Part shown: piece by piece, positions 1 through 51,643 of the stretch
Numbering within the stretch: position 1 is the first letter of the stretch
How the letters are laid out: every line of letters starts with the position of its first letter
IMG/VR virus record: IMGVR_UViG_3300033571_009592
Span: 1 to 51,643 of that record
Strand: one strand, 5' to 3'
From: a virus
Length of the DNA: 51,643 bases
Position numbers and translations under genes: made by a program
The notes under the pieces: model-generated
Database searches by the model: none
What the model was told of the DNA's origin: nothing
The model's input: only the letters and a program-made list of their open reading frames with translations

Positions 1-7
1 AAATGAT

Positions 8-208
8 ATGATAAATAATTGTAAATGTTGTGGGCGTAATTTAGATTTAAGGTTTGGTGTTTGTTTTGATTGTGCGGATGCGGAATCAGTAATTGTAGAA
101 GGTGTTGATATGTGGGATAAAGAAATTCCTAAAATAGAAGGTTTATCAACATCCCTTTCTAAATTACAATACATTCTTAAAAAATTTGATATAACTAAAA
201 ATCAATAA
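8..208 (+). CDS. Small zinc-ribbon-like protein
   Basis: This 66-residue protein begins with a compact cysteine-rich module: C5-x-x-C8 and C19-x-x-C22 form a plausible four-cysteine zinc ribbon, followed by an acidic helical tail. I do not recognise a named family. It lies immediately upstream of the first tRNA-like element. Zinc binding is inferred only from cysteine spacing. Confidence 0.6.
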   Translation: MINNCKCCGRNLDLRFGVCFDCADAESVIVEGVDMWDKEIPKIEGLSTSLSKLQYILKKFDITKNQ

Positions 209-214
209 ACTAAT

Positions 215-291
215 AGTCAGGTGTCGGTGAGTACGCACAGCAATGGGATATCTCCCTACTGAAGTTACAGGTTCGATTCCTGTCCTGATTA
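215..291 (+). tRNA. tRNA-like element 1 (aberrant anticodon arm)
   Basis: Acceptor AGTCAGG (215-221) pairs with CCTGATT (284-290), followed by discriminator A291. The T arm is canonical: stem ACAGG/CCTGT with loop TTCGATT (267-283). No good D stem can be drawn and there is no normal anticodon arm. The obvious hairpin in that region is GGGA-TATC-TCCC (245-256) with a 4-nt loop; a looser 7-nt loop alternative places U in a position-33-like slot but has a poor stem. No CCA is encoded. It may be a degenerate tRNA, a tRNA mimic or a processing signal; decoding ability is doubtful. Confidence 0.4.
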
Positions 292-306
292 CTAAAAATT
301 AAAATT

Positions 307-399
307 ATGGATAAAAACAATCTAAGTGAAATTAATACTTTTGAAGGCTATGATTCAAATGGTAATCCTATATTTAGTGTAATATATTTAACTAAGTAA
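307..399 (+). CDS. Micro-protein in the tRNA-like cassette array
   Basis: A 30-residue ORF starting MDKNNLSEIN and ending VIYLTK. Its ATG lies 15 nt after the discriminator base of tRNA-like element 1, a spacing repeated for the next two small genes, which is the main reason to believe it. No recognisable domain; function unknown. Confidence 0.45.
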   Translation: MDKNNLSEINTFEGYDSNGNPIFSVIYLTK

Positions 400-405
400 A
401 ATATT

Positions 406-551
406 AGTCAGGTGGCGGAATGGTTAGACGTATCGCAATTACACTTACAAGTGAACTACCACCATAAATCCAAAGTAGGTTGTACAGAAACGCTTTGGTA
501 AGGGTAAGTTGATAAAAGGTTCACGTACAGGTTCGAGTCCTGTCCTGACTA
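406..551 (+). tRNA. tRNA-like element 2 with about 60-nt insertion
   Basis: The acceptor AGTCAGG (406-412) and CCTGACT (544-550) pair perfectly and the T arm (527-543) is canonical. The D arm resembles tRNA-Leu (GGCGGAATGG around 414-423). The anticodon region gives either CACT-TACA-AGTG (442-453) or a 6-nt loop reminiscent of a Val UAC loop. Beyond it, GTGAAC (451-456) can pair with GTTCAC (519-524), enclosing a structured insert that contains CCAAAG/CTTTGG. At 146 nt it is far longer than a tRNA and far shorter than a group I intron-containing one. Confidence 0.4.
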
Positions 552-565
552 CAAAATTTAAAAAT

Positions 566-787
566 ATGGAAAAAGAATTAGAATTAGAATTGTACACAAA
601 AGATGACATGATAAAATTTGCTGAGTATTGCGCTCAAACTGGAAGAAGTTTGTATGATAAACGTGTTTTAATAGATGAAGATGATTTTGATGAAAATAAA
701 CTACCAAATAGTAATGTTTGGATGATGTATGGGCAAGAACCTCTTAGTACAGAAACTTTATTAAATAAATTTAAACGTAGAAATTGA
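566..787 (+). CDS. Small acidic protein in the tRNA-like cassette array
   Basis: 73 residues starting MEKELELELYTKDD. The reading frame is open further upstream into tRNA-like element 2, but the ATG at 566, 14 nt after the discriminator base of that element, matches the spacing of the neighbouring cassettes and is the better start. The protein is acidic and predicted helical; I do not recognise a family. Confidence 0.6.
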   Translation: MEKELELELYTKDDMIKFAEYCAQTGRSLYDKRVLIDEDDFDENKLPNSNVWMMYGQEPLSTETLLNKFKRRN

Positions 788-801
788 TTAATAATTAATA
801 T

Positions 802-876
802 AGTCAGGTAGTATTAACTGGGAGAACTGTTGGCGTAAAACCCGATGAGATACAGGTTCGAATCCTGTCCTGACTA
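802..876 (+). tRNA. tRNA-like element 3, 8-nt anticodon loop
   Basis: The most tRNA-like of the four. Acceptor AGTCAGG (802-808) pairs with CCTGACT (869-875), discriminator A876, canonical T arm (852-868), 5-nt variable region. The anticodon stem GTTGG/CCGAT (829-833/842-846) pairs with two wobbles and encloses an 8-nt loop, CGTAAAAC (834-841), instead of 7 nt. If T836 is position 33 the anticodon would be AAA. The D stem is weak. Eight-nucleotide anticodon loops are known from frameshift-suppressor tRNAs; whether this one decodes is unknown. Confidence 0.55.
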
Positions 877-891
877 CAAAAATTAAATAAT

Positions 892-1158
892 ATGGAAATA
901 TTAGAAGAAGTTTATGATGTAATTGCCCAATGTAGAGGAATAGTTGAACTTGGTGCAGTATCTTTCTCTATTGGGGATAAAACTTATTATGTGGATATAG
1001 AAGAGAGTAATGTTCACGGTCATCACTATTTTAAAGTGTTTCTTAATAATCCAGATGAAGACATATGTCCAGAAACAAATTCAGAAACAGGTGAAGTATC
1101 GGATCCTGAATTTATTAAGTTCATTGAAGAGGAATATAGAAATGGTTCGAGATATTAA
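892..1158 (+). CDS. Small protein in the tRNA-like cassette array
   Basis: 88 residues starting MEILEEVYDVIAQ, acidic, with alternating hydrophobic strands in the middle (FSIGDKTYYVDIEE). Its ATG is 15 nt after the discriminator base of tRNA-like element 3. No family recognised. The conserved tRNA-like/ORF spacing suggests coexpression and perhaps release of the mRNA 5' end by tRNA 3' processing (inference). Confidence 0.65.
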   Translation: MEILEEVYDVIAQCRGIVELGAVSFSIGDKTYYVDIEESNVHGHHYFKVFLNNPDEDICPETNSETGEVSDPEFIKFIEEEYRNGSRY

Positions 1159-1181
1159 TAATTAAAAAAATAAAGTATTTT

Positions 1182-1278
1182 AGTCAGGTGGCGGAAATTG
1201 GTAGACGCGCAGCAAAGTGCTGATGTCAAAAGTATCCCGATAGCCAGGGATGTGCGGGTTCGAGTCCCGTCCTGACTA
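1182..1278 (+). tRNA. tRNA-like element 4 (Leu/Ser-like class II, contracted anticodon loop)
   Basis: Acceptor AGTCAGG (1182-1188) pairs with CCTGACT (1271-1277); discriminator A1278. The D arm is Leu-like with G18G19 (1200-1201); the T arm (1254-1270) is good; ATCCC/GGGAT (1234-1251) forms a class II variable arm. The anticodon position holds CAGCA-AAG-TGCTG (1210-1222), a perfect 5-bp stem with only a 3-nt loop. A shifted alternative gives loop ATGTCAA (GUC) with one mismatch but leaves about 8 extra nt. tRNA-derived by shape; decoding is questionable. Confidence 0.5.
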
Positions 1279-1297
1279 CAAAAAAGTTTTAAAAAAA

Positions 1298-1329
1298 TTT
1301 GGCAGATTGAAATATTATTTATATCTTTG
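1298..1329 (+). promoter_or_regulatory. Bacteroidota-type promoter
   Basis: TTTG (1298-1301), 20-nt spacer, TATCTTTG (1322-1329): matches the -33/-7 pattern of the Bacteroidota primary sigma factor. It lies between the tRNA-like array and the ATG at 1349 and would drive the operon starting with the CCA-adding-type enzyme. Confidence 0.7.
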
Positions 1330-1348
1330 AAAAATAAATCGAATAATT

Positions 1349-1579
1349 ATGGGTGTTAAAGTTTCTAGAATGGTTGTGGTAAAGTACCAATTTCTTAAAA
1401 ACGGTGTTAAAAGAAATGAATTGTCTATTGAAGAAATAGACAAAATTACTAGAGAATTGTTAGATTATTTATCTGAATTAACAGTTCGTGGTATCACACA
1501 GATTGATGATGAAACAGTCGATCTATACAAAGAAAGAGTTTGGAATCTCATTGAAAGAGTTGGACTATTACCTGAATAA
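1349..1579 (+). CDS. Small hypothetical protein upstream of the CCA-adding-type enzyme
   Basis: 76 residues: a basic N-terminal strand region followed by an amphipathic helical part (ELSIEEIDKITRELLDYL). It is the first gene after the promoter at 1298-1329 and stops 1 nt before the nucleotidyltransferase start, so it is probably translationally coupled to it. Family not recognised. Confidence 0.65.
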   Translation: MGVKVSRMVVVKYQFLKNGVKRNELSIEEIDKITRELLDYLSELTVRGITQIDDETVDLYKERVWNLIERVGLLPE

Positions 1580-1580
1580 T

Positions 1581-2318
1581 ATGCCTAAAATATATAAAGT
1601 TGGTGGTTGTGTGAGAGATGGTATCTTAGGTATCGAATCTAAAGATATTGATTTCACATTTGTTTTAGATGACTTGAATCAAACTGTAGAAGAAGGATTT
1701 GAATCTATGACCGACTGGTTGGCACATGAGGCGTTCGGTATATTCCTTTCCACACCTGAATGTTTTACCATTAGGGCGAAATTCCCTAAATGTGTTCCGA
1801 ATGAAGGGTTAGTTGCAGATTTTGTATTGGCTAGAAAAGAAGTTGGGTACAAAGAAGGTACTAGACAACCTATTTTGGAATTAGGTACTTTGGAAGATGA
1901 TCTGGTTAGAAGAGACTTCACCCTCAACGCAATGGCAATCGATGAAGACGGTAATTTAATTGATTTATTTGGTGGTAAGGAAGATTTGAAAAAAAGAATT
2001 CTTAGAACCCCATTGGATCCAAGAGTTACGATGATGGATGATCCTTTGAGAATACTTAGGGCATTGAGATTTTCAATCACTAAGGGGTTTGAAATAGATG
2101 ATTCTATTTTTGTTGCAATGTCTCAACCTGAAATTCTTGAAAAATTAAGAACTACAGTTTCAGTTGAAAGAATTAGAGATGAGGTTTTCAAAATGATGAA
2201 ATATGATACCATTTCTACAATCAGATTGTTAACTAATGTAGATAAAGAACTCATACCAGGATTTTTTGAATTAGTATTCTCTAAAGGTCTTTGGTTAAAA
2301 CCAACATTTGAGCAATAA
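1581..2318 (+). CDS. cca: CCA-adding enzyme-type tRNA nucleotidyltransferase (short)
   Basis: A class II tRNA nucleotidyltransferase/poly(A) polymerase head domain. GGCVRD near residue 8 is the nucleotide-binding GGxVRD motif and DIDFTFV carries the two metal-binding aspartates; RRDFTLNAMA and DPLRILRALRF mark the head-neck region. At 245 residues it keeps head and neck but lacks most of the body/tail found in full-length enzymes (about 400 residues), so it may add only part of CCA, or A residues. The start at 1581 places MPKIYKVGG just before the motif. The four upstream tRNA-like elements lack encoded CCA, so 3'-end addition or repair is the natural role. Confidence 0.85.
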   Translation: MPKIYKVGGCVRDGILGIESKDIDFTFVLDDLNQTVEEGFESMTDWLAHEAFGIFLSTPECFTIRAKFPKCVPNEGLVADFVLARKEVGYKEGTRQPILELGTLEDDLVRRDFTLNAMAIDEDGNLIDLFGGKEDLKKRILRTPLDPRVTMMDDPLRILRALRFSITKGFEIDDSIFVAMSQPEILEKLRTTVSVERIRDEVFKMMKYDTISTIRLLTNVDKELIPGFFELVFSKGLWLKPTFEQ

Positions 2319-2373
2319 ATTTTAATCTATTGATTTTTAATAAATAATTAATTAAACTTATAAAAAAAATAAT

Positions 2374-3972
2374 ATGAAGTTTAAAGATGTAACAGAAAAA
2401 GATAAGGAATACGCTTATTCTATCTATACAGATAAGAATTTGAAGTGGGATGAGAGAATGACTATCCTTACAGACTATTTTGATAGGTCAGAAAGAACTA
2501 TTAGAAGATGGTGTTCAGAGAAGTTTAATTTCAAAGAGAAAACCGATAAAGAATCGGAACAGTTTGAGGCAGCTAAACTTAAAAAGTATGATAAAGATAA
2601 AAAAATATTTTTAATTACTTGGGCACAAAATAACACACCAGTACATAATGGTTTATTAACTAATATGGAGGCGTACGCAGATTATTTAGGTGCTGACATT
2701 CACGTCATTGCGGGTAGATATAAAAATCCTACTTCTATTTGGTCAAACAATCAAGAGAACAATGAATTTTGGGATGATAAGATTGTTAAGTATTTAGATG
2801 CGAATAGACATGATATTCATAAATACGTATCTATTTTATCAGATGTTAAGATACAACCAACCGCAGTTGACCCTATGACTGGGTTACAAGGATTGAGTGG
2901 TATTAATTCTTGTATATTCGGTTCACCAAAAGTACATTTAGAAACTATTCCAGTATTAGTTAATCAGAAACCTAAGATGATGTTAACCACTGGTTCAATT
3001 ACTAAAAAGAATTATACTGATTCTAAATCAGGTAAAAAGGGGGAGTTTCATCATACCTTTGGTTTTGTGATTGTAGAAATAAAAGATGATGATACATTTT
3101 TTGTAAGACAAGTTACTGCGGATGATAGGAACGGTAATTTTTCTGACTTATATCATAGAGTAGAAAAGGGGGAAGTATCTAAAAATGATTCCATATCTGC
3201 AATAATTTTAGGGGATGTTCACTACGGACATCACGATCAGGATGTAATAGATTCCACATTTAATCTAATGGGTGACTTAACACCTAAACATGTTATTCTA
3301 CACGATGTTTTCGATGGGGATTCTATAAGTCACCATCAGATAAAGGACCCATTTGTACAATATGGTAAAGAAATGAATGGTACAAACGATTTAGGTAAAG
3401 AGATAGATGAGATGATGTCACAATTAGATAGATTTAAAGATTTTGATAATGTGGTAATTGTTAGATCGAATCATGATGACTTTGTAGATAGGTGGTTAAA
3501 GAATGAAGATTGGAAGAAACAACCTACATTTAAAAACGCACCACTATATATGGATTTAAGTTCTAGATTACTTAAACAATACGCAAAAAATCCATCTGAA
3601 GTAAAAGGAGTTATTCCTGACATCATCAATGAAAAATATCCTAAATACATTACTTTAGGTAGAAATGATTCTTACAAAGTAAAAAATTGGGAATTGGGTC
3701 AACATGGTGATGTGGGTTCTAATGGTAGTAGAGGTTCCTTACCACAATTCCGTAAATTAAATACTAAAATTGTTGTGGGTCATTATCACAGTCCTGGTAG
3801 AAAAGATGGGGCGTTGGCAGTTGGGACTACCACTAAATTAAGAGTAGGGTATAATAATGGTCCTAGTGGTTGGTTACAATCTCACGTTATTATCCATAAT
3901 GACGGTAGAGCTCAACACATAATTTTCAGTAGAGATAAAAATAAAAATATAGGTTTCACAACATTAAATTAA
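2374..3972 (+). CDS. Calcineurin-like metallophosphoesterase with N-terminal HTH-like region
   Basis: 532 residues. Residues about 15-50 look like a helix-turn-helix (YFDRSERTIRRWCSEKF). The C-terminal half carries the metallophosphoesterase motif series: GDVHYGHH, HDVFDG, SNHDDF, GQHGDVG and GHYHSPG. The region between contains WAQNNTPVHNG, a conserved-looking block I cannot name. It might act on DNA, RNA or a nucleotide; the motifs do not decide. It lies 5 nt upstream of the PRPP-synthetase homologue. Confidence 0.75.
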   Translation: MKFKDVTEKDKEYAYSIYTDKNLKWDERMTILTDYFDRSERTIRRWCSEKFNFKEKTDKESEQFEAAKLKKYDKDKKIFLITWAQNNTPVHNGLLTNMEAYADYLGADIHVIAGRYKNPTSIWSNNQENNEFWDDKIVKYLDANRHDIHKYVSILSDVKIQPTAVDPMTGLQGLSGINSCIFGSPKVHLETIPVLVNQKPKMMLTTGSITKKNYTDSKSGKKGEFHHTFGFVIVEIKDDDTFFVRQVTADDRNGNFSDLYHRVEKGEVSKNDSISAIILGDVHYGHHDQDVIDSTFNLMGDLTPKHVILHDVFDGDSISHHQIKDPFVQYGKEMNGTNDLGKEIDEMMSQLDRFKDFDNVVIVRSNHDDFVDRWLKNEDWKKQPTFKNAPLYMDLSSRLLKQYAKNPSEVKGVIPDIINEKYPKYITLGRNDSYKVKNWELGQHGDVGSNGSRGSLPQFRKLNTKIVVGHYHSPGRKDGALAVGTTTKLRVGYNNGPSGWLQSHVIIHNDGRAQHIIFSRDKNKNIGFTTLN

Positions 3973-3977
3973 AAAAA

Positions 3978-4841
3978 ATGGTATTAAATTTAGCAAACGA
4001 GGAATTAAGTAATATAAAATATAAAATATCTAAATTCCCAGATGGTCAACAAGATGTTACCATATTTAAAATTGGTAATTATATAAATAAACAGAGTGAG
4101 GTTACAATCAAGTCTAGATTTAATGATTTTAAAGATTTAGAGTTGATAATTTGTTCTACCAAGGCACTTAGGAATATGGGGGTGGAGAAAATACATCTTT
4201 ACATTCCTTATCTATTAGGTGCGAGAAGTGATAGACAATTTGTTGAGGGCGGAACATCGTATTTAAGAGATGTAATTGCACCCATTTTAAACTTACAAAA
4301 TTATAGTAGTGTAAGTTGTATAGATGCTCATAGTGATGTCGCTAGTGCATGTATCAACAATCTAAAAGTTATAGACAATCATGGGTTTATTAAAATTGCC
4401 TTAGCAAGACATAATCAGATTAGTTTAAAAAATGCGGTAGATTCATTTACGTTAGTATCTCCAGATGCTGGGGCACTTAAAAAAATATATAATTTAGCCA
4501 ATAATATTCGTTATAACAAAGATATTTTGATTGCTTCAAAACATAGGGATATCCAAAGTGGTAAGATATTAAGTACTTATGTTCCACTTAGAGACGGTGA
4601 ACACACAAATAATAATTTTCTAATTGTTGATGATATCTGTGATGGTGGTAGAACATTCATTGAAATTGCGAAAGTGATTCATGAAATAAGACCAAAGGCT
4701 AAAGTATCATTGGCAGTTACACACGGTATATTTTCAGCAGGTTTTAATGAACTAAGTAAGTATATTGAACATATATATTGTACCAATTCTATATACAATA
4801 TTGAAGATAATTTTAATATAACTCAAATAGATGTTTATTAA
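3978..4841 (+). CDS. prs: Ribose-phosphate pyrophosphokinase family protein (candidate NARP1 Adps)
   Basis: 287 residues with the PRPP-synthetase layout: KFPDGQ near the start, YLLGARSDRQF (ATP/ribose loop), CIDAHSD, SPDAGA, ASKHRD (catalytic-flap lysine) and the PRPP loop VDDICDGGRT near residue 220. It is slightly shorter than bacterial Prs (about 310-320). Canonical function is ATP + ribose-5-P to PRPP. In phages a Prs-like enzyme paired with a NAMPT-like enzyme is known as NARP1, where the Prs homologue pyrophosphorylates ADP-ribose; a NAMPT homologue lies 3.2 kb downstream on the same strand. Which substrate this one uses cannot be read from motifs. Confidence 0.9.
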   Translation: MVLNLANEELSNIKYKISKFPDGQQDVTIFKIGNYINKQSEVTIKSRFNDFKDLELIICSTKALRNMGVEKIHLYIPYLLGARSDRQFVEGGTSYLRDVIAPILNLQNYSSVSCIDAHSDVASACINNLKVIDNHGFIKIALARHNQISLKNAVDSFTLVSPDAGALKKIYNLANNIRYNKDILIASKHRDIQSGKILSTYVPLRDGEHTNNNFLIVDDICDGGRTFIEIAKVIHEIRPKAKVSLAVTHGIFSAGFNELSKYIEHIYCTNSIYNIEDNFNITQIDVY

Positions 4842-4842
4842 T

Positions 4843-5064
4843 ATGAAATCTAAAACCACTCGTAAAGAAGAATTGGAGTTATCAGCCGAAGAGGTTGTAA
4901 AAATTATTAAAGACCATCTTCAACAACATTACCGAGTAGAAAATGCGTATCCAATAATCAAAACCGTATATGATGGTGGCATGGGAGATACTGGAACCGA
5001 AGAGTTTACGGGATATCGATTGGTTGCTAATGTATATGAAGAAGAAAAAGAAATAAAAATATGA
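4843..5064 (+). CDS. Small hypothetical protein
   Basis: 73 residues, starting MKSKTTRKEELELS. A Met 4 codons upstream overlaps the end of prs, but the ATG at 4843, 1 nt after the prs stop, is the more likely start. Sequence features: an N-terminal helix rich in Glu and Lys, then a glycine-containing turn (DGGMGDTGTEE). No family recognised. Confidence 0.6.
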   Translation: MKSKTTRKEELELSAEEVVKIIKDHLQQHYRVENAYPIIKTVYDGGMGDTGTEEFTGYRLVANVYEEEKEIKI

Positions 5065-5264
5065 AAAAATACCAATTAAGAGTTTTCTATGGGAATTATG
5101 CAGAAAACTACACAGTTTTTGCAGAAAAATTCCACACACAAACTAATAGTTCTACATCGAGTGGATACTATGCCTTCTATTGTGATAATAAATTAATTGC
5201 TTGTTATCCTATAAACAGAACTATAATACTAACAATTGAAGAAATGGAGGAAAACGAACTATGA
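5061..5264 (+). CDS. Small hypothetical protein
   Basis: 67 residues, overlapping the previous stop by 4 nt (ATGA). Predicted mostly beta, with an RVFYGNYAENYTVFA strand pair and an acidic C-terminus. No signal peptide or recognisable family. Confidence 0.6.
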   Translation: MKKYQLRVFYGNYAENYTVFAEKFHTQTNSSTSSGYYAFYCDNKLIACYPINRTIILTIEEMEENEL

Positions 5265-5518
5265 GAATAAACATAATCAATATAGTAGGAATTACATTGA
5301 TAATTTCAATTATTTACGGAGTATTTTTATATTATATTATTAAAGAAGATAAAGAATGTGATGAACATGTTATTTTAAATGATAATCAGGAATATGATTG
5401 TCGAAGTGTATCATCATATGAAAATGGTATGAGTAGAATTAAATTATGTGATGGTAAAGAAATTGAAGTACCAACTCAAAGAATAAAAGTAATAACACAA
5501 TTAAATGTTGGAGATTAG
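5261..5518 (+). CDS. Small single-pass membrane protein
   Basis: 85 residues with one strong N-terminal membrane segment (residues about 5-27, INIVGITLIISIIYGVFLYY) followed by an acidic soluble domain with two cysteines. Overlaps the preceding gene by 4 nt. Inner-membrane location is inferred; function unknown. Confidence 0.6.
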   Translation: MRINIINIVGITLIISIIYGVFLYYIIKEDKECDEHVILNDNQEYDCRSVSSYENGMSRIKLCDGKEIEVPTQRIKVITQLNVGD

Positions 5519-5681
5519 ATATTATGATATTGATCCTGATAGTGGTGACACTATTAATGATCAATTAGTATGTATATGCCCAAATGAAATGTTATGTGAT
5601 TGGGTATATTCTGCATTAGTAAGGGATATGTCTTTAGATTATGACAACCCTAATAGAAAATTTTATATAAAAAAACAGTAA
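5505..5681 (+). CDS. Small hypothetical protein
   Basis: 58 residues starting MLEIRYYDIDPDSGD and ending FYIKKQ. It overlaps the membrane protein by 14 nt and the following gene by 1 nt (TAATG). The tight junctions on both sides support a real gene. It contains CICPNEMLCDW; no family recognised. Confidence 0.6.
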   Translation: MLEIRYYDIDPDSGDTINDQLVCICPNEMLCDWVYSALVRDMSLDYDNPNRKFYIKKQ

Positions 5682-6157
5682 TGAAAAATGTAATTAAACC
5701 ACCACAGTCAGTAGTTAAAAATAGTAAAAAAGGATTTACTAAAGTATTTTTGGCGGGAACTATTGAAATGGGTAATTCAGAAGATTGGCAAACGAAAGTA
5801 TCTGTAATTTTAAAAGACAGACCTTATACAATTCTAAACCCACGTAGAGATGAATGGGATTCTTCTTGGGAACAAAAAATAGAAAACCCGCAGTTCTATC
5901 AACAAGTTAATTGGGAATTAGACGCACTTAATAAATCGGATATTATAATCCTTTATTTATTACCCGATTCAAAATCACCGATATCGTTATTGGAATTAGG
6001 ATTATACGCAAATAGTGGGAAATTATTGGTTTGTTGTCCAGAAGGTTTTTGGAGAAAGGGTAATGTTGAGGTAGTTTGTGAAAGATTTAACATACCTTTA
6101 TACGAAAATATTGAAAAACTTTTGGAAGATAACTTTTTTATTACTAATTTTGTATAA
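5681..6157 (+). CDS. Nucleoside 2-deoxyribosyltransferase-like protein
   Basis: 158 residues with the nucleoside deoxyribosyltransferase-like fold pattern: VFLAGTIEMG (N-terminal strand and glycine turn), ILNPRRDEW, QVNWELDALNKSDIIILYL and SLLELGLYA, where the glutamate of LLELG matches the usual catalytic position. Such enzymes cleave or exchange N-glycosidic bonds of deoxynucleosides or nucleotides. It lies between the Prs and NAMPT homologues and may feed salvage or remove nucleotide-derived signals. Family call is good, substrate unknown. Confidence 0.75.
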   Translation: MKNVIKPPQSVVKNSKKGFTKVFLAGTIEMGNSEDWQTKVSVILKDRPYTILNPRRDEWDSSWEQKIENPQFYQQVNWELDALNKSDIIILYLLPDSKSPISLLELGLYANSGKLLVCCPEGFWRKGNVEVVCERFNIPLYENIEKLLEDNFFITNFV

Positions 6158-6166
6158 AATAATAAT

Positions 6167-6352
6167 ATGAAATCACAAAAATTTTTACTTATTGATAACG
6201 AAGATCAAGTTAATGAATGGTTAGAGAAAGGTTGGGAAGTAGTTTCGGTAACACCTCAGTATGTGTCGGTTTCTATGACGGGATCGTCATACAATTACAA
6301 AACCGAAGTAGGTAAATTCGCAGTAGTAATCCAAAAAGTAACACAAATATGA
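6167..6352 (+). CDS. Small hypothetical protein (DUF1737/DUF4177-like)
   Basis: 61 residues. The pattern VNEWLEKGWEVVSVTPQ, a helix followed by a beta strand, resembles small one-domain proteins of the DUF1737/DUF4177 type. It sits 9 nt after the deoxyribosyltransferase-like gene and overlaps the next gene by 4 nt. Function unknown. Confidence 0.55.
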   Translation: MKSQKFLLIDNEDQVNEWLEKGWEVVSVTPQYVSVSMTGSSYNYKTEVGKFAVVIQKVTQI

Positions 6353-6564
6353 ATCAAATACCAACAGCAGAAGAATTTTCACAAAACCTAAAAGAGATAG
6401 GTTCTGGTGGTTTCGTTAATACATGTATGATTGAATTTGCTAAACTTCATGTAGAAGCCGCATTAAAAGCTGCAGCTAATGAATATTACCCAAAGGATAA
6501 ACCAAACTTTGAGTTAGTGGCTGAAAGATTTATCAAAGCATATTCAATAGAAAACATTAAGTAA
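6349..6564 (+). CDS. Small paralogue family member A (MIEFAKLHV)
   Basis: 71 residues. It carries MIEFAKLHVEAALKAA in the centre and ends YSIENIK. The same two blocks recur in the genes at 6566 and 7234, so the three are paralogues. Predicted helical and cytoplasmic; function unknown. Confidence 0.65.
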   Translation: MNQIPTAEEFSQNLKEIGSGGFVNTCMIEFAKLHVEAALKAAANEYYPKDKPNFELVAERFIKAYSIENIK

Positions 6565-6565
6565 T

Positions 6566-6790
6566 ATGGAAAAGGTATTAACGGCAAAAGAACTTTTTGA
6601 TAAAATGATAACCGAAAATGATGAAGTAACATCGACAGAAATGATGATTGAATTTGCTAAACTTCATGTGGAATCTGCATTGAAAGGAGTAAGTGAGAAA
6701 AAAACACAAGGAATGTTAGTAGTACCATTATTTAATGAAGAACAGATAAAAGAAATTTTAAACAGTTATCCACTAGAAAACATAAAGTAG
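6566..6790 (+). CDS. Small paralogue family member B (MIEFAKLHV)
   Basis: 74 residues starting MEKVLTAKELFDKM, with MIEFAKLHVESALKG and ending YPLENIK. It begins 1 nt after member A stops. It aligns end to end with members A and C, indicating recent tandem duplication with later insertion of the membrane protein at 6792 between B and C. Confidence 0.65.
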   Translation: MEKVLTAKELFDKMITENDEVTSTEMMIEFAKLHVESALKGVSEKKTQGMLVVPLFNEEQIKEILNSYPLENIK

Positions 6791-6791
6791 T

Positions 6792-7232
6792 ATGGCAATA
6801 ATTATTTTACTAGGGTTATTCTTTTTAGGTGGTGGATTATTTTTTACTTTATTAAGTCTCCAATCAGAAGAAACGTTACTTGAGAAAAAGAAAACAATAA
6901 TAATCACTATTTTTTTCTGGATAGGATTTATATACATTATGGTGGTTAATTTCACCGCAACAAGAAATCCAGGTTGTGTGGAATGGCATTCATTTGGAAG
7001 CAATCCTAGAACGGTTACTGAAGGAAAACATCTTGTAAATAATGTATGGAGAGATAATTCACATTTAGAATGGGATATTGATTATGTACCTTATGATTGT
7101 GATTGTGTTACATATCATTGGTTGTTTGTAGCTGGAGATTGGAATGATTTTACTCAAGATAGCGTTATTAAAGGACAATTCAAAGGACCTACCGTTAAAC
7201 CTGATAAATTAATAAATTTTAAAAATAAGTAA
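6792..7232 (+). CDS. Two-pass membrane protein
   Basis: 146 residues with membrane segments at about 2-20 and 34-53, separated by a short charged loop, then a roughly 90-residue domain rich in Trp, Tyr and Cys (DYVPYDCDCVTYHW). It is inserted between two MIEFAKLHV paralogues with 1-nt spacings. No family recognised. Confidence 0.6.
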   Translation: MAIIILLGLFFLGGGLFFTLLSLQSEETLLEKKKTIIITIFFWIGFIYIMVVNFTATRNPGCVEWHSFGSNPRTVTEGKHLVNNVWRDNSHLEWDIDYVPYDCDCVTYHWLFVAGDWNDFTQDSVIKGQFKGPTVKPDKLINFKNK

Positions 7233-7233
7233 T

Positions 7234-7458
7234 ATGGAAAAGATACCAACAGCAAAAGAATTTATTGAGACACACAATAGATTGAATGATTCATCAACAG
7301 AATTGTTAATGATTGAGTTTGCCAAACTTCACGTAGATGTCGCATTAAAATCTAAAGTAAAAGAAATGACAGAGAGATCTTATGAAGACTCTAGTTATAG
7401 TATGAAAGAATTAGATTCTTTTACAAAAAACAGTTATCCACTAGAAAATATTAAGTAA
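7234..7458 (+). CDS. Small paralogue family member C (MIEFAKLHV)
   Basis: 74 residues, starting MEKIPTAKEFIETHNR, with MIEFAKLHVDVALKSK and ending YPLENIK. Third copy of the family at 6349 and 6566. No catalytic residues stand out. Confidence 0.65.
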   Translation: MEKIPTAKEFIETHNRLNDSSTELLMIEFAKLHVDVALKSKVKEMTERSYEDSSYSMKELDSFTKNSYPLENIK

Positions 7459-7478
7459 ACAATTAAAATCAAAATAAA

Positions 7479-8024
7479 ATGAAACTAAATCAAAACAGTA
7501 TTAGCGCAAGACTTTATCGTTGGTTCTATTTAACTGATAGTATGCCAACAAACCTTTGTCCTTATTTTTGGAAATTGGTTCTTATGTATACCTTACTAAT
7601 CCCAATCACAATCCTTTATCTACCACTCTTTGTCATTAAGAACGAATCAACTGAACAGGGTGAAAGAATTGCAATCAGTTTTTTTTCTTGGATTGCATTG
7701 GGATTAGCATTCCTATTGATTTTCCCTATAACTTATTTTTTTTATGGTTGGTTTCCTGATGAGAGTCATTTCGGGGCATTTCAATCTATCGGTATTATTT
7801 TATGGATAGGAGCTTCTCTTATTGGTGTAACATTCGGGATTATACATTTTATCAATAAACGAAGAGAAAATAAACTACGAAAAACTTATAAATACATATG
7901 GGATGAATTCGGAGATTACGTACCTAACCCAAATTATGTACCATATGAACCAAAACCAAATATTTTAGTAGAATTTATTAAGGCATCATACCATAAGTAT
8001 TGCCCTAAAATAGATTGGAAATAA
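7479..8024 (+). CDS. Three-pass membrane protein
   Basis: 181 residues with hydrophobic segments at about 29-53, 68-90 and 103-124 and a basic, proline-rich C-terminal tail (YVPNPNYVPYEPKPN). It sits 33 nt upstream of the NAMPT homologue. Function unknown. Confidence 0.6.
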   Translation: MKLNQNSISARLYRWFYLTDSMPTNLCPYFWKLVLMYTLLIPITILYLPLFVIKNESTEQGERIAISFFSWIALGLAFLLIFPITYFFYGWFPDESHFGAFQSIGIILWIGASLIGVTFGIIHFINKRRENKLRKTYKYIWDEFGDYVPNPNYVPYEPKPNILVEFIKASYHKYCPKIDWK

Positions 8025-8057
8025 ATAGTAAATAATAACAAATAAAATAAAAAAAAG

Positions 8058-9605
8058 ATGAAAACAATTAATCCGTTACTTTTAACAGATGGTTACAAAA
8101 CAGGTCACCATCAACAGTATCCAGAGGGTACAACATTAGTCTATTCAAATTTCACACCTAGAAGTTTGAAACACGCCCCAAAACATTGTAATGAAATTGT
8201 TTCATTCGGACAACAAATGGTTATGAGAATCATTCATGAATCTTTTGATAGAGATTTCTTTTCTTTACCTAAAGAAGTTGTTTGTGGTGAAATGAAGCGT
8301 GAATTATCATTATACTTAAATACTGATTATGATGTTTCACACTTTGAGGCTCTTTGGGATCTACAATATCTACCTATTAAGGTAAAGGCAATTGAGGAAG
8401 GAAATATTGTGTCGGCAAAAATTCCAGTGTTAACAATCTATAACACACTTCCTGAATTCTATTGGATTACCAACTATTTGGAAACAATCATTTCCAACTT
8501 ATTGTGGAAACCAATGACATCCGCAACAATCGCACATAACTACAGAAAGGTATTAACATCTTGGCAAGAAAAAACAGATGCTGAACGTGGTTGGTTTATC
8601 GATTGGCAAGGTCATGACTTCTCAATGAGAGGGATGGATTCAATTGATGCAACAATATCATCGGGCATTGGGCATTTAGCATCATTCTCTGGTTCAGATT
8701 CACTACCAGCAATCTATGGGGCTAGAAAGTATTACGATGAAAGTGGATTTATTTCAGGTTCGGTTAATGCGACAGAACACTCGGTTATGTGTGCTGGAAC
8801 CAAAGATGATGAAGTCGGAACATTCAGAAGGTTACTGGAAACATATCCTACAGGAATCTTATCAGTTGTGTCTGATACTTGGGATTTATGGAAAGTATGT
8901 ACCGAACACGTAGTTACTTTGAAAGAAGAAATTATGAATCGTGATGGTAAACTTGTTATTCGTCCTGACTCTGGAGACCCAGTAGATATTCTTTGTGGTA
9001 CCCAAAGAATGGCGGATGATGCATGTAATAAATCACCTGAAGGGCATGGTGTAATTGAATTACTTTGGGGTGTATTTGGTGGAACAATCAACGAACAAGG
9101 TTACAAAGTTCTTGACCCACACATCGGAGCAATCTATGGTGACTCAATCACAATCGATAGGGCAGATGAAATCTGCGAAAGATTGGAAGCAAAAGGATTT
9201 GCATCAACAAATGTGGTATTAGGTATCGGTTCATTCACTTACCAATATAATACTAGAGATACATTTGGATTCGCAATGAAGGCAACTTATGTTGAAGTTA
9301 AACACTGGGATGTTGCAACCGAAAGACTTAATGAGTCTTTTGATAAAAACGCAAACCCAGAATGGATTGAGGGTAGAGAAATCTTCAAAGACCCAATCAC
9401 TGATGACGGAACTAAAAAATCTGCAACAGGTTTACTTTGTGTGAAAAAAGATTACGATGGTAAATATACTTTAATTGATAAGGTTACTTGGGAAGGTGAA
9501 AACACTGGAGAACTTAAAACTATTTATTCTGACGGTAATTTTTATAACATCACAACTTTAACTGAAATACGTCAAAGATTGAGTAGAGTTTTAGAAACAG
9601 TTTAA
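8058..9605 (+). CDS. nadV: Nicotinamide phosphoribosyltransferase family protein (NadV; candidate NARP1 Namat)
   Basis: 515 residues, close to the usual length (human NAMPT about 490). Hallmarks: LLLTDGYKTGHHQQYP at the N-terminus, NATEHSVM near residue 240 containing the catalytic histidine, RPDSGDP, YGDSITIDR and the TRDTFGFAMK region. It joins nicotinamide to PRPP or, in NARP1, to ADP-ribose pyrophosphate, regenerating NAD+. A Prs homologue lies upstream on the same strand. No NMN adenylyltransferase is visible in the window, which favours NARP1 over NARP2 unless one lies elsewhere. A terminator follows at 9626. Confidence 0.93.
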   Translation: MKTINPLLLTDGYKTGHHQQYPEGTTLVYSNFTPRSLKHAPKHCNEIVSFGQQMVMRIIHESFDRDFFSLPKEVVCGEMKRELSLYLNTDYDVSHFEALWDLQYLPIKVKAIEEGNIVSAKIPVLTIYNTLPEFYWITNYLETIISNLLWKPMTSATIAHNYRKVLTSWQEKTDAERGWFIDWQGHDFSMRGMDSIDATISSGIGHLASFSGSDSLPAIYGARKYYDESGFISGSVNATEHSVMCAGTKDDEVGTFRRLLETYPTGILSVVSDTWDLWKVCTEHVVTLKEEIMNRDGKLVIRPDSGDPVDILCGTQRMADDACNKSPEGHGVIELLWGVFGGTINEQGYKVLDPHIGAIYGDSITIDRADEICERLEAKGFASTNVVLGIGSFTYQYNTRDTFGFAMKATYVEVKHWDVATERLNESFDKNANPEWIEGREIFKDPITDDGTKKSATGLLCVKKDYDGKYTLIDKVTWEGENTGELKTIYSDGNFYNITTLTEIRQRLSRVLETV

Positions 9606-9625
9606 AAAAATAACAACTTTTATAG

Positions 9626-9650
9626 AAAACCCACAATTGTGGGTTTTTTT
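9626..9650 (+). terminator. Rho-independent terminator after nadV
   Basis: AACCCACA (9628-9635) pairs with TGTGGGTT (9638-9645) and is followed by a T run to 9650. It ends the operon that closes with the NAMPT homologue. Confidence 0.85.
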
Positions 9651-9666
9651 ATTAAAAATAAATTAC

Positions 9667-9674
9667 TATATTTG
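9667..9674 (+). promoter_or_regulatory. -7 element of RNA ligase promoter (leaderless)
   Basis: TATATTTG, a perfect Bacteroidota -7 box, only 4 nt before the ATG at 9679. The -33 region is T-rich without a clean TTTG. The geometry predicts a leaderless or nearly leaderless transcript and also selects the start at 9679. Confidence 0.65.
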
Positions 9675-9678
9675 TATT

Positions 9679-10734
9679 ATGAATGAAGTTTTAAATAAAT
9701 ATGTTGAGGATGGGTTGTTATATAAACAAATTCACCCTACGTTAGATTTAACAATATGGAATTATAGTGAGAAGGTTCAATACGAATCTTTATGGGATGA
9801 AATAACTTTAATGTGTCGTGGGTTGGTTACAAATTCTAAAGGTGATATAGTCGCAAGACCATTTAAGAAGTTCTTCAATATAGAAGAAAATAAATATACC
9901 CCATCATCTGAGTTTGATGTTTTTGATAAAATGGATGGTTCATTAGGTATATTATTCTTTTATGGAGGTGAATCGGTTTTCGCCACCAGAGGTTCATTCA
10001 CTTCCGAACAATCAATAAAGGGGTTTGAGATGTTACAGAAGTATGATTACGATAAGTTACATAAAGATTATACATACTTATTTGAAATCATTTACGATGA
10101 TAATAGAATAGTTGTTAGATATGATTTTGAGGATCTTATATTACTTGGTATGATTAATACCGAAACTGGTTATGAGGTTGATTTATATTCTAATGAAACA
10201 GATGTAAGATTTAAAAATTTAATAACTAATTTAGGTTTTAAAGTAGTTAAGAAGTACGATGGTATATATGATTATTCCCTTTTAAAGGGTATGATTAAGG
10301 ATGATGAAGAAGGTTTCGTTGTTCGTTTCTCTAATGGAGATAGGATTAAGGTTAAGGGTGAAGAATATTTACGTCTACATAAGATAATGACAAATATATC
10401 CACCACTACTGTGTGGGAAATTTTATCAAGTGGTGGTAATATAGAAGACTTACTTAAAGATGTACCAGATGAATTTTATGATAAAATTAAAACTTACACC
10501 AGTAGTTTAAATTACCAATGGTATCAGTATTTTAATCAACTAGGTAAATCTTATGACTATTTTAGATATGGTAAATATGGGGATAAAGAGGTAGAACCAA
10601 CAAAGAAAGAATTTGCGGAATTCATAAAAGATAAACACCCAATAGTAAAGGCAATAATGTTTGCGATGTGGGATGGAAAAGATTATAATAAAATTATTTG
10701 GAAGGCATTAAAACCAGAATATAAAAAATTATAA
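9679..10734 (+). CDS. rnlA: T4 RNA ligase 1-type (Rnl1) RNA ligase
   Basis: 351 residues. Lys84 in KMDGSLG (84-90) is the nucleotidyl-accepting lysine of motif I; RGSFT, LFEIIY, EEGFVVRF and KVKGEEYLRLHK correspond to motifs Ia-V. Family role: ATP-dependent joining of RNA 5'-phosphate and 3'-OH ends, classically repair of tRNAs cut by host anticodon nucleases. Partners in this window are a kinase at 13315, the CCA-adding-type enzyme at 1581 and a HAD_SAK-type protein at 27629. The frame is open upstream into the terminator, but the ATG at 9679 fits the TATATTTG box. Confidence 0.92.
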   Translation: MNEVLNKYVEDGLLYKQIHPTLDLTIWNYSEKVQYESLWDEITLMCRGLVTNSKGDIVARPFKKFFNIEENKYTPSSEFDVFDKMDGSLGILFFYGGESVFATRGSFTSEQSIKGFEMLQKYDYDKLHKDYTYLFEIIYDDNRIVVRYDFEDLILLGMINTETGYEVDLYSNETDVRFKNLITNLGFKVVKKYDGIYDYSLLKGMIKDDEEGFVVRFSNGDRIKVKGEEYLRLHKIMTNISTTTVWEILSSGGNIEDLLKDVPDEFYDKIKTYTSSLNYQWYQYFNQLGKSYDYFRYGKYGDKEVEPTKKEFAEFIKDKHPIVKAIMFAMWDGKDYNKIIWKALKPEYKKL

Positions 10735-10774
10735 CTTTTTGTGTATAAAGTAAAAACAATTAAAAATTAAAATT

Positions 10775-10972
10775 ATGAAATGGTATTTTGTAGAAGGACA
10801 GATTAAGGTAAACATTAATGTGGAGATAGAGGCTGACTCTTTAGAGGATGCAGAAAAAAAGGTATTTGAATTATTTAAAGAAGACCACCCTTTATATTAC
10901 TATATGGATAGTATTGATGAAAACCATTCTTTAATGGCTGGTAAATTTGATGGTGAAGAATACGATGATTAA
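10775..10972 (+). CDS. Small acidic hypothetical protein
   Basis: 65 residues. Two N-terminal beta strands (WYFVEGQIKVNINVEIEA) followed by a helix (SLEDAEKKVFELF), an arrangement seen in small ferredoxin-like domains that track covalent or nucleotide ligands. No specific family recognised. Confidence 0.6.
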   Translation: MKWYFVEGQIKVNINVEIEADSLEDAEKKVFELFKEDHPLYYYMDSIDENHSLMAGKFDGEEYDD

Positions 10973-11008
10973 GATTTTTTATTAATAGAATACATAAAAT
11001 TAAAAATA

Positions 11009-11608
11009 ATGTTAGACAATTTAGAACTTATAAAACCATTACTCAATTTTGAGGACGAAGGAGACTTTTACATGTTGTATGTTTTAAAAAGAAAAAAAGA
11101 TCAACCTGAAGGTGAAAGAGATAACCACCAATCAGTTAGAACTATTAAAACGTATTGTATTGAATCAATCGATCATTTAGAAAGACGATACGATGAAATT
11201 AAACAACTTTGTGAAATGTTTAAGGCTAGGGCGTATATTCATGTTCAAAAACAAAATCATCGTGACGTATCTCTTAATATGATGGTTGCATTGGCACAAA
11301 GAATACAAGATGGTAGTCACAAACAACAAGGGTTATTTGATTCTGTTGTAGGACAAATAAAAACTTTAGAAAAACGTTGGATTGTTGATATTGATACCAA
11401 AGACGTAACTCAGCTTGCAAGTATTGCTCTTTCAATCGCCATCTGTAAACCAGACGATCCTGATAAGATTATTTCTTATATACCAACTAAGAACGGGTTT
11501 CACCTCATCACTAAAAGATTCGATGTTAGGGAATTTTCAAAACAATATCCTAATATAGATATAGCTAAAAAAAACCCAACTTTATTGTATTACCCCACTT
11601 CATTATAA
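11009..11608 (+). CDS. Hypothetical protein, possible primase-polymerase (AEP)-like
   Basis: 199 residues. RWIVDIDTKD near residue 127 followed by PTKNGFHLITKRF near 167 resembles the DhD strand and the later conserved strand of archaeo-eukaryotic primase-polymerase-like proteins. The usual third motif is not clear and there is no helicase partner here. It could instead be an inactive member or an unrelated nucleotide-binding protein. Low confidence in the function, good confidence in the gene. Confidence 0.5.
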   Translation: MLDNLELIKPLLNFEDEGDFYMLYVLKRKKDQPEGERDNHQSVRTIKTYCIESIDHLERRYDEIKQLCEMFKARAYIHVQKQNHRDVSLNMMVALAQRIQDGSHKQQGLFDSVVGQIKTLEKRWIVDIDTKDVTQLASIALSIAICKPDDPDKIISYIPTKNGFHLITKRFDVREFSKQYPNIDIAKKNPTLLYYPTSL

Positions 11609-11643
11609 TTATTCCTTTAAATTGTTTTTTTGAATAACGTGAC

Positions 11644-11652
11644 ATATTTATT
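11644..11652 (+). promoter_or_regulatory. ATATTTATT promoter-like motif
   Basis: One-mismatch copy of the ATATTTATA motif, 4 nt before the GIY-YIG start codon. It suggests the homing endonuclease carries its own late-type promoter. Confidence 0.35.
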
Positions 11653-11656
11653 ATAT

Positions 11657-12400
11657 ATGTATCACTATGTTTATAAATTAGAATTGCCTGAAACAAAGGA
11701 ATATTATTTTGGGAGCAGGACATCAAAAGTTGAACCTATTAATGACATTTATTATTTAGGTTCTATGAAAACTTGGAAACCTGATAAGAAAAAATTAGTT
11801 AAATTTATCATTAAATGTGATTTTGAAAATAGGGAAGAGTGCATTAAATATGAAAGGGAGTTAATCATTGAACATCGTTTTGATGTTTTAAATAAGAACG
11901 CCCATATTCCAGGTGTTGGATTTAAAACTGTTGGTTTAGGTCAATATGTCGATATAAATAATAAAGTTTATAGGGTTTCTAAAGATGATGAGTTGGTTTT
12001 GAATGGATCATTAAAACCATTTTGGTTTGGTAGAAAACATAGTGAAGAGTCAAAATTAAAAATGAGTGAATCTGCTCTTGGTAAAAAAATTACTGATGAG
12101 TCAAAATTAAAAATGAGTAATTTTTGGAGGGGTAAGGTAAAATCTGACGAAACAAAAAAAAAGATGAGTGAGTCAGCAAAAGGTGATAATAACAATTATA
12201 AAAGATATTTAGAAAGGACAGGTTTACCACACGCTAAATCAAAACCAGTTATACAATATTCATTAGATGGTGTAATGATTAAAGAATGGGTTAATGCTAG
12301 TATTGCATCAAAAGAATTAAATTTATCATATAAAGCGTTAAATGGTTGTTTAAATGGAAAAACAAAAACATCTCAAGGTTACATTTGGAAATATAAATAA
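11657..12400 (+). CDS. GIY-YIG homing endonuclease with NUMOD repeats
   Basis: 247 residues. The N-terminus (YHYVYKLELPETKEYYFGS) is a GIY-YIG-type nuclease start with variant core residues. Three NUMOD3-like repeats follow, each with the pattern GxxHSEESKLKMSES (about 133-180), and the C-terminus (VIQYSLDGVMIKEW, GKTKTSQGYIWKYK) is a NUMOD1-type DNA-binding module. A free-standing homing endonuclease inserted between two unrelated genes; it may cut a cognate site in competing phages. Start chosen at 11657 (ATG), 4 nt after an ATATTTATT motif. Confidence 0.85.
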   Translation: MYHYVYKLELPETKEYYFGSRTSKVEPINDIYYLGSMKTWKPDKKKLVKFIIKCDFENREECIKYERELIIEHRFDVLNKNAHIPGVGFKTVGLGQYVDINNKVYRVSKDDELVLNGSLKPFWFGRKHSEESKLKMSESALGKKITDESKLKMSNFWRGKVKSDETKKKMSESAKGDNNNYKRYLERTGLPHAKSKPVIQYSLDGVMIKEWVNASIASKELNLSYKALNGCLNGKTKTSQGYIWKYK

Positions 12401-12415
12401 TTTTTTACCAAATAG

Positions 12416-12447
12416 TTTGGATAATTAAAAATTATTTTTTATTTTTG
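12416..12447 (+). promoter_or_regulatory. Bacteroidota-type promoter (leaderless)
   Basis: TTTG (12416-12419), 20-nt spacer, TATTTTTG (12440-12447), then only 4 nt to the ATG at 12452. It separates the metallophosphoesterase from the homing endonuclease transcriptionally. Confidence 0.75.
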
Positions 12448-12451
12448 TGAA

Positions 12452-13108
12452 ATGAAAATAGTATTAGAAAAAGATCAAAAATTATTCTTTACGAGTGATA
12501 CACATTATAATCACTCAAATATTTGTTCATCAACTACTAATTGGGTGGGTGCGGAGAATTTAACTCGTAAGTTTGATTCTTTGGAATTGATGAATGATTG
12601 TTTGGTAGAAAATATTAATCTTACTGTTGGCGAGGATGACATACTAATCCATTTAGGTGACTGGAGTTTTGGTGGATTCGATAAAATCTCTGAATTTAGA
12701 AATCGAATCAATTGTAAAAATATCCATATAACGTATGGAAATCACGATCACCACATCAGAAGGGACAAAGAAGGTATCCAGTCTTTATTTAGTTCTACAC
12801 AAGATTATCTATTTTTAGATATTCGTCGCCCATCAAAAGAGGGTAAAGGTACTATGGATAAATATTCATTTGTTTGTATGCACTACCCTATTGCGTCTTG
12901 GGATAGTATGAATGATGGTGTAATTCATTTACACGGTCATGTTCATTTACCACCACATTTAAGATTAGGTGATGGTAAGTCATTAGATGTAGGTGTAGAA
13001 GGTAATAATTTATACCCAATATCTTTAGATGAGATTTTAATGATTGTAAAAAATCAACCAATTAAAAAATTGTGTCTCCCTAAGGATCATCACGAAAAAA
13101 GAATTTAA
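12452..13108 (+). CDS. Calcineurin-like metallophosphoesterase
   Basis: 218 residues with the complete two-metal motif set: SDTHYNHSN, LGDWSFGG, YGNHDHH, MHYPIASW and HGHVHLP. Single-domain phage and bacterial members of this group are usually annotated as phosphoesterases or serine/threonine-type phosphatases; substrate unknown. It is not closely similar to the larger enzyme at 2374. Expressed from its own leaderless-type promoter. Confidence 0.85.
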   Translation: MKIVLEKDQKLFFTSDTHYNHSNICSSTTNWVGAENLTRKFDSLELMNDCLVENINLTVGEDDILIHLGDWSFGGFDKISEFRNRINCKNIHITYGNHDHHIRRDKEGIQSLFSSTQDYLFLDIRRPSKEGKGTMDKYSFVCMHYPIASWDSMNDGVIHLHGHVHLPPHLRLGDGKSLDVGVEGNNLYPISLDEILMIVKNQPIKKLCLPKDHHEKRI

Positions 13109-13117
13109 TTTAAATAT

Positions 13118-13309
13118 ATGAGTGATAATAACAGTTCATCAGGTGGAATTGGAATCGGAATGATTTTGTTCCTTATTTTTATGGTTTTAAAATTAACAGG
13201 TCATATCGATTGGAGTTGGTGGTGGGTTACCTCACCAATATGGATACCATTAGTTATGGTGATACTTATTTTAATCATAGGTTGGTCTTATTTTAAAAGA
13301 AAATTTTAA
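13118..13309 (+). CDS. Small two-pass membrane protein
   Basis: 63 residues with hydrophobic segments at about 13-28 and 41-58 linked by a Trp-rich turn (DWSWWWVTSP) and a basic tail (FKRKF). The serine/glycine-rich N-terminus is soluble. Function unknown; size and layout do not exclude a lysis or membrane-remodelling role. Confidence 0.6.
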   Translation: MSDNNSSSGGIGIGMILFLIFMVLKLTGHIDWSWWWVTSPIWIPLVMVILILIIGWSYFKRKF

Positions 13310-13314
13310 TTATT

Positions 13315-13716
13315 ATGGAAGATAAAATATTGTACATTGTAAGAGGAATACCAGGTTCTGGCAAGTCGACATTCGCTAAAACATTAGGTGGTATACATTG
13401 GGAGGCAGATATGTTTTTCACTGACCCATTTACTGGCGAATATAATTTCGACCCATCTAAAATAAAATCTGCACATGAGTGGTGTCAGTTAAATGTTAAA
13501 GAAAATATGATGGAGTCAGAAGATAAGATAATAGTATCAAACACATTTACACAAGAATGGGAAATGCAACCTTATTTCGATATGGCAAAAGAATATGGTT
13601 ATAAAGTATTTTCCGTAATAGTTGAGAATAGACACGATGGTATAAACTTACATAATGTACCTGAAGACAAAATCGAAATAATGAGGGATAGATTTGAAAT
13701 AAAATTATCTAGATAA
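13315..13716 (+). CDS. P-loop polynucleotide kinase-like protein (AAA_33 type)
   Basis: 133 residues. Walker A GIPGSGKST (11-19) is followed by HWEADMFF, where the Asp matches the kinase catalytic position; SNTFTQEWEM and NLHNVPEDKIEIM follow the pattern of the N4BP2-like kinase domain related to T4 Pnkp. No phosphatase domain is attached. Likely role: 5'-phosphorylation of RNA or DNA ends, preparing cut tRNA halves for the ligase at 9679. A nucleoside or nucleotide substrate remains possible. Confidence 0.75.
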   Translation: MEDKILYIVRGIPGSGKSTFAKTLGGIHWEADMFFTDPFTGEYNFDPSKIKSAHEWCQLNVKENMMESEDKIIVSNTFTQEWEMQPYFDMAKEYGYKVFSVIVENRHDGINLHNVPEDKIEIMRDRFEIKLSR

Positions 13717-13761
13717 CTTTACTTTCTAATAAAAAATAATTAATATTAATAAAAAAATATT

Positions 13762-14187
13762 ATGAGTAAAGTTGAAATTGGTAAGGGTGTAACTGTCCAT
13801 TACACAGGAAGATTTGAGGATGGGACTGTATTTGATACCTCATTAGTTGAAGGTAGAGAACCTATAAATACTGTTTTGGGACAAGGAAATTTAATTAACG
13901 GATTTGAAAAAGGTTTAATTGGAATGTCTGTTGGTCAAAAAAAGACTATTGAAATTGATCCCGAAGAAGGTTATGGTGAATATCTAGATGGTTTAGTTAC
14001 TGTTGTGGAAAAAAGTAGAGTTCCTGAAGGTGTTAAGGTTGGGGATGTTTTATCATCTGAAAGTGATAGAGGTACTATAAATGTTATAGTTACTGAAATT
14101 ACTGATGAAGGTGTAAGATTAGACGCAAATCATCCTATGGCAGGTAAGAAACTATTTTTTGAAGTAGAGATATTAAGTGTTAATTAA
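13762..14187 (+). CDS. slyD: FKBP-type peptidyl-prolyl isomerase, SlyD-like
   Basis: 141 residues. VTVHYTGRFEDGTVFDTS and INGFEKGLIGM are FKBP signatures; the chain then diverges into an insert-in-flap domain (EGYGEYLDG to DRGTINVIV) and returns in DANHPMAGKKLFFEVEIL, the SlyD arrangement. The metal-binding His/Cys tail of E. coli SlyD is absent. Role: proline isomerisation and chaperoning, plausibly of phage proteins. A terminator follows at once. Confidence 0.88.
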   Translation: MSKVEIGKGVTVHYTGRFEDGTVFDTSLVEGREPINTVLGQGNLINGFEKGLIGMSVGQKKTIEIDPEEGYGEYLDGLVTVVEKSRVPEGVKVGDVLSSESDRGTINVIVTEITDEGVRLDANHPMAGKKLFFEVEILSVN

Positions 14188-14209
14188 AAAAATAAAATAT
14201 AATTTTTTT

Positions 14210-14235
14210 AAGGGGGAGTAATATCCCCTTTTTTT
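14210..14235 (+). terminator. Rho-independent terminator after the FKBP gene
   Basis: AAGGGG (14210-14215) pairs with CCCCTT (14225-14230), followed by a T run. It divides the early-type region from the following gene, which has an ATATTTATA motif starting 1 nt later. Confidence 0.8.
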
Positions 14236-14244
14236 ATATTTATA
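14236..14244 (+). promoter_or_regulatory. ATATTTATA promoter-like motif
   Basis: Exact motif directly after the terminator at 14210-14235 and 30 nt before the thioredoxin ATG. Its position just behind a terminator suggests a transcription start. Confidence 0.55.
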
Positions 14245-14274
14245 AATAAATAATAAAACTAAATTTTAAAAAAA

Positions 14275-14565
14275 ATGGAATTAGAAACATTAATTAAATC
14301 TGAAAAACCAGTATTAGTAGATTTTTGGGCGGAATGGTGTGGTCCTTGTAGGATGATGAATCCTGTTCTAGAGAGTTTTAAAAAATCAAACCCTAACGTA
14401 GAAGTAGTTAAGGTCAATGTTGACGAAGATAGACAATCCGCTGTACAATATCAGATTAGAAGTATACCAACACTCATATTTTTTAATGGGGGTGAATTAG
14501 TTTGGAGAAATAGTGGTGTTCTTTCAGAAAAAGCTTTAATAGAAAAAATAGGAACAAATAGTTAA
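14275..14565 (+). CDS. trxA: Thioredoxin
   Basis: 96 residues with the redox motif WCGPC (Cys22, Cys25) in FWAEWCGPCRMM and the cis-proline segment RSIPTLIFF. Thioredoxin fold is complete. It could reduce phage or host ribonucleotide reductase or keep virion proteins reduced. It is followed by a second ATATTTATA motif and the holin-like/propeptide block. Confidence 0.93.
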   Translation: MELETLIKSEKPVLVDFWAEWCGPCRMMNPVLESFKKSNPNVEVVKVNVDEDRQSAVQYQIRSIPTLIFFNGGELVWRNSGVLSEKALIEKIGTNS

Positions 14566-14571
14566 ATAAAG

Positions 14572-14580
14572 ATATTTATA
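14572..14580 (+). promoter_or_regulatory. ATATTTATA promoter-like motif
   Basis: Exact motif 26 nt before the ATG at 14607, heading the first run of propeptide-tagged genes. Confidence 0.5.
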
Positions 14581-14606
14581 TTAATAACAAACCTAATGTT
14601 TTATTT

Positions 14607-14918
14607 ATGAGTAAAAAAATTAAACTTATTATGAAAATATTTAAAGACATGCTTACAGAAAAAGGTGCTTACTCACAAAGTAGGGTATATCTATTGTGGG
14701 CAGTAATTGCGTATTACATAACTTTAGGTATTCTTATGTCTAAAGGTATAAATAAAGAAAACACATTAGATTTAAATAAATTCCAAATTATCATTGATGC
14801 CTTAGAATATTCTATGGTATTATTTGCGGGTTATACCTTTGGTGGTAAATTTTTAAATGTGATACAAACTATAGGTTCACTTAGGAATAATAAAAAAGAA
14901 GATAGTGATAATCAATGA
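14607..14918 (+). CDS. Two-pass membrane protein, holin-like
   Basis: 103 residues with membrane segments at about 27-46 and 68-85 and a charged C-terminal tail, typical of small holin-like or virion membrane proteins. The N-terminus contains MKIFKDMLTE, which matches the L-x-E propeptide pattern of its downstream neighbours but may be coincidental. The stop overlaps the next start by 4 nt. No family assignment. Confidence 0.55.
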   Translation: MSKKIKLIMKIFKDMLTEKGAYSQSRVYLLWAVIAYYITLGILMSKGINKENTLDLNKFQIIIDALEYSMVLFAGYTFGGKFLNVIQTIGSLRNNKKEDSDNQ

Positions 14919-15535
14919 AAATTATAATATCTGAAAGTCAATATAAAAGATTATTAACTGAAGACGATAAAAGTTTTTTAGATGGTATGGTGGATTTTCC
15001 TAACATAAAAAATGTTATTGATCCTTTTGTTGCTAAAATATTTGTAACATTAAAAAATGATGGATCATTTACACCTAATACACAGTATTTAAATAGTAGT
15101 CTTCACAATATTTTTATGAGAATTGTTAGAGAGATTATGTCATTAACTGATTTTACTAAGGCGGAATGTGTGGTATTAGCACATAACTATAGTAGTGTTT
15201 ATTGGGGTGATATAGTTAAAGCATCTGAAACTGGAGATTGGAAATCTTTAGTAGGTAAACCATTAGAATTTTATGGGAAGTTTGAATGTCCTGCTACTGT
15301 TTATCATACAGGTATTGTAAATGGTTATTCTGAAGGTATTGGATATGCATACGCTACTGATTATGAAGATTTTATCAATAAAAAAGAACAACGTATTATT
15401 GATATAGAAGATAATGGTGGTAATATTAATTATGATCTTTCGGATGTAGATTGGGAACCTAATTGGGATTTTTCATATGATACTTTTTCTGAAGAAGACA
15501 TTGATTACGATAACATAAACATTAATTTAAATTAA
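14915..15535 (+). CDS. Propeptide-tagged putative capsid protein (SESQYKRLLTE)
   Basis: 206 residues. The N-terminus MKIIISESQYKRLLTE ends in L-T-E, a predicted prohead-protease site after residue 16. The same tag with variations opens the next two genes. Residues about 45-95 contain a helical module (LTDFTKAECVVLAHNYSSVYW) seen in several tagged proteins; the C-terminus is very acidic and aromatic (DVDWEPNWDFSYD). Likely an internal head protein; exact function unknown. Confidence 0.7.
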   Translation: MKIIISESQYKRLLTEDDKSFLDGMVDFPNIKNVIDPFVAKIFVTLKNDGSFTPNTQYLNSSLHNIFMRIVREIMSLTDFTKAECVVLAHNYSSVYWGDIVKASETGDWKSLVGKPLEFYGKFECPATVYHTGIVNGYSEGIGYAYATDYEDFINKKEQRIIDIEDNGGNINYDLSDVDWEPNWDFSYDTFSEEDIDYDNININLN

Positions 15536-15536
15536 A

Positions 15537-16115
15537 GTGAGAATTAAGATTAATGAAGAACAATATAATAGATTACTAAGTGAGAATGTAGATTCTAAAT
15601 TAGGCGATATAATAACTAAACCTATAATTAGAATAATGATTTCTTTAAAGAATGATTATGATGTTGATTTTGACGGGTATTTAGGTATTGAAAAAATAAA
15701 ACAGGATTTTAGTTTAAACCACTCAGACGCACTAAGTTTAATACATAATTATAAAGAATACTTTCAAAATAAAAGTATCGATGAATTTGATCAAATGTTG
15801 GGTAAACCATTAACAAAAATTAATGAATATATTATTAGTGTAAATTTACCCGCAATTGTTCAGGCTAGAGCTTTTGTAGATTCTAAAATAATTGTTAGGG
15901 CTAGTTCACCACAAGAAGCTTTAGATTTGGCTGCAAACGGAGATTATGTAACAATGGATATTGACAGAGGAAGTAGATATAATCAAAATGTTGATTTAGA
16001 TTGGGATTTTGATGATGTAGAAATAGTTGATGATATGGCTACCGATGTATTAAATGATTATTCAAATGAGTGGGGAGAAAACGAAATCAATAGATTTATT
16101 AAATTAAAACAATGA
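15537..16115 (+). CDS. Propeptide-tagged putative capsid protein (NEEQYNRLLSE)
   Basis: 192 residues. GTG start 1 nt after the previous stop; no nearby ATG would preserve the tag MRIKINEEQYNRLLSE (predicted cut after residue 16). Body contains the shared helical module (QDFSLNHSDALSLIHNYKEY) and an acidic C-terminal part. Paralogue of the 14915 product by layout, with weak sequence similarity beyond the tag and module. Confidence 0.68.
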   Translation: MRIKINEEQYNRLLSENVDSKLGDIITKPIIRIMISLKNDYDVDFDGYLGIEKIKQDFSLNHSDALSLIHNYKEYFQNKSIDEFDQMLGKPLTKINEYIISVNLPAIVQARAFVDSKIIVRASSPQEALDLAANGDYVTMDIDRGSRYNQNVDLDWDFDDVEIVDDMATDVLNDYSNEWGENEINRFIKLKQ

Positions 16116-16540
16116 GAATAATAATTACAGAAAGTCAATACAAAAAAATATTATTAAGGGAGTTTGGTGAAACTATTAAAGACCCTAAAAAATGGTATCG
16201 TAAGATACTTAAATGGGTTGATAACGACCCAAAAAGAATAAACTTTGAAAGTAGTTCTTTTGAAACTGTGGCTTATGATGATAAAGATATTTACTTAGGT
16301 TACTATGATAAAGAAAATAATTTCGGATTTGTAGTTACTGAATACGGTATAGGTGTTGACGATTACACTGAAGAAGAAATATTGGATGAAGAAGATGCTG
16401 CTGGTGGCGGTGATGCTCCTGCTGGTGCTAGTTCATCTAAATGGCCCCTTAAAGACGTTAACAGAGGTCCTGCAAATACAATAGATAATTCTGCTTGGTC
16501 AGTAGAACCAGCAAGAGGTCCCGCAAATCAATTAACTTAA
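16112..16540 (+). CDS. Propeptide-tagged protein with low-complexity tail
   Basis: 142 residues. Tag MRIIITESQYKKILLRE (predicted cut after residue 17), then a small domain (residues 20-90), an acidic linker and a Gly/Ala/Ser-rich tail in which RGPAN occurs twice. It overlaps the previous gene by 4 nt and ends the first tagged cluster. The tail looks like a flexible surface or DNA-condensing extension; function unknown. Confidence 0.65.
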   Translation: MRIIITESQYKKILLREFGETIKDPKKWYRKILKWVDNDPKRINFESSSFETVAYDDKDIYLGYYDKENNFGFVVTEYGIGVDDYTEEEILDEEDAAGGGDAPAGASSSKWPLKDVNRGPANTIDNSAWSVEPARGPANQLT

Positions 16541-16636
16541 TTAGTTACTTCCGTTGTTTGTTTGAGTTTCATTAGTCTGATTAGACTGATTAGTTGGTTT
16601 TACAACAGGTTTTTTCTTTTTACAACCACATCCCAT
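16541..16636 (-). CDS. Micro-protein MGCGCKKKK-type
   Basis: 31 residues: MGCGCKKKKP followed by an Asn/Gln/Thr-rich tail. The CGC plus lysine head is repeated in the still smaller ORF at 16715 on the same strand. Together they occupy the otherwise gene-free interval 16541-16860. The stop abuts the previous plus-strand stop. Possibly metal- or nucleic-acid-binding; no direct evidence beyond composition and repetition. Confidence 0.5.
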   Translation of the reverse strand: MGCGCKKKKPVVKPTNQSNQTNETQTNNGSN

Positions 16637-16714
16637 GATTAAAATTTTTAAAGGTAATATTATTATACCTACAATTATAGGTATTTTAAATTTTTTTGTA
16701 AATAGTTAAAAATA

Positions 16715-16756
16715 CTATTTTTTTGGTTTACCACAACCACATCCTCCACCTTTCAT
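16715..16756 (-). CDS. Possible 13-residue Cys/Gly micro-protein
   Basis: ATG-initiated ORF encoding MKGGGCGCGKPKK. It shares the CGC-lysine theme with the micro-protein at 16541 on the same strand. So short an ORF can arise by chance; the compositional match to its neighbour is the only support. Confidence 0.3.
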   Translation of the reverse strand: MKGGGCGCGKPKK

Positions 16757-16832
16757 AGCGTTAGTTTTTTTTAATGTTATTATATAATAAATATAAAGTA
16801 ATATTATTATTTGTAAAATGTTTTGATAAAAA

Positions 16833-16864
16833 TTTGTTTATTTAGAATAAAATAATTATATTTG
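16833..16864 (+). promoter_or_regulatory. Bacteroidota-type promoter
   Basis: TTTG (16833-16836), 20-nt spacer, TATATTTG (16857-16864), 15 nt before the ATG at 16880. It isolates the metallopeptidase from the tagged capsid genes upstream. Confidence 0.75.
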
Positions 16865-16879
16865 TCTAAAATATTTCAA

Positions 16880-17839
16880 ATGGACACAGATTTTTTAAAA
16901 GAAGTTTTATCACTACCATCAATATCGGGTAACGAAAGTGTGGTTAGGGATTATATAATAAATTTCGCAGAAGTTAATGGTATTACTCATTATGTCGATA
17001 ATAAAGGTAACTTATACCTTACTAAAGGTATGTTAGATTCTATTGACGATTACTTTCCCTGTGTTGTTTCACATATGGATACTGTACATAGAACACATAA
17101 ATCATTGATTGAATCTAATCAAAGATTAATTATAAAGGAAAGTATGGAAGGTGCACTCATTGCATATCATCCCGAAACCGAATATCAAACAGGTATAGGT
17201 GGTGATGATAAATGTGGTGTCTATGTATGTTTGGAACTATTCAAAAAATTCGATAAGTTGAAAGGCGCCTTCTTTGTAGAAGAAGAAATAGGTATGTTAG
17301 GTTCTAAAGAATCTGATGATAATTTTTTTAGTAATGTTGGTTACGCAATTCAATTTGACGCACCTTCATCTAATTGGATAACTGAGGTATGTTTTGGTGT
17401 TAAACTATTTGATGAGGAATTCAAAAATCAAATAAAAGAAACCTTAAACGAATCAGGATATACTAAATTTAGTAACGACCCATTTACTGATGTAAATCAA
17501 TTGGCAACTAAATATGATTTTAGTTGTTTGAACTTAGGTTGTGGTTATTATAGACAACATACTGATTCTGAATATGTAGTTATTTCAGAAGTATATGACT
17601 CTGTAAATGCTGGTGAAAAACTAATTTCTAAACTGGGTAATGTTAAATATACTCATAAAAAAGTAATTGTGGAAACAAAACATAATCCTTATACATATAA
17701 TTTTGATTTAGATGAAGATATGGATGAGTTTGACGAGTTAGGAGAGGGTATTACTGACTTAGTTATTGATTTATTTCTTAATGGAGTTAGTGAAGAAGAA
17801 ATAAAGTATGAAGTGTCTAAATATTTAAGAAGTTATTAA
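16880..17839 (+). CDS. M20-like zinc metallopeptidase/aminopeptidase
   Basis: 319 residues. Metal-site motifs in order: VSHMDTVH (H-x-D), GIGGDDKCGV (bridging Asp), FFVEEEIGMLGS (catalytic and metal Glu pair), IQFDAP and a late RQHTDSEYV histidine, as in the M20/peptidase T clan of dinuclear zinc exopeptidases. The lid domain is very short. It may process peptides or amide-linked metabolites; a surface-degrading role is less likely because there is no signal peptide. The start at 16880 is preferred because the in-frame TTG at 16862 lies inside the promoter box. Confidence 0.82.
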   Translation: MDTDFLKEVLSLPSISGNESVVRDYIINFAEVNGITHYVDNKGNLYLTKGMLDSIDDYFPCVVSHMDTVHRTHKSLIESNQRLIIKESMEGALIAYHPETEYQTGIGGDDKCGVYVCLELFKKFDKLKGAFFVEEEIGMLGSKESDDNFFSNVGYAIQFDAPSSNWITEVCFGVKLFDEEFKNQIKETLNESGYTKFSNDPFTDVNQLATKYDFSCLNLGCGYYRQHTDSEYVVISEVYDSVNAGEKLISKLGNVKYTHKKVIVETKHNPYTYNFDLDEDMDEFDELGEGITDLVIDLFLNGVSEEEIKYEVSKYLRSY

Positions 17840-17840
17840 T

Positions 17841-18032
17841 ATGTGGGATTTCGATAATTTTGATAGAAATAAAATAAGGAAATATTCTTTAATTGCGGTA
17901 TTAACTTTTTTTAGTATCACCGCTTTATTTTTGATTTTTCCTTTTTTATTCTATACTATTGTATTTTTGGGTATTTTAATACCTACATTTTTTTTAATTA
18001 AAAACTATAAAAAAGACAAATATGAAGAGTAA
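17841..18032 (+). CDS. Small two-pass membrane protein
   Basis: 63 residues with two adjacent hydrophobic segments (about 16-35 and 38-54) and a basic tail (KNYKKDKYEE). It starts 1 nt after the peptidase stop and overlaps the next start by 11 nt. Function unknown. Confidence 0.6.
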   Translation: MWDFDNFDRNKIRKYSLIAVLTFFSITALFLIFPFLFYTIVFLGILIPTFFLIKNYKKDKYEE

Positions 18033-20229
18033 CATTTTAAGAGAAAGTGGTATTGTTGAAAGAATCATTGGTGATTTATCTGTTTATGGTGATATACCTA
18101 ACAAAGGTTTTTTAGGTGGGGGTGCAGTTGCAAATTTATTAATGAGTTATGTTTGGGAAGAAGATTACCCAATTAATGATTTAGATATTTTTATAGAGGA
18201 TGAAGGTGATACTATTAGACAACGACCAAATTCACCTGTAAGAAGTGCGAATTTATCTATTGAAGGTGACGGTTATATGGTAACAAAATTATCCTTTGAA
18301 TCGGGAACTACCTATAGAATAATGGGTGTTGAAAGGGAGGGTATGCTCAATACAATAGTAATTAGTAAAATATATGATAGAGAAAAAAGAAAAGATTACA
18401 ATTATATATTAAATGGATTTGATTTTAATTGTTGTCAGGTTGGTATTGATTTGGAGAGTAACAAATTATTTTATACTGAAGATTTTGAAAACTTCTTAAA
18501 TAATAAACAATTAGAAGTTACTGCAATTTATACACCATCACATACTGCAATAAGATTATTTAAGAAGATTGATGAACTTAAATGTTACTGCAATGTGGAT
18601 GAGTGTATGGAGTTACTATCTCAACCACTTATAACAGAAAATATTTTAAAGATAAATAAAACCCATTTTGGTTTATATTTTAGTTTGAAATATAGGGATA
18701 TGTATATGAAGTATTATACCAATATTAAAGAATACTTCAAAATGGTTAGATTATTTGATCACAAAAAAAGATTGTGGATTGAGAAACACAAAGGTGAAAA
18801 TAATATACCATCAACACACACACTCGCTTGGTTAGATAATAAAACTGTAATACCACAACAACTATTAGACAGTTGGGCAAAACATAGTGAAGTTATATGG
18901 ACTTTAGAACCAAAAAAATTCATTAAACCTAACAAAGTTATTATGGATGTGTTAAAAGATATGAATTTTAATCCTTTAACATTCATGAATGCGTATAGAA
19001 TAACCACCAATAAATTAAATAAAAAATTAAAAGAGAAAGCAAATAAAGTACTTACAGGTAACTATAAGTTATGTAAAATGTTGGCTATTGTTGATAGTGA
19101 TTTCTATGATTGCGATTTTGATGAAAAACATTTAGATTATGTTGAAAATTTTGTTGATAGTGAAAGATGGGCACTTGTAACTATGGTTAGAGAAAGGATG
19201 AATGTGCAGGAATCTTATAACTTAATAAAAGATATTAAAAAGATATTAAATAAAGAAGGTGAATGGGTTTCAGAATTAATCTCACAATACCTCCACAGGA
19301 AAAATAAGGCGGTTAAACCTACTTATGAAAATATCCTAAACGGTATCTCCAAAGAAAAAGAAAAATATTGTGTAAGTCTAATTAAACCTTTATCTTTAGA
19401 TGAATTAAATTTACCTAATGAAGATATAAAGATTAAAGAGTTAACTACTGAATTGGATCTTAGATGGGCTGGTAAGAAATTAAATAATTGTATGAATAAT
19501 TCTGGACAAAATTACGCAGGTAAAATAAAAAGTGGTAAAACTAAATTATTTGTGATAATGACAAAAAACAATATGTCTGGTTTAGAATTCGAATTAGTTG
19601 AGGAAACTGTTTATCGTATAGTGCAGATATTATCTTATTGTAATAAAGTGACTAGTGAATATCATAAAACTGTTGGTAATCTTCTAGCAAATTATTTAAA
19701 TATGAAACATTTAAAAGAGATTTATGAATCTAAGATGAGTTCATTTGTTAGTATTGATTTACTGAATAGATCATTTTTATTGAATCTAAAAGACGAAAAA
19801 ACTAGTGAAAACCCAACAGCTTTATTTGGTGAAGGTTTATATGGTGGTGGAATTGTTATGGAAGAGGAGGTAACGGAAGAATATGTTATGGAAGAAGAGT
19901 TAACGGAAGAAGGAATACGTGTGGAATTACCTAATCCAGATGGTGAAGGTGATATACTAGTGCCAATTAGAAATATTGGGGATATTCGAAATTATAATGA
20001 TATACGACAACCATTTGAATTGAGAGTTGTGTTACCAGAAGAATTGGAACAACGAATAGAGAGAATTCAACAAGAAGATAGAACAATAATAGTACCCGAT
20101 ACACCAATGGGAAATAACGCTCCCCCAATTATTCAAATGAATTGTAATATAGTACCAACTAATTTATGGGATAATCAACCCATTAATGATAATGATAATG
20201 AAATTGGGTATAACGATTATAGGGATTAA
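18022..20229 (+). CDS. Nucleotidyltransferase-fold/PcfJ-like fusion with LxE propeptide
   Basis: 735 residues. MKSNILRE gives a predicted L-x-E cleavage site after residue 8. LGGGAVANLL (31-40) and INDLDIFIED (51-60) are the glycine motif and D-x-D of a nucleotidyltransferase fold. Residues about 474-560 (WAGKKLNNCMNNSG, then IVQILSYCNKVT) resemble the PcfJ-like domain. The C-terminal 120 residues are acidic and repetitive (EEEVTEEYVMEEELTEE). A packaged nucleotidyltransferase is the most economical reading, but neither activity nor packaging is proven. Confidence 0.6.
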   Translation: MKSNILRESGIVERIIGDLSVYGDIPNKGFLGGGAVANLLMSYVWEEDYPINDLDIFIEDEGDTIRQRPNSPVRSANLSIEGDGYMVTKLSFESGTTYRIMGVEREGMLNTIVISKIYDREKRKDYNYILNGFDFNCCQVGIDLESNKLFYTEDFENFLNNKQLEVTAIYTPSHTAIRLFKKIDELKCYCNVDECMELLSQPLITENILKINKTHFGLYFSLKYRDMYMKYYTNIKEYFKMVRLFDHKKRLWIEKHKGENNIPSTHTLAWLDNKTVIPQQLLDSWAKHSEVIWTLEPKKFIKPNKVIMDVLKDMNFNPLTFMNAYRITTNKLNKKLKEKANKVLTGNYKLCKMLAIVDSDFYDCDFDEKHLDYVENFVDSERWALVTMVRERMNVQESYNLIKDIKKILNKEGEWVSELISQYLHRKNKAVKPTYENILNGISKEKEKYCVSLIKPLSLDELNLPNEDIKIKELTTELDLRWAGKKLNNCMNNSGQNYAGKIKSGKTKLFVIMTKNNMSGLEFELVEETVYRIVQILSYCNKVTSEYHKTVGNLLANYLNMKHLKEIYESKMSSFVSIDLLNRSFLLNLKDEKTSENPTALFGEGLYGGGIVMEEEVTEEYVMEEELTEEGIRVELPNPDGEGDILVPIRNIGDIRNYNDIRQPFELRVVLPEELEQRIERIQQEDRTIIVPDTPMGNNAPPIIQMNCNIVPTNLWDNQPINDNDNEIGYNDYRD

Positions 20230-20264
20230 CTTATCGATAAAATAGTATAATTTATTTTTCCCAG

Positions 20265-20273
20265 ATATTTATA
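20265..20273 (+). promoter_or_regulatory. ATATTTATA promoter-like motif
   Basis: Exact motif 16 nt before the ATG at 20290. Confidence 0.45.
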
Positions 20274-20289
20274 ATAAAATGGTGGGAAG

Positions 20290-20478
20290 ATGGAAAATGG
20301 TAGCACTGTTGATAAGGCATTATTTTATTTGGGTAAAATAAATCCTGAAGAACTACAAAATAATTTTGATCTAATTTATGATAGATACAAAGCTAGAGCA
20401 GAAAAAAAAGGTCTTCATGGGGATATTAAATTTGTAGAATCATTAGAGACTATCTTTATCTATGTTATGATAATTTGA
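20290..20478 (+). CDS. Small hypothetical protein overlapping a terminator
   Basis: 62 residues, mostly charged helix (DLIYDRYKARAEKK). Its last 11 codons lie inside the terminator stem-loop at 20445-20493, so the protein tail (IFIYVMII) may be dictated by RNA structure. It has an ATATTTATA motif upstream. No family recognised. Confidence 0.5.
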   Translation: MENGSTVDKALFYLGKINPEELQNNFDLIYDRYKARAEKKGLHGDIKFVESLETIFIYVMII

Positions 20479-20493
20479 TAGTCTCTTTTTTTT
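20445..20493. terminator. Terminator between convergent genes
   Basis: AGAGACTATC (20445-20454) pairs perfectly with GATAGTCTCT (20477-20486), 22-nt loop, followed by a T run to 20493. It overlaps the end of the 20290 gene and abuts the ferritin stop on the other strand. Confidence 0.7.
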
Positions 20494-20980
20494 ATGAATT
20501 TCTGACGTTCAAATCAAATTGATATAAACCTGATCCGTTATTACCAATTATCTTCAATTGATTGATTAATGATTTAAATTTATACTCTTCTTCTCTTTGT
20601 TCACATATAAACCATTGAATAAAGTTTTCTGTATTAAAATCATTTGTTTCTCTACACGCAATTAATAATTCATTGAATGTATTAGTTATTTCTTTTTCAT
20701 TGAACAAACTATCCTCAAAAAAACGTAAAAGATTAAATTCTTCGTATTTATCTTCTAAAAAAGTGTTTGTTGGTATAGATGGTTTTTGATCACATTCCAA
20801 TAAAAAATCACATATCTTTAACATATGATGTCTTTCTTCTTCTGATTGTTTTCTAAAGAATTTTGCGACACCACTATAACCATTTACATCACATAAGATA
20901 GATAGGTTTAAATAATAGAAAGACGCTCTATTTTCTAACCATAATTGACTATTTAATAAGTTTAAAACTTTTTCATTCAT
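20492..20980 (-). CDS. ftnA: Ferritin (FtnA-like)
   Basis: 162 residues. Ferroxidase ligands follow the bacterial ferritin pattern: Glu16 in WLENRAS, Glu49 and His52 in SEEERHHM, a Glu in the third helix (FNEKEITN), and WFICEQREEE with Glu and Gln in the fourth. Predicted to form a 24-mer iron-storage cage, taking up Fe2+. The frame extends 38 codons upstream, but MNEKVLNLLNSQ begins the ferritin homology and starts 1 nt after the bS21 stop, so the two form a small minus-strand operon. Ferritin is uncommon in phages. Confidence 0.88.
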   Translation of the reverse strand: MNEKVLNLLNSQLWLENRASFYYLNLSILCDVNGYSGVAKFFRKQSEEERHHMLKICDFLLECDQKPSIPTNTFLEDKYEEFNLLRFFEDSLFNEKEITNTFNELLIACRETNDFNTENFIQWFICEQREEEYKFKSLINQLKIIGNNGSGLYQFDLNVRNS

Positions 20981-20981
20981 A

Positions 20982-21170
20982 TTAATTATTTTTATTTTTT
21001 TTATTCTGGATAAAAATAGCTTTATTCTTTTCTTCTCTATTTTTAACTGATTTTTTAACAAATTCTTGTCTGTCCCTACATTCTTTAGTGACATTGGTTT
21101 TAATGAATTTACCTTTTAGTTCTTTTAAGGCTCTTTCTATGTTACCATTTTTAACTTCTATCTTTAACAT
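20982..21170 (-). CDS. rpsU: Ribosomal protein bS21 homologue
   Basis: 62 residues, the usual bS21 length. MLKIEVKNGNIERALKELK is the N-terminal strand-helix and the Arg/Lys-rich second helix follows (TKECRDRQEFVKKS), ending in a basic tail that fits the Bacteroidota form of the protein. In Bacteroidota, bS21 helps occlude the anti-Shine-Dalgarno sequence of 16S rRNA. A phage copy could exchange with host bS21 and bias initiation towards phage mRNAs. Coexpressed with ferritin. Confidence 0.87.
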   Translation of the reverse strand: MLKIEVKNGNIERALKELKGKFIKTNVTKECRDRQEFVKKSVKNREEKNKAIFIQNKKNKNN

Positions 21171-21196
21171 ATTGATAAATTTTATAATAAAATGTA

Positions 21197-21205
21197 ATAT
21201 TTATA
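21197..21205 (+). promoter_or_regulatory. ATATTTATA promoter-like motif
   Basis: Exact motif in the divergent intergenic region between bS21 (-) and the tagged protein at 21230 (+), 24 nt before that start codon, in the sense orientation of the tagged gene. Confidence 0.5.
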
Positions 21206-21229
21206 ATTATAAAAGTAAATATAAAGGAA

Positions 21230-22309
21230 ATGAAAATAGTAAATATATTAAATGAAGGTAAAATTAATAATATACATAGAAAATTATTAAACGCAATTAA
21301 TAATTCTTTGGGTTATGATGACTCTATTGAAGACGCTTGGACATTTTTAAGTGATGACTTATCTATTGATGATATGGATTTAAAAATAGAGGTTTTACAC
21401 CTATATAATCAATACGATGATGAAGAAGGATTTAATAATCTACAGGATTCAGATTTGGATGGGGCAGGAAACATTGATAATGATAGAATAATGGCGTTGG
21501 CGTTATTTTTAGATGTACCACCTATTTTAATTGAGGACATGATGTACTCACATTTTGATATGAATACATATAAAGATTTGACTACCGAAAAAGTTTATGC
21601 CGTTGGTGATGAAAGTGAGGCAGAAGAATCTATGAGACTTTATTTTTCAGATTTTGTTGATAATCAAGGAGGTTTAGAAAATATCGACAGATATTTATTA
21701 GATGACTATATAGAAATTGATGAATATGTAGTGAGACAATTCGCTAGAGAAGAGGCGGAAATTATTGTTGATGATATGGATGAAGATGATGTTATTAGTG
21801 AAGCGGGTTATGATAAAGATGATATAGAATCAGTTATTGAGGACTTAGAAGAAAAAATTAGTGAATTAAATGATGAGATAAGAAGTTTAGAATCTGAAAT
21901 GGATGAATTTATTTCAGATAATGATGAAGGTGATTATGATTCAGAAATAGAAGATTTAGAGGAAAGAATTAATGAATTAATGACTGAAATGAGTAATTTA
22001 GAATCTCAGTTAGAGACAGAAAAAAGTAATTTAGAATCTCTTTATGAAACCGCCAAAGAAGAGTTAATAGATAAAAAAGAAGAAGAAATATATGATAATA
22101 TAGAATATAGCGGGGTAGATTATTTTACAAATGAACTAGGTTATACTTTTACAGATGCAGTTAATCGATACTTTACATTAGATGAAAGTGCGTTAGAGGA
22201 ATATTTGGCAGAAAATGAAGATAGAGGTCAAACTTTAGGACCCTATGACGGACAAGAAAATGAACAATATTATGATGGTACATATTATTTTATATACAGG
22301 ACAGATTAA
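21230..22309 (+). CDS. Acidic coiled-coil protein with LxE propeptide
   Basis: 359 residues. MKIVNILNE gives a predicted L-N-E cut after residue 9. Residues about 10-75 contain the helical module shared with other tagged proteins (FLSDDLSIDDMDLKIEVLHLY). From about 200 to 285 a long Glu-rich coiled coil carries heptads and an SNLES repeat. The C-terminus is Tyr-rich. The strong acidity resembles scaffold or DNA-mimic internal proteins, but function is unknown. First gene after an ATATTTATA motif; heads a five-gene tagged cluster. Confidence 0.65.
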   Translation: MKIVNILNEGKINNIHRKLLNAINNSLGYDDSIEDAWTFLSDDLSIDDMDLKIEVLHLYNQYDDEEGFNNLQDSDLDGAGNIDNDRIMALALFLDVPPILIEDMMYSHFDMNTYKDLTTEKVYAVGDESEAEESMRLYFSDFVDNQGGLENIDRYLLDDYIEIDEYVVRQFAREEAEIIVDDMDEDDVISEAGYDKDDIESVIEDLEEKISELNDEIRSLESEMDEFISDNDEGDYDSEIEDLEERINELMTEMSNLESQLETEKSNLESLYETAKEELIDKKEEEIYDNIEYSGVDYFTNELGYTFTDAVNRYFTLDESALEEYLAENEDRGQTLGPYDGQENEQYYDGTYYFIYRTD

Positions 22310-22315
22310 AAAATT

Positions 22316-22909
22316 ATGTTAAAGGAAAAATATTTAAAAAAAATTATTAGAAGGGTTTTATCTGAGAACTATCAATCAGATATGGAGTCATACAATGAAA
22401 TTAAAAATTTACTATATAGGGTATGGGATAAACTAAAAGAAAGGGGTATATCGCCGAAATTAGATGGGTTAACATATAATTTGGCAGATATTAAAAAAAA
22501 CAGTAATCTAGAGTTACATATTTTATTACCAATATGGTTTGAATATAATGGTGGTTTCGAAAAGGTGTATGAGGAGTATTTAAATAATTTAGAAGGTAAA
22601 GAATTTAATATCACTGAATCTGAATATGATTTAGATATGAATATTATGATATTAAATGTTGAATTATATATTGAGGAATTTTCAGTTGAATTAGGGGTTA
22701 GGGTTCTGGATAGTGAAGTTAATGGGTTTATATTAAATGATGATGGTGAGGAAATACAGATGAGAATGACAATTCAGGATCAGTTGGCGGAGTTAGAATA
22801 CGATTCACAAGATTTTGAGCAATATATAAAAGAAAATATTATAAATACATTAAATGAGTTATTTGAAGAAAAATATGGTATAACAATAAATGATATAAGA
22901 TTTGTATGA
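22316..22909 (+). CDS. Propeptide-tagged putative capsid protein
   Basis: 197 residues. KKIIRRVLSE at residues 8-17 ends in L-S-E, predicting cleavage after residue 17. The mature part is acidic with alternating strands; no motif recognised. Overlaps the next gene by 4 nt. Confidence 0.62.
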   Translation: MLKEKYLKKIIRRVLSENYQSDMESYNEIKNLLYRVWDKLKERGISPKLDGLTYNLADIKKNSNLELHILLPIWFEYNGGFEKVYEEYLNNLEGKEFNITESEYDLDMNIMILNVELYIEEFSVELGVRVLDSEVNGFILNDDGEEIQMRMTIQDQLAELEYDSQDFEQYIKENIINTLNELFEEKYGITINDIRFV

Positions 22910-24426
22910 GGTTAAATAAAGATAAAATTAAAAGAATAATATCTGAAATGAGGTTTGATGGTAAATCCACAGGACTTTTTTCTGATGAAGAACCAAAAGA
23001 AACTAATGAATTCTTTGATAAATTAAAGGATAAATGGAGTTCTTTTATGGGTGCAGCTAAAAGAGAAGGAAGAGAAACTGGTGAGGCTGCTAGAATATTA
23101 AAAAGATATGTGACAGATAGGGAAAGTGTAACACCGAAAGAGTTATCATTTTTAAAGTCACAATCTATGGACTTATTAAGAATTGTTAGTATATTAGGTT
23201 TGGGCGCAGTATCCGCTGCCATACCAATTGCATTAGAAAAACTTTTAAATAAAGGTGGTATGAGTATAATGCCTAAAAGTCATTTAGATATGAATAACGA
23301 AGATGAAACATTAGACGAAAGTAAAAAGAAAAAAAATAAACTATGTGCTAGAGGAGTTAGTGCGGCGAAATCTAAATACGATGTTTATCCTTCAGCTTAT
23401 GCCAATGGATACGCGGTTCAAGTATGTAAAGGTAAGATTGCTGGGTTAGATGGTAAGAAAAGATGTAGTGGTAGTTATTGTAGTGGTAAAAGAAACGAAT
23501 CCTATAATTTTGATGATATAGAAATTGCAAATAGATTGGATGAGGATTTAGCAGTTTGGTTTGGTACTAAGAAAAAAGGTAAAGGTTCTAAACAACCACA
23601 AGGACCTTGGGTAAATATATGTAGAAAAAAAGAAGGTGGTGGACATCCTGAATGTGGTAGAGGTGATTCGGATAAAGGTGGTTACCCTGTTTGTAGAGCA
23701 AAAAGTGTTGCAGCTAGAATGAGTCAATCTGAAAAAGATTCAGCTTGTAGACGTAAAAGAGAGCGAGAGAAGACAGATGGTAAATCAGGTAAAGGACAAA
23801 CGCCTAGTCCAATTAAAATTAAAAATTATAAATCTAAGAAAAATGAATCTTTAAATATTAATAGAATGTTAATTACTGAAAGTAGAACTATTATTAGTGA
23901 AGGTTTAAAATATCATATAGATAATCAAATACCATTGACAGAAACGATTTATAGGTATGGTAGTGAATCATTCTTCAAATTGATAAACGAAGTTAGAGAA
24001 TTACATAACAAAGGTAAAATTGATTTATCGTATGAAGATACTGAAATAATAAAAACAGATATTGGTAAACAAGCTATCTATGAAGGTAAAAAAGTATGGT
24101 TAGATATACCATTTGAGGATAACCAATTAAATGAGGCGGAGTATAAAGGTAAGAAGGTTGAACTAAGTAAACCTAAAAGAGGTGGTAGTAAAAAGTTTTA
24201 TGTTTATGTAATGTGTAATGGTAAAGTTAAGAAGGTTTCATTCGGTGCAAAATCTGGTGGTGGTAACTTAGCGGTTAAATTAAGAGATCCTAAGGCTAGA
24301 AAAGCATTTGCAGATAGACATAATTGCCCACAAAAAAATGATAAGTGTAGTGCTGGGTATTGGAGTTGTAGATTACCAAGATACGCAAAACAATTAGGTT
24401 TATCTGGAGGAGGAACTTGGTGGTAA
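22906..24426 (+). CDS. DUF5872-like cysteine-rich virion protein with multiple LxE/IxE sites
   Basis: 506 residues. Tag MRLNKDKIKRIISE, predicted cut after residue 14. Around residues 145-200 lies a DUF5872-like block (LCARGVSAAKSKYDVYPSAY, then KGKIAGLDGKKRCSG); a second cysteine-rich basic block follows (WVNICRKKEGGGHPECGRG, AARMSQSEKDSACRRK). Near residues 320-330 MLITESRTIISE repeats the tag pattern internally. The C-terminal 90 residues (KKVSFGAKSGGGN, RKAFADRHNCPQKN, YWSCRLPRYAKQLG) form a domain I have seen in large-phage proteins. Probably a DNA-associated head protein processed at several sites. Confidence 0.65.
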   Translation: MRLNKDKIKRIISEMRFDGKSTGLFSDEEPKETNEFFDKLKDKWSSFMGAAKREGRETGEAARILKRYVTDRESVTPKELSFLKSQSMDLLRIVSILGLGAVSAAIPIALEKLLNKGGMSIMPKSHLDMNNEDETLDESKKKKNKLCARGVSAAKSKYDVYPSAYANGYAVQVCKGKIAGLDGKKRCSGSYCSGKRNESYNFDDIEIANRLDEDLAVWFGTKKKGKGSKQPQGPWVNICRKKEGGGHPECGRGDSDKGGYPVCRAKSVAARMSQSEKDSACRRKREREKTDGKSGKGQTPSPIKIKNYKSKKNESLNINRMLITESRTIISEGLKYHIDNQIPLTETIYRYGSESFFKLINEVRELHNKGKIDLSYEDTEIIKTDIGKQAIYEGKKVWLDIPFEDNQLNEAEYKGKKVELSKPKRGGSKKFYVYVMCNGKVKKVSFGAKSGGGNLAVKLRDPKARKAFADRHNCPQKNDKCSAGYWSCRLPRYAKQLGLSGGGTWW

Positions 24427-24449
24427 ATAATTAAACAAATAAATACATT

Positions 24450-24968
24450 ATGAAAAGAATAGTAAAATTAACTGAGAATGATATTAGAAACGTAGTTAGA
24501 AAAACTATGAATGAGCTGAATAAATCAACATATGAAAGTGCGGCATCTAAGGCAATAGAAAAAGGTGATGAGGGATTAGCAATGAAATTTTTAAATCATT
24601 CTAATGAAATGGGTATCGATGATATTCAAGGTAATGATTATCATAGTAGGGGAAATAGATATATGTTCTTCTCAAATTTAGAACAAATGAGAAGACAATG
24701 TGATATGTTATTAGATATGGATCCCGAAATGGTTGAAGGTATTTTAGAAAATGGTCATGATTGGGCACAAGATCACATATCTGAAGCTAAAAATAATATG
24801 GATCAGGTGTTTGATTTTTTAATGAACGAAACTAAAAGAAAAGGTAGTGGGTCAACTGAAGATATGATGAACGAAAGGTGGACTCAAAAATATAAAAGAT
24901 CTATAAATTGTAATAACCCAAAAGGTTTTTCACAAAGAGCACATTGCCAAGGTCGTAAAAAAAAATAA
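24450..24968 (+). CDS. Propeptide-tagged protein with basic Cys tail
   Basis: 172 residues. The N-terminus MKRIVKLTENDIRNVV leads to VRKTMNE, a possible M-N-E cut after residue 22; FLMNE and DMMNE occur later. The C-terminus CNNPKGFSQRAHCQGRKKK is a short basic block resembling tails on other large-phage proteins, perhaps DNA- or zinc-binding. Middle helices are acidic. Likely internal head protein. Confidence 0.6.
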   Translation: MKRIVKLTENDIRNVVRKTMNELNKSTYESAASKAIEKGDEGLAMKFLNHSNEMGIDDIQGNDYHSRGNRYMFFSNLEQMRRQCDMLLDMDPEMVEGILENGHDWAQDHISEAKNNMDQVFDFLMNETKRKGSGSTEDMMNERWTQKYKRSINCNNPKGFSQRAHCQGRKKK

Positions 24969-24978
24969 ATATTTAGTT

Positions 24979-26682
24979 ATGAAAAAGAAAATATTAATTA
25001 CTGAAAACCAATTTAAAAAATTATTAAATAAGGGTAGTAAAAGGTATTTAAATGAATCGGAAAATGTTTCTCAAATGAGTAAACCTAGTGGTGATAAACT
25101 AGAGTTTCCTGAATGCCCTGAAGGACAATATTGGGACTTCACCAAAAAAAAATGTGTAGACTATGGTTTTAGTAAATATGATACACCTAAAGTATACACT
25201 GACACTTATAGTGGTATGGATGATTATTTCGCAAAACAAAAAGAATTATTTTATAAACAACTAAATGATACTAGAGAAAAAGATAAAAAAGTAATAGAAC
25301 CTTATTTTAAAAGAGCGAAAGATTATTGGAGAAACAGGTTAAATGATCCAATAACCAGAAGTAAACACAAAGAACAGTTTAATCTAACTGATGAACAAGT
25401 AGAGAATAAATTTAAAAATTATTTAACTGTTATTGATAATACTAAATTAGAAATGATTAATAGATATGGATCATCAAAAGGTACTTACGCATTTATTTCA
25501 GACGCATATATTGATAGTGACTTAAATAAAAGTGGTATGGGTACTATTTTTCAAACAGAATACGACTCTTTGATTAGTGCGGGTAGTAATGAAGTCGCTG
25601 CGTGGTTAGGTAGTTTAGTTTCTACAATTTCGGGTGGTAACGACATAAACGATTGTAGGGTATTCATACCATCACCTTTAATTGGTGTACTTGCATATTA
25701 TGAACAAACTTTTGTGCATGAGATGACACACTTGTTAGATTCTAGGGTTGGACCTTTAACCTCATCAGAGGTTTTGGGAAAATCATTCCCAAAAACAGTA
25801 GATAAAGAAGGGATTTCGGTTGAGGATATAAAGAAATCAAATAAAGTATTGGCTAATTATTCTGTTTATGTTCCTGATGAATCGGATATGGAATTGGATA
25901 TACCGAAAGATTTGAAGTTAGATTTAAATAAAGGTATATCTGACTTTATGAAACTAAGTACTTCATCCACTAAAAAAAATTTATCGGCCGCTAGAGCCAA
26001 AACTATGATAAAAAAATTGTTAAATGTGATGGAAGCAGATAATAATAAATCTTATGATTGTGATTATATGGAAAAAACTGCAAATGTTACAGAAATAAGA
26101 AGTTCTTTAAATCTATCACCTGGTGAAAAACTAGAATGGGCTGGAGTTGTTTTATCTTACTTTAATGACGGATGGGTAGTTACTTCAAATAAAAAACAAC
26201 ATAAAAAAATAGAAACATTACCAGTATACAGAATTTTATCATGTTGGATTTGGAATAATTTTACACCAGATTTACAAACATTATTTGAAAATATTGATAA
26301 TTTTGTGATGAGTAAAGAAGAAAAAGGGATTAAAACTACATCACCATTAAATGATAAAAATTTAGAGTTGGCACATTATATAAGAAAAAACATTAAAGAT
26401 TATATATTTGAGAGAAATGATACTCAGTTACCATTTGAAGAAAATAAAGTAAATGGTTTTTTTATTAGAACATTTTCTAATGATGTTGAAGATACTGAAC
26501 TTGTTTGGCATAGAGATAAGGAAGATAGGGTAGTGGAAAGTGTGGGACATACTGATTGGATGATACAAATAGACAATGAATTACCAAAACCACTTACAGA
26601 AAGAACATTCATACCAAAAGAAAAATATCATAGAGTTATTAAAGGTAGTGGCGATTTAGTGGTTAGGGTTAAAAAATTGTAA
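24979..26682 (+). CDS. Propeptide-tagged zinc metalloprotease with cupin-like C-terminus
   Basis: 567 residues. The tag MKKKILITENQFKKLLNKG continues to RYLNE (predicted cut after residue 26). ECPEGQYWDFTKKKCV (45-60) is a small disulfide-type motif. TFVHEMTHLLDSR contains HEMTH (His247, Glu248, His251), a zincin HExxH site in a helix. The last 80 residues (LVWHRDKEDRVVES, WMIQIDN, RTFIPKEKYHRVIKG) look like a cupin-type barrel. Predicted to be packaged in the capsid and delivered or used during maturation; the protein target is unknown. Confidence 0.7.
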   Translation: MKKKILITENQFKKLLNKGSKRYLNESENVSQMSKPSGDKLEFPECPEGQYWDFTKKKCVDYGFSKYDTPKVYTDTYSGMDDYFAKQKELFYKQLNDTREKDKKVIEPYFKRAKDYWRNRLNDPITRSKHKEQFNLTDEQVENKFKNYLTVIDNTKLEMINRYGSSKGTYAFISDAYIDSDLNKSGMGTIFQTEYDSLISAGSNEVAAWLGSLVSTISGGNDINDCRVFIPSPLIGVLAYYEQTFVHEMTHLLDSRVGPLTSSEVLGKSFPKTVDKEGISVEDIKKSNKVLANYSVYVPDESDMELDIPKDLKLDLNKGISDFMKLSTSSTKKNLSAARAKTMIKKLLNVMEADNNKSYDCDYMEKTANVTEIRSSLNLSPGEKLEWAGVVLSYFNDGWVVTSNKKQHKKIETLPVYRILSCWIWNNFTPDLQTLFENIDNFVMSKEEKGIKTTSPLNDKNLELAHYIRKNIKDYIFERNDTQLPFEENKVNGFFIRTFSNDVEDTELVWHRDKEDRVVESVGHTDWMIQIDNELPKPLTERTFIPKEKYHRVIKGSGDLVVRVKKL

Positions 26683-26732
26683 GATTTTTATTGACTATTA
26701 ACTTAAAAATTCATATTATTAAAATAAAAAAT

Positions 26733-26960
26733 ATGGATAAACCTATTAACCCAAACGAAAGGGTAGTTCACCCATCCCACTATAACAAAGGTATTGAAAT
26801 GTGGGATTATGCCTATTCACATAATTTAGATTTCTTTGAGGGTAACGTAGTAAAATATGTTACTAGATGGAGACATAAGAATGGGATAGAAGACCTAAAG
26901 AAAGCAAAACAATATCTAGATAAACTTATCGAACTTAATGAGGGTAATAGTAGCAGGTAG
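26733..26960 (+). CDS. DUF3310 protein
   Basis: 75 residues containing the DUF3310 signature: HPSHYNKGIEMWDY, FFEGNVVKYVTRWRHKNG and EDLKKAKQYLDKLIE. This family is common in phages and is often called nucleotide-kinase-like without biochemical proof. The frame is open 14 codons upstream, but the ATG at 26733 gives the normal N-terminus. Overlaps the next gene by 23 nt. Confidence 0.88.
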   Translation: MDKPINPNERVVHPSHYNKGIEMWDYAYSHNLDFFEGNVVKYVTRWRHKNGIEDLKKAKQYLDKLIELNEGNSSR

Positions 26961-27285
26961 TAGAGAATTTAATGATTACCCTAAACTTAAAAAGAAGTTA
27001 GATATTATCTTAAAAAATCAAAAAGACATTACTATTATATCCGGAACTGCAAATGGTGCAGATAAATTAGGTGAGAGATACGCCAGTGAAAAACATTATA
27101 ATTTAGAACAATATCCAGCTATGTGGGATTTATTTGGTAAGAAGGCTGGTTATATGAGAAATGAAGAGATGGCAAAAGTTGCAGATGCTTGTGTTGTTTT
27201 TTGGGATGGCGAATCTAAAGGGACTAAACACATGATAGATATATCAAAAAAATATAACCTAAAACTGCGCATTATCACATTTTAA
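26938..27285 (+). CDS. DUF2493 (YspA-like, SLOG-type) protein
   Basis: 115 residues. MRVIVAGSREFNDY, IISGTANGADKLGERYA and VVFWDGESKGTKHMI are the Rossmann-like motifs of DUF2493, part of the SLOG superfamily that binds nucleotides or nucleotide-derived ligands. It overlaps the DUF3310 gene. Given SLOG roles in nucleotide signalling, sensing or sequestering a host signal is possible but speculative. Confidence 0.85.
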   Translation: MRVIVAGSREFNDYPKLKKKLDIILKNQKDITIISGTANGADKLGERYASEKHYNLEQYPAMWDLFGKKAGYMRNEEMAKVADACVVFWDGESKGTKHMIDISKKYNLKLRIITF

Positions 27286-27286
27286 C

Positions 27287-27295
27287 ATATTTATT
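27287..27295 (+). promoter_or_regulatory. ATATTTATT promoter-like motif
   Basis: One-mismatch copy of ATATTTATA, 13 nt before the ATG at 27309. Confidence 0.3.
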
Positions 27296-27308
27296 TCGAA
27301 AATATGTT

Positions 27309-27632
27309 ATGAATTATATAATCGAAGAAATTTATGAAATATCTTGTGATACTGATAAGATATTAACTGTGGTATTTAGATTAGAAGGTGATGGTGAAGA
27401 TTATTACAGAAAATTAGTAGATAGTGATTACTATAACTGGTGTAATGAACATTATATATCTGAAGGTGAAAATTTTTACGAATTAGATATCTATGATGAT
27501 GAAGAATACATGCCTGATTATTTTAATTACGATAAATGGAATATGTATTATTCTAATGAAGACATGGTTATAGACTATATTATGGATAATTACCCATCTT
27601 TAAAAAGTCTACCTTCGGCACAGATAGATTAG
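27309..27632 (+). CDS. Very acidic hypothetical protein
   Basis: 107 residues, about a quarter Asp/Glu with many Tyr (NEHYISEGENFYELDIYDDEE). Compact alternating strands suggest a folded domain; strong acidity is compatible with a DNA mimic, without further support. Convergent with the long minus-strand gene; the two stops overlap by 4 nt. Confidence 0.55.
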   Translation: MNYIIEEIYEISCDTDKILTVVFRLEGDGEDYYRKLVDSDYYNWCNEHYISEGENFYELDIYDDEEYMPDYFNYDKWNMYYSNEDMVIDYIMDNYPSLKSLPSAQID

Positions 27633-29437
27633 TAAACCAAATTAACTATTAAATCTATACCGTTCTCTTCTCCCCATCGTTCAAATTCGATTGAGTGTGG
27701 TTCTCTATCCTCCCACATTTCTATTTGTTCTACGTTAGGGTATCTTAAAACTAATGATCTTAGTGTATTTATTTTACTACCTAATGTATCACCATTACCT
27801 TTGTAATGATATTCATCAAACTGAATATTATGTAACTTTAAAAGTCCTTCTACTTGTTTAGATTGTTGTGGTAGTCTACCTGTCAACATAATAACTAAAG
27901 TATTAGGTTTTTTTAATTCCAACCTATAATCCACTACAGTTTGTTCTATTGGTTGAATATCGAATATTGAATCATCTAAAGATTCTGGTTTACTCCACCA
28001 ACCAATGTGAGGGTATTTTTTTCCAGTAATTTTCTCCCAATGATTTTTACCTTCTTCTGGATGTGGCGTATCCATAAGAGTACCATCAAAATCAAAAATA
28101 GATATTTTAGTTATGTTATTTGTATTTTCTTTAATTAATTTTTTATTAAATCTAACACTTTCATTTAAATCTAAAACACTTCCTTGTATCCAGTTAGTTA
28201 AATCTTCTATTGGAACAAGATGACTTTTACCTTCATAAGTGAATTTAATTTTATTAGAACCTAAATCTACATCGTTACTATAGAATTCTAATTTACCATC
28301 CTCACTTCTATATAAATCTATTTTGTCACTAACTTTTTTCACTAATTTAAATCCTAATTTTTCAATCAGTTCGTTAAACCTTCTTCTATTTTCTAGTAAT
28401 TCTGATAAATCTATATCACCCTCTTCAATTATCGAATCTATTATCCTCCTCAACGTTCTATTAAATTCTGTAACTACATCCTCAATACCTTCTTCATCTA
28501 CCCACTTTTCATAATAAGAATCTTCTAAATAAACACTTGGTTGTATTTCAGCATCTTTTAATTCTGATAAATTTAATAAATTTTTTTCTATAATTATTTG
28601 TACTAAATCCTCATATGGAACTTCTATACAATAAGAACCACTACTACAACTAGCGTCTTTTATATTATATTTTATTTCTGAATCGTATTTCTCTCTTGTT
28701 GATGCGTTTCTACCTCTAGTAACTGCGTAACCCAATTCAGTAGTATAATCAGATACAATAGTGTTATAATATTCTGTAGGTAATATACTATCTAAAAATT
28801 TTGCGATGACACCCGATTCCATTGGGTTTGAGGAATCTTTACCTGGCCAATCATTTTTACCTGCAATCGTTGCTAATTCTTCTAAAAGCTCTATAGTTTC
28901 TTCATTGGTATAGGGATAATTAAATTCATCATCGTCCATTTCATCATAATCATCACCATATGTACTATGTGCTTTGTTATAAACCCATAAATCATTTTCA
29001 TCTAAACCAGAAAAATATTTCTCCCAGTCATCAGAATCTAATTCTAATGTAACAGAATCATCATTCCAAACAATACAAGGTGTCGTACTTCTCCATCCAC
29101 CACATTCTACATTAAACCAGTCACCGTATATTTTTTCTAATTTTTCGTATTCATTGTCATACATATAATCTATGTAATCCGACCTTTCAGAATCAGAATT
29201 AAAAGAACTCATTTTCTTAATAAAAGATAAAAGAGTACTATCATCATATTCTATTTCGTTATAATCCCCCTCACCTTTAGTATAATACCATATAGAGTAT
29301 AAGTGGGCGGCTTCTTTTGAATCTAAACCTAAATCATCCTTTAGGAATTTAAATGCTTTATTTTTATCACTAACATCATATAAATGTTGATCTAAATATG
29401 TTAGAAATTTTATTTCTGGTTTACTTAATTTTCTCAT
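27629..29437 (-). CDS. HAD_SAK-type (RNA-repair-like) HAD domain protein with internal LxE-type site
   Basis: 602 residues. Residues about 442-602 are a HAD domain: IFDFDGTLMDTPH (nucleophile Asp), VIMLTGRLPQQS and MWEDREPHSIEFE, matching the Swiss-Army-Knife RNA-repair-like HAD group. The N-terminus carries the helical module shared with tagged virion proteins (FLKDDLGLDSKEAAHLYSIW) but no N-terminal tag. Just before the HAD domain, RFNKKLIKE resembles a capsid-targeting/cleavage sequence. Hence possibly a virion protein split by the prohead protease, or an RNA 3'-end phosphatase. Has an ATATTTATA motif in its sense orientation. Confidence 0.65.
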   Translation of the reverse strand: MRKLSKPEIKFLTYLDQHLYDVSDKNKAFKFLKDDLGLDSKEAAHLYSIWYYTKGEGDYNEIEYDDSTLLSFIKKMSSFNSDSERSDYIDYMYDNEYEKLEKIYGDWFNVECGGWRSTTPCIVWNDDSVTLELDSDDWEKYFSGLDENDLWVYNKAHSTYGDDYDEMDDDEFNYPYTNEETIELLEELATIAGKNDWPGKDSSNPMESGVIAKFLDSILPTEYYNTIVSDYTTELGYAVTRGRNASTREKYDSEIKYNIKDASCSSGSYCIEVPYEDLVQIIIEKNLLNLSELKDAEIQPSVYLEDSYYEKWVDEEGIEDVVTEFNRTLRRIIDSIIEEGDIDLSELLENRRRFNELIEKLGFKLVKKVSDKIDLYRSEDGKLEFYSNDVDLGSNKIKFTYEGKSHLVPIEDLTNWIQGSVLDLNESVRFNKKLIKENTNNITKISIFDFDGTLMDTPHPEEGKNHWEKITGKKYPHIGWWSKPESLDDSIFDIQPIEQTVVDYRLELKKPNTLVIMLTGRLPQQSKQVEGLLKLHNIQFDEYHYKGNGDTLGSKINTLRSLVLRYPNVEQIEMWEDREPHSIEFERWGEENGIDLIVNLVY

Positions 29438-29453
29438 ATATACATTAATATAT

Positions 29454-29462
29454 TATAAATAT
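29454..29462 (-). promoter_or_regulatory. ATATTTATA promoter-like motif (minus strand)
   Basis: Exact motif on the minus strand, 16 nt upstream of the HAD_SAK-type gene start (29437). Being in gene-sense orientation on the minus strand supports a directional element. Confidence 0.5.
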
Positions 29463-29483
29463 TAAAAAAAATCAATAAAATAT

Positions 29484-29514
29484 TTTGTACATTTAAAAAT
29501 TATACCTATATTTG
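29484..29514 (+). promoter_or_regulatory. Bacteroidota-type promoter
   Basis: TTTG (29484-29487), 19-nt spacer, TATATTTG (29507-29514), 20 nt before the DUF932 start. Confidence 0.8.
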
Positions 29515-29534
29515 TCTAAATAAAACAAAAAATT

Positions 29535-30329
29535 ATGAACTATTTAGATTTAAATCAGATTGGGTCAATTTGTCCTTCGGCACTTACGCAAGTACCGTCA
29601 AATCATTTGTCGAATCATTACAGATTCATTCCTACTACAGAAGTAATCGATCTTTTGGGTGATCAGGGTTGGTTACCAACTCAAGCAGTACAAACCAGAA
29701 GTAGAAAGGGTAATGAGTCTAAGTCACCATTTAAAAAACATATGATTCGTTTTAGAAATGAAGAAAACATTAAAATTGCTAGAGAAATCGGTGATACACA
29801 TCCAGAGATTCTATTAACAAATTCTCACGATGGTAGTTCTTCATTTAAATTTCACGTTGGTTTATTTCGTTTGGTGTGTTCTAATGGATTGGTTATTGCG
29901 GATAAGACTTTTGATCAGTTCAGAGTAATGCACAAAGGGTTCCAATCAGAGGATATTATGAATGTTGTTGGTATGACAACTGAAAAGATTCCTTCGGTTG
30001 TTGGTAAGGTTCAAAGTATGATGTCAAAAGAACTTACCTTAACACAACAATACGATTTCGCTAAGATGGTAGCTGATCAAAGATGGGGTGAAGATAAAAT
30101 GATTGATGTTAATCAAATGTTATCTATTCGTAGACAAGAAGATGCAGGAAATGACTTATGGAGTGTCTTCAATAGAGTTCAGGAAAATATGTTACAAGGT
30201 GGAACATTGATTGTAACTCCAAAAGATAATGGTAGTGTTAGGAGATCACGTAGTAGAGCAATACGATCAATCGAACAGAATTTGGAGGTTAATAAAATGT
30301 TGTGGAGTTTGTCTGAATCAATTTTATAA
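29535..30329 (+). CDS. DUF932 phage/plasmid-like protein
   Basis: 264 residues of the DUF932 family: FIPTTEVIDLLGDQGW, HMIRFRNEEN, PEILLTNSHDGSSSF and FRLVCSNGLVI are typical. DUF932 proteins occur on phages and plasmids; function is unknown, with suggested DNA-related roles. A monocistronic unit with its own promoter (29484-29514) and terminator (30353-30382). Confidence 0.88.
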   Translation: MNYLDLNQIGSICPSALTQVPSNHLSNHYRFIPTTEVIDLLGDQGWLPTQAVQTRSRKGNESKSPFKKHMIRFRNEENIKIAREIGDTHPEILLTNSHDGSSSFKFHVGLFRLVCSNGLVIADKTFDQFRVMHKGFQSEDIMNVVGMTTEKIPSVVGKVQSMMSKELTLTQQYDFAKMVADQRWGEDKMIDVNQMLSIRRQEDAGNDLWSVFNRVQENMLQGGTLIVTPKDNGSVRRSRSRAIRSIEQNLEVNKMLWSLSESIL

Positions 30330-30352
30330 AACAATAATCCTTTAATAAAATT

Positions 30353-30382
30353 ATGGGGAGATTTTCTCCCCATTTTTTTTTT
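30353..30382 (+). terminator. Rho-independent terminator after DUF932
   Basis: ATGGGGAG (30353-30360) and CTCCCCAT (30366-30373) form an 8-bp stem with loop ATTTT, followed by nine T. Confidence 0.9.
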
Positions 30383-30412
30383 GCGATATTATGTACTTTT
30401 ACGTAGTAAAAT

Positions 30413-30421
30413 ATATTTATA
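30413..30421 (+). promoter_or_regulatory. ATATTTATA promoter-like motif
   Basis: Exact motif 15 nt before the ATG at 30437 and 30 nt downstream of the DUF932 terminator. Confidence 0.5.
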
Positions 30422-30436
30422 TTATAAACATTTAAA

Positions 30437-31039
30437 ATGATTGAAATTACTATTGCATTTATAACTGGGGTGATAAGCCCAATTACAGTAATGTTAGTTA
30501 AAAACTGGTTAGATAAAAATAAAAAGAAACATGATCCAGTAGCGGAAACTTTAATGGTTAGTGAATTAGTTACCCACAAAATGGATGAAATTAGAGAAGG
30601 TGTTAAAGGTGATAGAGTGTGGGTTACGCAATTTCATAATGGAGGACACTTCTATCCGACTGGTAAGTCAATAACTAAATTCTCTATAATATATGAAACG
30701 GTATCAGTAGAGGTTAATTCGATACAATCTAATTTACAGAATATACCAGTTAATTTATTTTCTAAAGCACTAAATGAATTAGTAACAAATGACGTTATTG
30801 AAATTCCTGACTTTAAAGATGAAACGATACCCACATATGGTTTAAAATATATTGCGGAAGAGAATGGCTGTAAATCTGGTTATTTGTTTGCGATAAAAAC
30901 TATTGATGATAGATTCATTGGTGTCTTAGGAATTGACTTCACGAAGAAAAAAGTAAAATTAGATGACGATGTAATCAACAATATTATGATACAAGTGTCT
31001 TCTCTTGGTGGGGTACTAATGAATCATTTAAAAGGATAA
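30437..31039 (+). CDS. Membrane-anchored GAF-like protein
   Basis: 200 residues. One membrane segment at about 4-22, a basic linker (WLDKNKKKHDP), a helix, then an alpha/beta domain with DRVWVTQFHNGGHFYPTG and FAIKTIDDRFIGVLGIDF, in the order expected for a GAF-type sensor fold. Ligand unknown. The last 56 nt overlap the convergent gene at 30984-31496, which is unusual. Confidence 0.6.
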   Translation: MIEITIAFITGVISPITVMLVKNWLDKNKKKHDPVAETLMVSELVTHKMDEIREGVKGDRVWVTQFHNGGHFYPTGKSITKFSIIYETVSVEVNSIQSNLQNIPVNLFSKALNELVTNDVIEIPDFKDETIPTYGLKYIAEENGCKSGYLFAIKTIDDRFIGVLGIDFTKKKVKLDDDVINNIMIQVSSLGGVLMNHLKG

Positions 31040-31496
31040 ACCAAATAGGTATATCCCTATTAGTCCATTTAGAAAAATCTTTTTTGTATTTTAAATAATA
31101 TTCTCTGTAGGATTCTATTGCATCACCTATTTTACATTCATCAGGCATTGCTAAAGCAAATGATGTGATGTCACCTTTTTCTTTAATGTTTGGGGTGTTT
31201 AAAAGACACCATTCTATAATATCTTGTGATTTATGTCTTTTACCATATCTATGACTATATTCTGCACATAATTCTATACCCAAATCACATAACCAAATAT
31301 AATTCTCTATACATTCTCTAGCCCATATAGAACAGGGATGATTTCTGTGTGATAACTTATATGGCGCATCTCCACCAGTCATATGGTGTACCCCACATAA
31401 CAATTGAGCGGTTTCTAAAATCATCTTAACAACATGTTTGTCATTATGCATTTGAGCCGCAATTTTTGGATTGGTGTCTAAAACAAATATATTCAT
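30984..31496 (-). CDS. Conserved phage protein (MNIFVLD...DKHVVKM family)
   Basis: 170 residues. MNIFVLDTNPKIAAQMH, NDKHVVKMILETAQLLCG, SHRNHPCSIWAR and EYSHRYGKRHKS form a pattern I recognise from uncharacterised proteins of large phages. Conserved His, Cys and Asp residues suggest an enzyme or metal site. Convergent overlap of 56 nt with the GAF-like gene. Confidence 0.65.
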   Translation of the reverse strand: MNIFVLDTNPKIAAQMHNDKHVVKMILETAQLLCGVHHMTGGDAPYKLSHRNHPCSIWARECIENYIWLCDLGIELCAEYSHRYGKRHKSQDIIEWCLLNTPNIKEKGDITSFALAMPDECKIGDAIESYREYYLKYKKDFSKWTNRDIPIWFILLNDSLVPHQEKTLVS

Positions 31497-31547
31497 AATA
31501 AATTTTTATACAAAAATATAAAAAAAAATGGAATTAAAAAATATATA

Positions 31548-31578
31548 TTGATTTTTTTAAATAAATTCACTAATATTG
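31548..31578 (+). promoter_or_regulatory. Weak Bacteroidota-type promoter (leaderless)
   Basis: TTG (31548-31550), 20-nt spacer, TAATATTG (31571-31578; one mismatch from TAnnTTTG), then 3 nt to the ATG at 31582. The same TAATATTG variant is found before the DoxX gene. Confidence 0.5.
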
Positions 31579-31581
31579 AGT

Positions 31582-31998
31582 ATGGAAAATAAAAATTTAG
31601 TTGAAGCGTTAGTAAAATTTATTAAAAAAGATAATGAGTTAAATGAAGAACATTTAGAACATTTAAAGAATAATGTGACAGAGATAAAAATTAAAAGAGA
31701 TAGGTTGGATTCAATAATGGATCAATTAAGAAATAGTATAATTAAAAGTAGTGCCCATCTATTAATCGATAAAATACATAGGGGTGAGAAAGAATCAGTT
31801 TTGACAATACTAAATAATACTAGAGATAAATCCGTATTTTATGATTTTAAAGATATACTAGATAGTTTACTAATTGAATACGAAAGATATAACCAAAACT
31901 ATGAAATTAATAATCCAGACTTAATTGAGTGTAAAGAAAGGTTAGGTTTAAACGATCATAAACTTTTTAAATTAATTAATGAAATAGATTTGGAATAA
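31582..31998 (+). CDS. Helical/coiled-coil hypothetical protein
   Basis: 138 residues, nearly all predicted helix with heptad-like spacing (NELNEEHLEHLKNNV; DRLDSIMDQLRNSI). Start at 31582 (MENKNLVEAL) rather than the in-frame TTG two codons earlier, which is part of the -7 box. No family recognised. Confidence 0.6.
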   Translation: MENKNLVEALVKFIKKDNELNEEHLEHLKNNVTEIKIKRDRLDSIMDQLRNSIIKSSAHLLIDKIHRGEKESVLTILNNTRDKSVFYDFKDILDSLLIEYERYNQNYEINNPDLIECKERLGLNDHKLFKLINEIDLE

Positions 31999-32020
31999 TA
32001 AAAAATTTTTTATATATTTG
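31989..32020 (+). promoter_or_regulatory. Bacteroidota-type promoter
   Basis: TTTG (31989-31992), 20-nt spacer, TATATTTG (32013-32020), 15 nt before the ATG at 32036. The -33 box lies in the end of the preceding gene. Confidence 0.8.
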
Positions 32021-32035
32021 TCTTAAATATCTATT

Positions 32036-32320
32036 ATGTCGAATGTAACTGTTTATTCAAAAGAAAAAATGTTTAAGTTGTTATCCAATGATTTTCAACC
32101 TGTTGAGGATAAATTAGGGTTACCAACTAAAGTAGAATGTGGTTGGATACTAAATAGTTTTGATATTACTTCTTCTCATGGTAGATATATGTTATCACAA
32201 TCCATTGCTAGATTTATAATTGATTACTTTGGATTGACTGCCGAAATATCTGTAAAAATATCTCAAGATTTTGTGGAATATCTATATGGGGAATATAAAA
32301 TAAGAATTTTATCATTATGA
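32036..32320 (+). CDS. Small hypothetical protein
   Basis: 94 residues, mixed alpha/beta, no signal peptide or membrane segment (SSHGRYMLSQSIARFIIDYF is the most conserved-looking stretch). Heads a run of short overlapping genes leading to the IMPDH-like gene. Confidence 0.6.
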   Translation: MSNVTVYSKEKMFKLLSNDFQPVEDKLGLPTKVECGWILNSFDITSSHGRYMLSQSIARFIIDYFGLTAEISVKISQDFVEYLYGEYKIRILSL

Positions 32321-32628
32321 AAGATTTTTATTTTAGTGATGAACAAGATGCTAAAGAATTTTTATTAAAAAATAAATGGTTAATAAATTCATTAATAGTT
32401 GAGGGGGTTAGAAAATCTATAGATGAGGGACTTGAAGAATTAGTAATTTTTAGGATTATAAACCCAATAAGTAATTATGTTTTAACTACTGAAATAAATA
32501 AAAATAATTGGGTTAACTCACTTATTAAATGTTTAGATTTTTATGAATTAATAGAAGAGTATGAGATGTGTGATAAAATAATGCATATGATGGAGGAAAT
32601 AAAAAATGGAAATACTAAATCAAATTAA
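32317..32628 (+). CDS. Small acidic hypothetical protein
   Basis: 103 residues, overlapping the previous stop by 4 nt. Acidic and helical; MKDFYFSDEQDAKEFLLKNK start. No family recognised. Confidence 0.58.
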   Translation: MKDFYFSDEQDAKEFLLKNKWLINSLIVEGVRKSIDEGLEELVIFRIINPISNYVLTTEINKNNWVNSLIKCLDFYELIEEYEMCDKIMHMMEEIKNGNTKSN

Positions 32629-32782
32629 GGCTAAAAGTAAATGTGTGAGAGTTATTGAAAGCTGTAGAACAAAAGAACAATATAAATCTGCAAAAAATTA
32701 TGTTGATCTTTATTATAAAAAATTTGAAGACTTTGTTGGTTATAATGAATTAAAAAGAATGTTAAATAATAGATATGAGTAA
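32606..32782 (+). CDS. Small basic hypothetical protein
   Basis: 58 residues starting MEILNQIKAKSKCVRVIES and ending LNNRYE. Overlaps the preceding gene by 23 nt and the next by 8 nt (ATGAGTAA). Basic and helical. Its place in an overlapping chain supports it. Confidence 0.55.
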   Translation: MEILNQIKAKSKCVRVIESCRTKEQYKSAKNYVDLYYKKFEDFVGYNELKRMLNNRYE

Positions 32783-32981
32783 AAAAAATACAATTAGTGT
32801 GTGTACAGGTGTAGGATTAAATATGTTCTTTCCTGAGTATGTTACGGTTGAAATCCCAAATAAAAAAAACACAATTATCAGTGATTGGTTAGAAGAACAC
32901 GGTGACCCTAAAATTGAAAAAGAAGTTGAGAGTCAACTTAAAAAAACAACACGTAAACGTAAAACTAAAAAAGATGTATAG
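32775..32981 (+). CDS. Small hypothetical protein with basic tail
   Basis: 68 residues: a short folded part with VCTGVGLNMFFPEYVTVEI, then an acidic helix and a strongly basic tail (KKTTRKRKTKKDV) likely to touch nucleic acid. Unknown family. Confidence 0.55.
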   Translation: MSKKNTISVCTGVGLNMFFPEYVTVEIPNKKNTIISDWLEEHGDPKIEKEVESQLKKTTRKRKTKKDV

Positions 32982-33144
32982 AGTAATTTATTGGGTATTA
33001 AAAATTATATCTGCCTTACTTTTACTAGTACCAGTTATTTTATGTTTACCAGGTTTAATGTTCCATATACTATCAGAAGAATTTGATGGTTTAGGTTTTG
33101 GGGATGAAATGAATGAAGATAACAAAAATGATCAAAAAAAATAA
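32974..33144 (+). CDS. Small single-pass membrane protein
   Basis: 56 residues. The frame is open upstream, but the ATG at 32974, overlapping the previous gene by 8 nt, gives a clean membrane protein: segment about 7-30 (VLKIISALLLLVPVILCLPG) followed by an acidic tail. Function unknown. Confidence 0.55.
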   Translation: MYRVIYWVLKIISALLLLVPVILCLPGLMFHILSEEFDGLGFGDEMNEDNKNDQKK

Positions 33145-33149
33145 AGGTT

Positions 33150-34232
33150 ATGGATAAAATAAAAAATAAGGCGTTAACATATGATGATGTTCTATTAATA
33201 CCGAAATATTCAGATATTAGTAGTAGATCACACATTAATTTAAATACAAAAGTTAGTAGAAGATATGGGTTGTTAACCCCTTATGTTGCGTCTTGTATGG
33301 ATACAGTATGTGAATCTGAAATGGCAATTAAAATGGCTGAACTAGGTGGTGTAGGGTGTATTCATAGATTTATGACAGTAGAGGAACAATGTGAAGAAGT
33401 AAAAAAAGTTAGAAAACATTTTCAAACGTATTCATTATATGAGCTATGGGGTGTTATGTATGACAATTGGCATAGTGAAATACAAGATATTCCCGTTATG
33501 GCTGCCATTGGAGTAATGGTTAGCGACATCCAAAGAGCAATTAAATTAGTTGAATCAGGTGTGAATATTTTAATAATTGATGTGGCACATGGTCATCATT
33601 CTAACGTTAAAACTATGATTTCTGAATTAAAGAAAAACTTACCCGATCATGTTGATATCATTGCTGGGAATATATCAACTACGGAATCTGCTATGGATCT
33701 ACGTGAATGGGGTGCTGATGGTTTAAGAGTTGGTATTGGTGGTGGTAGTTTATGTACTACTAGAATAAAAACTGGACATGGTGTACCAAACGTACAATCT
33801 ATAGTGGATTGTATTGTTGATTCAGAAATACCTGTTATGGCTGATGGTGGTATTAGAAATAGTGGTGATATTGCTAAGGCATTAGGATTAGGTGCGTCTT
33901 GTGTTATGTTAGGTTCCTTATTGGCTGGAACAAAAGAATCTCCAGGTAAAATCGTTTCAATTCGTGATGGTTCACTTTATAAAAAATATAGAGGTTCTGC
34001 TAGTTTAGAAACTAAATCTACACATGGTCAGTCTACTAAACATATCGAAGGTGAATCTACATTAATTCCATTTAAGGGTAATGTTTCCTATATAGTAGAA
34101 AGTCTTAATGATGGTGTGAAATCTGCACTATCTTATAGTGGGTGTAGAACAATAACTGAGTTCAACGAAAAAGCAACTTTTGTGGAAATAACTAATTCAG
34201 GAATGGCAGAATCAAAGGCACATTTACTATAG
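33150..34232 (+). CDS. guaB: IMP dehydrogenase/GMP reductase family enzyme (no CBS domains)
   Basis: 360 residues of a TIM-barrel purine dehydrogenase. LTYDDVLLIPKYSD, IIDVAHGHHSNV, GADGLRVGIGGGSLCTTR (catalytic Cys) and VMADGGIRNSGDIAKALGLG are diagnostic. CBS domains present in most IMPDHs are absent. The length suits GMP reductase, while the C-terminus (SYSGCRTITEF, ITNSGMAESKAHLL) looks more like IMPDH. It would steer guanine nucleotide supply, consistent with the nearby thymidine kinase. Confidence 0.85.
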   Translation: MDKIKNKALTYDDVLLIPKYSDISSRSHINLNTKVSRRYGLLTPYVASCMDTVCESEMAIKMAELGGVGCIHRFMTVEEQCEEVKKVRKHFQTYSLYELWGVMYDNWHSEIQDIPVMAAIGVMVSDIQRAIKLVESGVNILIIDVAHGHHSNVKTMISELKKNLPDHVDIIAGNISTTESAMDLREWGADGLRVGIGGGSLCTTRIKTGHGVPNVQSIVDCIVDSEIPVMADGGIRNSGDIAKALGLGASCVMLGSLLAGTKESPGKIVSIRDGSLYKKYRGSASLETKSTHGQSTKHIEGESTLIPFKGNVSYIVESLNDGVKSALSYSGCRTITEFNEKATFVEITNSGMAESKAHLL

Positions 34233-34649
34233 TTGTTCGATACTTAAAACTTTAACACCTTGACCCTTATTTTTAAGGGTCATTTCTTTTTCATTGGGGT
34301 ATAGAATATTATTGGATAATGTTTCCATAACATCTAAGTTAGTTTTAGGTGAAGATACTGTCAGTAAATAAACTTTTTCTCCCCTACAATCACCAGCAAT
34401 ACTTCCTCTACCATAATGATTATTCTTTAGATTATCCTTATCTAAAGAATAATGTGAACCAACAACACTAGTATTAATTTCTTCCTTACTGTCTACACAT
34501 ATTATTCTATATAAAATTAACTGAGAAGGTAATTTATTAATATAAGTAACTAAACTTATTAACTCCTCTTTTGCCCATTCTTCATTGTACCCCATATATT
34601 CATAATCGGATAATAGTTTATTAATATTTTCTTTACCTAATTTAAACAT
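34227..34649 (-). CDS. Putative mono-ADP-ribosyltransferase
   Basis: 140 residues. LILYRIICVD supplies the first-motif Arg (Arg48); GSHYSLDKDN (64-73) fits the S-x-S-like strand; YPNEKEMTLKNKGQGVKVL contains Glu120-Lys-Glu122, matching the E-x-E catalytic motif and the final strands of R-S-E class ADP-ribosyltransferases. T4 Alt and ModA are phage examples that modify host RNA polymerase and other proteins using NAD+. The motif order and spacing support the call, but similarity is only by eye. It overlaps the IMPDH-like gene by 6 nt, tail to tail. Confidence 0.6.
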   Translation of the reverse strand: MFKLGKENINKLLSDYEYMGYNEEWAKEELISLVTYINKLPSQLILYRIICVDSKEEINTSVVGSHYSLDKDNLKNNHYGRGSIAGDCRGEKVYLLTVSSPKTNLDVMETLSNNILYPNEKEMTLKNKGQGVKVLSIEQL

Positions 34650-34707
34650 ATTTTTAAAAATTTATTTACACGATTACTTTATTTTATAATAATAAATACC
34701 TATAATT

Positions 34708-35295
34708 ATGAAAAAAACTATGGCAAAATTATATTTTAGATACTCAACTATGGGTGCAGGTAAATCATTAGACTTACTTAAAACTGCTTATAACTATGAA
34801 GAAAGAGATAGAAATATTATTCTATTCACTTCTAACTTAGATGATAGATATGGTAATAATAAAATTGCTTCTAGAATTGGTATTAGTAGAGACGCTTATT
34901 CTTTTGATGAGTCTACTAACTTATTTGAGTTTGTATCTGAAAAATGTTTTGGTTGTGATTGTGTTTTCATTGATGAATCTCAGTTCTTAACTAAAAGTCA
35001 AGTTTGGCAATTAACAGATATTGTAGATGAATTAGATTGTGATGTTATCGCATATGGGTTAAGGTCAGATTTTAAAGGAGAACCTTTTGAGGGTTCAATG
35101 TACCTAATGACTTTGGCAGATGAAATTGAAGAGCTTAAAACAGTTTGTAAATATGATAATAAAGCAATAATGAATATGAGGACATCCAACAATGTACCCG
35201 TCTTTAGCGGTTCTAAAGTTATGATTGGTGGTAATGATTCTTATATACCTGTTGGTAGAAAATATTATAAATTAATGAAGAAAAAATATGAATGA
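34708..35295 (+). CDS. tdk: Thymidine kinase (type II) without zinc cysteines
   Basis: 195 residues. Walker A STMGAGKS (13-20), VFIDESQF near 90 and YGLRSDFKGEPFEGS are type II thymidine kinase motifs. The zinc-ribbon cysteines usually seen before KA and in the C-terminal block are mostly gone: ELKTVCKYDNKA keeps one Cys and IPVGRKYY has Gly where Cys is normal. Function: thymidine to dTMP salvage. Overlaps the thioesterase by 8 nt. Confidence 0.92.
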   Translation: MKKTMAKLYFRYSTMGAGKSLDLLKTAYNYEERDRNIILFTSNLDDRYGNNKIASRIGISRDAYSFDESTNLFEFVSEKCFGCDCVFIDESQFLTKSQVWQLTDIVDELDCDVIAYGLRSDFKGEPFEGSMYLMTLADEIEELKTVCKYDNKAIMNMRTSNNVPVFSGSKVMIGGNDSYIPVGRKYYKLMKKKYE

Positions 35296-35692
35296 TTTTA
35301 TTTTAATCTCAACACACCCAATTAAAAAAAGTGATTTGGGTTTTCACGGAAACTTATTCGGTGGTAAACTATTGGCTTGGTTAGATGCGGCAGGGGCTGC
35401 GTATGCTATGGAAGTATGTGATACACCGAGAATGGTTACAGTTAAGATCGATGAATGTCTTTTTAAAAAACCAGCAAAAGAAGGACAACTATTAAAAATT
35501 TATGGTAGGGTTATGTTGGTTGGGAATACCTCATTAACATTAAATTTAGAAGCTAGATCACATAATGTTTATTCTGGAACACAAACAGTAGTTTTAAGTA
35601 CGAATATAAAATTTGTGAGAATAGATGAAAATGGTGATCCTATACCGATATCTGATAGAGTAAGGGATAAGTATGATATCAAACAGAAGTAA
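35288..35692 (+). CDS. Acyl-CoA thioesterase, hotdog fold (YciA/BACH type)
   Basis: 134 residues. FHGNLFGGKLLAWLDAAGAA (residues 19-38) is the hotdog motif with Asn22 and Asp33 in the expected active-site positions; VTVKIDECLFKKPAKEGQLL follows the family pattern. Typical role: hydrolysis of fatty acyl-CoA. Translationally coupled to thymidine kinase by an 8-nt overlap. Rare in phages; could alter host lipid or acyl-CoA pools. Confidence 0.85.
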   Translation: MNDFILISTHPIKKSDLGFHGNLFGGKLLAWLDAAGAAYAMEVCDTPRMVTVKIDECLFKKPAKEGQLLKIYGRVMLVGNTSLTLNLEARSHNVYSGTQTVVLSTNIKFVRIDENGDPIPISDRVRDKYDIKQK

Positions 35693-36143
35693 TTTTATAT
35701 AATTTTATCATCAAAAATAAATGATAAATACATAAAACTGTTAAGGCGTGAACCTCAACCCAAAATAAATCAGGTAACCATATTAAAGAAAATACATAAG
35801 GTATAATCAATAATCTGTATCTTTTTATTGAAAATAAAGGGTAAAGATTTATTATAAAAAAACTTATTGCGAAAATATCGTGTAGGGTTGGGTAATACTC
35901 CACAGAAAAAATAGTTAATAAAAATAATAATACTGCCGAAAATCTCCATTTGGGTAAAGTTATAAAAATATAAGTAGTTAAGGCATTTGAAAAAATAAAT
36001 AATGGTTGTAACGGTGTTTCCCAATAGGAGGATATTGACAATAGTTTATCATAGGATAACATTATCATAGGTGTTAAAAATGCAATAACTAAGATTGAAA
36101 ATCTAATAATTATGTTATAATTTTTTTTATCCAACCCCCACAT
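35679..36143 (-). CDS. Multi-pass membrane protein
   Basis: 154 residues with about five hydrophobic segments and little soluble sequence; short polar loops contain Pro and Trp (KWRFS, SIKRYR). Convergent with the thioesterase gene, overlapping it by 14 nt. It has an ATATTTATA motif on its own strand. Family unknown; superinfection exclusion or transport are possibilities without direct support. Confidence 0.6.
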   Translation of the reverse strand: MWGLDKKNYNIIIRFSILVIAFLTPMIMLSYDKLLSISSYWETPLQPLFIFSNALTTYIFITLPKWRFSAVLLFLLTIFSVEYYPTLHDIFAISFFIINLYPLFSIKRYRLLIIPYVFSLIWLPDLFWVEVHALTVLCIYHLFLMIKLYKITSV

Positions 36144-36159
36144 ATTTAATATTTTAATA

Positions 36160-36168
36160 TATAAATAT
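36160..36168 (-). promoter_or_regulatory. ATATTTATA promoter-like motif (minus strand)
   Basis: Exact motif on the minus strand, 16 nt upstream of the membrane-protein start at 36143. Confidence 0.45.
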
Positions 36169-36240
36169 TGTGGAATGTTAATTGATAGTTATTAAATGAA
36201 AATTTATTATAAAAAATGATTTATAATACATTTTAATGTG

Positions 36241-36249
36241 ATATTTATT
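36241..36249 (+). promoter_or_regulatory. ATATTTATT promoter-like motif
   Basis: One-mismatch copy of ATATTTATA, 15 nt before the ATG of the T9SS cargo gene. Confidence 0.3.
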
Positions 36250-36264
36250 ATATATCTATTAACT

Positions 36265-37545
36265 ATGAAAAAATTATTAACCATTTTATTTGTTTTTTTT
36301 ATAGTATCATTACATGCCCAATGTAATGTTTATCAAGTTTTTGAAGGTTTTGGGTCAACAACTTTAACTACACAAGGTGGGACTTGGGCATCAAACTCAA
36401 TGATATCTTCTACAAATGCTTTTAGAACGGGGGCTAGATCAATAGGGTTTAATGGGTCTGGAGATTGGATAAGAACTCCGCAAATATCTACACCCGGAAT
36501 ATTGTCTTTTTGGTATAGAAGGAGTTCTAATACAACTGCTTGGCCATTAGTAGTTGAGACTTCTACTGATAATACTACATGGACAACTAGGGGTACTATT
36601 ACAAATGCTACCACAACATTTCAACAATATACCCTAAACTTAGGGGCACTTAATTTAACAAATGTTTATGTTAGGTTGCGAGACACTAGATCTAGTGGTG
36701 CACATGAAAGGTATGTAGAAGATTTATCTTGGACATCTACGAACTCAAATGATAATGTGTTAGTACCATTCCCAATAACAGGTAACTGTATACAAACCAT
36801 AAATTCTAGTTATACGATAATAGATCAAGGTGGTCCAAATGAAACTTATAATAATAGTATGGATCAAACTATGACATTACAACCCTCAGATAATACTAAA
36901 AAAATTGAATTAACATTTAGTTCTTTTAGTTTAGAAACAAATTACGATACACTGTTTGTATATGATGGACCAAATACTACTTTTACAAAAATAGGTAGTT
37001 ATACAGGTAACGTTAATCCTGGAACTATAACTTCAACATCATCGGGTGGTGAATTAACTTTAAGGGTAAAAACTGATGTATCTAATGTTGGATCTTGGAC
37101 TGGGTTTCAGGCAATTGCATCTATGATTACACCACTACCAGTAGAACTTATTCAATTTGATAGCGATGAATACCCACAATGGAATGTCATAAAATGGGCA
37201 ACTGCTTCAGAATATAATTCAGATTATTTTGATTTAGAATATAGTATAGATGGTGAGAATTGGGTAAGTTTAACTAAGAAAAAGGCTGCGGGTAATAGTA
37301 CAGAAATAATAAAATATTCTTACATCGACATTAATCAAAGTGAAATAACTTATTATAGATTATTACAATACGATGTAGATGGTAAGTTTAAAACATATGG
37401 GCCAATAAGTAGTTTAAAACAAATTAAAAATAAAGTAGTGGTTAATTATATTAATTTAATGGGTCAAACTGTTCACCAACAAACTAAAGGTGTTATAATT
37501 GAAGTTTATGATGATGGCACAACTAGAAAAATAATAAATTATTGA
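36265..37545 (+). CDS. Secreted CUB-domain protein with T9SS sorting domain
   Basis: 426 residues. A Sec signal peptide (MKKLLTILFVFFIVSLHAQ, cut after AQ) is followed by a Ser/Thr/Asn-rich beta domain (about 20-165), a CUB domain (about 175-290; DTLFVYDGPNTTFTKIG, GGELTLRVKTD), a LPVELIQFD-started fibronectin-like module (EYSIDGENW, TYYRLLQYDVDGKF) and a terminal sorting signal (INLMGQTVHQQTKG, YDDGTTRKI). This is the architecture of cellular T9SS cargo in Bacteroidota: exported by Sec, then to the cell surface. Start at 36265 gives the signal peptide. Probably acquired from a host. Confidence 0.85.
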   Translation: MKKLLTILFVFFIVSLHAQCNVYQVFEGFGSTTLTTQGGTWASNSMISSTNAFRTGARSIGFNGSGDWIRTPQISTPGILSFWYRRSSNTTAWPLVVETSTDNTTWTTRGTITNATTTFQQYTLNLGALNLTNVYVRLRDTRSSGAHERYVEDLSWTSTNSNDNVLVPFPITGNCIQTINSSYTIIDQGGPNETYNNSMDQTMTLQPSDNTKKIELTFSSFSLETNYDTLFVYDGPNTTFTKIGSYTGNVNPGTITSTSSGGELTLRVKTDVSNVGSWTGFQAIASMITPLPVELIQFDSDEYPQWNVIKWATASEYNSDYFDLEYSIDGENWVSLTKKKAAGNSTEIIKYSYIDINQSEITYYRLLQYDVDGKFKTYGPISSLKQIKNKVVVNYINLMGQTVHQQTKGVIIEVYDDGTTRKIINY

Positions 37546-37551
37546 TAAAAA

Positions 37552-37583
37552 TTTGTTTTTAATATTATTTATTTCTATATTTG
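37552..37583 (+). promoter_or_regulatory. Bacteroidota-type promoter of the sigma factor gene
   Basis: TTTG (37552-37555), 20-nt spacer, TATATTTG (37576-37583), 25 nt before the ATG at 37609. The sigma gene is therefore read by the host polymerase. Confidence 0.8.
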
Positions 37584-37608
37584 ACGTTGTAATCACTAAT
37601 TAATTGAT

Positions 37609-38133
37609 ATGGATATAAAGAATATAATAGATGGTTGTCTAAAAAACAATAAAAAATCTGAATACGAATTATACAAATGTTGTAAATCTGTTGCACATAA
37701 AACAGTAAAACAATATATTAAAAATGATGTATTGTTAGATGACGTTATTCAAGAAGGGTTTATTAGATTATATAAAAATATTAATAAATATGATTTTGAA
37801 GGTAGTTTTGAGGGTTGGGTATATAGAATTTTTAAAAACATCTCAATAGACTATTTAAGAAAGAAAAAAATTGTTTTTGAATATAATGACAGATTAGAAG
37901 TTGTGGATAATGGTTATGATCATACTATAGACGAAAGACTGAAAGATATAAAAGATTTAGTTAAGACTTTACCAGAATCTTATAAAATTGTAACTACTTT
38001 ATATTATTATGAGGGTTTAAAACATAGAGAAATTGCAGAAAAAATAGATATTAATGAAGGAACTTCTAAAGCTTATTTACATAGAGCTAAAGGAAAAATA
38101 ATAAAAAAATTAAAAAACAAAGATTATGTTTAA
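37609..38133 (+). CDS. ECF-type sigma-70 family sigma factor
   Basis: 174 residues, normal ECF length. Region 2: LLDDVIQEGFIRLYKNINKY and VYRIFKNISIDYLRKKK. Region 4: LPESYKIVTTLYYYEGLKHR, EIAEKIDINEGTSKAYLHRA. There is no sigma region 1.1 or 3. Expressed from a host-type promoter, it could redirect RNA polymerase to the ATATTTATA motifs found before virion-type genes (inference). It overlaps the lipoprotein gene by 8 nt; no classical membrane anti-sigma factor is visible. Confidence 0.9.
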   Translation: MDIKNIIDGCLKNNKKSEYELYKCCKSVAHKTVKQYIKNDVLLDDVIQEGFIRLYKNINKYDFEGSFEGWVYRIFKNISIDYLRKKKIVFEYNDRLEVVDNGYDHTIDERLKDIKDLVKTLPESYKIVTTLYYYEGLKHREIAEKIDINEGTSKAYLHRAKGKIIKKLKNKDYV

Positions 38134-38290
38134 AAAAATATCATTAATTTTTTTGGTAATTACATTATTAGGTTGTAAGACTACTAAAAAAGCTGATTGT
38201 GATGCATATGGTTATACTAAACCGTTGAAGGTTACAGAAATTACCAAAAAAGTACAGAAAAATCATAAAGTTATAAAAAATGTTAGATAA
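38126..38290 (+). CDS. Small lipoprotein
   Basis: 54 residues. Signal segment MFKKISLIFLVITLLG followed by Cys17 in a lipobox (LLGC), then a basic, Thr/Lys-rich mature part (KTTKKADCDAYGYTKPLKV). Predicted to be lipid-anchored in the cell envelope. It overlaps the sigma factor gene by 8 nt and the next gene by 11 nt. Could act in superinfection exclusion or lysis; no direct evidence. Confidence 0.65.
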   Translation: MFKKISLIFLVITLLGCKTTKKADCDAYGYTKPLKVTEITKKVQKNHKVIKNVR

Positions 38291-38525
38291 AATTTTAGAG
38301 TGGTATCCTGAAGAAGACATTCTTAAAGCAGATGGGTTTGATGATGCAATTATTGGGGTTGATGACACTTTAGGTAATATTAGATTAATATATTCTGTAT
38401 CTAAATGTATTGAGGTATTATCTAAAGAAATGAGTGAGGAAGAGGCGATAGAATATTTTGATTATAACGTAAAAGGTAGTTATGTAGGTGAAAAAACACC
38501 TATATGGTGTATAGATGATCTTTAA
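38280..38525 (+). CDS. Small acidic hypothetical protein
   Basis: 81 residues. The N-terminal part (ILEWYPEEDILKADGFDDAI) and IGVDDTLGNIRLIYSVSKCI suggest a compact alpha/beta domain. It reads like small phage proteins with an early DD-rich loop, but I cannot name the family. Follows the lipoprotein with an 11-nt overlap. Confidence 0.6.
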   Translation: MLDKILEWYPEEDILKADGFDDAIIGVDDTLGNIRLIYSVSKCIEVLSKEMSEEEAIEYFDYNVKGSYVGEKTPIWCIDDL

Positions 38526-38528
38526 GAT

Positions 38529-38606
38529 ATGAAAACTGAGTTTGAAGATATGGTTTGGTTAATAATTGCTTGTATTTTTGTAGCTTTTATCATATATATA
38601 AGTTAG
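38529..38606 (+). CDS. Possible 25-residue membrane peptide
   Basis: MKTEFEDMVWLIIACIFVAF followed by IIYIS: an acidic head and one hydrophobic helix. It starts 3 nt after the previous stop. Micro-proteins like this occur in lysis regions, and a holin-like gene follows; support is only position and composition. Confidence 0.4.
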   Translation: MKTEFEDMVWLIIACIFVAFIIYIS

Positions 38607-38621
38607 TTTCATATTTTTAGG

Positions 38622-38630
38622 ATATTTATA
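38622..38630 (+). promoter_or_regulatory. ATATTTATA promoter-like motif
   Basis: Exact motif 32 nt before the holin-like gene start at 38663. Confidence 0.5.
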
Positions 38631-38662
38631 AGTATAATAACAATCAACTAAAATAAAAAAAA

Positions 38663-38833
38663 ATGAGTAAAGAACAAATTTTAGGTTTAATTAGACACAT
38701 ACTTACTGCGGTAGGTGGTGCGGTAGTTATGTTAGGTTATTTTGATGAGACGCTTGTTACTGAAGTTACTGGTGGTTTAATGACTGCTATCGGTTTTGTA
38801 TGGTCTTTCATAGACAAAATTAAAAAGGCTTAA
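38663..38833 (+). CDS. Holin-like protein (Pam3-gp28-like)
   Basis: 56 residues. EQILGLIRHILTAVGGAVVM, a short loop with DETLVTEVTGG, then LMTAIGFVWSFIDKIKK give two hydrophobic helices separated by an acidic turn, the pattern of small phage holins of the Pam3-gp28 type. Expected to form pores in the inner membrane at lysis. No endolysin is recognisable next to it. Monocistronic: ATATTTATA motif upstream, terminator at 38855. Confidence 0.7.
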   Translation: MSKEQILGLIRHILTAVGGAVVMLGYFDETLVTEVTGGLMTAIGFVWSFIDKIKKA

Positions 38834-38854
38834 TAACTATTTAAAATTTTAATT

Positions 38855-38885
38855 AATCCATACATAATATTGTGTGGATTTTTTT
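38855..38885 (+). terminator. Rho-independent terminator after the holin-like gene
   Basis: AATCCATACA (38855-38864) pairs with TGTGTGGATT (38871-38880) with one wobble, then a T run. The next ATATTTATA motif starts 11 nt after the T run. Confidence 0.85.
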
Positions 38886-38895
38886 ATTTTAAAGA

Positions 38896-38904
38896 ATATT
38901 TATA
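38896..38904 (+). promoter_or_regulatory. ATATTTATA promoter-like motif right after a terminator
   Basis: Exact motif between the terminator at 38855-38885 and the ATG at 38909, leaving 4 nt to the start codon. Because transcription from upstream should end before it, initiation here is required or readthrough must occur; the geometry predicts a leaderless mRNA. Confidence 0.55.
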
Positions 38905-38908
38905 AAAT

Positions 38909-39448
38909 ATGAAAAATATTATAAAAAGAATTATTACTGAAGAAGTAAATCAAAAAAAAGAAAAATTAGAAAGATATATTTTAAAAACATTAAAAGACGA
39001 AAATTTTGATAGAAGTACACCTTATAATGTAATAATAAAATTTATTAATGATAATTTCAGTATTAGTGGTTTAGAGGCATTCCAGATTTATCAGTTATTT
39101 ACGGATAATATTAATGTTTCTGATTATGAAGATGAAGAACTTTATAGATCAGATATTACTAAAAAGAAATTAAATACCTCAAACAAAAAAGGTAGGGAAC
39201 TAGTGACTAATAGAATCCCATTTAAAGGTAGTAATACACAAGGTATGTATGTTAACTCAGGTAAAACGTATGTGGTATACTCTTATAATTGGTATCCAAT
39301 ATTCGTTTATAAAAATGGTCAGTGGTTTGAAAATGAAAATAGATATTCAATGTCAACTGCAAAACAAATGTCACAACTTAGACCCATTACAAATGTGGAT
39401 ATAATAAAATTATCTAAGAGTGATTTAGAAGATATAATTAGATTATAA
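38909..39448 (+). CDS. Propeptide-tagged putative capsid protein
   Basis: 179 residues. Tag MKNIIKRIITE, predicted I-T-E cut after residue 11. Residues about 20-60 hold the shared helical module (KFINDNFSISGLEAFQIYQL). The C-terminal domain (GMYVNSGKTYVVYSYNW, FVYKNGQWFENENRYS) resembles a small beta domain seen in phage proteins (DUF8033-like). Likely packaged; function unknown. Confidence 0.62.
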   Translation: MKNIIKRIITEEVNQKKEKLERYILKTLKDENFDRSTPYNVIIKFINDNFSISGLEAFQIYQLFTDNINVSDYEDEELYRSDITKKKLNTSNKKGRELVTNRIPFKGSNTQGMYVNSGKTYVVYSYNWYPIFVYKNGQWFENENRYSMSTAKQMSQLRPITNVDIIKLSKSDLEDIIRL

Positions 39449-39456
39449 TATTTATA
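39448..39456 (+). promoter_or_regulatory. ATATTTATA motif touching a start codon
   Basis: Exact motif whose last base is the A of the ATG at 39456. It is too close to start transcription for this gene, so it may be fortuitous or act on mRNA; recorded because it shares the sequence of the other motifs. Confidence 0.25.
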
Positions 39457-40253
39457 TGAATACTTTAACTGAGGAACTAAATAGAATAAGACAAATAATG
39501 TTGTCTGAAGAATTAGTCCAAAAAAATGGTTTTACTAAATTAAAAGAAACTATTGATATACTGAAAAAGAAAGAAAAGGTATTACTTTTATCTTGCTCAA
39601 ACCGATATCAATTCGATCCAAAAAAATTAGATATACCTAAATCAAGAATATTGGCTTTATATATTAAAGAAGAATTGGGTGATAAGGCAACTTTCATTGA
39701 TATAACGGAATTGAAGATATTACCTTGTGAGGGTAACGTATCAAGATCAGAAGGTAATTCTTGTGGGTTATTAAAGGCTTTATTAAAAGATAATAAAAAA
39801 AATCCATCAGGATTTCATAGATGTTGGGTAAATATAAATGAACCTTCTGATGAATTATGGAAGATATCAAAAGAATTGTTTGAATCTGATTGCGTTCTAT
39901 TTTTCTCATCTGTTAGGTGGGGTCAAGCAAATATGTATTACCAAAATTTAATGGAAAGATTGACTTGGATTCAAAATAGACATACCACATTAAATGAGGA
40001 TAACATTATTAAAAATATAGAATCTGGTTTTATTTGCGTAGGTCAGAATTGGAATGGTGAAAATGTTACGAAAACTCAAAAAGAATCACATGAATATTAT
40101 GGGTTCAAAGTAAACGATTCTTTATATTGGAATTGGCAATACACTAAAGATTCGGATGATGAAACTCAAACATCATACAAAAAATCTCATGATAAGTTTA
40201 TGAGTGATATGAAAATAGATGAAAAATTTTTATCTGATGAAAAATCTAAATGA
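39456..40253 (+). CDS. Propeptide-tagged NADPH-dependent FMN reductase/flavodoxin-like protein
   Basis: 265 residues. Tag MNTLTEELNRIRQIMLSE, predicted cut after residue 18; it resembles the tags at 40237 and 46692 (E-x-x-R-x-x-x-I/M-M). The body is flavodoxin-like: VLLLSCSNRYQ (phosphate-binding loop position), ILALYIKEELGDKATFIDI and VLFFSSVRWGQANMYYQNLM, which matches the FMN_red family. A packaged redox flavoprotein would be unusual. Overlaps the next gene by 17 nt. Confidence 0.68.
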   Translation: MNTLTEELNRIRQIMLSEELVQKNGFTKLKETIDILKKKEKVLLLSCSNRYQFDPKKLDIPKSRILALYIKEELGDKATFIDITELKILPCEGNVSRSEGNSCGLLKALLKDNKKNPSGFHRCWVNINEPSDELWKISKELFESDCVLFFSSVRWGQANMYYQNLMERLTWIQNRHTTLNEDNIIKNIESGFICVGQNWNGENVTKTQKESHEYYGFKVNDSLYWNWQYTKDSDDETQTSYKKSHDKFMSDMKIDEKFLSDEKSK

Positions 40254-40710
40254 AGAAATATTAAGAATTAAATCCATTATGGGTATTAATGAAAATGAAG
40301 ATAAAGATGTTAAATATACATTATATGTAGATATGGGTGGTGTGTTATTCACTAAAATGGGTGCAGATGAAGGAGGAAGTGGTGAAAAAACTGAATTTAT
40401 TGGTAAAGAATTATGGGATGGTATAAAAAATTATGATCCAATTATATTAAGTGCGACAGGATCTAAAGATAAAGAAACTAAAAAAGAAACTAAAATTAAA
40501 CAAGTAAAAAGATATTTATCACCAACACCTAAAATTAAGTTTGTTGAAAGTGGTGTAGATAAAAAAGAGTACTCAAACAAAAATTCTATATTAATTGATG
40601 ATAGTCAGACTAATATAAACTCTTGGAAAACTAATGGTGGAATAGGAATGAAATATGATCCTAACAATACCAAAGAGACTATCGAATCCTTAAAAAAGTA
40701 TTTTAAATAA
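40237..40710 (+). CDS. Propeptide-tagged HAD-like protein with altered catalytic motif
   Basis: 157 residues. Tag MKNLNEEILRIKSIMGINE, predicted I-N-E cut after residue 19. The body looks like a HAD 5'-nucleotidase: YTLYVDMGGVLFTK, PIILSATGSKDKE and SILIDDSQTNINSW. The second Asp of the usual D-x-D is Gly (DMGG), which should impair phosphatase activity, so it may bind rather than hydrolyse. The start at 40237 is chosen because it begins the tag; an in-frame start lies 6 codons earlier. Confidence 0.65.
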   Translation: MKNLNEEILRIKSIMGINENEDKDVKYTLYVDMGGVLFTKMGADEGGSGEKTEFIGKELWDGIKNYDPIILSATGSKDKETKKETKIKQVKRYLSPTPKIKFVESGVDKKEYSNKNSILIDDSQTNINSWKTNGGIGMKYDPNNTKETIESLKKYFK

Positions 40711-40738
40711 TGCAATCTATTATTTTTTTTTAAAATTA

Positions 40739-40770
40739 TTTGATTAATTGAAATTATTTCATTAGTTTTG
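40739..40770 (+). promoter_or_regulatory. Bacteroidota-type promoter
   Basis: TTTG (40739-40742), 20-nt spacer, TAGTTTTG (40763-40770), 24 nt before the ATG at 40795. It would drive the small membrane protein and SPFH gene. Confidence 0.75.
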
Positions 40771-40794
40771 TATTTGTATTTTAAAACTAAATTT

Positions 40795-40989
40795 ATGAAG
40801 TATTTTAAATTGTTATTGATGTGGTTGGGATTTATTGCAATCACATCGTGGTTTGGCGAACATATCGTCAGTAGAGAAGTAAACGGGTTCCTCCAATTGT
40901 TATGTTTCGTTGGAGTGGTGGGAATCCTTATTTATGTAATTAACGAAACAAAAAAATTATTAACAAAAAAACAAAGAAAAAATGATTAG
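40795..40989 (+). CDS. Small two-pass membrane protein
   Basis: 64 residues with segments at about 5-20 and 33-50 and a basic tail (KKLLTKKQRKND). Start at 40795; the in-frame TTG at 40768 lies within the promoter. Overlaps the SPFH gene by 8 nt and probably forms a unit with it. Confidence 0.65.
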   Translation: MKYFKLLLMWLGFIAITSWFGEHIVSREVNGFLQLLCFVGVVGILIYVINETKKLLTKKQRKND

Positions 40990-41929
40990 TACTTTAATTT
41001 TTATTTTAGGATTGGTAATTGCGGGATTTATTGCATTTACAACAAGAGATGTAATGTATGTCATAAAACCAGATAGATGGGGAGATGATAAAGAAACATT
41101 TAATACATCATGGATACTCAAACCAATTGGTATTTTTGTATTGGGTATTTTAATTTCTAGCATTCAACCATTTGCGTTAGATAGGGTAGATGCGGGTCAT
41201 GTGGGTATCAAAGTTAATTTAACTGGAGATAAACGTGGTGTATCTAGTTATGAATACAAAACAGGTTGGGTGTTATATAACACATGGACTGAACAAATGT
41301 TAGAGTTCCCAACGTATCAACAACATATCGAATACAAAGATCAAACAGTAATCACCAAAGGTGGATTTGCTGCAACAATTAAACCTAGTTTTAATTATTC
41401 ACTTAAACCAACTGCAATTGGTAATATGTTTGAGAATTTAAGATTAGATATAAAACAAATTGAACAGGGTTGGTTGATGAATGCGATTGTATCATCTGTT
41501 AATGATGTTGCTAATAAGTGGGAAGTGGATGCAATATTTAATAAACGTGAAGAATTCGAAGCTGCAATTGTGACTGAATGTAATAAACGTCTATCTAAAT
41601 GGTTTGAGGTATCTCAGTTGAGGACAAACATTACTCCCCCAAAAGCACTACAAAATGCTATTGAGTCTAAGACTAAAGCGGTGCAAGAAGCTCAGGCGGC
41701 GATGCAACGTAAATTAGTGGCAGAGGCTGAAGCTCAAGAAAAAATTGCAATTGCAAAAGGTGATTCTGCAAAAGTTATAATTGATGCGCAGGCATTGGCA
41801 CTGGCAATGAAATTAAAACAAAAAGAAATCACACCTTTATATGTTGAGTATTTAAAAGCACAGGCTTGGGATGGTAAACTACCAACAACTGTTGCTGGTG
41901 GATCAGGAACATTTTTAAATATAAAATAA
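40982..41929 (+). CDS. SPFH/prohibitin (band 7) family membrane protein
   Basis: 315 residues. Two N-terminal hydrophobic segments (about 3-20 and 46-66), then an SPFH domain starting VDAGHVGIKVNL with VITKGGFAATIKPSFNYSL, and a long Ala/Glu coiled coil (KTKAVQEAQAAMQRKLVAEA) typical of prohibitins and HflK/HflC. Prohibitin-like proteins form rings on membranes and can restrain FtsH-type proteases. A phage copy might protect phage proteins or reorganise the inner membrane. Confidence 0.88.
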   Translation: MISTLIFILGLVIAGFIAFTTRDVMYVIKPDRWGDDKETFNTSWILKPIGIFVLGILISSIQPFALDRVDAGHVGIKVNLTGDKRGVSSYEYKTGWVLYNTWTEQMLEFPTYQQHIEYKDQTVITKGGFAATIKPSFNYSLKPTAIGNMFENLRLDIKQIEQGWLMNAIVSSVNDVANKWEVDAIFNKREEFEAAIVTECNKRLSKWFEVSQLRTNITPPKALQNAIESKTKAVQEAQAAMQRKLVAEAEAQEKIAIAKGDSAKVIIDAQALALAMKLKQKEITPLYVEYLKAQAWDGKLPTTVAGGSGTFLNIK

Positions 41930-41942
41930 GTTTGGTTATTGG

Positions 41943-41971
41943 TGTAGTCTCTTATATGGGACTACATTTTT
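41943..41971 (+). terminator. Rho-independent terminator after the SPFH gene
   Basis: TGTAGTCTC (41943-41951) pairs with GGGACTACA (41958-41966) with one wobble; a T run follows. Confidence 0.8.
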
Positions 41972-41990
41972 ACTTTTAAAATACATATAT

Positions 41991-42015
41991 AAAAACCATA
42001 GTAATATGGTTTTTT
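41991..42015 (+). terminator. Second Rho-independent terminator
   Basis: AAAAACCATA (41991-42000) and TATGGTTTTT (42005-42014) form a 10-bp stem with loop GTAA and a T tail. Tandem with the terminator at 41943. Confidence 0.75.
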
Positions 42016-42026
42016 GTGTTTTAATA

Positions 42027-42035
42027 ATATTTATT
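42027..42035 (+). promoter_or_regulatory. ATATTTATT promoter-like motif
   Basis: One-mismatch copy of ATATTTATA just after two terminators and 13 nt before the tagged gene at 42049. Confidence 0.4.
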
Positions 42036-42048
42036 AATAAAAGTAAAT

Positions 42049-42426
42049 ATGGATAAACTATCTCATATAATAAAAGGAATATTAAATGAAGAAAATGAAA
42101 AAATTCATTTATACAATAAGATTGCTAATGTACTTAAACCTCCTTATATTTTTGATTTAGAAAATAATTTTGATTTAAATTATGACGACATAATTCCGAT
42201 AGTGGAATTAATTTTAAATGAAAAAATTAATACTAATAACTCACAGTATGGTGTGGGTGGTGATACTTATTTACTTAATGATAATAATAGTTTAATTTAT
42301 TATGAAGAGTTTGATGGGTCAGATTGGGTCATTAGGAAATTTGATAAAAATAAAAATTTGGTGGGGTATGCAGATATTGAGGGAGAATGGTACATAGATA
42401 AAGATGGGAATGCAATAAAATTATGA
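42049..42426 (+). CDS. Propeptide-tagged putative capsid protein
   Basis: 125 residues. Tag MDKLSHIIKGILNE, predicted L-N-E cut after residue 14. A short helical module (NNFDLNYDDIIPIVELI) and an acidic/aromatic beta domain (LIYYEEFDGSDWVIRKFDK) follow. First of three tagged genes in a row, overlapping the next by 4 nt. Confidence 0.6.
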   Translation: MDKLSHIIKGILNEENEKIHLYNKIANVLKPPYIFDLENNFDLNYDDIIPIVELILNEKINTNNSQYGVGGDTYLLNDNNSLIYYEEFDGSDWVIRKFDKNKNLVGYADIEGEWYIDKDGNAIKL

Positions 42427-42716
42427 GAAGTTTAATTAAAAAAATACTTAAAGAGGAGTTCAATAAAGAACATGATATTTGTAATATTATGAGTGTTAAG
42501 ACATATGAAGAAGGTATTAGATTATTAAAAAATTATTTAGGGACTATTAAAGAAAATCCTGAGGCGTGGGATGAAATAAAAAAACCGTTACAAATGTGGA
42601 GAGAAGCAACGCAAGAAATTAGATCAGAATTAGATGAATACGGTATGTCTGGTGATTCTGAAGTAGATGAATCTAATACTTGGTGGTCCGCAATACAAAG
42701 TACTTTTTGTAAATAA
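42423..42716 (+). CDS. Propeptide-tagged small protein
   Basis: 97 residues. Tag MRSLIKKILKE, predicted cut after residue 11. The mature part is helical and acidic, ending in DESNTWWSAIQSTFCK. No known domain. Confidence 0.6.
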   Translation: MRSLIKKILKEEFNKEHDICNIMSVKTYEEGIRLLKNYLGTIKENPEAWDEIKKPLQMWREATQEIRSELDEYGMSGDSEVDESNTWWSAIQSTFCK

Positions 42717-42723
42717 ATTTAAT

Positions 42724-43164
42724 ATGGGTATAAAAAATAACATACGAAAAATACTTAAAGAAGAGACAAATAAGAATATTTCATCTAATTCTGAATATAT
42801 TAGGGAAAAATATAATGTACCCACTAGAATTTTTAAACTTATAGAAACTGTATCAGATAAATTAATAGATTCTACGACAATAAAAAAAGAATTTGGTAAT
42901 GTATACCTAATAAAAATAGGTGATTTTAAATATTCTTATGAGATGTATGTTAATTTTACCGATGAAAATGGTAATGTGATTGATAGTGAAACATCTTTCG
43001 AAAAATTTTATACAACTTATATGAATTACATTCTTAAAGAATCTATATCAATATTAAAAGAAGATTTAGGTATTGACACCGATTTTAGAACGTTTACAAA
43101 TTTATCTGTTAGTTTATTTGAACTAATAACACAAAAAATAAAAAATAAATATTTTAATTATTAA
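42724..43164 (+). CDS. Propeptide-tagged putative capsid protein
   Basis: 146 residues. Start at 42724 gives the tag MGIKNNIRKILKE (predicted cut after residue 13); the longer in-frame start at 42667 would bury it. The mature chain is mixed alpha/beta without recognisable motifs. Last gene before a strong terminator. Confidence 0.6.
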   Translation: MGIKNNIRKILKEETNKNISSNSEYIREKYNVPTRIFKLIETVSDKLIDSTTIKKEFGNVYLIKIGDFKYSYEMYVNFTDENGNVIDSETSFEKFYTTYMNYILKESISILKEDLGIDTDFRTFTNLSVSLFELITQKIKNKYFNY

Positions 43165-43183
43165 TGAAAAATAAATAAGAATT

Positions 43184-43212
43184 AACCCTCACAAAAATGT
43201 GAGGGTTTTTTA
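43184..43212 (+). terminator. Rho-independent terminator before DoxX cassette
   Basis: AACCCTCACA (43184-43193) pairs perfectly with TGTGAGGGTT (43198-43207), loop AAAA, T run. A near copy follows the DoxX gene. Confidence 0.9.
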
Positions 43213-43244
43213 TTTGACTTTTTAAAAGTAAATCAATAATATTG
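43213..43244 (+). promoter_or_regulatory. Bacteroidota-type promoter of DoxX (leaderless)
   Basis: TTTG (43213-43216), 20-nt spacer, TAATATTG (43237-43244), 4 nt before the ATG at 43249. Confidence 0.6.
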
Positions 43245-43248
43245 TACT

Positions 43249-43593
43249 ATGAGAAATATATTAACAATAAAAAACTTAGGTTGGTTGGTAACTGCCTTAG
43301 TTTCGTTTATGCTACTAATGTCTGGCGTAAACAAAGTAATTGGTACAGAAGAAATGGTTAAAAACTTTACCTCAACTAATTTATTACCTTATTTAGGTTT
43401 AGTTGGGTTTTTGGAAATCATTTCTGTTTGTTTGTTGGTGTATCCTAAAACTACACTAATTGGTGCGGTTGGTATTACTTCAGTAATGTCTGCGGCAGCA
43501 GTAATCCACCTTTCTTATATGGGTGGAGTAGGTGTATTTGTACCAATAGTCATAGGTGCCCTTTCTTGGTTAGTCTACTATCTAAGAAAATAA
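43249..43593 (+). CDS. DoxX family membrane protein
   Basis: 114 residues with four membrane helices; LVTALVSFMLLMSGVNKVIG and GLVGFLEIISVCLLVYPKT match the DoxX family. Members in bacteria are linked to quinone or redox stress functions. It stands alone between its own promoter and two near-identical terminators, the layout of an acquired moron cassette. Confidence 0.82.
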   Translation: MRNILTIKNLGWLVTALVSFMLLMSGVNKVIGTEEMVKNFTSTNLLPYLGLVGFLEIISVCLLVYPKTTLIGAVGITSVMSAAAVIHLSYMGGVGVFVPIVIGALSWLVYYLRK

Positions 43594-43597
43594 TTTA

Positions 43598-43626
43598 AAC
43601 CCTTACAGAAATGTGAGGGTTTTTTA
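43598..43626 (+). terminator. Rho-independent terminator after DoxX
   Basis: AACCCTTACA (43598-43607) pairs with TGTGAGGGTT (43612-43621) with one wobble, followed by a T run. Stem and tail nearly duplicate the terminator at 43184. Confidence 0.88.
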
Positions 43627-43633
43627 TTTTTTA

Positions 43634-43665
43634 TTTGGTTTTTTAATTTTTTATTCTTAATTTTG
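43634..43665 (+). promoter_or_regulatory. Bacteroidota-type promoter (leaderless)
   Basis: TTTG (43634-43637), 20-nt spacer, TAATTTTG (43658-43665), 5 nt before the lipoprotein ATG at 43671. Confidence 0.75.
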
Positions 43666-43670
43666 TTTCA

Positions 43671-43859
43671 ATGAAAAAATTAATACTAATATCATTACTA
43701 CTAACTTCTTGTTCAGATAAACTTTATGTAGATTCAATACACGTACATTTGTATGATCATAATACATGTGAATGGTCTTGTTTGGATTTAAATGATACTA
43801 TTGTAAGTAAAAAAGAAATGAAACAATTAAAAAAGAAATATGAGTTATTACAGGATTAA
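43671..43859 (+). CDS. Small lipoprotein
   Basis: 62 residues. MKKLILISLLLTSC is a signal peptide with lipobox ending at Cys14. The mature part contains HVHLYDHNTCEWSC, a His/Cys-rich stretch that could bind metal, and a Lys-rich end. Predicted envelope anchor; possible superinfection exclusion. First gene of a run of small overlapping genes to 46639. Confidence 0.65.
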   Translation: MKKLILISLLLTSCSDKLYVDSIHVHLYDHNTCEWSCLDLNDTIVSKKEMKQLKKKYELLQD

Positions 43860-44085
43860 AATTGATGAACTTAATAATGGGGAAAAACGATACACCCCAC
43901 AATTTTCTCGTCTAATTATTTCAGGAAAGTGGATTAAAAAGACAGAAATTGTGTGGTATAATTTTTCTTGTGGTAGTTTCACTGAAGAAATAAACGCCAT
44001 CAACCATATTCAATCGTTACGGAAACTTGAATTAAAACAAAAAGGTGAGGAAGTAAAATCCACAACATATAAAAATATAGATTAA
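43840..44085 (+). CDS. Small basic hypothetical protein
   Basis: 81 residues, overlapping the lipoprotein gene by 20 nt. Beta-rich centre (FSRLIISGKWIKKTEIVWY) with a basic helical tail. No family recognised. Confidence 0.55.
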   Translation: MSYYRIKIDELNNGEKRYTPQFSRLIISGKWIKKTEIVWYNFSCGSFTEEINAINHIQSLRKLELKQKGEEVKSTTYKNID

Positions 44086-44086
44086 A

Positions 44087-44335
44087 ATGAGTATTGAAGA
44101 TTTAGAAGATGAAATGGATAATTGGACTAATGTTAGTTATCGAATTCAAAACGAAGGTGTTGATTACTGTTTCAAACACTATAGTAGATTTGAGGAAATT
44201 AAAGATGAAGAGTTTCACACTCTAAGATTAGAATTAATTTCTAAAATGAACTTGATGAATGAAATGGTTAAGAATAAAATAGAAGATTTAGCAACTAAAA
44301 TAGAAAAATGGTATGAAGAAAATAATGATATTTAG
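44087..44335 (+). CDS. Small acidic helical protein
   Basis: 82 residues, almost entirely predicted helix (EEFHTLRLELISKMNLMNEM) and acidic. Starts 1 nt after the previous stop and overlaps the next lipoprotein by 23 nt. Unknown family. Confidence 0.58.
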   Translation: MSIEDLEDEMDNWTNVSYRIQNEGVDYCFKHYSRFEEIKDEEFHTLRLELISKMNLMNEMVKNKIEDLATKIEKWYEENNDI

Positions 44336-44579
44336 TATAACGTTAATTGGGTTATACTCTTGTGTTGGGGACGGAATAGGTCCAAAAGCACCAGAATCTA
44401 AAATACTAAAACTTGATAGCACATCAATGTATCAGGACCAAAATTATAAAGTCTATACTCTTGAAGGATGTGAATACATTAAAGTTGGGTTTGGGAGAGA
44501 TGCATGGGGTTCACATAAAGGTAATTGCAAAAATCCAATACATCAAAAAATATCAAGATACACAGAATGGAAAAACTAA
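44313..44579 (+). CDS. Small lipoprotein
   Basis: 88 residues. MKKIMIFSITLIGLYSC is a signal peptide ending in a lipobox Cys17; the mature part starts VGDGIGPKAPES and has two further cysteines. Second lipoprotein in 650 nt. Envelope location is predicted; role unknown. Confidence 0.65.
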   Translation: MKKIMIFSITLIGLYSCVGDGIGPKAPESKILKLDSTSMYQDQNYKVYTLEGCEYIKVGFGRDAWGSHKGNCKNPIHQKISRYTEWKN

Positions 44580-44917
44580 GAATGATATCTGAAAAACCTG
44601 ATAAGTGGGTTATATTAAAAATAACTCATAATGGTAATACCGTTTACAAAGTTTTTGGTAGTTGGGGTGGTGGTTACTTAACTGGAGATAGTTGGAGAAT
44701 GAATAGTGGGATATCAGATGTTGAGGAGGATGAAGAATATTTTTATTTTTATGGATATTCAGGTAGTTGTTACCGATGTAAAAAAGGTTCATATGGTTTT
44801 GCAACATCATATAGTGTAGGTATAGTTGATTCATTTAAATCAACCGTCAATAAAAATTTAGGGGAGATTGATATTTTAGATGAAAGTACTGATTGGTTAA
44901 ATTTATTAAAATTATAA
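44567..44917 (+). CDS. Hypothetical protein
   Basis: 116 residues, start at 44567 (MEKLRMISEKPDKW) overlapping the lipoprotein by 13 nt; the longer in-frame start at 44525 lies fully inside the lipoprotein gene. Beta-rich, with conserved-looking YKVFGSWGGGYLTGDSWR and GYSGSCYRCKKGSYG. Bacteroidota phages carry similar small proteins, but I cannot name the family. Confidence 0.6.
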   Translation: MEKLRMISEKPDKWVILKITHNGNTVYKVFGSWGGGYLTGDSWRMNSGISDVEEDEEYFYFYGYSGSCYRCKKGSYGFATSYSVGIVDSFKSTVNKNLGEIDILDESTDWLNLLKL

Positions 44918-44919
44918 AA

Positions 44920-45240
44920 ATGGAAAAAGAATTTGTACCTCATGAGTTATCTTTAAGGATGAAACAACTTGGATTTGATGAACCTTGTTTTGGTTATTTT
45001 GATTGTGATAGAAATTTTGTATTTGTTCAAGGTAAAAATAAATATTTGTCTTGCGAAGTATCCGCACCACTCTATCAACAAGCCTTTAGATGGTTAATAC
45101 CTCAAATAGATGATGAGTACAGGGTTTGTTTTGGGGAAGAAGGTTGGTATGTTTATAATCTAGAGAATAATACTATTTATGAAAATGAAAAATCTTTAGA
45201 AAAACTAATTGTTATTGTAGAACAAAGTAAATCAGAATAG
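44920..45240 (+). CDS. Small paralogue (FVPHELSLRMKQLGF family), copy 1
   Basis: 106 residues starting MEKEFVPHELSLRMKQLGF. Conserved blocks: LGFDEPCFGYFD, SAPLYQQAFRWL and KSLEKLIVIVEQ. The next gene has the same blocks, so they are tandem paralogues. The family is common in Bacteroidota genomes and phages but uncharacterised. Start at 44920 chosen to match the copy 2 N-terminus. Confidence 0.7.
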   Translation: MEKEFVPHELSLRMKQLGFDEPCFGYFDCDRNFVFVQGKNKYLSCEVSAPLYQQAFRWLIPQIDDEYRVCFGEEGWYVYNLENNTIYENEKSLEKLIVIVEQSKSE

Positions 45241-45241
45241 A

Positions 45242-45646
45242 ATGGAGAATGAATTTATACCCTACAATTTGGCAGTAAAACTAAAAGATTTAGGATTTAA
45301 TTTACCGTGTTATGTGTACATCTATACGGGAGATACTGGTAATAACTATGATCATTATATAGGTGTGGAGCCTAGTGATTCAAAGGATTGGAATGGTGAA
45401 TCAGATGATTTATGTGTATCACGTCCAACATTCTCACAAACATTTAGATGGTTTAGAGAGAAGTATGGTTTAAGTGGATGGGTAGATGAATCTTTTGGTG
45501 GTGGTTTAAGGCGAGGTGTGATAAGTATTAAATCTGAAATTGGGTCAAAGTATTACCCAACAACAACTAAATTATTTTATACTTACGAAGAAGCCGAACT
45601 TAATTGTCTTGAAAAGTTAATTGAAATTGTAGAAAAACAGAAATAA
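45242..45646 (+). CDS. Small paralogue (FIPYNLAVKLKDLGF family), copy 2
   Basis: 134 residues: FIPYNLAVKLKDLGFNLPCY, PTFSQTFRWFREKYGL and CLEKLIEIVEKQK align with the preceding gene; an inserted Gly-rich loop makes it longer. Begins 1 nt after copy 1 ends, within a 17-nt junction sequence repeated at 51353. Confidence 0.7.
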   Translation: MENEFIPYNLAVKLKDLGFNLPCYVYIYTGDTGNNYDHYIGVEPSDSKDWNGESDDLCVSRPTFSQTFRWFREKYGLSGWVDESFGGGLRRGVISIKSEIGSKYYPTTTKLFYTYEEAELNCLEKLIEIVEKQK

Positions 45647-45654
45647 ACTAATAA

Positions 45655-46026
45655 ATGAAAGTACAAATGAGAATGGCTAAAGCACCACAAGAACATGTGG
45701 ATAGATTAAGAAAATGGTTACAGTTCAATGATGAATTGTGTAAAATTGACCCAACAAATGAATTTGAATGGGATGAGTTCAAAAAGGATTGGGAAGATGA
45801 TTTTAATTCAATTATAAAACATTGTGAAGATGAAGATGGATTTAATTGGGAATATTATATGGATTATTATCAATCCGTTATTTCACATATCCATATGAGA
45901 ATTATTTTTGGATTCGAGGTATTAGTGGATAATGTTTGTGATCCCGAATTAGATTATTTAGATTTTAACCCAGAATTAAAAAAACTTTTAGAAACTGAAG
46001 AAGATGAGTTGGAAGAAAACAATTAA
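45655..46026 (+). CDS. Hypothetical protein
   Basis: 123 residues. Basic N-terminus (RMAKAPQEHVDRLRKWLQF) then strongly acidic, tryptophan-rich helices (EFEWDEFKKDWEDDFN). Cytoplasmic; no recognised domain. Overlaps the next gene by 23 nt. Confidence 0.6.
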   Translation: MKVQMRMAKAPQEHVDRLRKWLQFNDELCKIDPTNEFEWDEFKKDWEDDFNSIIKHCEDEDGFNWEYYMDYYQSVISHIHMRIIFGFEVLVDNVCDPELDYLDFNPELKKLLETEEDELEENN

Positions 46027-46186
46027 AGAAGTAAAAGTAGGTGATCCTGTAGAGAATAACCGAAATGGTAAAGGTATGGTGATTGCAAAAACCTCAAGAA
46101 CTGTTACAGTATTATTTGAAAATGGTAACAAAGTTAAAAACAGTTATAGATACTCCGATGATTATTTTTGGGAAACAGATTTTTAA
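46004..46186 (+). CDS. Small SH3-like protein
   Basis: 60 residues. KVGDPVENNRNGKGMVIAKT and RTVTVLFENGNKV follow the strand-turn pattern of a small SH3-like barrel (as in KOW or CarD-like modules that bind RNA or protein). Only the fold type is suggested. Confidence 0.5.
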   Translation: MSWKKTIKEVKVGDPVENNRNGKGMVIAKTSRTVTVLFENGNKVKNSYRYSDDYFWETDF

Positions 46187-46197
46187 ATTATAATAAA

Positions 46198-46377
46198 ATG
46201 AGTAAAGTAAAAAGAGAAATGACTTGGGAAGAAAGAGTTCAATGGGTAATGAAAAATACTGATGTCGAGTGGGAGAATTTTTATATCGTAGAAGAAGTTT
46301 ATAAACCAACTACTCCAACACATATTGTAATCACACAAGTTGGGGAAGAAATAATTACAACCTATGAAAGAGAATAA
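46198..46377 (+). CDS. Small hypothetical protein
   Basis: 59 residues from the ATG at 46198 (MSKVKREMTWEERVQWVMK); an earlier in-frame ATG at 46168 lies inside the previous gene. Overlaps the next gene by 14 nt. No family recognised. Confidence 0.55.
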   Translation: MSKVKREMTWEERVQWVMKNTDVEWENFYIVEEVYKPTTPTHIVITQVGEEIITTYERE

Positions 46378-46639
46378 TATAAAAAACTTAACAGATAGTG
46401 AGCTTTTAGAATTAGCTCATGAAAATATGGATAAGGCTAATAAACACCTATATTCATCAATTATTTTATCTATAATATCAATAATACAAACTATATTATT
46501 AATTTTTGATTATTCTGGTGTCATAGAATTTGTTATAGTATATATTTTATGCATTTCTTTTTACTTTTACCATAAAAAGAAAAGTGATAAGTATATGTCC
46601 ATAGTAGATGAAGCCATTAAAGAATTAACATCTAAATAA
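46364..46639 (+). CDS. Small two-pass membrane protein
   Basis: 91 residues: acidic helix, two hydrophobic segments at about 31-49 and 53-70 (SIILSIISIIQTILLIF; FVIVYILCISFYFY) and a basic stop-transfer (HKKKSDK). Last gene of its run, followed by a terminator. Confidence 0.6.
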   Translation: MKENNIKNLTDSELLELAHENMDKANKHLYSSIILSIISIIQTILLIFDYSGVIEFVIVYILCISFYFYHKKKSDKYMSIVDEAIKELTSK

Positions 46640-46645
46640 TTTTTG

Positions 46646-46668
46646 AACCTACATTACGTAGGTTTTTT
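46646..46668 (+). terminator. Rho-independent terminator
   Basis: AACCTAC (46646-46652) pairs with GTAGGTT (46658-46664), loop ATTAC, followed by a T run. An ATATTTATA motif starts 11 nt later. Confidence 0.85.
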
Positions 46669-46678
46669 ATTTCTTATA

Positions 46679-46687
46679 ATATTTATA
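46679..46687 (+). promoter_or_regulatory. ATATTTATA promoter-like motif right after a terminator
   Basis: Exact motif between the terminator at 46646-46668 and the ATG at 46692 (4 nt). Same terminator-motif-start layout as at 38855-38909. Confidence 0.55.
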
Positions 46688-46691
46688 TTAT

Positions 46692-47720
46692 ATGGAAAAC
46701 CTACAAGAACAAATATTGAGGATGAAAACAATGATGGGTATATTATCTGAACAAAAATGGTTGGATGATATAATTACTAACGCAAAAAATGCCGATATTA
46801 AATTTGTAAAAAACACACAAATTACACCATCACCAAATCTTACAAAAAATTTAGATGACATAAATTTAAAGTTTAAGGGTATTGAAGATTCTTTAAACAC
46901 AAAAAAATTTTTTAATTTAGATGAAATAAGTGAGATTAAAAGATTATGGAAAGATACATTAACTGATTATACAAAACATATTTTTAAAAATTCAGATCTA
47001 AATGTAGATATCATAAGTAAGTATATTGTGAATGAAATATCTGATTTACCTGATGATATTTTAGTGAAATTAAATGATAATCAGATATCAATAGTGTCCA
47101 CATTAAAAGCTCAAGATGAAGTTTTTAATTTAGAAATTAATTACACAATAAAAAAATATTCAGATGTTTTTAAAAATAAAGGATTATTATCTTTAGAAAA
47201 TTATCTTATAGAAAATGGGGTACCTGTTGAGGATTGGGGAAAGGGGTATGCGAAAACAGTAGAACATCTTTTATGGGAAATACAAGCAAAAGAATGTAAT
47301 TTAATTAAAGAAGGTGGAATCCTTATTAGAGAGATAGAATTCGTAATGAGTGAAATATTTTATAAGAAAGGTGATGATACATTTAAATTAATTGAGGAAA
47401 AACAGATTTTTGTTGATGGTAGAGAAAGAGTTAGACAAAAAAATTCATCAGTATCAGAAAAAATAAAAATAGGTGAAGATCCTCACGAATCTTTAAAAAG
47501 AGGTATAGAAGAAGAACTCGGTTTGAATTTGACAGATTCCCAAATAGAGACTAAAGGTGTATTTAATGAAGAAGAAGTATCCAATTCCTTTCCTGGGCTT
47601 ACTACTAGATATAAAGGAAATAAATTCACATGTTATTTAGATGACACACAATATAATCCTAATGGATATAAAGAAGTTCAAAAAGATAAAACTACTTATT
47701 TTTCTTGGATTAAAATTTAA
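46692..47720 (+). CDS. Propeptide-tagged Nudix hydrolase-like protein
   Basis: 342 residues. Tag MENLQEQILRMKTMMGILSE, predicted L-S-E cut after residue 20. Residues about 25-200 are helical and unrecognised. GEDPHESLKRGIEEELGL near 256 aligns with the end of a Nudix box; RE of R-E-U-x-E-E-x-G is RG, but the metal-binding glutamates remain. Nudix enzymes hydrolyse nucleoside-diphosphate-linked compounds such as ADP-ribose, dinucleotides or capped RNA. Would be a virion-packaged example if the tag is real. Confidence 0.65.
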   Translation: MENLQEQILRMKTMMGILSEQKWLDDIITNAKNADIKFVKNTQITPSPNLTKNLDDINLKFKGIEDSLNTKKFFNLDEISEIKRLWKDTLTDYTKHIFKNSDLNVDIISKYIVNEISDLPDDILVKLNDNQISIVSTLKAQDEVFNLEINYTIKKYSDVFKNKGLLSLENYLIENGVPVEDWGKGYAKTVEHLLWEIQAKECNLIKEGGILIREIEFVMSEIFYKKGDDTFKLIEEKQIFVDGRERVRQKNSSVSEKIKIGEDPHESLKRGIEEELGLNLTDSQIETKGVFNEEEVSNSFPGLTTRYKGNKFTCYLDDTQYNPNGYKEVQKDKTTYFSWIKI

Positions 47721-47738
47721 AAATTCTATTAAATATAG

Positions 47739-48101
47739 ATGAAAATAAATAGAGAAGAAGTCTATAACAAATGTTCTGGTCATTGTGCGTATTGTGGTAA
47801 AAAAATTACAATAAAACAAATGCAGGTTGATCACATTAAACCATTATATCGTAATGACAAAGTAACAACTCTTGAGGTTTGGGGTGTTGAGAGAGGAACT
47901 GATGATATAGATAATCTAAATCCATCTTGTGCTCGTTGTAATAAATGGAAATCAACATATTCATTAGAAATGTTTAGGAAGATAGTACAGTCATCAATAG
48001 AGAGATTAGAAAGAGACACACCAAATTTTAGATTGGCGAAGGACTATGGGTTAATTGAAGTTAAACCAAATAGTGTGGTATTCTTCTTTGAGAAGAGATA
48101 G
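47739..48101 (+). CDS. HNH endonuclease
   Basis: 120 residues. HCAYCGKKITI, MQVDHIKPLYR (the DH of the HNH motif), DNLNPSCARCNKWKST with paired Cys for zinc, and SLEMFRK are standard for HNH nucleases related to McrA and phage HNH proteins. It may be a free-standing homing nuclease or take part in DNA processing. It begins 18 nt after the Nudix gene. Confidence 0.87.
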   Translation: MKINREEVYNKCSGHCAYCGKKITIKQMQVDHIKPLYRNDKVTTLEVWGVERGTDDIDNLNPSCARCNKWKSTYSLEMFRKIVQSSIERLERDTPNFRLAKDYGLIEVKPNSVVFFFEKR

Positions 48102-48120
48102 TATTTATACTGATTTTTGT

Positions 48121-48140
48121 GGGGGTTTACCCCTATTTTT
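48121..48140 (+). terminator. Short terminator-like hairpin
   Basis: GGGG (48122-48125) and CCCC (48130-48133) with loop TTTA, followed by an AT-rich, T-rich tail. Only a 4-bp stem, so weaker than the others. Confidence 0.5.
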
Positions 48141-48174
48141 TATAAAAAAACTTTTTAAAACCAAATTTTATACA

Positions 48175-48182
48175 TATATTTG
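48175..48182 (+). promoter_or_regulatory. -7 element TATATTTG
   Basis: Perfect Bacteroidota -7 box 24 nt before the ATG at 48207; the -33 position is T-rich but lacks TTTG. It should drive the final run of small genes. Confidence 0.6.
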
Positions 48183-48206
48183 TTTACTAATTAAAAAATA
48201 AAAGTT

Positions 48207-48335
48207 ATGAGACAAAAAAGAAAAATTGAGAATGAATGGGAAGTTCAAGAAGATACATCATTAGGTAGTATCTTAATTTTTTTATTGATTGGAACAGGAA
48301 TGATATTAGGAATGGTTTTTTTAATGTGTGTTTAA
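48207..48335 (+). CDS. Small single-pass membrane protein
   Basis: 42 residues: a charged N-terminus (MRQKRKIENEWEVQEDTS) and one hydrophobic helix (SILIFLLIGTGMILGMVFLM). First ORF after the promoter box at 48175. Function unknown. Confidence 0.55.
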   Translation: MRQKRKIENEWEVQEDTSLGSILIFLLIGTGMILGMVFLMCV

Positions 48336-48347
48336 AAAATTAAAGTT

Positions 48348-48710
48348 ATGAAAGTTTTATTTAATAATAACATCTCTCAAGTTAACGTTTATGAAAAGTC
48401 ACGACACTACTGTGATTTATCATTCAAAAAAGGTAAAAAACAGATAGGAACCAAATGGGGAATCTTTCCAGTCTATGAAGAAGTTGAGGGATTATTTTTT
48501 TGGTGGGGTGATGGATATTGGGGAACGGTTGAGGAATACAATGCTGAACGTGAAACATATTTCGAAGATGGTGAATTTTATAAAAAACCCCATTGTATTA
48601 TTCATACAAATAGTGGTAAAGAAAATATACTATATTTTAAAACTACTGAAGAATTACACAAGTATGTGGATGAATTAAAGAATTTAGCACCTCACATTAT
48701 AATTAAATAA
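48348..48710 (+). CDS. Hypothetical protein
   Basis: 120 residues with aromatic-rich strands (GIFPVYEEVEGLFFWWGDGY) and a C-terminal helix (TEELHKYVDELKNL). Soluble, single domain; no family recognised. Confidence 0.6.
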   Translation: MKVLFNNNISQVNVYEKSRHYCDLSFKKGKKQIGTKWGIFPVYEEVEGLFFWWGDGYWGTVEEYNAERETYFEDGEFYKKPHCIIHTNSGKENILYFKTTEELHKYVDELKNLAPHIIIK

Positions 48711-48711
48711 T

Positions 48712-49011
48712 ATGATAAAAACAGTTTTAGATTATTGGTCACCCAAAAATGAAACGGTAGTGACTGAATCAGGATTTAGATATTTAAATACTGATTCTGT
48801 AATAAAATCTACTAAAGAGATAAGTGATGAAACTTATATCGGATTATTCGAACAATTCTATAAGTTAAATAATAAACTGAGATATTGTAATGGTAGTTAT
48901 TACACGTTTCAAAATAAACTAATGGAATTTTATTATAAAGAATGGTTAAAGTCAGATGACTACAATAAAAAAAGTTTTGACTTGTATTATGGTAATGGCG
49001 TAGTTGATTAA
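48712..49011 (+). CDS. Hypothetical protein
   Basis: 99 residues, starting 1 nt after the previous stop. Mixed alpha/beta, Tyr-rich C-terminal half (NNKLRYCNGSYYTFQNKLM). Unknown family. Confidence 0.58.
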   Translation: MIKTVLDYWSPKNETVVTESGFRYLNTDSVIKSTKEISDETYIGLFEQFYKLNNKLRYCNGSYYTFQNKLMEFYYKEWLKSDDYNKKSFDLYYGNGVVD

Positions 49012-49020
49012 AAAATAAAA

Positions 49021-49293
49021 ATGGATAGTAATAATTTAGTTTATCGATTTACTAAAATATCGATTAGTGATAAAAAAATGAGTAATTTGTTATATGCCAT
49101 TTTTATGACCAATTCAAAATTACATTCGCATCAACATTTGGGTCTTGAAAAGTACACAAGAAAACAAAATAGTGGTCACATAGTAAACGTTGTAATTGGC
49201 ATTAAGGAAGATAAAATAATTGAGTTTGAGGAACTGTCGGGTGTTAAATTAATAACGAGTGATGACTTTCAAGGGACAATGAAATTAAATTAA
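49021..49293 (+). CDS. Hypothetical protein
   Basis: 90 residues. RFTKISISDKKMSNLLYAIF and a His-containing stretch (NSKLHSHQHLGLEKYTRK) precede two hydrophobic strands. No known domain. Confidence 0.58.
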   Translation: MDSNNLVYRFTKISISDKKMSNLLYAIFMTNSKLHSHQHLGLEKYTRKQNSGHIVNVVIGIKEDKIIEFEELSGVKLITSDDFQGTMKLN

Positions 49294-49295
49294 TT

Positions 49296-49754
49296 ATGGC
49301 AAAAACACCAAAAATAAAACGACAATGGGTTAAAGAAGAAAAACGAATTGTGTCTCTTCTTTATCGAAAAGGATTATTAGAAGATTTTAAAATTACTGAT
49401 TTTTACTGGTCAGAATATCATTGGTTTAGAAGTAGAAAATATAAATCAAAAACGAATTCATATGACGGTAAGAGATATAGTTACCCAATCTATTTACCTG
49501 AAGTTCATTATTGTACAACCGATTATTGGGGTGAGAGTGATGAGCACAGTATTGTTAGTACGATATTAGATCACTTATATTGGGATAATGTTGATGATGA
49601 GGATTGGGATCCAACTTCAGGTGAGTTTCCTAAGTCAAAATTCAACACAGGAATGACACGAAGACAACTTATTAAGTATTTGGAATTATTACCGACAAAA
49701 GTTTCAGATAGAAAAATTGATAAATTGATTAGAAAACAAAATATAGATGAGTAA
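49296..49754 (+). CDS. Hypothetical protein
   Basis: 152 residues, Trp/Tyr-rich (DFYWSEYHWFRSRKYKS), basic N-terminus and C-terminus with an acidic middle (DNVDDEDWDPTSGEF). No family recognised. Overlaps the next gene by 8 nt (ATGAGTAA). Confidence 0.58.
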   Translation: MAKTPKIKRQWVKEEKRIVSLLYRKGLLEDFKITDFYWSEYHWFRSRKYKSKTNSYDGKRYSYPIYLPEVHYCTTDYWGESDEHSIVSTILDHLYWDNVDDEDWDPTSGEFPKSKFNTGMTRRQLIKYLELLPTKVSDRKIDKLIRKQNIDE

Positions 49755-49926
49755 TTTAGAAATCAAAAAATGTGTTTTAGAAATCATAGATTCATTATGT
49801 GATAGAAGTGGGTTTGATGATTGGTGGTATAATTTAGATGATGATATTGAGAAAGAAATAACAACAGAACTTGAATCTATAATTGAAAGAAGGTTAAATC
49901 AAAATAAAGATGATAATAGAAGTTAA
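49747..49926 (+). CDS. Small acidic hypothetical protein
   Basis: 59 residues starting MSNLEIKKCVLEIIDSLCD, acidic and helical (DDWWYNLDDDIEKEITTELE). Overlaps its neighbours by 8 and 17 nt, consistent with the translational chain here. Confidence 0.55.
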   Translation: MSNLEIKKCVLEIIDSLCDRSGFDDWWYNLDDDIEKEITTELESIIERRLNQNKDDNRS

Positions 49927-50128
49927 AAAAGATTGTTTGTGTGAACACTATCTTCACGAACTATTGAATTATTACAGACCAGGACTTGTTGAAAAAAGAT
50001 TTAAAACGGGAGAACAATTTGAGGTTGTTAAAGAATGGGAGAACTTTTATGGAATGTATTTCAGAGTTAAAGTTGATGGGAAATCACACGATATAGATGT
50101 AAATAACTGTAAAATAATATCAAGATGA
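49910..50128 (+). CDS. Small hypothetical protein
   Basis: 72 residues. MIIEVKKDCLCEHYLHELL, then KTGEQFEVVKEWENFYGMYF and a strand-rich end; looks like a small beta-barrel fold. Overlaps the next gene by 4 nt. Confidence 0.57.
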   Translation: MIIEVKKDCLCEHYLHELLNYYRPGLVEKRFKTGEQFEVVKEWENFYGMYFRVKVDGKSHDIDVNNCKIISR

Positions 50129-50580
50129 GTGATAATAAAAACATTAGAGAACTGACAGAAGATGAGGCAAAAGAAATATTAAAATTTGTCTACCCAAATG
50201 ATGAATATAATTGGTTTAAAAAATTATCATTCGAACCCGTTATTACTGAAGATGGAAAACAACAAATAACATTTGGAGGTAGGTCAATTATAGGAATTGA
50301 ATATCATAATGGTCAAGATAATTGTATACTACATTTTGATAATACCAAAGCAGTTTTGTGGTTCTATAAAAATGGTTATGACATTACAGAACTACTTGAA
50401 ACAAACTCTTACTTTAGCCAAATGGAACAAGACTTTGAAAACTTTGCATTTGCGATTGAATGGATGGCAAAAGGTGAGGAAGGATTCAGAGATGGTTTTC
50501 AACAAAATTGGACATTGGAGTATGTCACAAAAAAATGTAGAGAATTGTTAGATAAATACTATTATAAAGATTATGAGTAA
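50125..50580 (+). CDS. Hypothetical protein
   Basis: 151 residues. N-terminal helix (IRELTEDEAKEILKFVYP), beta-rich centre (ITFGGRSIIGIEYHNGQDN) and an acidic C-terminal helix region. The opening pattern recurs in Bacteroidota phage proteins, but no function is known. Confidence 0.6.
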   Translation: MSDNKNIRELTEDEAKEILKFVYPNDEYNWFKKLSFEPVITEDGKQQITFGGRSIIGIEYHNGQDNCILHFDNTKAVLWFYKNGYDITELLETNSYFSQMEQDFENFAFAIEWMAKGEEGFRDGFQQNWTLEYVTKKCRELLDKYYYKDYE

Positions 50581-50604
50581 ACAAATTAAAATAGAAAAAC
50601 AAAA

Positions 50605-50772
50605 ATGAGTAATGAAGAATTAGAAAAAATAAAAGACATTGAATATTTACAAAAAAATTTATTTAAATCTCTTAAAATTCCACCAAATTTATACGGATTA
50701 AAAGAAGATGATTGTGTGGGTACAAAGTCGTTGGAAATAATAAAACAAAACAAAGATGAACGAACAAATTAA
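50605..50772 (+). CDS. Small protein resembling a portal C-terminal motif
   Basis: 55 residues. KDIEYLQKNLFKSLKIPPNL resembles the DIEYFxKKLYxSLNIP block near the C-terminus of T4 gp20-type portal proteins. It is far too short to be a portal and lies among small unknown genes, so it is either a fragment, a mimic that binds a portal partner, or a chance resemblance. Overlaps the next gene by 17 nt. Confidence 0.45.
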   Translation: MSNEELEKIKDIEYLQKNLFKSLKIPPNLYGLKEDDCVGTKSLEIIKQNKDERTN

Positions 50773-50983
50773 AATAGAACTTTCCTTTACTATGGAGGAA
50801 ATGGTGAACTTTCTTTTATACAACTACCCAACAAATTACCACTGGAAAGATAGGGTTAAGAAAGATGTAATGGTGTGGGGTGATGGAATAGTTGTTGAAG
50901 ACATAAAAGAAGAGTTTGTTAAGTGTTTCAAGGAAACATTATTGAGTCAAAGACTTAATTCAAGACCATCAATATATAAATAA
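50756..50983 (+). CDS. Small hypothetical protein
   Basis: 75 residues: MNEQIKIELSFTMEEMVNFL, then YPTNYHWKDRVKKDVMVWGD. Soluble; family not recognised. Confidence 0.57.
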   Translation: MNEQIKIELSFTMEEMVNFLLYNYPTNYHWKDRVKKDVMVWGDGIVVEDIKEEFVKCFKETLLSQRLNSRPSIYK

Positions 50984-50993
50984 AATAAAGAGT

Positions 50994-51131
50994 ATGATTG
51001 GAGATATTGTATTAGGGATTAAAAAGTTTTTCCACCAACATGTTTTATGTATTCATAAGTATAAATGGGTATATAGAAGAGATAAAGGTCCTGACTTTGA
51101 AGTATGTGATAAATGTAATAAAATTAGATAA
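50994..51131 (+). CDS. Small zinc-knuckle-like protein
   Basis: 45 residues. C19-x-H21 and C39-x-x-C42 (LCIHKYKWVYRRD; EVCDKCNKIR) could form a C-H-C-C metal site. Similar tiny proteins with KYKWVYRxDxGPDF are found in phages. Zinc binding is inferred from spacing only. Confidence 0.6.
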   Translation: MIGDIVLGIKKFFHQHVLCIHKYKWVYRRDKGPDFEVCDKCNKIR

Positions 51132-51142
51132 AATAGAATAAG

Positions 51143-51364
51143 ATGGGAAAACAAAAGACTGCGGTAGAATGGTTTAATGAAGAAATTAACAAGTTAAATG
51201 TAGGTAATGATGCAAGAGTGTTCATTGCTAAGTTATTTGAACAATCCAAAGAAATGGAGAAAGATCAGATGTGTAAGTTTGCCTACAAATGTCATAACCA
51301 CTATAAAGTATATGGTGATTTTAAAATTGAAGAATATTACAACAAAACCTTTAAATCAGAATAG
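51143..51364 (+). CDS. Small conserved Bacteroidota-phage protein (KTAVEWFNEEI family)
   Basis: 73 residues: KTAVEWFNEEINKL, IAKLFEQSKEMEKDQMCKFA and EEYYNKTFKSE. This short helical family is common in Bacteroidota phages and mobile elements; function unknown. It ends with the AAATCAGAATAGAATGG junction repeat. Confidence 0.7.
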   Translation: MGKQKTAVEWFNEEINKLNVGNDARVFIAKLFEQSKEMEKDQMCKFAYKCHNHYKVYGDFKIEEYYNKTFKSE

Positions 51365-51365
51365 A

Positions 51366-51643
51366 ATGGGTAAAACAAGAGAAAAATTATTGAATGCAAA
51401 TAAGTATTGTCATATCTATGTAGATGATGATGGAATAACTAATTATCATGATACTGAAACAAATGAGACTTATAGGGTTATACCTGACACAGGAGCATTA
51501 GGTTTTTATTTGGAGTATTTTAAAGATGGTGTATTAAAAGCAAGAAATTCATTTGAATTTAAAGAACTTAAAATACTTGCAAATCTTACTGGGAGTAATT
51601 ATTTACTAAACAATTTAATTGGTGGAGAACTTAAATCAGAATA
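51366..51643 (+). CDS. Hypothetical protein (runs to window end)
   Basis: At least 92 residues (MGKTREKLLNANKYCHIYVD onwards). The window ends after AAATCAGAATA, the same junction sequence seen at 51353, so the stop TAG is probably the next base. One soluble alpha/beta domain with an acidic loop; no family recognised. Confidence 0.55.
   Translation, partial: MGKTREKLLNANKYCHIYVDDDGITNYHDTETNETYRVIPDTGALGFYLEYFKDGVLKARNSFEFKELKILANLTGSNYLLNNLIGGELKSE

What the first reader, a model, noticed from the sequence alone, without database searches (positions are those of the whole stretch)
215..1278. Array of four tRNA-like elements with matching acceptor/T arms but non-canonical anticodon arms
All four have AGTCAGG paired with CCTGA(C/T)T and three have a nearly identical ACAGG-TTCGA-type T arm, yet their anticodon regions hold a 4-nt loop (element 1), a 4- or 6-nt loop (element 2), an 8-nt loop (element 3) and a 3-nt loop (element 4). 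Ordinary phage tRNA clusters have different acceptor stems and normal 7-nt loops. Possible roles: decoys for anticodon nucleases, tRNA mimics for ribosome or synthetase binding, or expression/recombination elements. RNA ligase, kinase and a CCA-adding-type enzyme lie nearby.
Basis: partly seen in the sequence, partly recalled or inferred. Interest (0 to 1): 0.8.

Follow-up and report, generated by a model that had tools for sequence, protein, structure and literature searches.

The report
Phage tRNA-scaffolded swappable RNA modules
Many uncultured viruses, probably of Bacteroidota bacteria, carry small RNA genes that look like a transfer RNA on the outside but have the decoding arm replaced by interchangeable, often structured RNA pieces; this looks like a previously undescribed class of viral RNA whose job is still unknown.

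Summary
The array is real. Four elements (215-291, 406-551, 802-876, 1182-1278) share a 7-bp AGTCAGG/CCTGAYT acceptor stem, a T arm and A73, and none has a 7-nt anticodon loop. The tRNA frame is conserved (acceptor, D and T arms, U8, A14, G18G19, U48, A73-C74), while the anticodon region is replaced by a module of about 20-140 nt, hypervariable across the family. A normal anticodon arm is near chance in AGTCAGG elements but nearly universal in ordinary tRNAs of the same contigs. Some modules are conserved between phages with unrelated flanks; in closely related phages the module can be swapped at the same locus. One module family has strong compensatory base changes, in its module helices and its acceptor stem. 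Outside viral collections only six MAG contigs carry the signature, and no published description was found. Best reading: tRNA-matured, trans-acting RNAs with swappable cargo, perhaps anti-defence. Anticodon-nuclease decoys, introns, pseudogenes, leaders of specific genes and dedicated recombination sites are disfavoured. The nearby CCA-adding enzyme and RNA ligase are usually absent from other carrier phages.

The parts
215..291 (+). Element 1: tRNA-like RNA; acceptor 215-221/284-290, T arm 267-283, A73 at 291; 4-nt-loop hairpin 245-256 in place of an anticodon arm
   Evidence: Rfam tRNA 19.4 bits, below gathering
406..551 (+). Element 2: tRNA-like RNA with Leu-type D arm; acceptor 406-412/544-550, T arm 527-543, A73 at 551; large branched module 451-524 adjoining the T arm
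802..876 (+). Element 3: tRNA-like RNA; acceptor 802-808/869-875, T arm 852-868, A73 at 876; 8-nt-loop hairpin 830-845
1182..1278 (+). Element 4: tRNA-like RNA with Leu-type D arm; acceptor 1182-1188/1271-1277, T arm 1254-1270, A73 at 1278; 3-nt-loop hairpin 1210-1222 and second hairpin 1233-1252
8..208 (+). Small ORF (66 aa, Cys-rich start) upstream of element 1
   Evidence: no Pfam or PHROG match
307..399 (+). 30-aa ORF starting about 15 nt after A73 of element 1
   Evidence: spacing typical of the family
566..787 (+). 73-aa ORF starting about 14 nt after A73 of element 2
   Evidence: no family match for the longer ORF 509-787
892..1158 (+). 88-aa ORF starting about 15 nt after A73 of element 3
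   Evidence: no family match
1298..1329 (+). Bacteroidota-type promoter-like site (TTTG-N-TAnnTTTG) just after element 4; the array therefore probably ends the transcript before it
   Evidence: 10 such sites in the window versus 2.2 expected, 0 of 100 shuffles
1581..2318 (+). CCA-adding / poly(A) polymerase head-domain protein; neighbour, not a required partner
   Evidence: Pfam PF01743 3.5e-21, PHROG tRNA nucleotidyltransferase 1.3e-60; present in 1 of 30 other TLS contigs

Best explanation
The elements are small non-coding RNA genes built on a tRNA chassis. Shown from sequence: a tRNA outer frame (acceptor, D arm, T arm, elbow contacts, N73-C74 border), nearest to the phages' own tRNA-Leu(UAA); an anticodon region, and sometimes the D loop, replaced by modules that can be conserved, covarying and interchangeable; near-confinement to viruses. 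Inferred from established tRNA biology: the array is co-transcribed with small ORFs or real tRNAs, RNase P cuts at +1, the host 3' processing and CCA-adding enzymes finish the end, and a stable non-decoding tRNA-like RNA is released. Inferred with less support: the module acts in trans. The same module sits beside unrelated genes, so it does not serve one neighbouring gene; it probably binds a host protein or RNA as a decoy or inhibitor, most plausibly in counter-defence or host takeover, which would explain the rapid swapping. My split: new RNA class about 0.9, trans-acting cargo about 0.6, anti-host decoy about 0.35.
For: Family: 315 unique elements. Cross-selection without circularity: T-arm-selected sites have exact AGTCAGGT upstream in 105/127 (0 shuffled); D-arm-selected sites have the T loop plus CCTGACT downstream in 127/161 (0 shuffled). 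U48 is 82%. C74 is 97% in TLS and in tRNAs versus 19% at random sites; A73 is 91%. Internal control: AGTCAGG elements 14 canonical / 204 non-canonical anticodon arms; all other acceptors, after setting aside close AGTCAGG variants, 199 / 26. Modules 70-100% identical while both 150-bp flanks are unrelated at ~50%. Swaps with both flanks 87-100% identical: L004/L164 (middle 29% identical, flanks 99.5 and 100%), L024/L106, L066/L160, L154 and L192/L209, L019/L116, L163/L182, L131/L138. D-loop modules combine independently with central modules. Covariation in module family C: 14 of 27 pairs changed on both sides, score 0.418 versus 0.162 in shuffles, 0/500, slid controls 0.02-0.09; the acceptor changes to AACAGAG/CTCTGTT and AGTGCAG/CTGCACT with all 7 pairs kept. 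Chassis closest to tRNA-Leu. Rare outside viruses: 6 stretches, all in MAG contigs, among 84,980 species; none of 395 further genomes.
Against: No transcript, 5'/3' end or binding partner has been seen. Two thirds of the modules (210 of 315) have no relative in the sample, and exact searches for stretches of window modules 2 and 4 found none. Mean folding z of modules is only -0.73. Half of the elements precede an ORF start, peaked 13-16 nt downstream, which fits a processing or leader role as well. No complementarity to the fetched surroundings or to rRNA. Anti-defence is inferred from the turnover pattern only.
Confidence: 0.6

Rival explanations
1. tRNA punctuation: the elements only mark cutting sites. 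RNase P and a 3' tRNase cut polycistronic phage messages at them, giving each small ORF a short leader; the central part is filler.
For: 49% of elements have an ORF start within 60 nt, peaked at 13-16 nt after A73, versus 27% for ordinary tRNAs and 25% at random sites; in the window three elements are followed by ORFs 14-15 nt downstream.
Against: Many elements lie inside tRNA clusters; modules are conserved across unrelated contexts and covary, which filler would not.
Confidence: 0.2
2. Decoys or cleavage-resistant substrates for anticodon nucleases (PrrC, VapC type), mimicking or altering anticodon loops.
For: Phage tRNAs do counter such nucleases (PMC10264068, PMC11555353). The window phage also carries a T4 Rnl1-type ligase and a protein with an RNA-repair HAD domain.
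Against: Anticodon-stem/7-nt-loop arms are near chance in the family. RNA ligase in only 4 of 30 carriers. Module shapes range from 4-nt-loop hairpins to domains over 100 nt.
Confidence: 0.06
3. Recombination sites like integron attC: paired 7-bp ends, variable middle, array of small ORF cassettes.
For: Inverted 7-bp ends, alternation with small ORFs, module swaps.
Against: Flank homology breaks at ordinary tRNAs as often. tRNA-specific features (T loop, A14, U48, C74) are conserved. Modules themselves are conserved and covary. A weak integrase-like hit (1.4e-5) lies 20 kb away in the window; a link to TLS was not tested.
Confidence: 0.04
4. Cis-acting leader (riboswitch, T-box-like or thrS-like operator) for the next ORF.
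For: Position just upstream of ORF starts in half of the cases.
Against: The same module sits next to unrelated downstream sequence; elements also end transcripts, as in MW202828.1 before a terminator-like hairpin.
Confidence: 0.05
5. Ordinary tRNAs interrupted by introns, or decaying tRNA pseudogenes.
For: A few copies are normal tRNAs (L026 Lys-UUU, L115 Thr-UGU).
Against: No conserved anticodon-stem exon sequence on either side; a median module of 54 nt is too short for group I or II introns; some elements are as short as 66-77 nt with 4-nt loops, and MW202828.1 has one with no anticodon arm. Decay would not spare the frame while keeping modules covarying.
Confidence: 0.04

Closest known systems
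Phage-encoded tRNAs (supplementation and nuclease evasion; PMC10264068, PMC11555353)
   Same: Location in phage tRNA clusters, tRNA frame, N73-C74 border as in ordinary tRNAs of the same contigs, chassis nearest to phage tRNA-Leu(UAA)
   Different: No anticodon arm able to decode in almost all copies; one chassis shared by many copies; swappable modules
tmRNA (tRNA-like domain with the anticodon arm replaced)
   Same: Top half of a tRNA with another RNA domain in place of the anticodon arm
   Different: D stem present, U3:A70 instead of the G3:U70 alanine identity pair, ~54-nt modules, no tmRNA found by ARAGORN
TMERs of murine gammaherpesvirus 68 (PMC4838037)
   Same: Virus RNAs in which a tRNA-like part carries stem-loop cargo and cargo sequence can be loosely constrained
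   Different: TMER stem-loops lie downstream of the tRNA-like part, with Pol III and Dicer biology in a eukaryotic virus; here the cargo is inside the cloverleaf
ROOL and GOLLD RNAs (PMC12286853)
   Same: Structured RNAs of unknown function in phages near tRNA islands
   Different: Those are large RNAs, with many GOLLD members over 800 nt; these are mostly 70-180 nt, and only the tRNA family of Rfam 15 matched at gathering score
Integron attC sites
   Same: 7-bp inverted ends, variable middle, array with small ORFs
   Different: tRNA-specific conserved features; no TLS-specific recombination signal

Membership tests
Functional elongator tRNA | Acceptor stem, D arm, T arm and tertiary contacts | tested here: met
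Functional elongator tRNA | 5-bp anticodon stem with 7-nt loop and U33 | tested here: not met
   window loops 4, none, 8 and 3 nt
Functional elongator tRNA | Aminoacylation and use on the ribosome | not testable with these tools
   needs acid-gel northern or charging assay
tmRNA | tRNA-Ala-like acceptor with G3:U70 | tested here: not met
   position 3:70 is U:A in all four
tmRNA | Recognisable tmRNA gene with tag reading frame | tested here: not met
   ARAGORN tmRNA search of the window found none
Intron-containing tRNA | Conserved anticodon-stem exons flanking the insert | tested here: not met
   positions 27 onward show no conserved sequence
GOLLD / ROOL | Match to the Rfam models | tested here: not met
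   cmscan of the window and eight carrier loci: only RF00005 at gathering score
Integron attC / phage recombination site | Homology breaks at the site more than at comparable loci | tested here: not met
   82% TLS versus 89% ordinary tRNA versus 44% random
Integron attC / phage recombination site | Associated integrase that acts on the site | not tested
   a weak integrase-like hit at 21230-22309 in the window; not examined in other carriers
Decoy of anticodon nucleases | Anticodon-loop mimicry | tested here: not met
Decoy of anticodon nucleases | Binding or cleavage by such a nuclease | not testable with these tools
   biochemical assay needed

The most novel reading that the evidence does not exclude
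Viruses of Bacteroidota run a plug-in RNA effector system: one tRNA chassis that host enzymes mature automatically, carrying interchangeable RNA modules that each neutralise a different host factor, with modules traded between phages as an RNA counterpart of anti-defence gene islands.
Probability: 0.3. Interest if true: 0.95.

Novelty: categorically new. Interest (0 to 1): 0.85.

Why it matters
If the RNAs are expressed as predicted, they are a widespread class of viral non-coding RNA that annotation misses or mislabels as odd tRNAs: ARAGORN reports several as Leu, Glu, Ser or '???', and a published complete genome, MW202828.1, has two with none annotated. They would show that the outer frame of a tRNA can serve as a general-purpose carrier for evolving RNA modules, and offer a natural library for finding RNAs that act on host factors. 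Part of the tRNA genes reported for large uncultured phages would need re-reading. The idea is directly testable in any cultured phage that carries such an element.

Tried and rejected
Antisense guides against the fetched surroundings: longest complementary matches equal shuffles (9.09 versus 9.21 nt). Similarity or complementarity to Bacteroidota rRNA: at shuffle level. CCA-adding enzyme or RNA ligase as partner: 1/30 and 4/30 carriers, although 11 of 15 phages with a close relative of the window's CCA enzyme carry TLS signatures. TLS as special recombination sites: no more breaks than ordinary tRNAs. Window modules elsewhere: no exact match to stretches of elements 2 and 4. A pattern for another module family was mis-spaced by one base and found nothing. 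Literature: ten full-text searches found no description of this class; no bioRxiv preprints are held. Earlier extraction rules that merged tandem elements were replaced.

Full report
WHAT IS IN THE WINDOW. The window is an IMG/VR virus record of 51,643 bases. Ten Bacteroidota-type promoter-like sites (2.2 expected) point to a Bacteroidota host; this is inference. Between 215 and 1278 four elements alternate with small ORFs. Each has seven paired acceptor bases (AGTCAGG with CCTGAYT), a five-pair T stem with TTCGANT loop, A73 and C74. The pattern occurs exactly four times in the window and never in shuffles. None has a seven-base anticodon loop: 4 nt, a ~74-nt branched domain, 8 nt, and 3 nt. 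ARAGORN finds one, Rfam tRNA three, with low scores.

A LARGE FAMILY. I extracted 315 unique elements; 40 carrier contigs searched whole have up to 11 signatures each, mostly on one strand. Because each scan selects one end, the other end is an unbiased test: of T-arm-selected sites 105/127 have an exact AGTCAGGT upstream, and of D-arm-selected sites 127/161 have the T loop plus CCTGACT downstream; shuffles give 0 in both. Position 48 is U in 82%, A14 and the D-loop GG are usual, A73 is 91% and C74 97%, the latter identical to ordinary tRNAs of the same contigs (97%) and unlike random sites (19%). So the outer tRNA frame and its 3' border are kept.

THE ANTICODON REGION IS REPLACED. The middle has a median of 54 nt (5-95%: 22-131). 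Arms with at least 4 of 5 pairs, a 7-nt loop and U33 occur in 17 of 179 elements, 9.9 expected from shuffles. With one test applied to all tRNA-like genes in these contigs, AGTCAGG elements give 14 canonical and 204 non-canonical. Setting aside six close variants of that acceptor (2 and 20), all other acceptors give 199 and 26. The contigs contain ordinary tRNA sets, e.g. 19 ARAGORN genes in L024. A few copies are normal (L026 Lys-UUU, L115 Thr-UGU). The chassis is nearest to the phages' tRNA-Leu, with Leu(UAA) genes as the best-scoring canonical matches.

MODULES ARE REAL, CONSERVED AND SWAPPED. 105 of 315 middles fall into 37 clusters. Within most clusters middles are 70-100% identical while 150 bases on each side are unrelated (about 50% in global alignment). 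Conversely, related phages with both flanks 87-100% identical can carry unrelated middles at the same place: L004/L164 (flanks 99.5 and 100%, middle 29%), L024/L106, L066/L160, L154 and L192/L209, L019/L116, L163/L182, L131/L138. Nine elements also have a hairpin in the D loop, and D-loop and central modules combine independently: L048 and L101 share the D-loop insert, L101 and L108 the centre; in family C, L224 and L225 have it and most others do not.

COVARIATION. A scan for the 3' part of one module (family C) plus part of the T arm, without any acceptor constraint, gave 23 stretches, and MW202828.1 adds one. Of 25 elements listed, 22 have an AGTCAGG or AGTTAGG acceptor; the others have AACAGAG/CTCTGTT (two) and AGTGCAG/CTGCACT, all with seven pairs. 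On a 16-sequence alignment 11 of 23 pairs have changes on both sides, with 0 of 500 shuffles as high. On an 8-sequence alignment that includes the inner helix it is 14 of 27, score 0.418 versus 0.162. The module is an 8-bp helix in the anticodon-stem position, an inner 4-bp helix with a 7-nt loop, and a conserved GTGGTATAAAT strand before the T stem; that strand was part of the search pattern, so only the first six members show it independently. Caveat: related sequences can inflate shuffle tests, but slid structures score only 0.02-0.09.

WHERE THEY OCCUR. In 84,980 bacterial and archaeal species genomes the D-arm signature occurs in six stretches, all MAG contigs that are probably viral or misbinned. 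Of 396 genomes drawn from the phylum of the Flavobacterium MAG, only that MAG matches. Complete circular podovirus MW202828.1 (61 kb, Manatee Spring) has a family C element after a short zinc-ribbon ORF, then a second element that by eye has no anticodon arm, then a terminator-like hairpin; none is annotated and ARAGORN finds no tRNA.

FUNCTION. tRNA-type maturation follows from the frame and is inferred. Position: 49% of elements are followed by an ORF start within 60 nt, with a peak at 13-16 nt, versus 27% for ordinary tRNAs; release from a polycistronic message would leave a short leader. But the same module stands next to unrelated genes, so it does not serve one neighbour. I therefore think the mature RNA acts in trans. 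No complementarity to the fetched surroundings or rRNA was found. Fast exchange of the outward-facing part, constancy of the processing frame and near-confinement to viruses fit an arms race with host factors; this last step is inference at about 0.35. Phage tRNAs as counter-defence agents are known (PMC10264068, PMC11555353), but by supplying decoding tRNAs that replace cleaved ones or resist cleavage, which these cannot be.

COMPARISON. tmRNA shares the idea of a replaced anticodon arm but not the G3:U70 identity, the missing D stem or the size (own knowledge of tmRNA). TMERs of a mouse herpesvirus carry stem-loops beside a tRNA-like part (PMC4838037) and are the nearest working analogy. ROOL and GOLLD are phage RNAs near tRNA islands but much larger (PMC12286853). 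attC-like function is not supported. I found no publication or Rfam family for this class, but preprints and most subscription journals could not be searched.

LIMITS. No expression data. Most modules are singletons, including, as far as exact patterns show, those of elements 2 and 4 of this window. Host assignment rests on promoters and MAG names. The element count is limited by capped scans.

Noticed in passing
L001, L004, L018, L042, L045, L054, L062, L095, L106, L151, L210, L212, just upstream of TLS: A hairpin with an exact GGAAAGAC loop (consensus roughly TGAC-N-GCTC-GGAAAGAC-GAGC-AA) lies a few bases before 12 of 313 elements, 0.13 expected; 33 in all loci. Not in the window. Identity unknown.
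   Followed up: partly
L163, L182, L188, L202, L205: A second tRNA-like chassis, CGGCTAT...ATGGCCG (69-70 nt), directly follows AGTCAGG elements and also has 4- or 6-nt loops and a variable middle.
   Followed up: partly
L242 (MW202828.1) about 523-705: After the family C element on an AGTGCAG/CTGCACT acceptor comes a tRNA-like element with D and T arms but only about 10 nt between them, then a terminator-like hairpin; a minimal form without anticodon arm (read by eye).
   Followed up: partly
L091, L108, L101 tRNA clusters: Otherwise normal phage tRNAs carry a hairpin in the D loop, e.g. GGTATTATAGCTCAGTGGAGATTTATCTCCTTTGGTAGAGC.
   Followed up: no
L131 4433-4588, L132, L138, L139 5317: The same ~105-nt module occurs on a GGTTGGG/CCCAACC chassis and on the AGTCAGG chassis.
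   Followed up: no
window 3978-4841, 5681-6157 and 8058-9605: PRPP-synthetase-like, nucleoside deoxyribosyltransferase-like and nicotinamide phosphoribosyltransferase genes close together: an NAD salvage set that may counter NAD-depleting defences (the role is my inference).
   Followed up: no
window 27629-29437 (-) and 9637-10734: A 602-aa protein with a C-terminal HAD domain of 'Swiss Army Knife' RNA repair proteins (polynucleotide kinase PHROG) and a T4 Rnl1-type RNA ligase.
   Followed up: no
window 37609-38133: A sigma-70 region 2/4 protein of 174 aa (ECF-like size) encoded by the phage.
   Followed up: no

Follow-up and report, generated by a model that had tools for sequence, protein, structure and literature searches.

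The bS21 locus and other genes of the window

The window, i.e., the whole stretch of DNA under analysis, covers an entire virus record of IMG/VR (51,643 bases) and is AT-rich (G+C of 0.26-0.34 in 2-kb steps). Its bS21 gene is an ORF of the minus strand only, the plus strand being full of stop codons over the same interval (Table 1). The encoded protein matches PF01165 (E 7.3e-12; 45.3 bits against a Pfam cut-off of 27) and the NCBIfam model TIGR00030 (score of 36.9 against a cut-off of 28.95). By sequence, the closest solved chains are the bS21 chains 9i5v_9 and 7jil_z; Chen 2022 (PMC9723584) gives 7JIL as the ribosome of F. johnsoniae. Given these nearest chains, the first-pass annotation of a 62-residue bS21 of Bacteroidota type is correct, with the minus strand as the coding strand. 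The record has no second bS21. The dN/dS of the gene is 0.07 against its nearest viral relative (L002) and mostly 0.09-0.3 within the lineage, where the top pair reaches 0.47; bS21 is confirmed as a real gene under purifying selection. An Rfam search of positions 20000-22500 gives no match.

Table 1. Positions of the bS21 locus and of other features in the window.
Feature	Position	Strand	Description
tRNA-Ala prediction	1182-1279		98 nt, long for Ala
tRNA nucleotidyltransferase-like gene	1488-2318		
Ribose-phosphate pyrophosphokinase-like gene	3978-4841		
Nicotinamide phosphoribosyltransferase-like gene	8058-9605		
RNA ligase	9637-10734		
Convergent ORF	20290-20478	plus	62 aa; downstream of ferritin; in 5/5 unique ferritin-lineage loci
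FtnA-type ferritin gene	20492-20980	minus	162 aa; PF00210 (E 4.8e-31); start 1 nt past the bS21 stop (TAATATG)
bS21 gene	20982-21170	minus	62 codons, 62 aa; ATG start, TAA stop; PF01165, TIGR00030
Intergenic region	21171-21229		59 nt, separating bS21 (minus) from the divergent gene (plus); lacks an extended SD
TATAAATA, promoter candidate	21198-21205	minus	in the intergenic region upstream of bS21
Divergent gene	21230-22309	plus	359 aa; weak coiled-coil matches only; in 5/5 unique ferritin-lineage loci
602-aa protein	27629-29437	minus	HAD domain of RNA-repair proteins; kinase-like match
IMP dehydrogenase/GMP reductase-like gene	33150-34232		
Thymidine kinase	34708-35295		
CUB-domain protein	36238-37545		
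Sigma-70 family factor	37609-38133		ECF type (NCBIfam ECF-like)
SPFH/Band 7 protein	40982-41929		

Among the other genes of the window, those for the pyrophosphokinase-like and nicotinamide phosphoribosyltransferase-like enzymes form a pair that presumably resembles the phage NAD+ reconstitution pathways countering NAD-depleting defences. The tRNA-Ala prediction, the tRNA nucleotidyltransferase-like gene, the RNA ligase and the HAD/kinase-like protein are a possible tRNA-repair set. Table 1 also has an IMP dehydrogenase/GMP reductase-like gene, a thymidine kinase gene and genes for a CUB-domain and an SPFH/Band 7 protein.

A ferritin gene directly behind bS21

The gene that follows bS21 encodes a ferritin. 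E. coli FtnA-like chains match the protein at an E of about 5e-28, and the predicted fold (mean pLDDT of 89) has an FtnA-like structure match with a TM of about 0.9. Residues E16, E48, E49, H52, E95, E127, Q128 and E131 are invariant across five phage ferritins and are taken here to be the ferroxidase positions of E. coli FtnA. While the phage ferritin has its fold and ferroxidase residues in common with the E. coli FtnA-type non-heme ferritin, it is about 34% identical to that protein, is encoded by a phage and is located directly behind bS21. The score against the NCBIfam equivalog for non-heme ferritin (NF007638) is 99.1 bits, below the cut-off of 178; thus, the window ferritin is a diverged member of the family. 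It is under purifying selection, with a dN/dS of 0.12 against its nearest relative.

A search of IMG/VR with the ferritin finds 7 relatives, in all 7 of which bS21 is immediately upstream, and a second, alignment-based scan returns the same 7 contigs. INPHARED includes 6 ferritin relatives of 27-33% identity. SA 1298 Kay is present in both the bS21 and the ferritin match lists, on separate contigs, and carries no weight. In the six loci examined, bS21 and ferritin are separated by 0 or 1 nt, the usual layout for translational coupling, which we infer for this pair. The two genes form one operon, which is a new genomic setting for bS21, itself an already familiar kind of phage gene. No description of a phage ferritin paired with bS21 was found in the open-licence literature; word searches return none of 'ferritin', 'iron' and 'autoregul' from the text of Chen 2022 (PMC9723584) and neither 'ferritin' nor 'Shine-Dalgarno' from that of Mizuno 2019 (PMC6375957).

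Two genomic neighbourhoods of viral bS21

Across 83 viral bS21 loci (42 unique at the DNA level), two genomic neighbourhoods are distinguished. In the first, bS21 is beside a 156-aa neighbour on the opposite strand (33 of 42 unique loci), with a head protease nearby in 29, a portal in 30 and a terminase in 19, each of these three identified from one example. This setting is the architecture described by Chen 2022 (PMC9723584). In the second, ferritin adjoins bS21 (5 of 42: the window, L002, L003, L006 and L086), and other common neighbours replace the 156-aa and packaging set. Within about 3.5 kb of bS21, no terminase, portal, head protease or capsid gene is found in the five unique loci of the lineage, nor is the bS21_CN-like 156-aa neighbour beside bS21 in the window lineage. 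Run with no positive control, searches for relatives of the Chen-type terminase and portal in the window record and 7 other records came back empty, as did one for the Chen-type 156-aa neighbour in 61 Bacteroidota genomes. A linear relative of 253,879 bases has a weak terminase-family match, with internal stops, about 178 kb from bS21; if this match is right, bS21 is not beside the packaging genes there.

The bS21 and ferritin genes are on the minus strand and the flanking genes on both sides are on the plus strand, the orientation seen in the Chen 2022 group. Like the Bacteroidetes jumbo phages of Chen 2022 (PMC9723584), the window encodes a Bacteroidetes-type bS21 on the opposite strand with an aromatic residue at position 54. 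It differs from them in having ferritin behind bS21 and no adjoining terminase, portal or head protease. The same paper already reports that Bacteroidetes phages carry bS21 and express it late, notes the aromatic residue 54 and raises the idea of takeover; the earlier remark was that bS21 is known from some large phages and that its role is unproven.

Residue 54 and helix 1 of the phage protein

In host bS21, the 3' tail of the 16S rRNA is held by position 54, which stacks on A1534 (McNutt 2023, PMC9976891). All 88 unique viral proteins have an aromatic at the corresponding position (Tyr in 82, Phe in 4 and His in 2). It is Phe53 in the window, as expected from the first-pass suggestion that this bS21 is tied to the hiding of the anti-Shine-Dalgarno (anti-SD) sequence.

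Helix 1 has diverged. All 159 cellular proteins aligned have a basic residue at position 18 and another at position 21, versus 5 of 88 viral proteins, a figure from a pooled viral set ranked by similarity to the queries; in 62 of the 88, neither is basic. This basic pair is a regularity of the present alignments, with no published criterion behind it. The window protein has Glu (E17) and Gly (G20) at host positions 18 and 21. The replacements are clade-specific (E/S, E/G, Q/F, R/Y and R/N), which suggests repeated loss. Chen 2022 (PMC9723584) lists positions 21, 23, 25 and 28 as divergent and notes the aromatic residue 54; that the basic residues of 18 and 21 are lost together, as read from the alignments, adds to that account. 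The strongest hint that the phage bS21 is more than a copy comes from this change in helix 1. The word ERALKELK was rejected as a phage hallmark, its use being circular since it was among the search patterns; the rescan let position 18 be E, R or Q and also took the F. johnsoniae protein as a query.

The phage bS21 and cellular Bacteroidia bS21, exemplified by F. johnsoniae rpsU (PMC9976891), have the fold family, the A1534-stacking aromatic and the C-terminal QN/QK region in common. By contrast, the phage gene is without the extended SD, and its protein has E/G at 18/21 and is one residue shorter near position 10. In a tree of 204 short proteins, 78 of the 88 viral sequences form one phage-only group (support of 88, below the tool's mark of 95) and the window lineage forms one clade (support of 94); the tree is weak as it is built from 64 columns only.

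Divergence of helix 1, together with the strict pairing of bS21 and ferritin in the window lineage, would also be compatible with a protein that mainly serves ferritin, through coupled translation or RNA binding, or that acts off the ribosome, and an extra-ribosomal bS21 partner is described for Halalkalibacterium (PMC12054373). Such a leader-cistron or non-ribosomal role is considered very unlikely, as the anti-SD-holding residue is retained and ferritin adjoins bS21 in only 5 of 42 unique viral loci.

The start region of bS21

In F. johnsoniae, ribosomes without bS21 translate rpsU by means of an extended SD, and an SD stronger than -13 kcal/mol is characteristic of rpsU in the phylum and is linked to host autoregulation (McNutt 2023, PMC9976891). 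An extended SD is defined here as a duplex with the anti-SD below -13 kcal/mol, with one duplex calculation applied to all sets. The bS21 start of the window has an energy of +0.6 kcal/mol and, thus, no extended SD. Viral start regions were pooled from 271 loci, of which 97 are unique by protein plus 30 nt upstream; none of the 97 is below -13, 5 have energies of -13 to -8, and the other 92 bind less strongly. Flavobacterium-type rpsU starts are below -13 in 60 of 60 unique cases (80 loci). In a Flavobacteriales-wide draw of 60 of the matches listed (58 unique), 8 of 58 are below -13 and 50 of 58 are without appreciable SD. In a phylum-wide set, which is not random (30 best-scoring loci plus 40 hand-picked regions), 28 of 56 are below -13. 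The cellular genomes were scanned with the F. johnsoniae protein, as the phage protein matched nothing when used as a query. No paper on the SDs of phage rpsU was found in the open-licence literature.

The cellular bS21 proteins closest to the phage one are mostly from the SD-less part of Flavobacteriales. An rpsU without SD is found in the small genomes represented by L201-L206, the likeliest relatives of the host; only L207, of the same best-ten list, and L209 have one. The rpsU genes L224 and L231 of G260 and G283, the genomes with the best DNA matches to part of the window, are likewise without SD. Loss of the SD as a phage adaptation is not accepted as established, since 50 of 58 order-wide starts and the likeliest host kin are SD-less as well. 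The phage bS21 gene is outside the SD feedback, either by loss of an SD or because one was never present. As the likely kin of the host are without an rpsU SD, escape from feedback may be moot for the window phage.

A phage-wide ban on the SD was also rejected, as 5 of the 97 viral starts carry AAAGGAGG (-11.8 kcal/mol). The carriers are L412 (LR756501, 735 kb), L448, L460, L480 and L484, and the spacing is such that the motif could act as an SD. Extra chromosomal bS21 genes without extended SD are noted in three flavobacterial genomes (L250, L251, L252 and L254 of G127, G097 and G112), in which another copy of the same genome has one. L250, L251 and L254 group with the viral bS21 L474 in the tree at modest support and are possible phage-derived paralogues. 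On a viral contig of 72,137 bases, the bS21 (L311) is nearly identical to the cellular L264, L267 and L268 and likewise has TGAGATG upstream; it may be host DNA or have been captured very recently.

Start-region grammar of phage and host

Start regions of the window were taken from 85 greedy, non-overlapping ATG ORFs of at least 60 aa with usable upstream sequence; bS21 itself is excluded by overlap with a longer ferritin ORF, and the ferritin start was set by hand. A is enriched at -3 (0.66), -6 (0.67), -11 (0.73), -12 (0.61) and -13 (0.64). The median SD energy of these starts is -1.1, weaker than that of other ATGs (-3.3), and 0 of 85 fall below -13 kcal/mol. Flavobacterial ORFs (188 from 12 pieces of 20 kb, with a wide spread between pieces) have A frequencies of 0.53 at -3, 0.53 at -12 and 0.53 at -11, and the A profiles of window and flavobacterial starts correlate at 0.48. 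The stronger A accent of the phage starts may just reflect AT content. A-rich starts, as claimed at first, are real in the window, and the leaderless starts named with them are putative. Their use as evidence that phage mRNAs are preferred fails, as the 188 flavobacterial genes share the SD-less, A-rich grammar; the phage starts follow the grammar of the host and, thus, nothing in cis marks a phage mRNA. The differences from the host are in the protein (helix 1) and in the bS21 mRNA (no extended SD), points that the first-pass annotation, as with the ferritin, leaves unmentioned.

This result bears on the proposal, made by Chen 2022 (PMC9723584), that ribosomes with the phage bS21 would select phage over host mRNA by means of a changed N-terminal helix close to the path of the mRNA. 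The proposal has in its favour that the divergent sites listed there are in this helix, at the expected place of mRNA binding, that the basic pair of helix 1 is largely missing from viral proteins and that its replacements are clade-specific. It is weakened by the pattern shared between phage and flavobacterial starts, which provides no phage-specific signal to select. Thus, the idea that the phage bS21 favours phage mRNAs was in print by 2022 and stays alive, if unproven, through the helix 1 change seen in the alignments, while the A-rich starts that had been offered for it are the grammar of the host itself; overall, selective reprogramming is regarded as doubtful.

Promoter signals were also considered. 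The candidate TATAAATA upstream of bS21 is not supported as a late promoter, as it is not above chance window-wide (22 found versus 20.2 expected). TATTTAT is within 80 nt upstream of 19 of the 85 starts, an over-representation of about 5x, and is a possible promoter element of window genes. The sigma factor of the window is ECF-like by NCBIfam and is not supported as a late factor. The host was also sought by CRISPR and DNA match, by comparing one 20-kb segment of the window with 395 genomes of Flavobacteriales; no clear spacer was found, and the only DNA matches are short, of 64-90% identity, and look like gene homology.

Proposed role of the phage bS21

The reading preferred here, at a probability of about one half, is that the phage encodes a working bS21 paralogue that keeps host ribosomes replete with bS21 for SD-less translation and does so outside the host feedback. 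During infection, the phage protein would sit where bS21 binds the 30S subunits of the host, and Phe53 (host 54) would hold the 3' tail of the 16S rRNA such that the anti-SD stays hidden. The ribosome would then stay efficient on SD-less, A-rich mRNA, i.e., on nearly all phage genes. As these genes are nearly all SD-less, bS21-replete ribosomes would be needed. The bS21 mRNA, having no extended SD, would be translated independently of bS21-depleted ribosomes and outside the feedback loop of the host, and a bS21 supplied from an SD-less mRNA would secure replete ribosomes once host expression fails. In hosts with an rpsU SD, phage bS21 at full occupancy may also keep the host rpsU repressed. 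Translation of the ferritin is probably coupled to that of bS21 on one mRNA, and the protein may store or detoxify iron in the same phase.

Several properties of the host system are relevant to this scheme. As reported by McNutt 2023 (PMC9976891), ribosomes that lack the C-terminus of bS21 initiate less well on SD-less mRNA and better on the SD-bearing rpsU, and a Y54A variant has a smaller defect in SD-less initiation than the C-terminal loss. Also according to this paper, bS21 joins the ribosome late and can dissociate, and phage bS21 and the host feedback are a subject of speculation. The only kind of phage bS21 shown to enter ribosomes, those of E. coli, is that of pelagiphage HTVC008M (Mizuno 2019, PMC6375957). 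The host of HTVC008M is of another phylum than that of the window phage, and its bS21 is probably not of the type that sequesters the anti-SD.

Four observations are counted against the paralogue reading: the loss of the basic pair of helix 1, which pure replacement would not need; the SD-less rpsU of the likely kin of the host; the presence of AAAGGAGG in five other viral bS21 starts; and the activity of E. coli ribosomes with the viral bS21 in vitro, cut to about 5% versus about 75% for tagged E. coli bS21 (Mizuno 2019, PMC6375957). The value of about 5% fits incompatibility, poisoning or a need for other factors. Were poisoning the cause, ribosomes with phage bS21 would be poor on most mRNAs and host synthesis would be shut down. 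This is scarcely probable for the window phage: the measurement is of a pelagiphage protein in E. coli, for which the authors name incompatibility as one cause, the SD-less mRNAs of the phage itself would be stopped too, and the residue holding the anti-SD is kept in all of the viral proteins.

In a more elaborate scheme, which is thought unlikely, bS21 and ferritin would be a two-gene takeover module. Here, the sensor is provided by host ribosomes that have no bS21 and translate the SD-bearing rpsU. Phage bS21 would fill every 30S subunit, the sensor would read 'full', host bS21 synthesis would stop and the pool would turn to the phage form; the neutralised helix 1 may then alter the choice of mRNA while the coupled ferritin manages iron.

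The absence of an extended SD, the retention of the residue that holds the anti-SD and the loss of the helix 1 pair split the idea of ribosome reprogramming into separate tests. The bS21-ferritin operon links a translation gene with iron handling.

What the first reader, a model, noticed from the sequence alone, without database searches (positions are those of the whole stretch)
24979..26682. Packaged-looking zinc metalloprotease fused to a cupin-like domain
An HEMTH zincin site (residues 247-251) lies in a protein that carries the LxE tag and ends in a WHRDKEDR/FIPKEKYHR cupin-like segment. A protease carried in the virion could act on host proteins at injection or in head maturation. The combination is not one I recognise from characterised phage proteins.
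Basis: partly seen in the sequence, partly recalled or inferred. Interest (0 to 1): 0.72.

Follow-up and report, generated by a model that had tools for sequence, protein, structure and literature searches.

The report
Virion-tagged zinc protease in marine phage
This gene of a marine virus of bacteria encodes a previously unnamed kind of zinc-dependent protein-cutting enzyme that carries an address label like those used to pack proteins into the virus head, so it is probably injected into the host; its link to a small second domain is a one-off recent gene fusion.

Summary
In detail: ORF 24979-26682 (567 aa) has HEMTH at 247-251, an N-terminal tag ending LNE|S, and a C-terminal WHRD...YHR module. 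The zincin part is real. It belongs to a family of IMG/VR phage proteins, absent from Pfam, PHROGs, NCBIfam and PDB sequences, in which HExxH and a downstream E-x-x-x-N (E365, N369; the gluzincin ExxxD pattern with Asp changed to Asn) are invariant in all eight members aligned (22-61% identity to the window). Every member with a resolved N-terminus carries an [LI]xE tag, but of different types, so the tag is swapped as a unit. A 254-kb relative has a T4-type prohead protease and capsid protein whose propeptide ends in the same LNE|S. This supports head packaging by a T4-like route; no virion data exist. The 'cupin' combination is not an architecture: the module is a stand-alone ~86-aa gene in nearly all of 51 loci, and a 90%-identical relative has it intact with no protease. 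In the window the protease gene was inserted and fused in frame at a ~17-bp overlap. Most likely function: head-packaged, injected metallopeptidase effector in an exchangeable cargo slot. Target unknown. Fold support is weak (pLDDT 57; best PDB match the zincin Zmp1, Z 6.3).

The parts
24979..26682 (+). Whole ORF, 567 aa: tag + zincin domain + cupin-like module
24979..25056 (+). N-terminal tag MKKKILITENQFKKLLNKGSKRYLNE, predicted capsid-targeting propeptide cut after LNE (residue 26)
   Evidence: same tag class on neighbours; MCP propeptide of relative ends LLNE|ST
25057..26412 (+). Zincin (gluzincin-like) metallopeptidase region, residues 27-478
   Evidence: family alignment; model
25717..25731 (+). 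HEMTH active-site motif, residues 247-251
26071..26085 (+). EKTAN, residues 365-369: predicted third zinc ligand E365 and N369 (E-x-x-x-N)
   Evidence: invariant E339, K340, N343 in first-sequence numbering of A6
26404..26412 (+). IFE (residues 476-478), candidate internal prohead-protease site, aligned with LSE in L070; inference only
26428..26444 (+). Fusion junction: zincin-gene homology (L070) ends at 26444, cupin-gene homology (L001) begins at 26428
26428..26679 (+). Cupin-like module, residues 484-567; conserved H511, D513, H551
24450..24968 (+). Upstream tagged gene (172 aa), directly followed by the stand-alone cupin-like gene in L003 and L006
42423..42716 (+). 97-aa tagged gene; in relatives L071 and L075 the zincin gene lies directly after its homologue
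42667..43164 (+). Different tagged gene that occupies that slot in the window

Best explanation
The ORF encodes a zinc metallopeptidase made as head cargo by a T4-like phage, probably of a Bacteroidota host. Proposed steps: (1) the N-terminal 26 residues bind the prohead core; (2) the phage's gp21-type prohead protease cuts after LNE, releasing the mature protease inside the head; (3) it is ejected with the DNA; (4) it cleaves one or more host proteins (defence or take-over targets) early in infection. The gene is a swappable cargo cassette: relatives carry it at another slot, with another tag, inside a polyprotein, or not at all. In this phage it landed in front of a small cupin-like gene and fused to it in frame. 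Shown: gene, motif, conservation, tag swapping, insertion and fusion, T4-type protease and capsid in a relative. Inferred: zinc binding, packaging, cleavage, injection, host target.
For: HExxH plus ExxxN invariant in eight relatives. Close family members show fewer changes at codon position 2 (0.21-0.23) than at position 3 (0.38-0.44), so the gene is maintained. All zincins with a resolved N-terminus have an [LI]xE tag, but of at least two unrelated types: ITENQFKKLL/KLTESDLLRIVKRVINES and MKNLREEIQKIKKMMGIINE. The 254-kb relative has a PF03420 prohead protease (E 4e-24) and a Gp23 capsid protein whose propeptide ends LLNE|ST. Slot variability: zincin present or absent between 90%-identical phages, and a different neighbour set in the G002, G003, G004, G006 and G032 records. 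T4 precedent: CTS propeptides target internal proteins to the head, many are ejected, and internal-protein sets vary among relatives (PMC9026906). Zincin domains are the commonest domain of predicted injected 'polyvalent' proteins (PMC5512222).
Against: No proteomics for any member. The window itself is a 51.6-kb fragment in which no head genes were identified; the head-gene evidence comes from a relative. The model is weak (pLDDT 57) and Foldseek found no significant fold match. No member has a known target. A role in processing other phage cargo cannot be excluded.
Confidence: 0.6

Rival explanations
1. Head-maturation or cargo-processing protease: the zincin acts inside the prohead or after injection on other tagged phage proteins, or on its own polypeptide, instead of on host proteins.
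For: In L070 the zincin sits in a 1003-aa polypeptide between other tagged segments; zincins in polyvalent proteins are proposed to autoprocess (PMC5512222); a conserved uncharacterised zincin in group 1 jumbo phages was suggested to aid maturation (PMC7824862).
Against: The lineage already has a gp21-type prohead protease; the zincin is missing from many related records and changes place, unlike core maturation genes; most members are single tagged proteins with no recognised second domain to release.
Confidence: 0.2
2. Peptidoglycan- or envelope-acting enzyme used at DNA entry: subfamily B has an N-terminal segment that by eye resembles a peptidoglycan-binding domain.
For: Segment VQDFLIxxGxxIxKDWDFGxxTAKAL in L104, L106, L058 and L059; this resemblance is from memory.
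Against: No Pfam match to any peptidoglycan-binding family for L058 and L059; the window protein and subfamily A lack the segment; a head-interior tag is an odd route for a tail-tip enzyme.
Confidence: 0.1
3. The zincin and cupin-like parts work together as one enzyme.
For: They form one uninterrupted ORF; in L017 an unrelated tagged HEVQH protein lies directly upstream of the stand-alone cupin-like gene.
Against: Stand-alone cupin-like gene in nearly all loci, with many different upstream genes; stand-alone zincin in L056, L057 and L071-L073; the fusion is seen only in the window, at a short junction overlap.
Confidence: 0.08
4. The HExxH protein is a catalytically dead or non-protease fold.
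For: Low-confidence model, no significant Foldseek hit.
Against: Both predicted zinc-ligand histidines, the catalytic Glu and a downstream Glu are invariant at 22-25% overall identity; the top VIA-align match is the zincin Zmp1 (Z 6.3, next row 3.2).
Confidence: 0.07

Closest known systems
T4 internal head proteins (IPI, IPII, IPIII, Alt) with capsid targeting sequence
   Same: Short N-terminal propeptide ending in a hydrophobic-x-Glu site, T4-type prohead protease and capsid in the lineage, variable set of cargo genes among close relatives.
   Different: Tag is about 26 residues, longer than the 10-19 of T4, and of different sequence; cargo is a metallopeptidase, not an anti-restriction or ADP-ribosylating protein; packaging not shown.
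Zincin-like MPTase domains of polyvalent proteins (N4 vRNAP, P1 DdrB; Iyer et al. 2017, PMC5512222)
   Same: HExxH zincin with a second-helix Glu, predicted to be delivered with phage DNA; L070 shows a multi-segment version.
   Different: Mostly single proteins with a cleavable-type tag; no sequence match found in the libraries searched; whether it falls in one of the 12 published clades was not tested.
M13 gluzincins (neprilysin, M. tuberculosis Zmp1)
   Same: HExxH plus ExxxD-like motif (EKTAN here; the M13 motif ENIAD is from memory); Zmp1 3zuk_A is the best structural match, Z 6.3, rmsd 3.7, 104 aligned.
   Different: Asn in place of Asp, about 113 residues between the two motifs, no sequence similarity in PDB searches.
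Stand-alone ~86-aa cupin-like proteins of Flavobacterium phage immuto (gp173), Methylophilales phage Melnitz (gp19), Tenacibaculum phage pT24 (gp010)
   Same: Homologous to the C-terminal 84 residues, with conserved WHxD and HR motifs.
   Different: Separate untagged genes annotated as hypothetical proteins.

Membership tests
Zincin (gluzincin) metallopeptidase | HExxH motif conserved in the family | tested here: met
   invariant in 8 of 8
Zincin (gluzincin) metallopeptidase | downstream Glu as third ligand with +4 Asp (ExxxD) | tested here: inconclusive
   Invariant E365 and N369 (ExxxN) in 8 of 8; Asp replaced by Asn; ligand geometry not measured
Zincin (gluzincin) metallopeptidase | zincin fold: HExxH helix and second helix bearing the Glu | tested here: inconclusive
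   HEMTH in helix 213-230 and EKTAN in helix 337-350 of the model; pLDDT about 60-72 there; Zmp1 Z 6.3; Foldseek not significant
Zincin (gluzincin) metallopeptidase | zinc-dependent proteolysis | not testable with these tools
   needs assay with E248A control
T4-type CTS-tagged internal head protein | short N-terminal propeptide ending in [LI]xE before a small residue | tested here: met
   YLNE|S at 23-27; all family members with a resolved N-terminus tagged
T4-type CTS-tagged internal head protein | T4-type prohead protease and capsid in the phage | tested here: inconclusive
   Present in relatives G004 (both) and G032 (capsid); the window is a fragment in which they were not found
T4-type CTS-tagged internal head protein | presence in virion, cleaved | not testable with these tools
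   needs mass spectrometry
Polyvalent protein (Iyer et al. 2017) | several unrelated enzymatic domains in one polypeptide | tested here: inconclusive
   window fusion is private; L070 has several segments with internal tags
Polyvalent protein (Iyer et al. 2017) | MPTase of one of the 12 published clades | not tested
   published alignments not held
Cupin superfamily | small beta-barrel with metal-binding motifs | tested here: inconclusive
   H511-x-D513 and PxGxxH-like H551 conserved to distant members; no Pfam or PDB profile hit; module not folded with an alignment

The most novel reading that the evidence does not exclude
Tagged cargo genes of these phages fuse into polyproteins whose parts, each with or next to an [LI]xE site, are cut apart by the head protease inside the capsid, so that one ORF delivers several effectors (here a zincin and a cupin-like enzyme via IFE|R; in L070 at least three parts).
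Probability: 0.2. Interest if true: 0.65.

Novelty: new variant of a known kind. Interest (0 to 1): 0.45.

Why it matters
If packaged, this is a protein-cutting enzyme delivered with phage DNA by a T4-like route, in an unnamed family with a clear active site and a short, testable address tag. It would give a direct handle on what marine flavophage-type viruses inject, and the tag would let many unknown cargo proteins in these genomes be recognised. The fusion is a clean example of how cargo genes are captured.

Tried and rejected
Pfam, PHROGs, NCBIfam and PDB sequence searches with the whole protein and its parts gave nothing above chance; the phmmer match of the cupin-like part to the repeat protein MITSUBA-1 was treated as chance because the 29-sequence profile gave no hit. 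Single-sequence folding failed (pLDDT 36). A mixed zincin+cupin alignment misaligned and was not folded. Foldseek against PDB and BFVD gave no significant match. Scans of bacterial and archaeal genomes found no relative; these scans need short exact peptide matches, so distant relatives could be missed. A HEMTH-only DNA pattern found nothing. I rejected E372 (in TEIR) as third ligand because subfamily B lacks it. Sequencing artefact as the cause of the fusion: unlikely, since the reading frame is open throughout and the 3' end of the zincin gene matches L070 up to the junction, but a single assembly cannot exclude it.

Full report
Observation. The ORF at 24979-26682 encodes 567 residues with HEMTH at 247-251, a tag ending in LNE|S at 24-27, and WHRD (510-513) and YHRV (550-553) near the C terminus. 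Composition predicts 0.008 HExxH motifs. The window is a 51,643-base virus record, 28.9% G+C.

The C-terminal module. Residues 484-567 match an 86- to 93-residue stand-alone protein in nearly all of 51 IMG/VR loci. The exceptions carry different partners or extensions: a PAP2 phosphatase domain in L039 and a zinc-ribbon-like segment in L007 and L040. Cultured-phage homologues are immuto gp173, Melnitz gp19 and pT24 gp010. H511, D513 and H551 are kept even in the most distant ones, which fits a small cupin-like metal site. The fold was not established.

The fusion. L001 is about 90% identical to the window on both sides, but there a tagged 89-aa gene is directly followed by the stand-alone cupin-like gene with its own ATG, and no protease. 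L003 and L006 show the same arrangement. In the window about 1.45 kb is inserted. Homology to the zincin gene of L070 runs to 26444 and homology to the cupin-like gene starts at 26428, so the two parental genes overlap by about 17 bases at the junction. The combination is therefore best read as a recent private fusion, not a conserved architecture.

The zincin family. Residues 27-478 have relatives in other phage records: 477-aa single proteins at 58-59% identity (L056, L057, L071-L073), a segment of a 1003-aa protein at 61% (L070), and a second subfamily at 22-25% (L058, L059, L104, L106). H247, E248, H251, E365, K366, N369 and R374 are invariant. E365-x-x-x-N369 has the spacing of the gluzincin E-x-x-x-D motif (established for thermolysin and neprilysin; from memory), with Asn for Asp. 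Codon changes between members show constraint on position 2. No family library searched holds it.

Structure. An eight-sequence AlphaFold2 model of residues 27-481 has pLDDT 57. HEMTH lies in helix 213-230 and EKTAN in helix 337-350 of the model. Foldseek found nothing significant. VIA-align put the zincin Zmp1 first at Z 6.3 (104 aligned, rmsd 3.7; next row 3.2), with another HExxH peptidase, ACE2, lower at Z 2.7. Z below 8 is not proof, and residue-level equivalence could not be read, so this is weak support only.

Packaging. Neighbouring window genes carry the same class of N-terminal tag ending in [LIM]xE; a narrow tag pattern is confined to N-termini in the window. All zincins with a resolved N-terminus carry a tag, but of different sequence types, as expected if the tag is an address label joined to exchangeable cargo. 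The 254-kb relative G004 has a PF03420 prohead protease and a Gp23 capsid protein whose propeptide ends LLNE|ST, the same site as in the window protein. T4 uses such propeptides to load proteins into the head, cuts them with gp21, and ejects many of them into the host; the set varies among relatives (PMC9026906; PMC5694885).

Cargo exchange. In G002, G003, G004, G006 and G032 the zincin lies in a second tagged-gene cluster beginning at the homologue of window 42423-42716; in the window another tagged gene fills that place. Tagged HExxH proteins of other families also occur (L017 HEVQH, L061 HEITH, L104 HEFDH).

Function. The best reading is a head-packaged metallopeptidase injected to cut host proteins. 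Precedents for zincin domains in injected phage proteins are N4 vRNAP and P1 DdrB (PMC5512222; PMC12633501). Processing of phage cargo is the main rival. L070, where the zincin lies between tagged segments and is followed by FLSE|RN, and the window, where it is followed by IFE|RN, leave open that fused cargo is cut apart in the head; this is inference.

Verdict. It is a new family acting in a known kind of system.

Noticed in passing
L070:5488-8499: 1003-aa ORF with two internal copies of the tag-like sequence NIILTEDQYKKL around the zincin: a possible cargo polyprotein.
   Followed up: partly
L039:5398-6429: Cupin-like module fused behind a PAP2 phosphatase domain (Pfam E 1.4e-15), another fusion of the same module.
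   Followed up: partly
L017:5178-6014: Unrelated tagged HEVQH protein (278 aa) 4 bases upstream of a stand-alone cupin-like gene.
   Followed up: no
L104:8836-9909 and L061:51-785: Further tagged HExxH proteins of other families in the same phage group.
   Followed up: no
window:38909-47720: Second cluster of tagged genes, with tag types MKNLxEEIxRIKxIMG and IxxIL(K/N)EE.
   Followed up: partly
window:36238-37545: 435-aa protein with signal-peptide-like start and a C-terminus that by eye resembles a Bacteroidota secretion (T9SS) sorting tail, hinting at the host.
   Followed up: no
L002:4701-6011: 436-aa ORF that runs in frame into a second tagged protein (MKRVKLTEKDLYRIVRETLNEES), another apparent fusion of tagged genes at the same site.
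   Followed up: no
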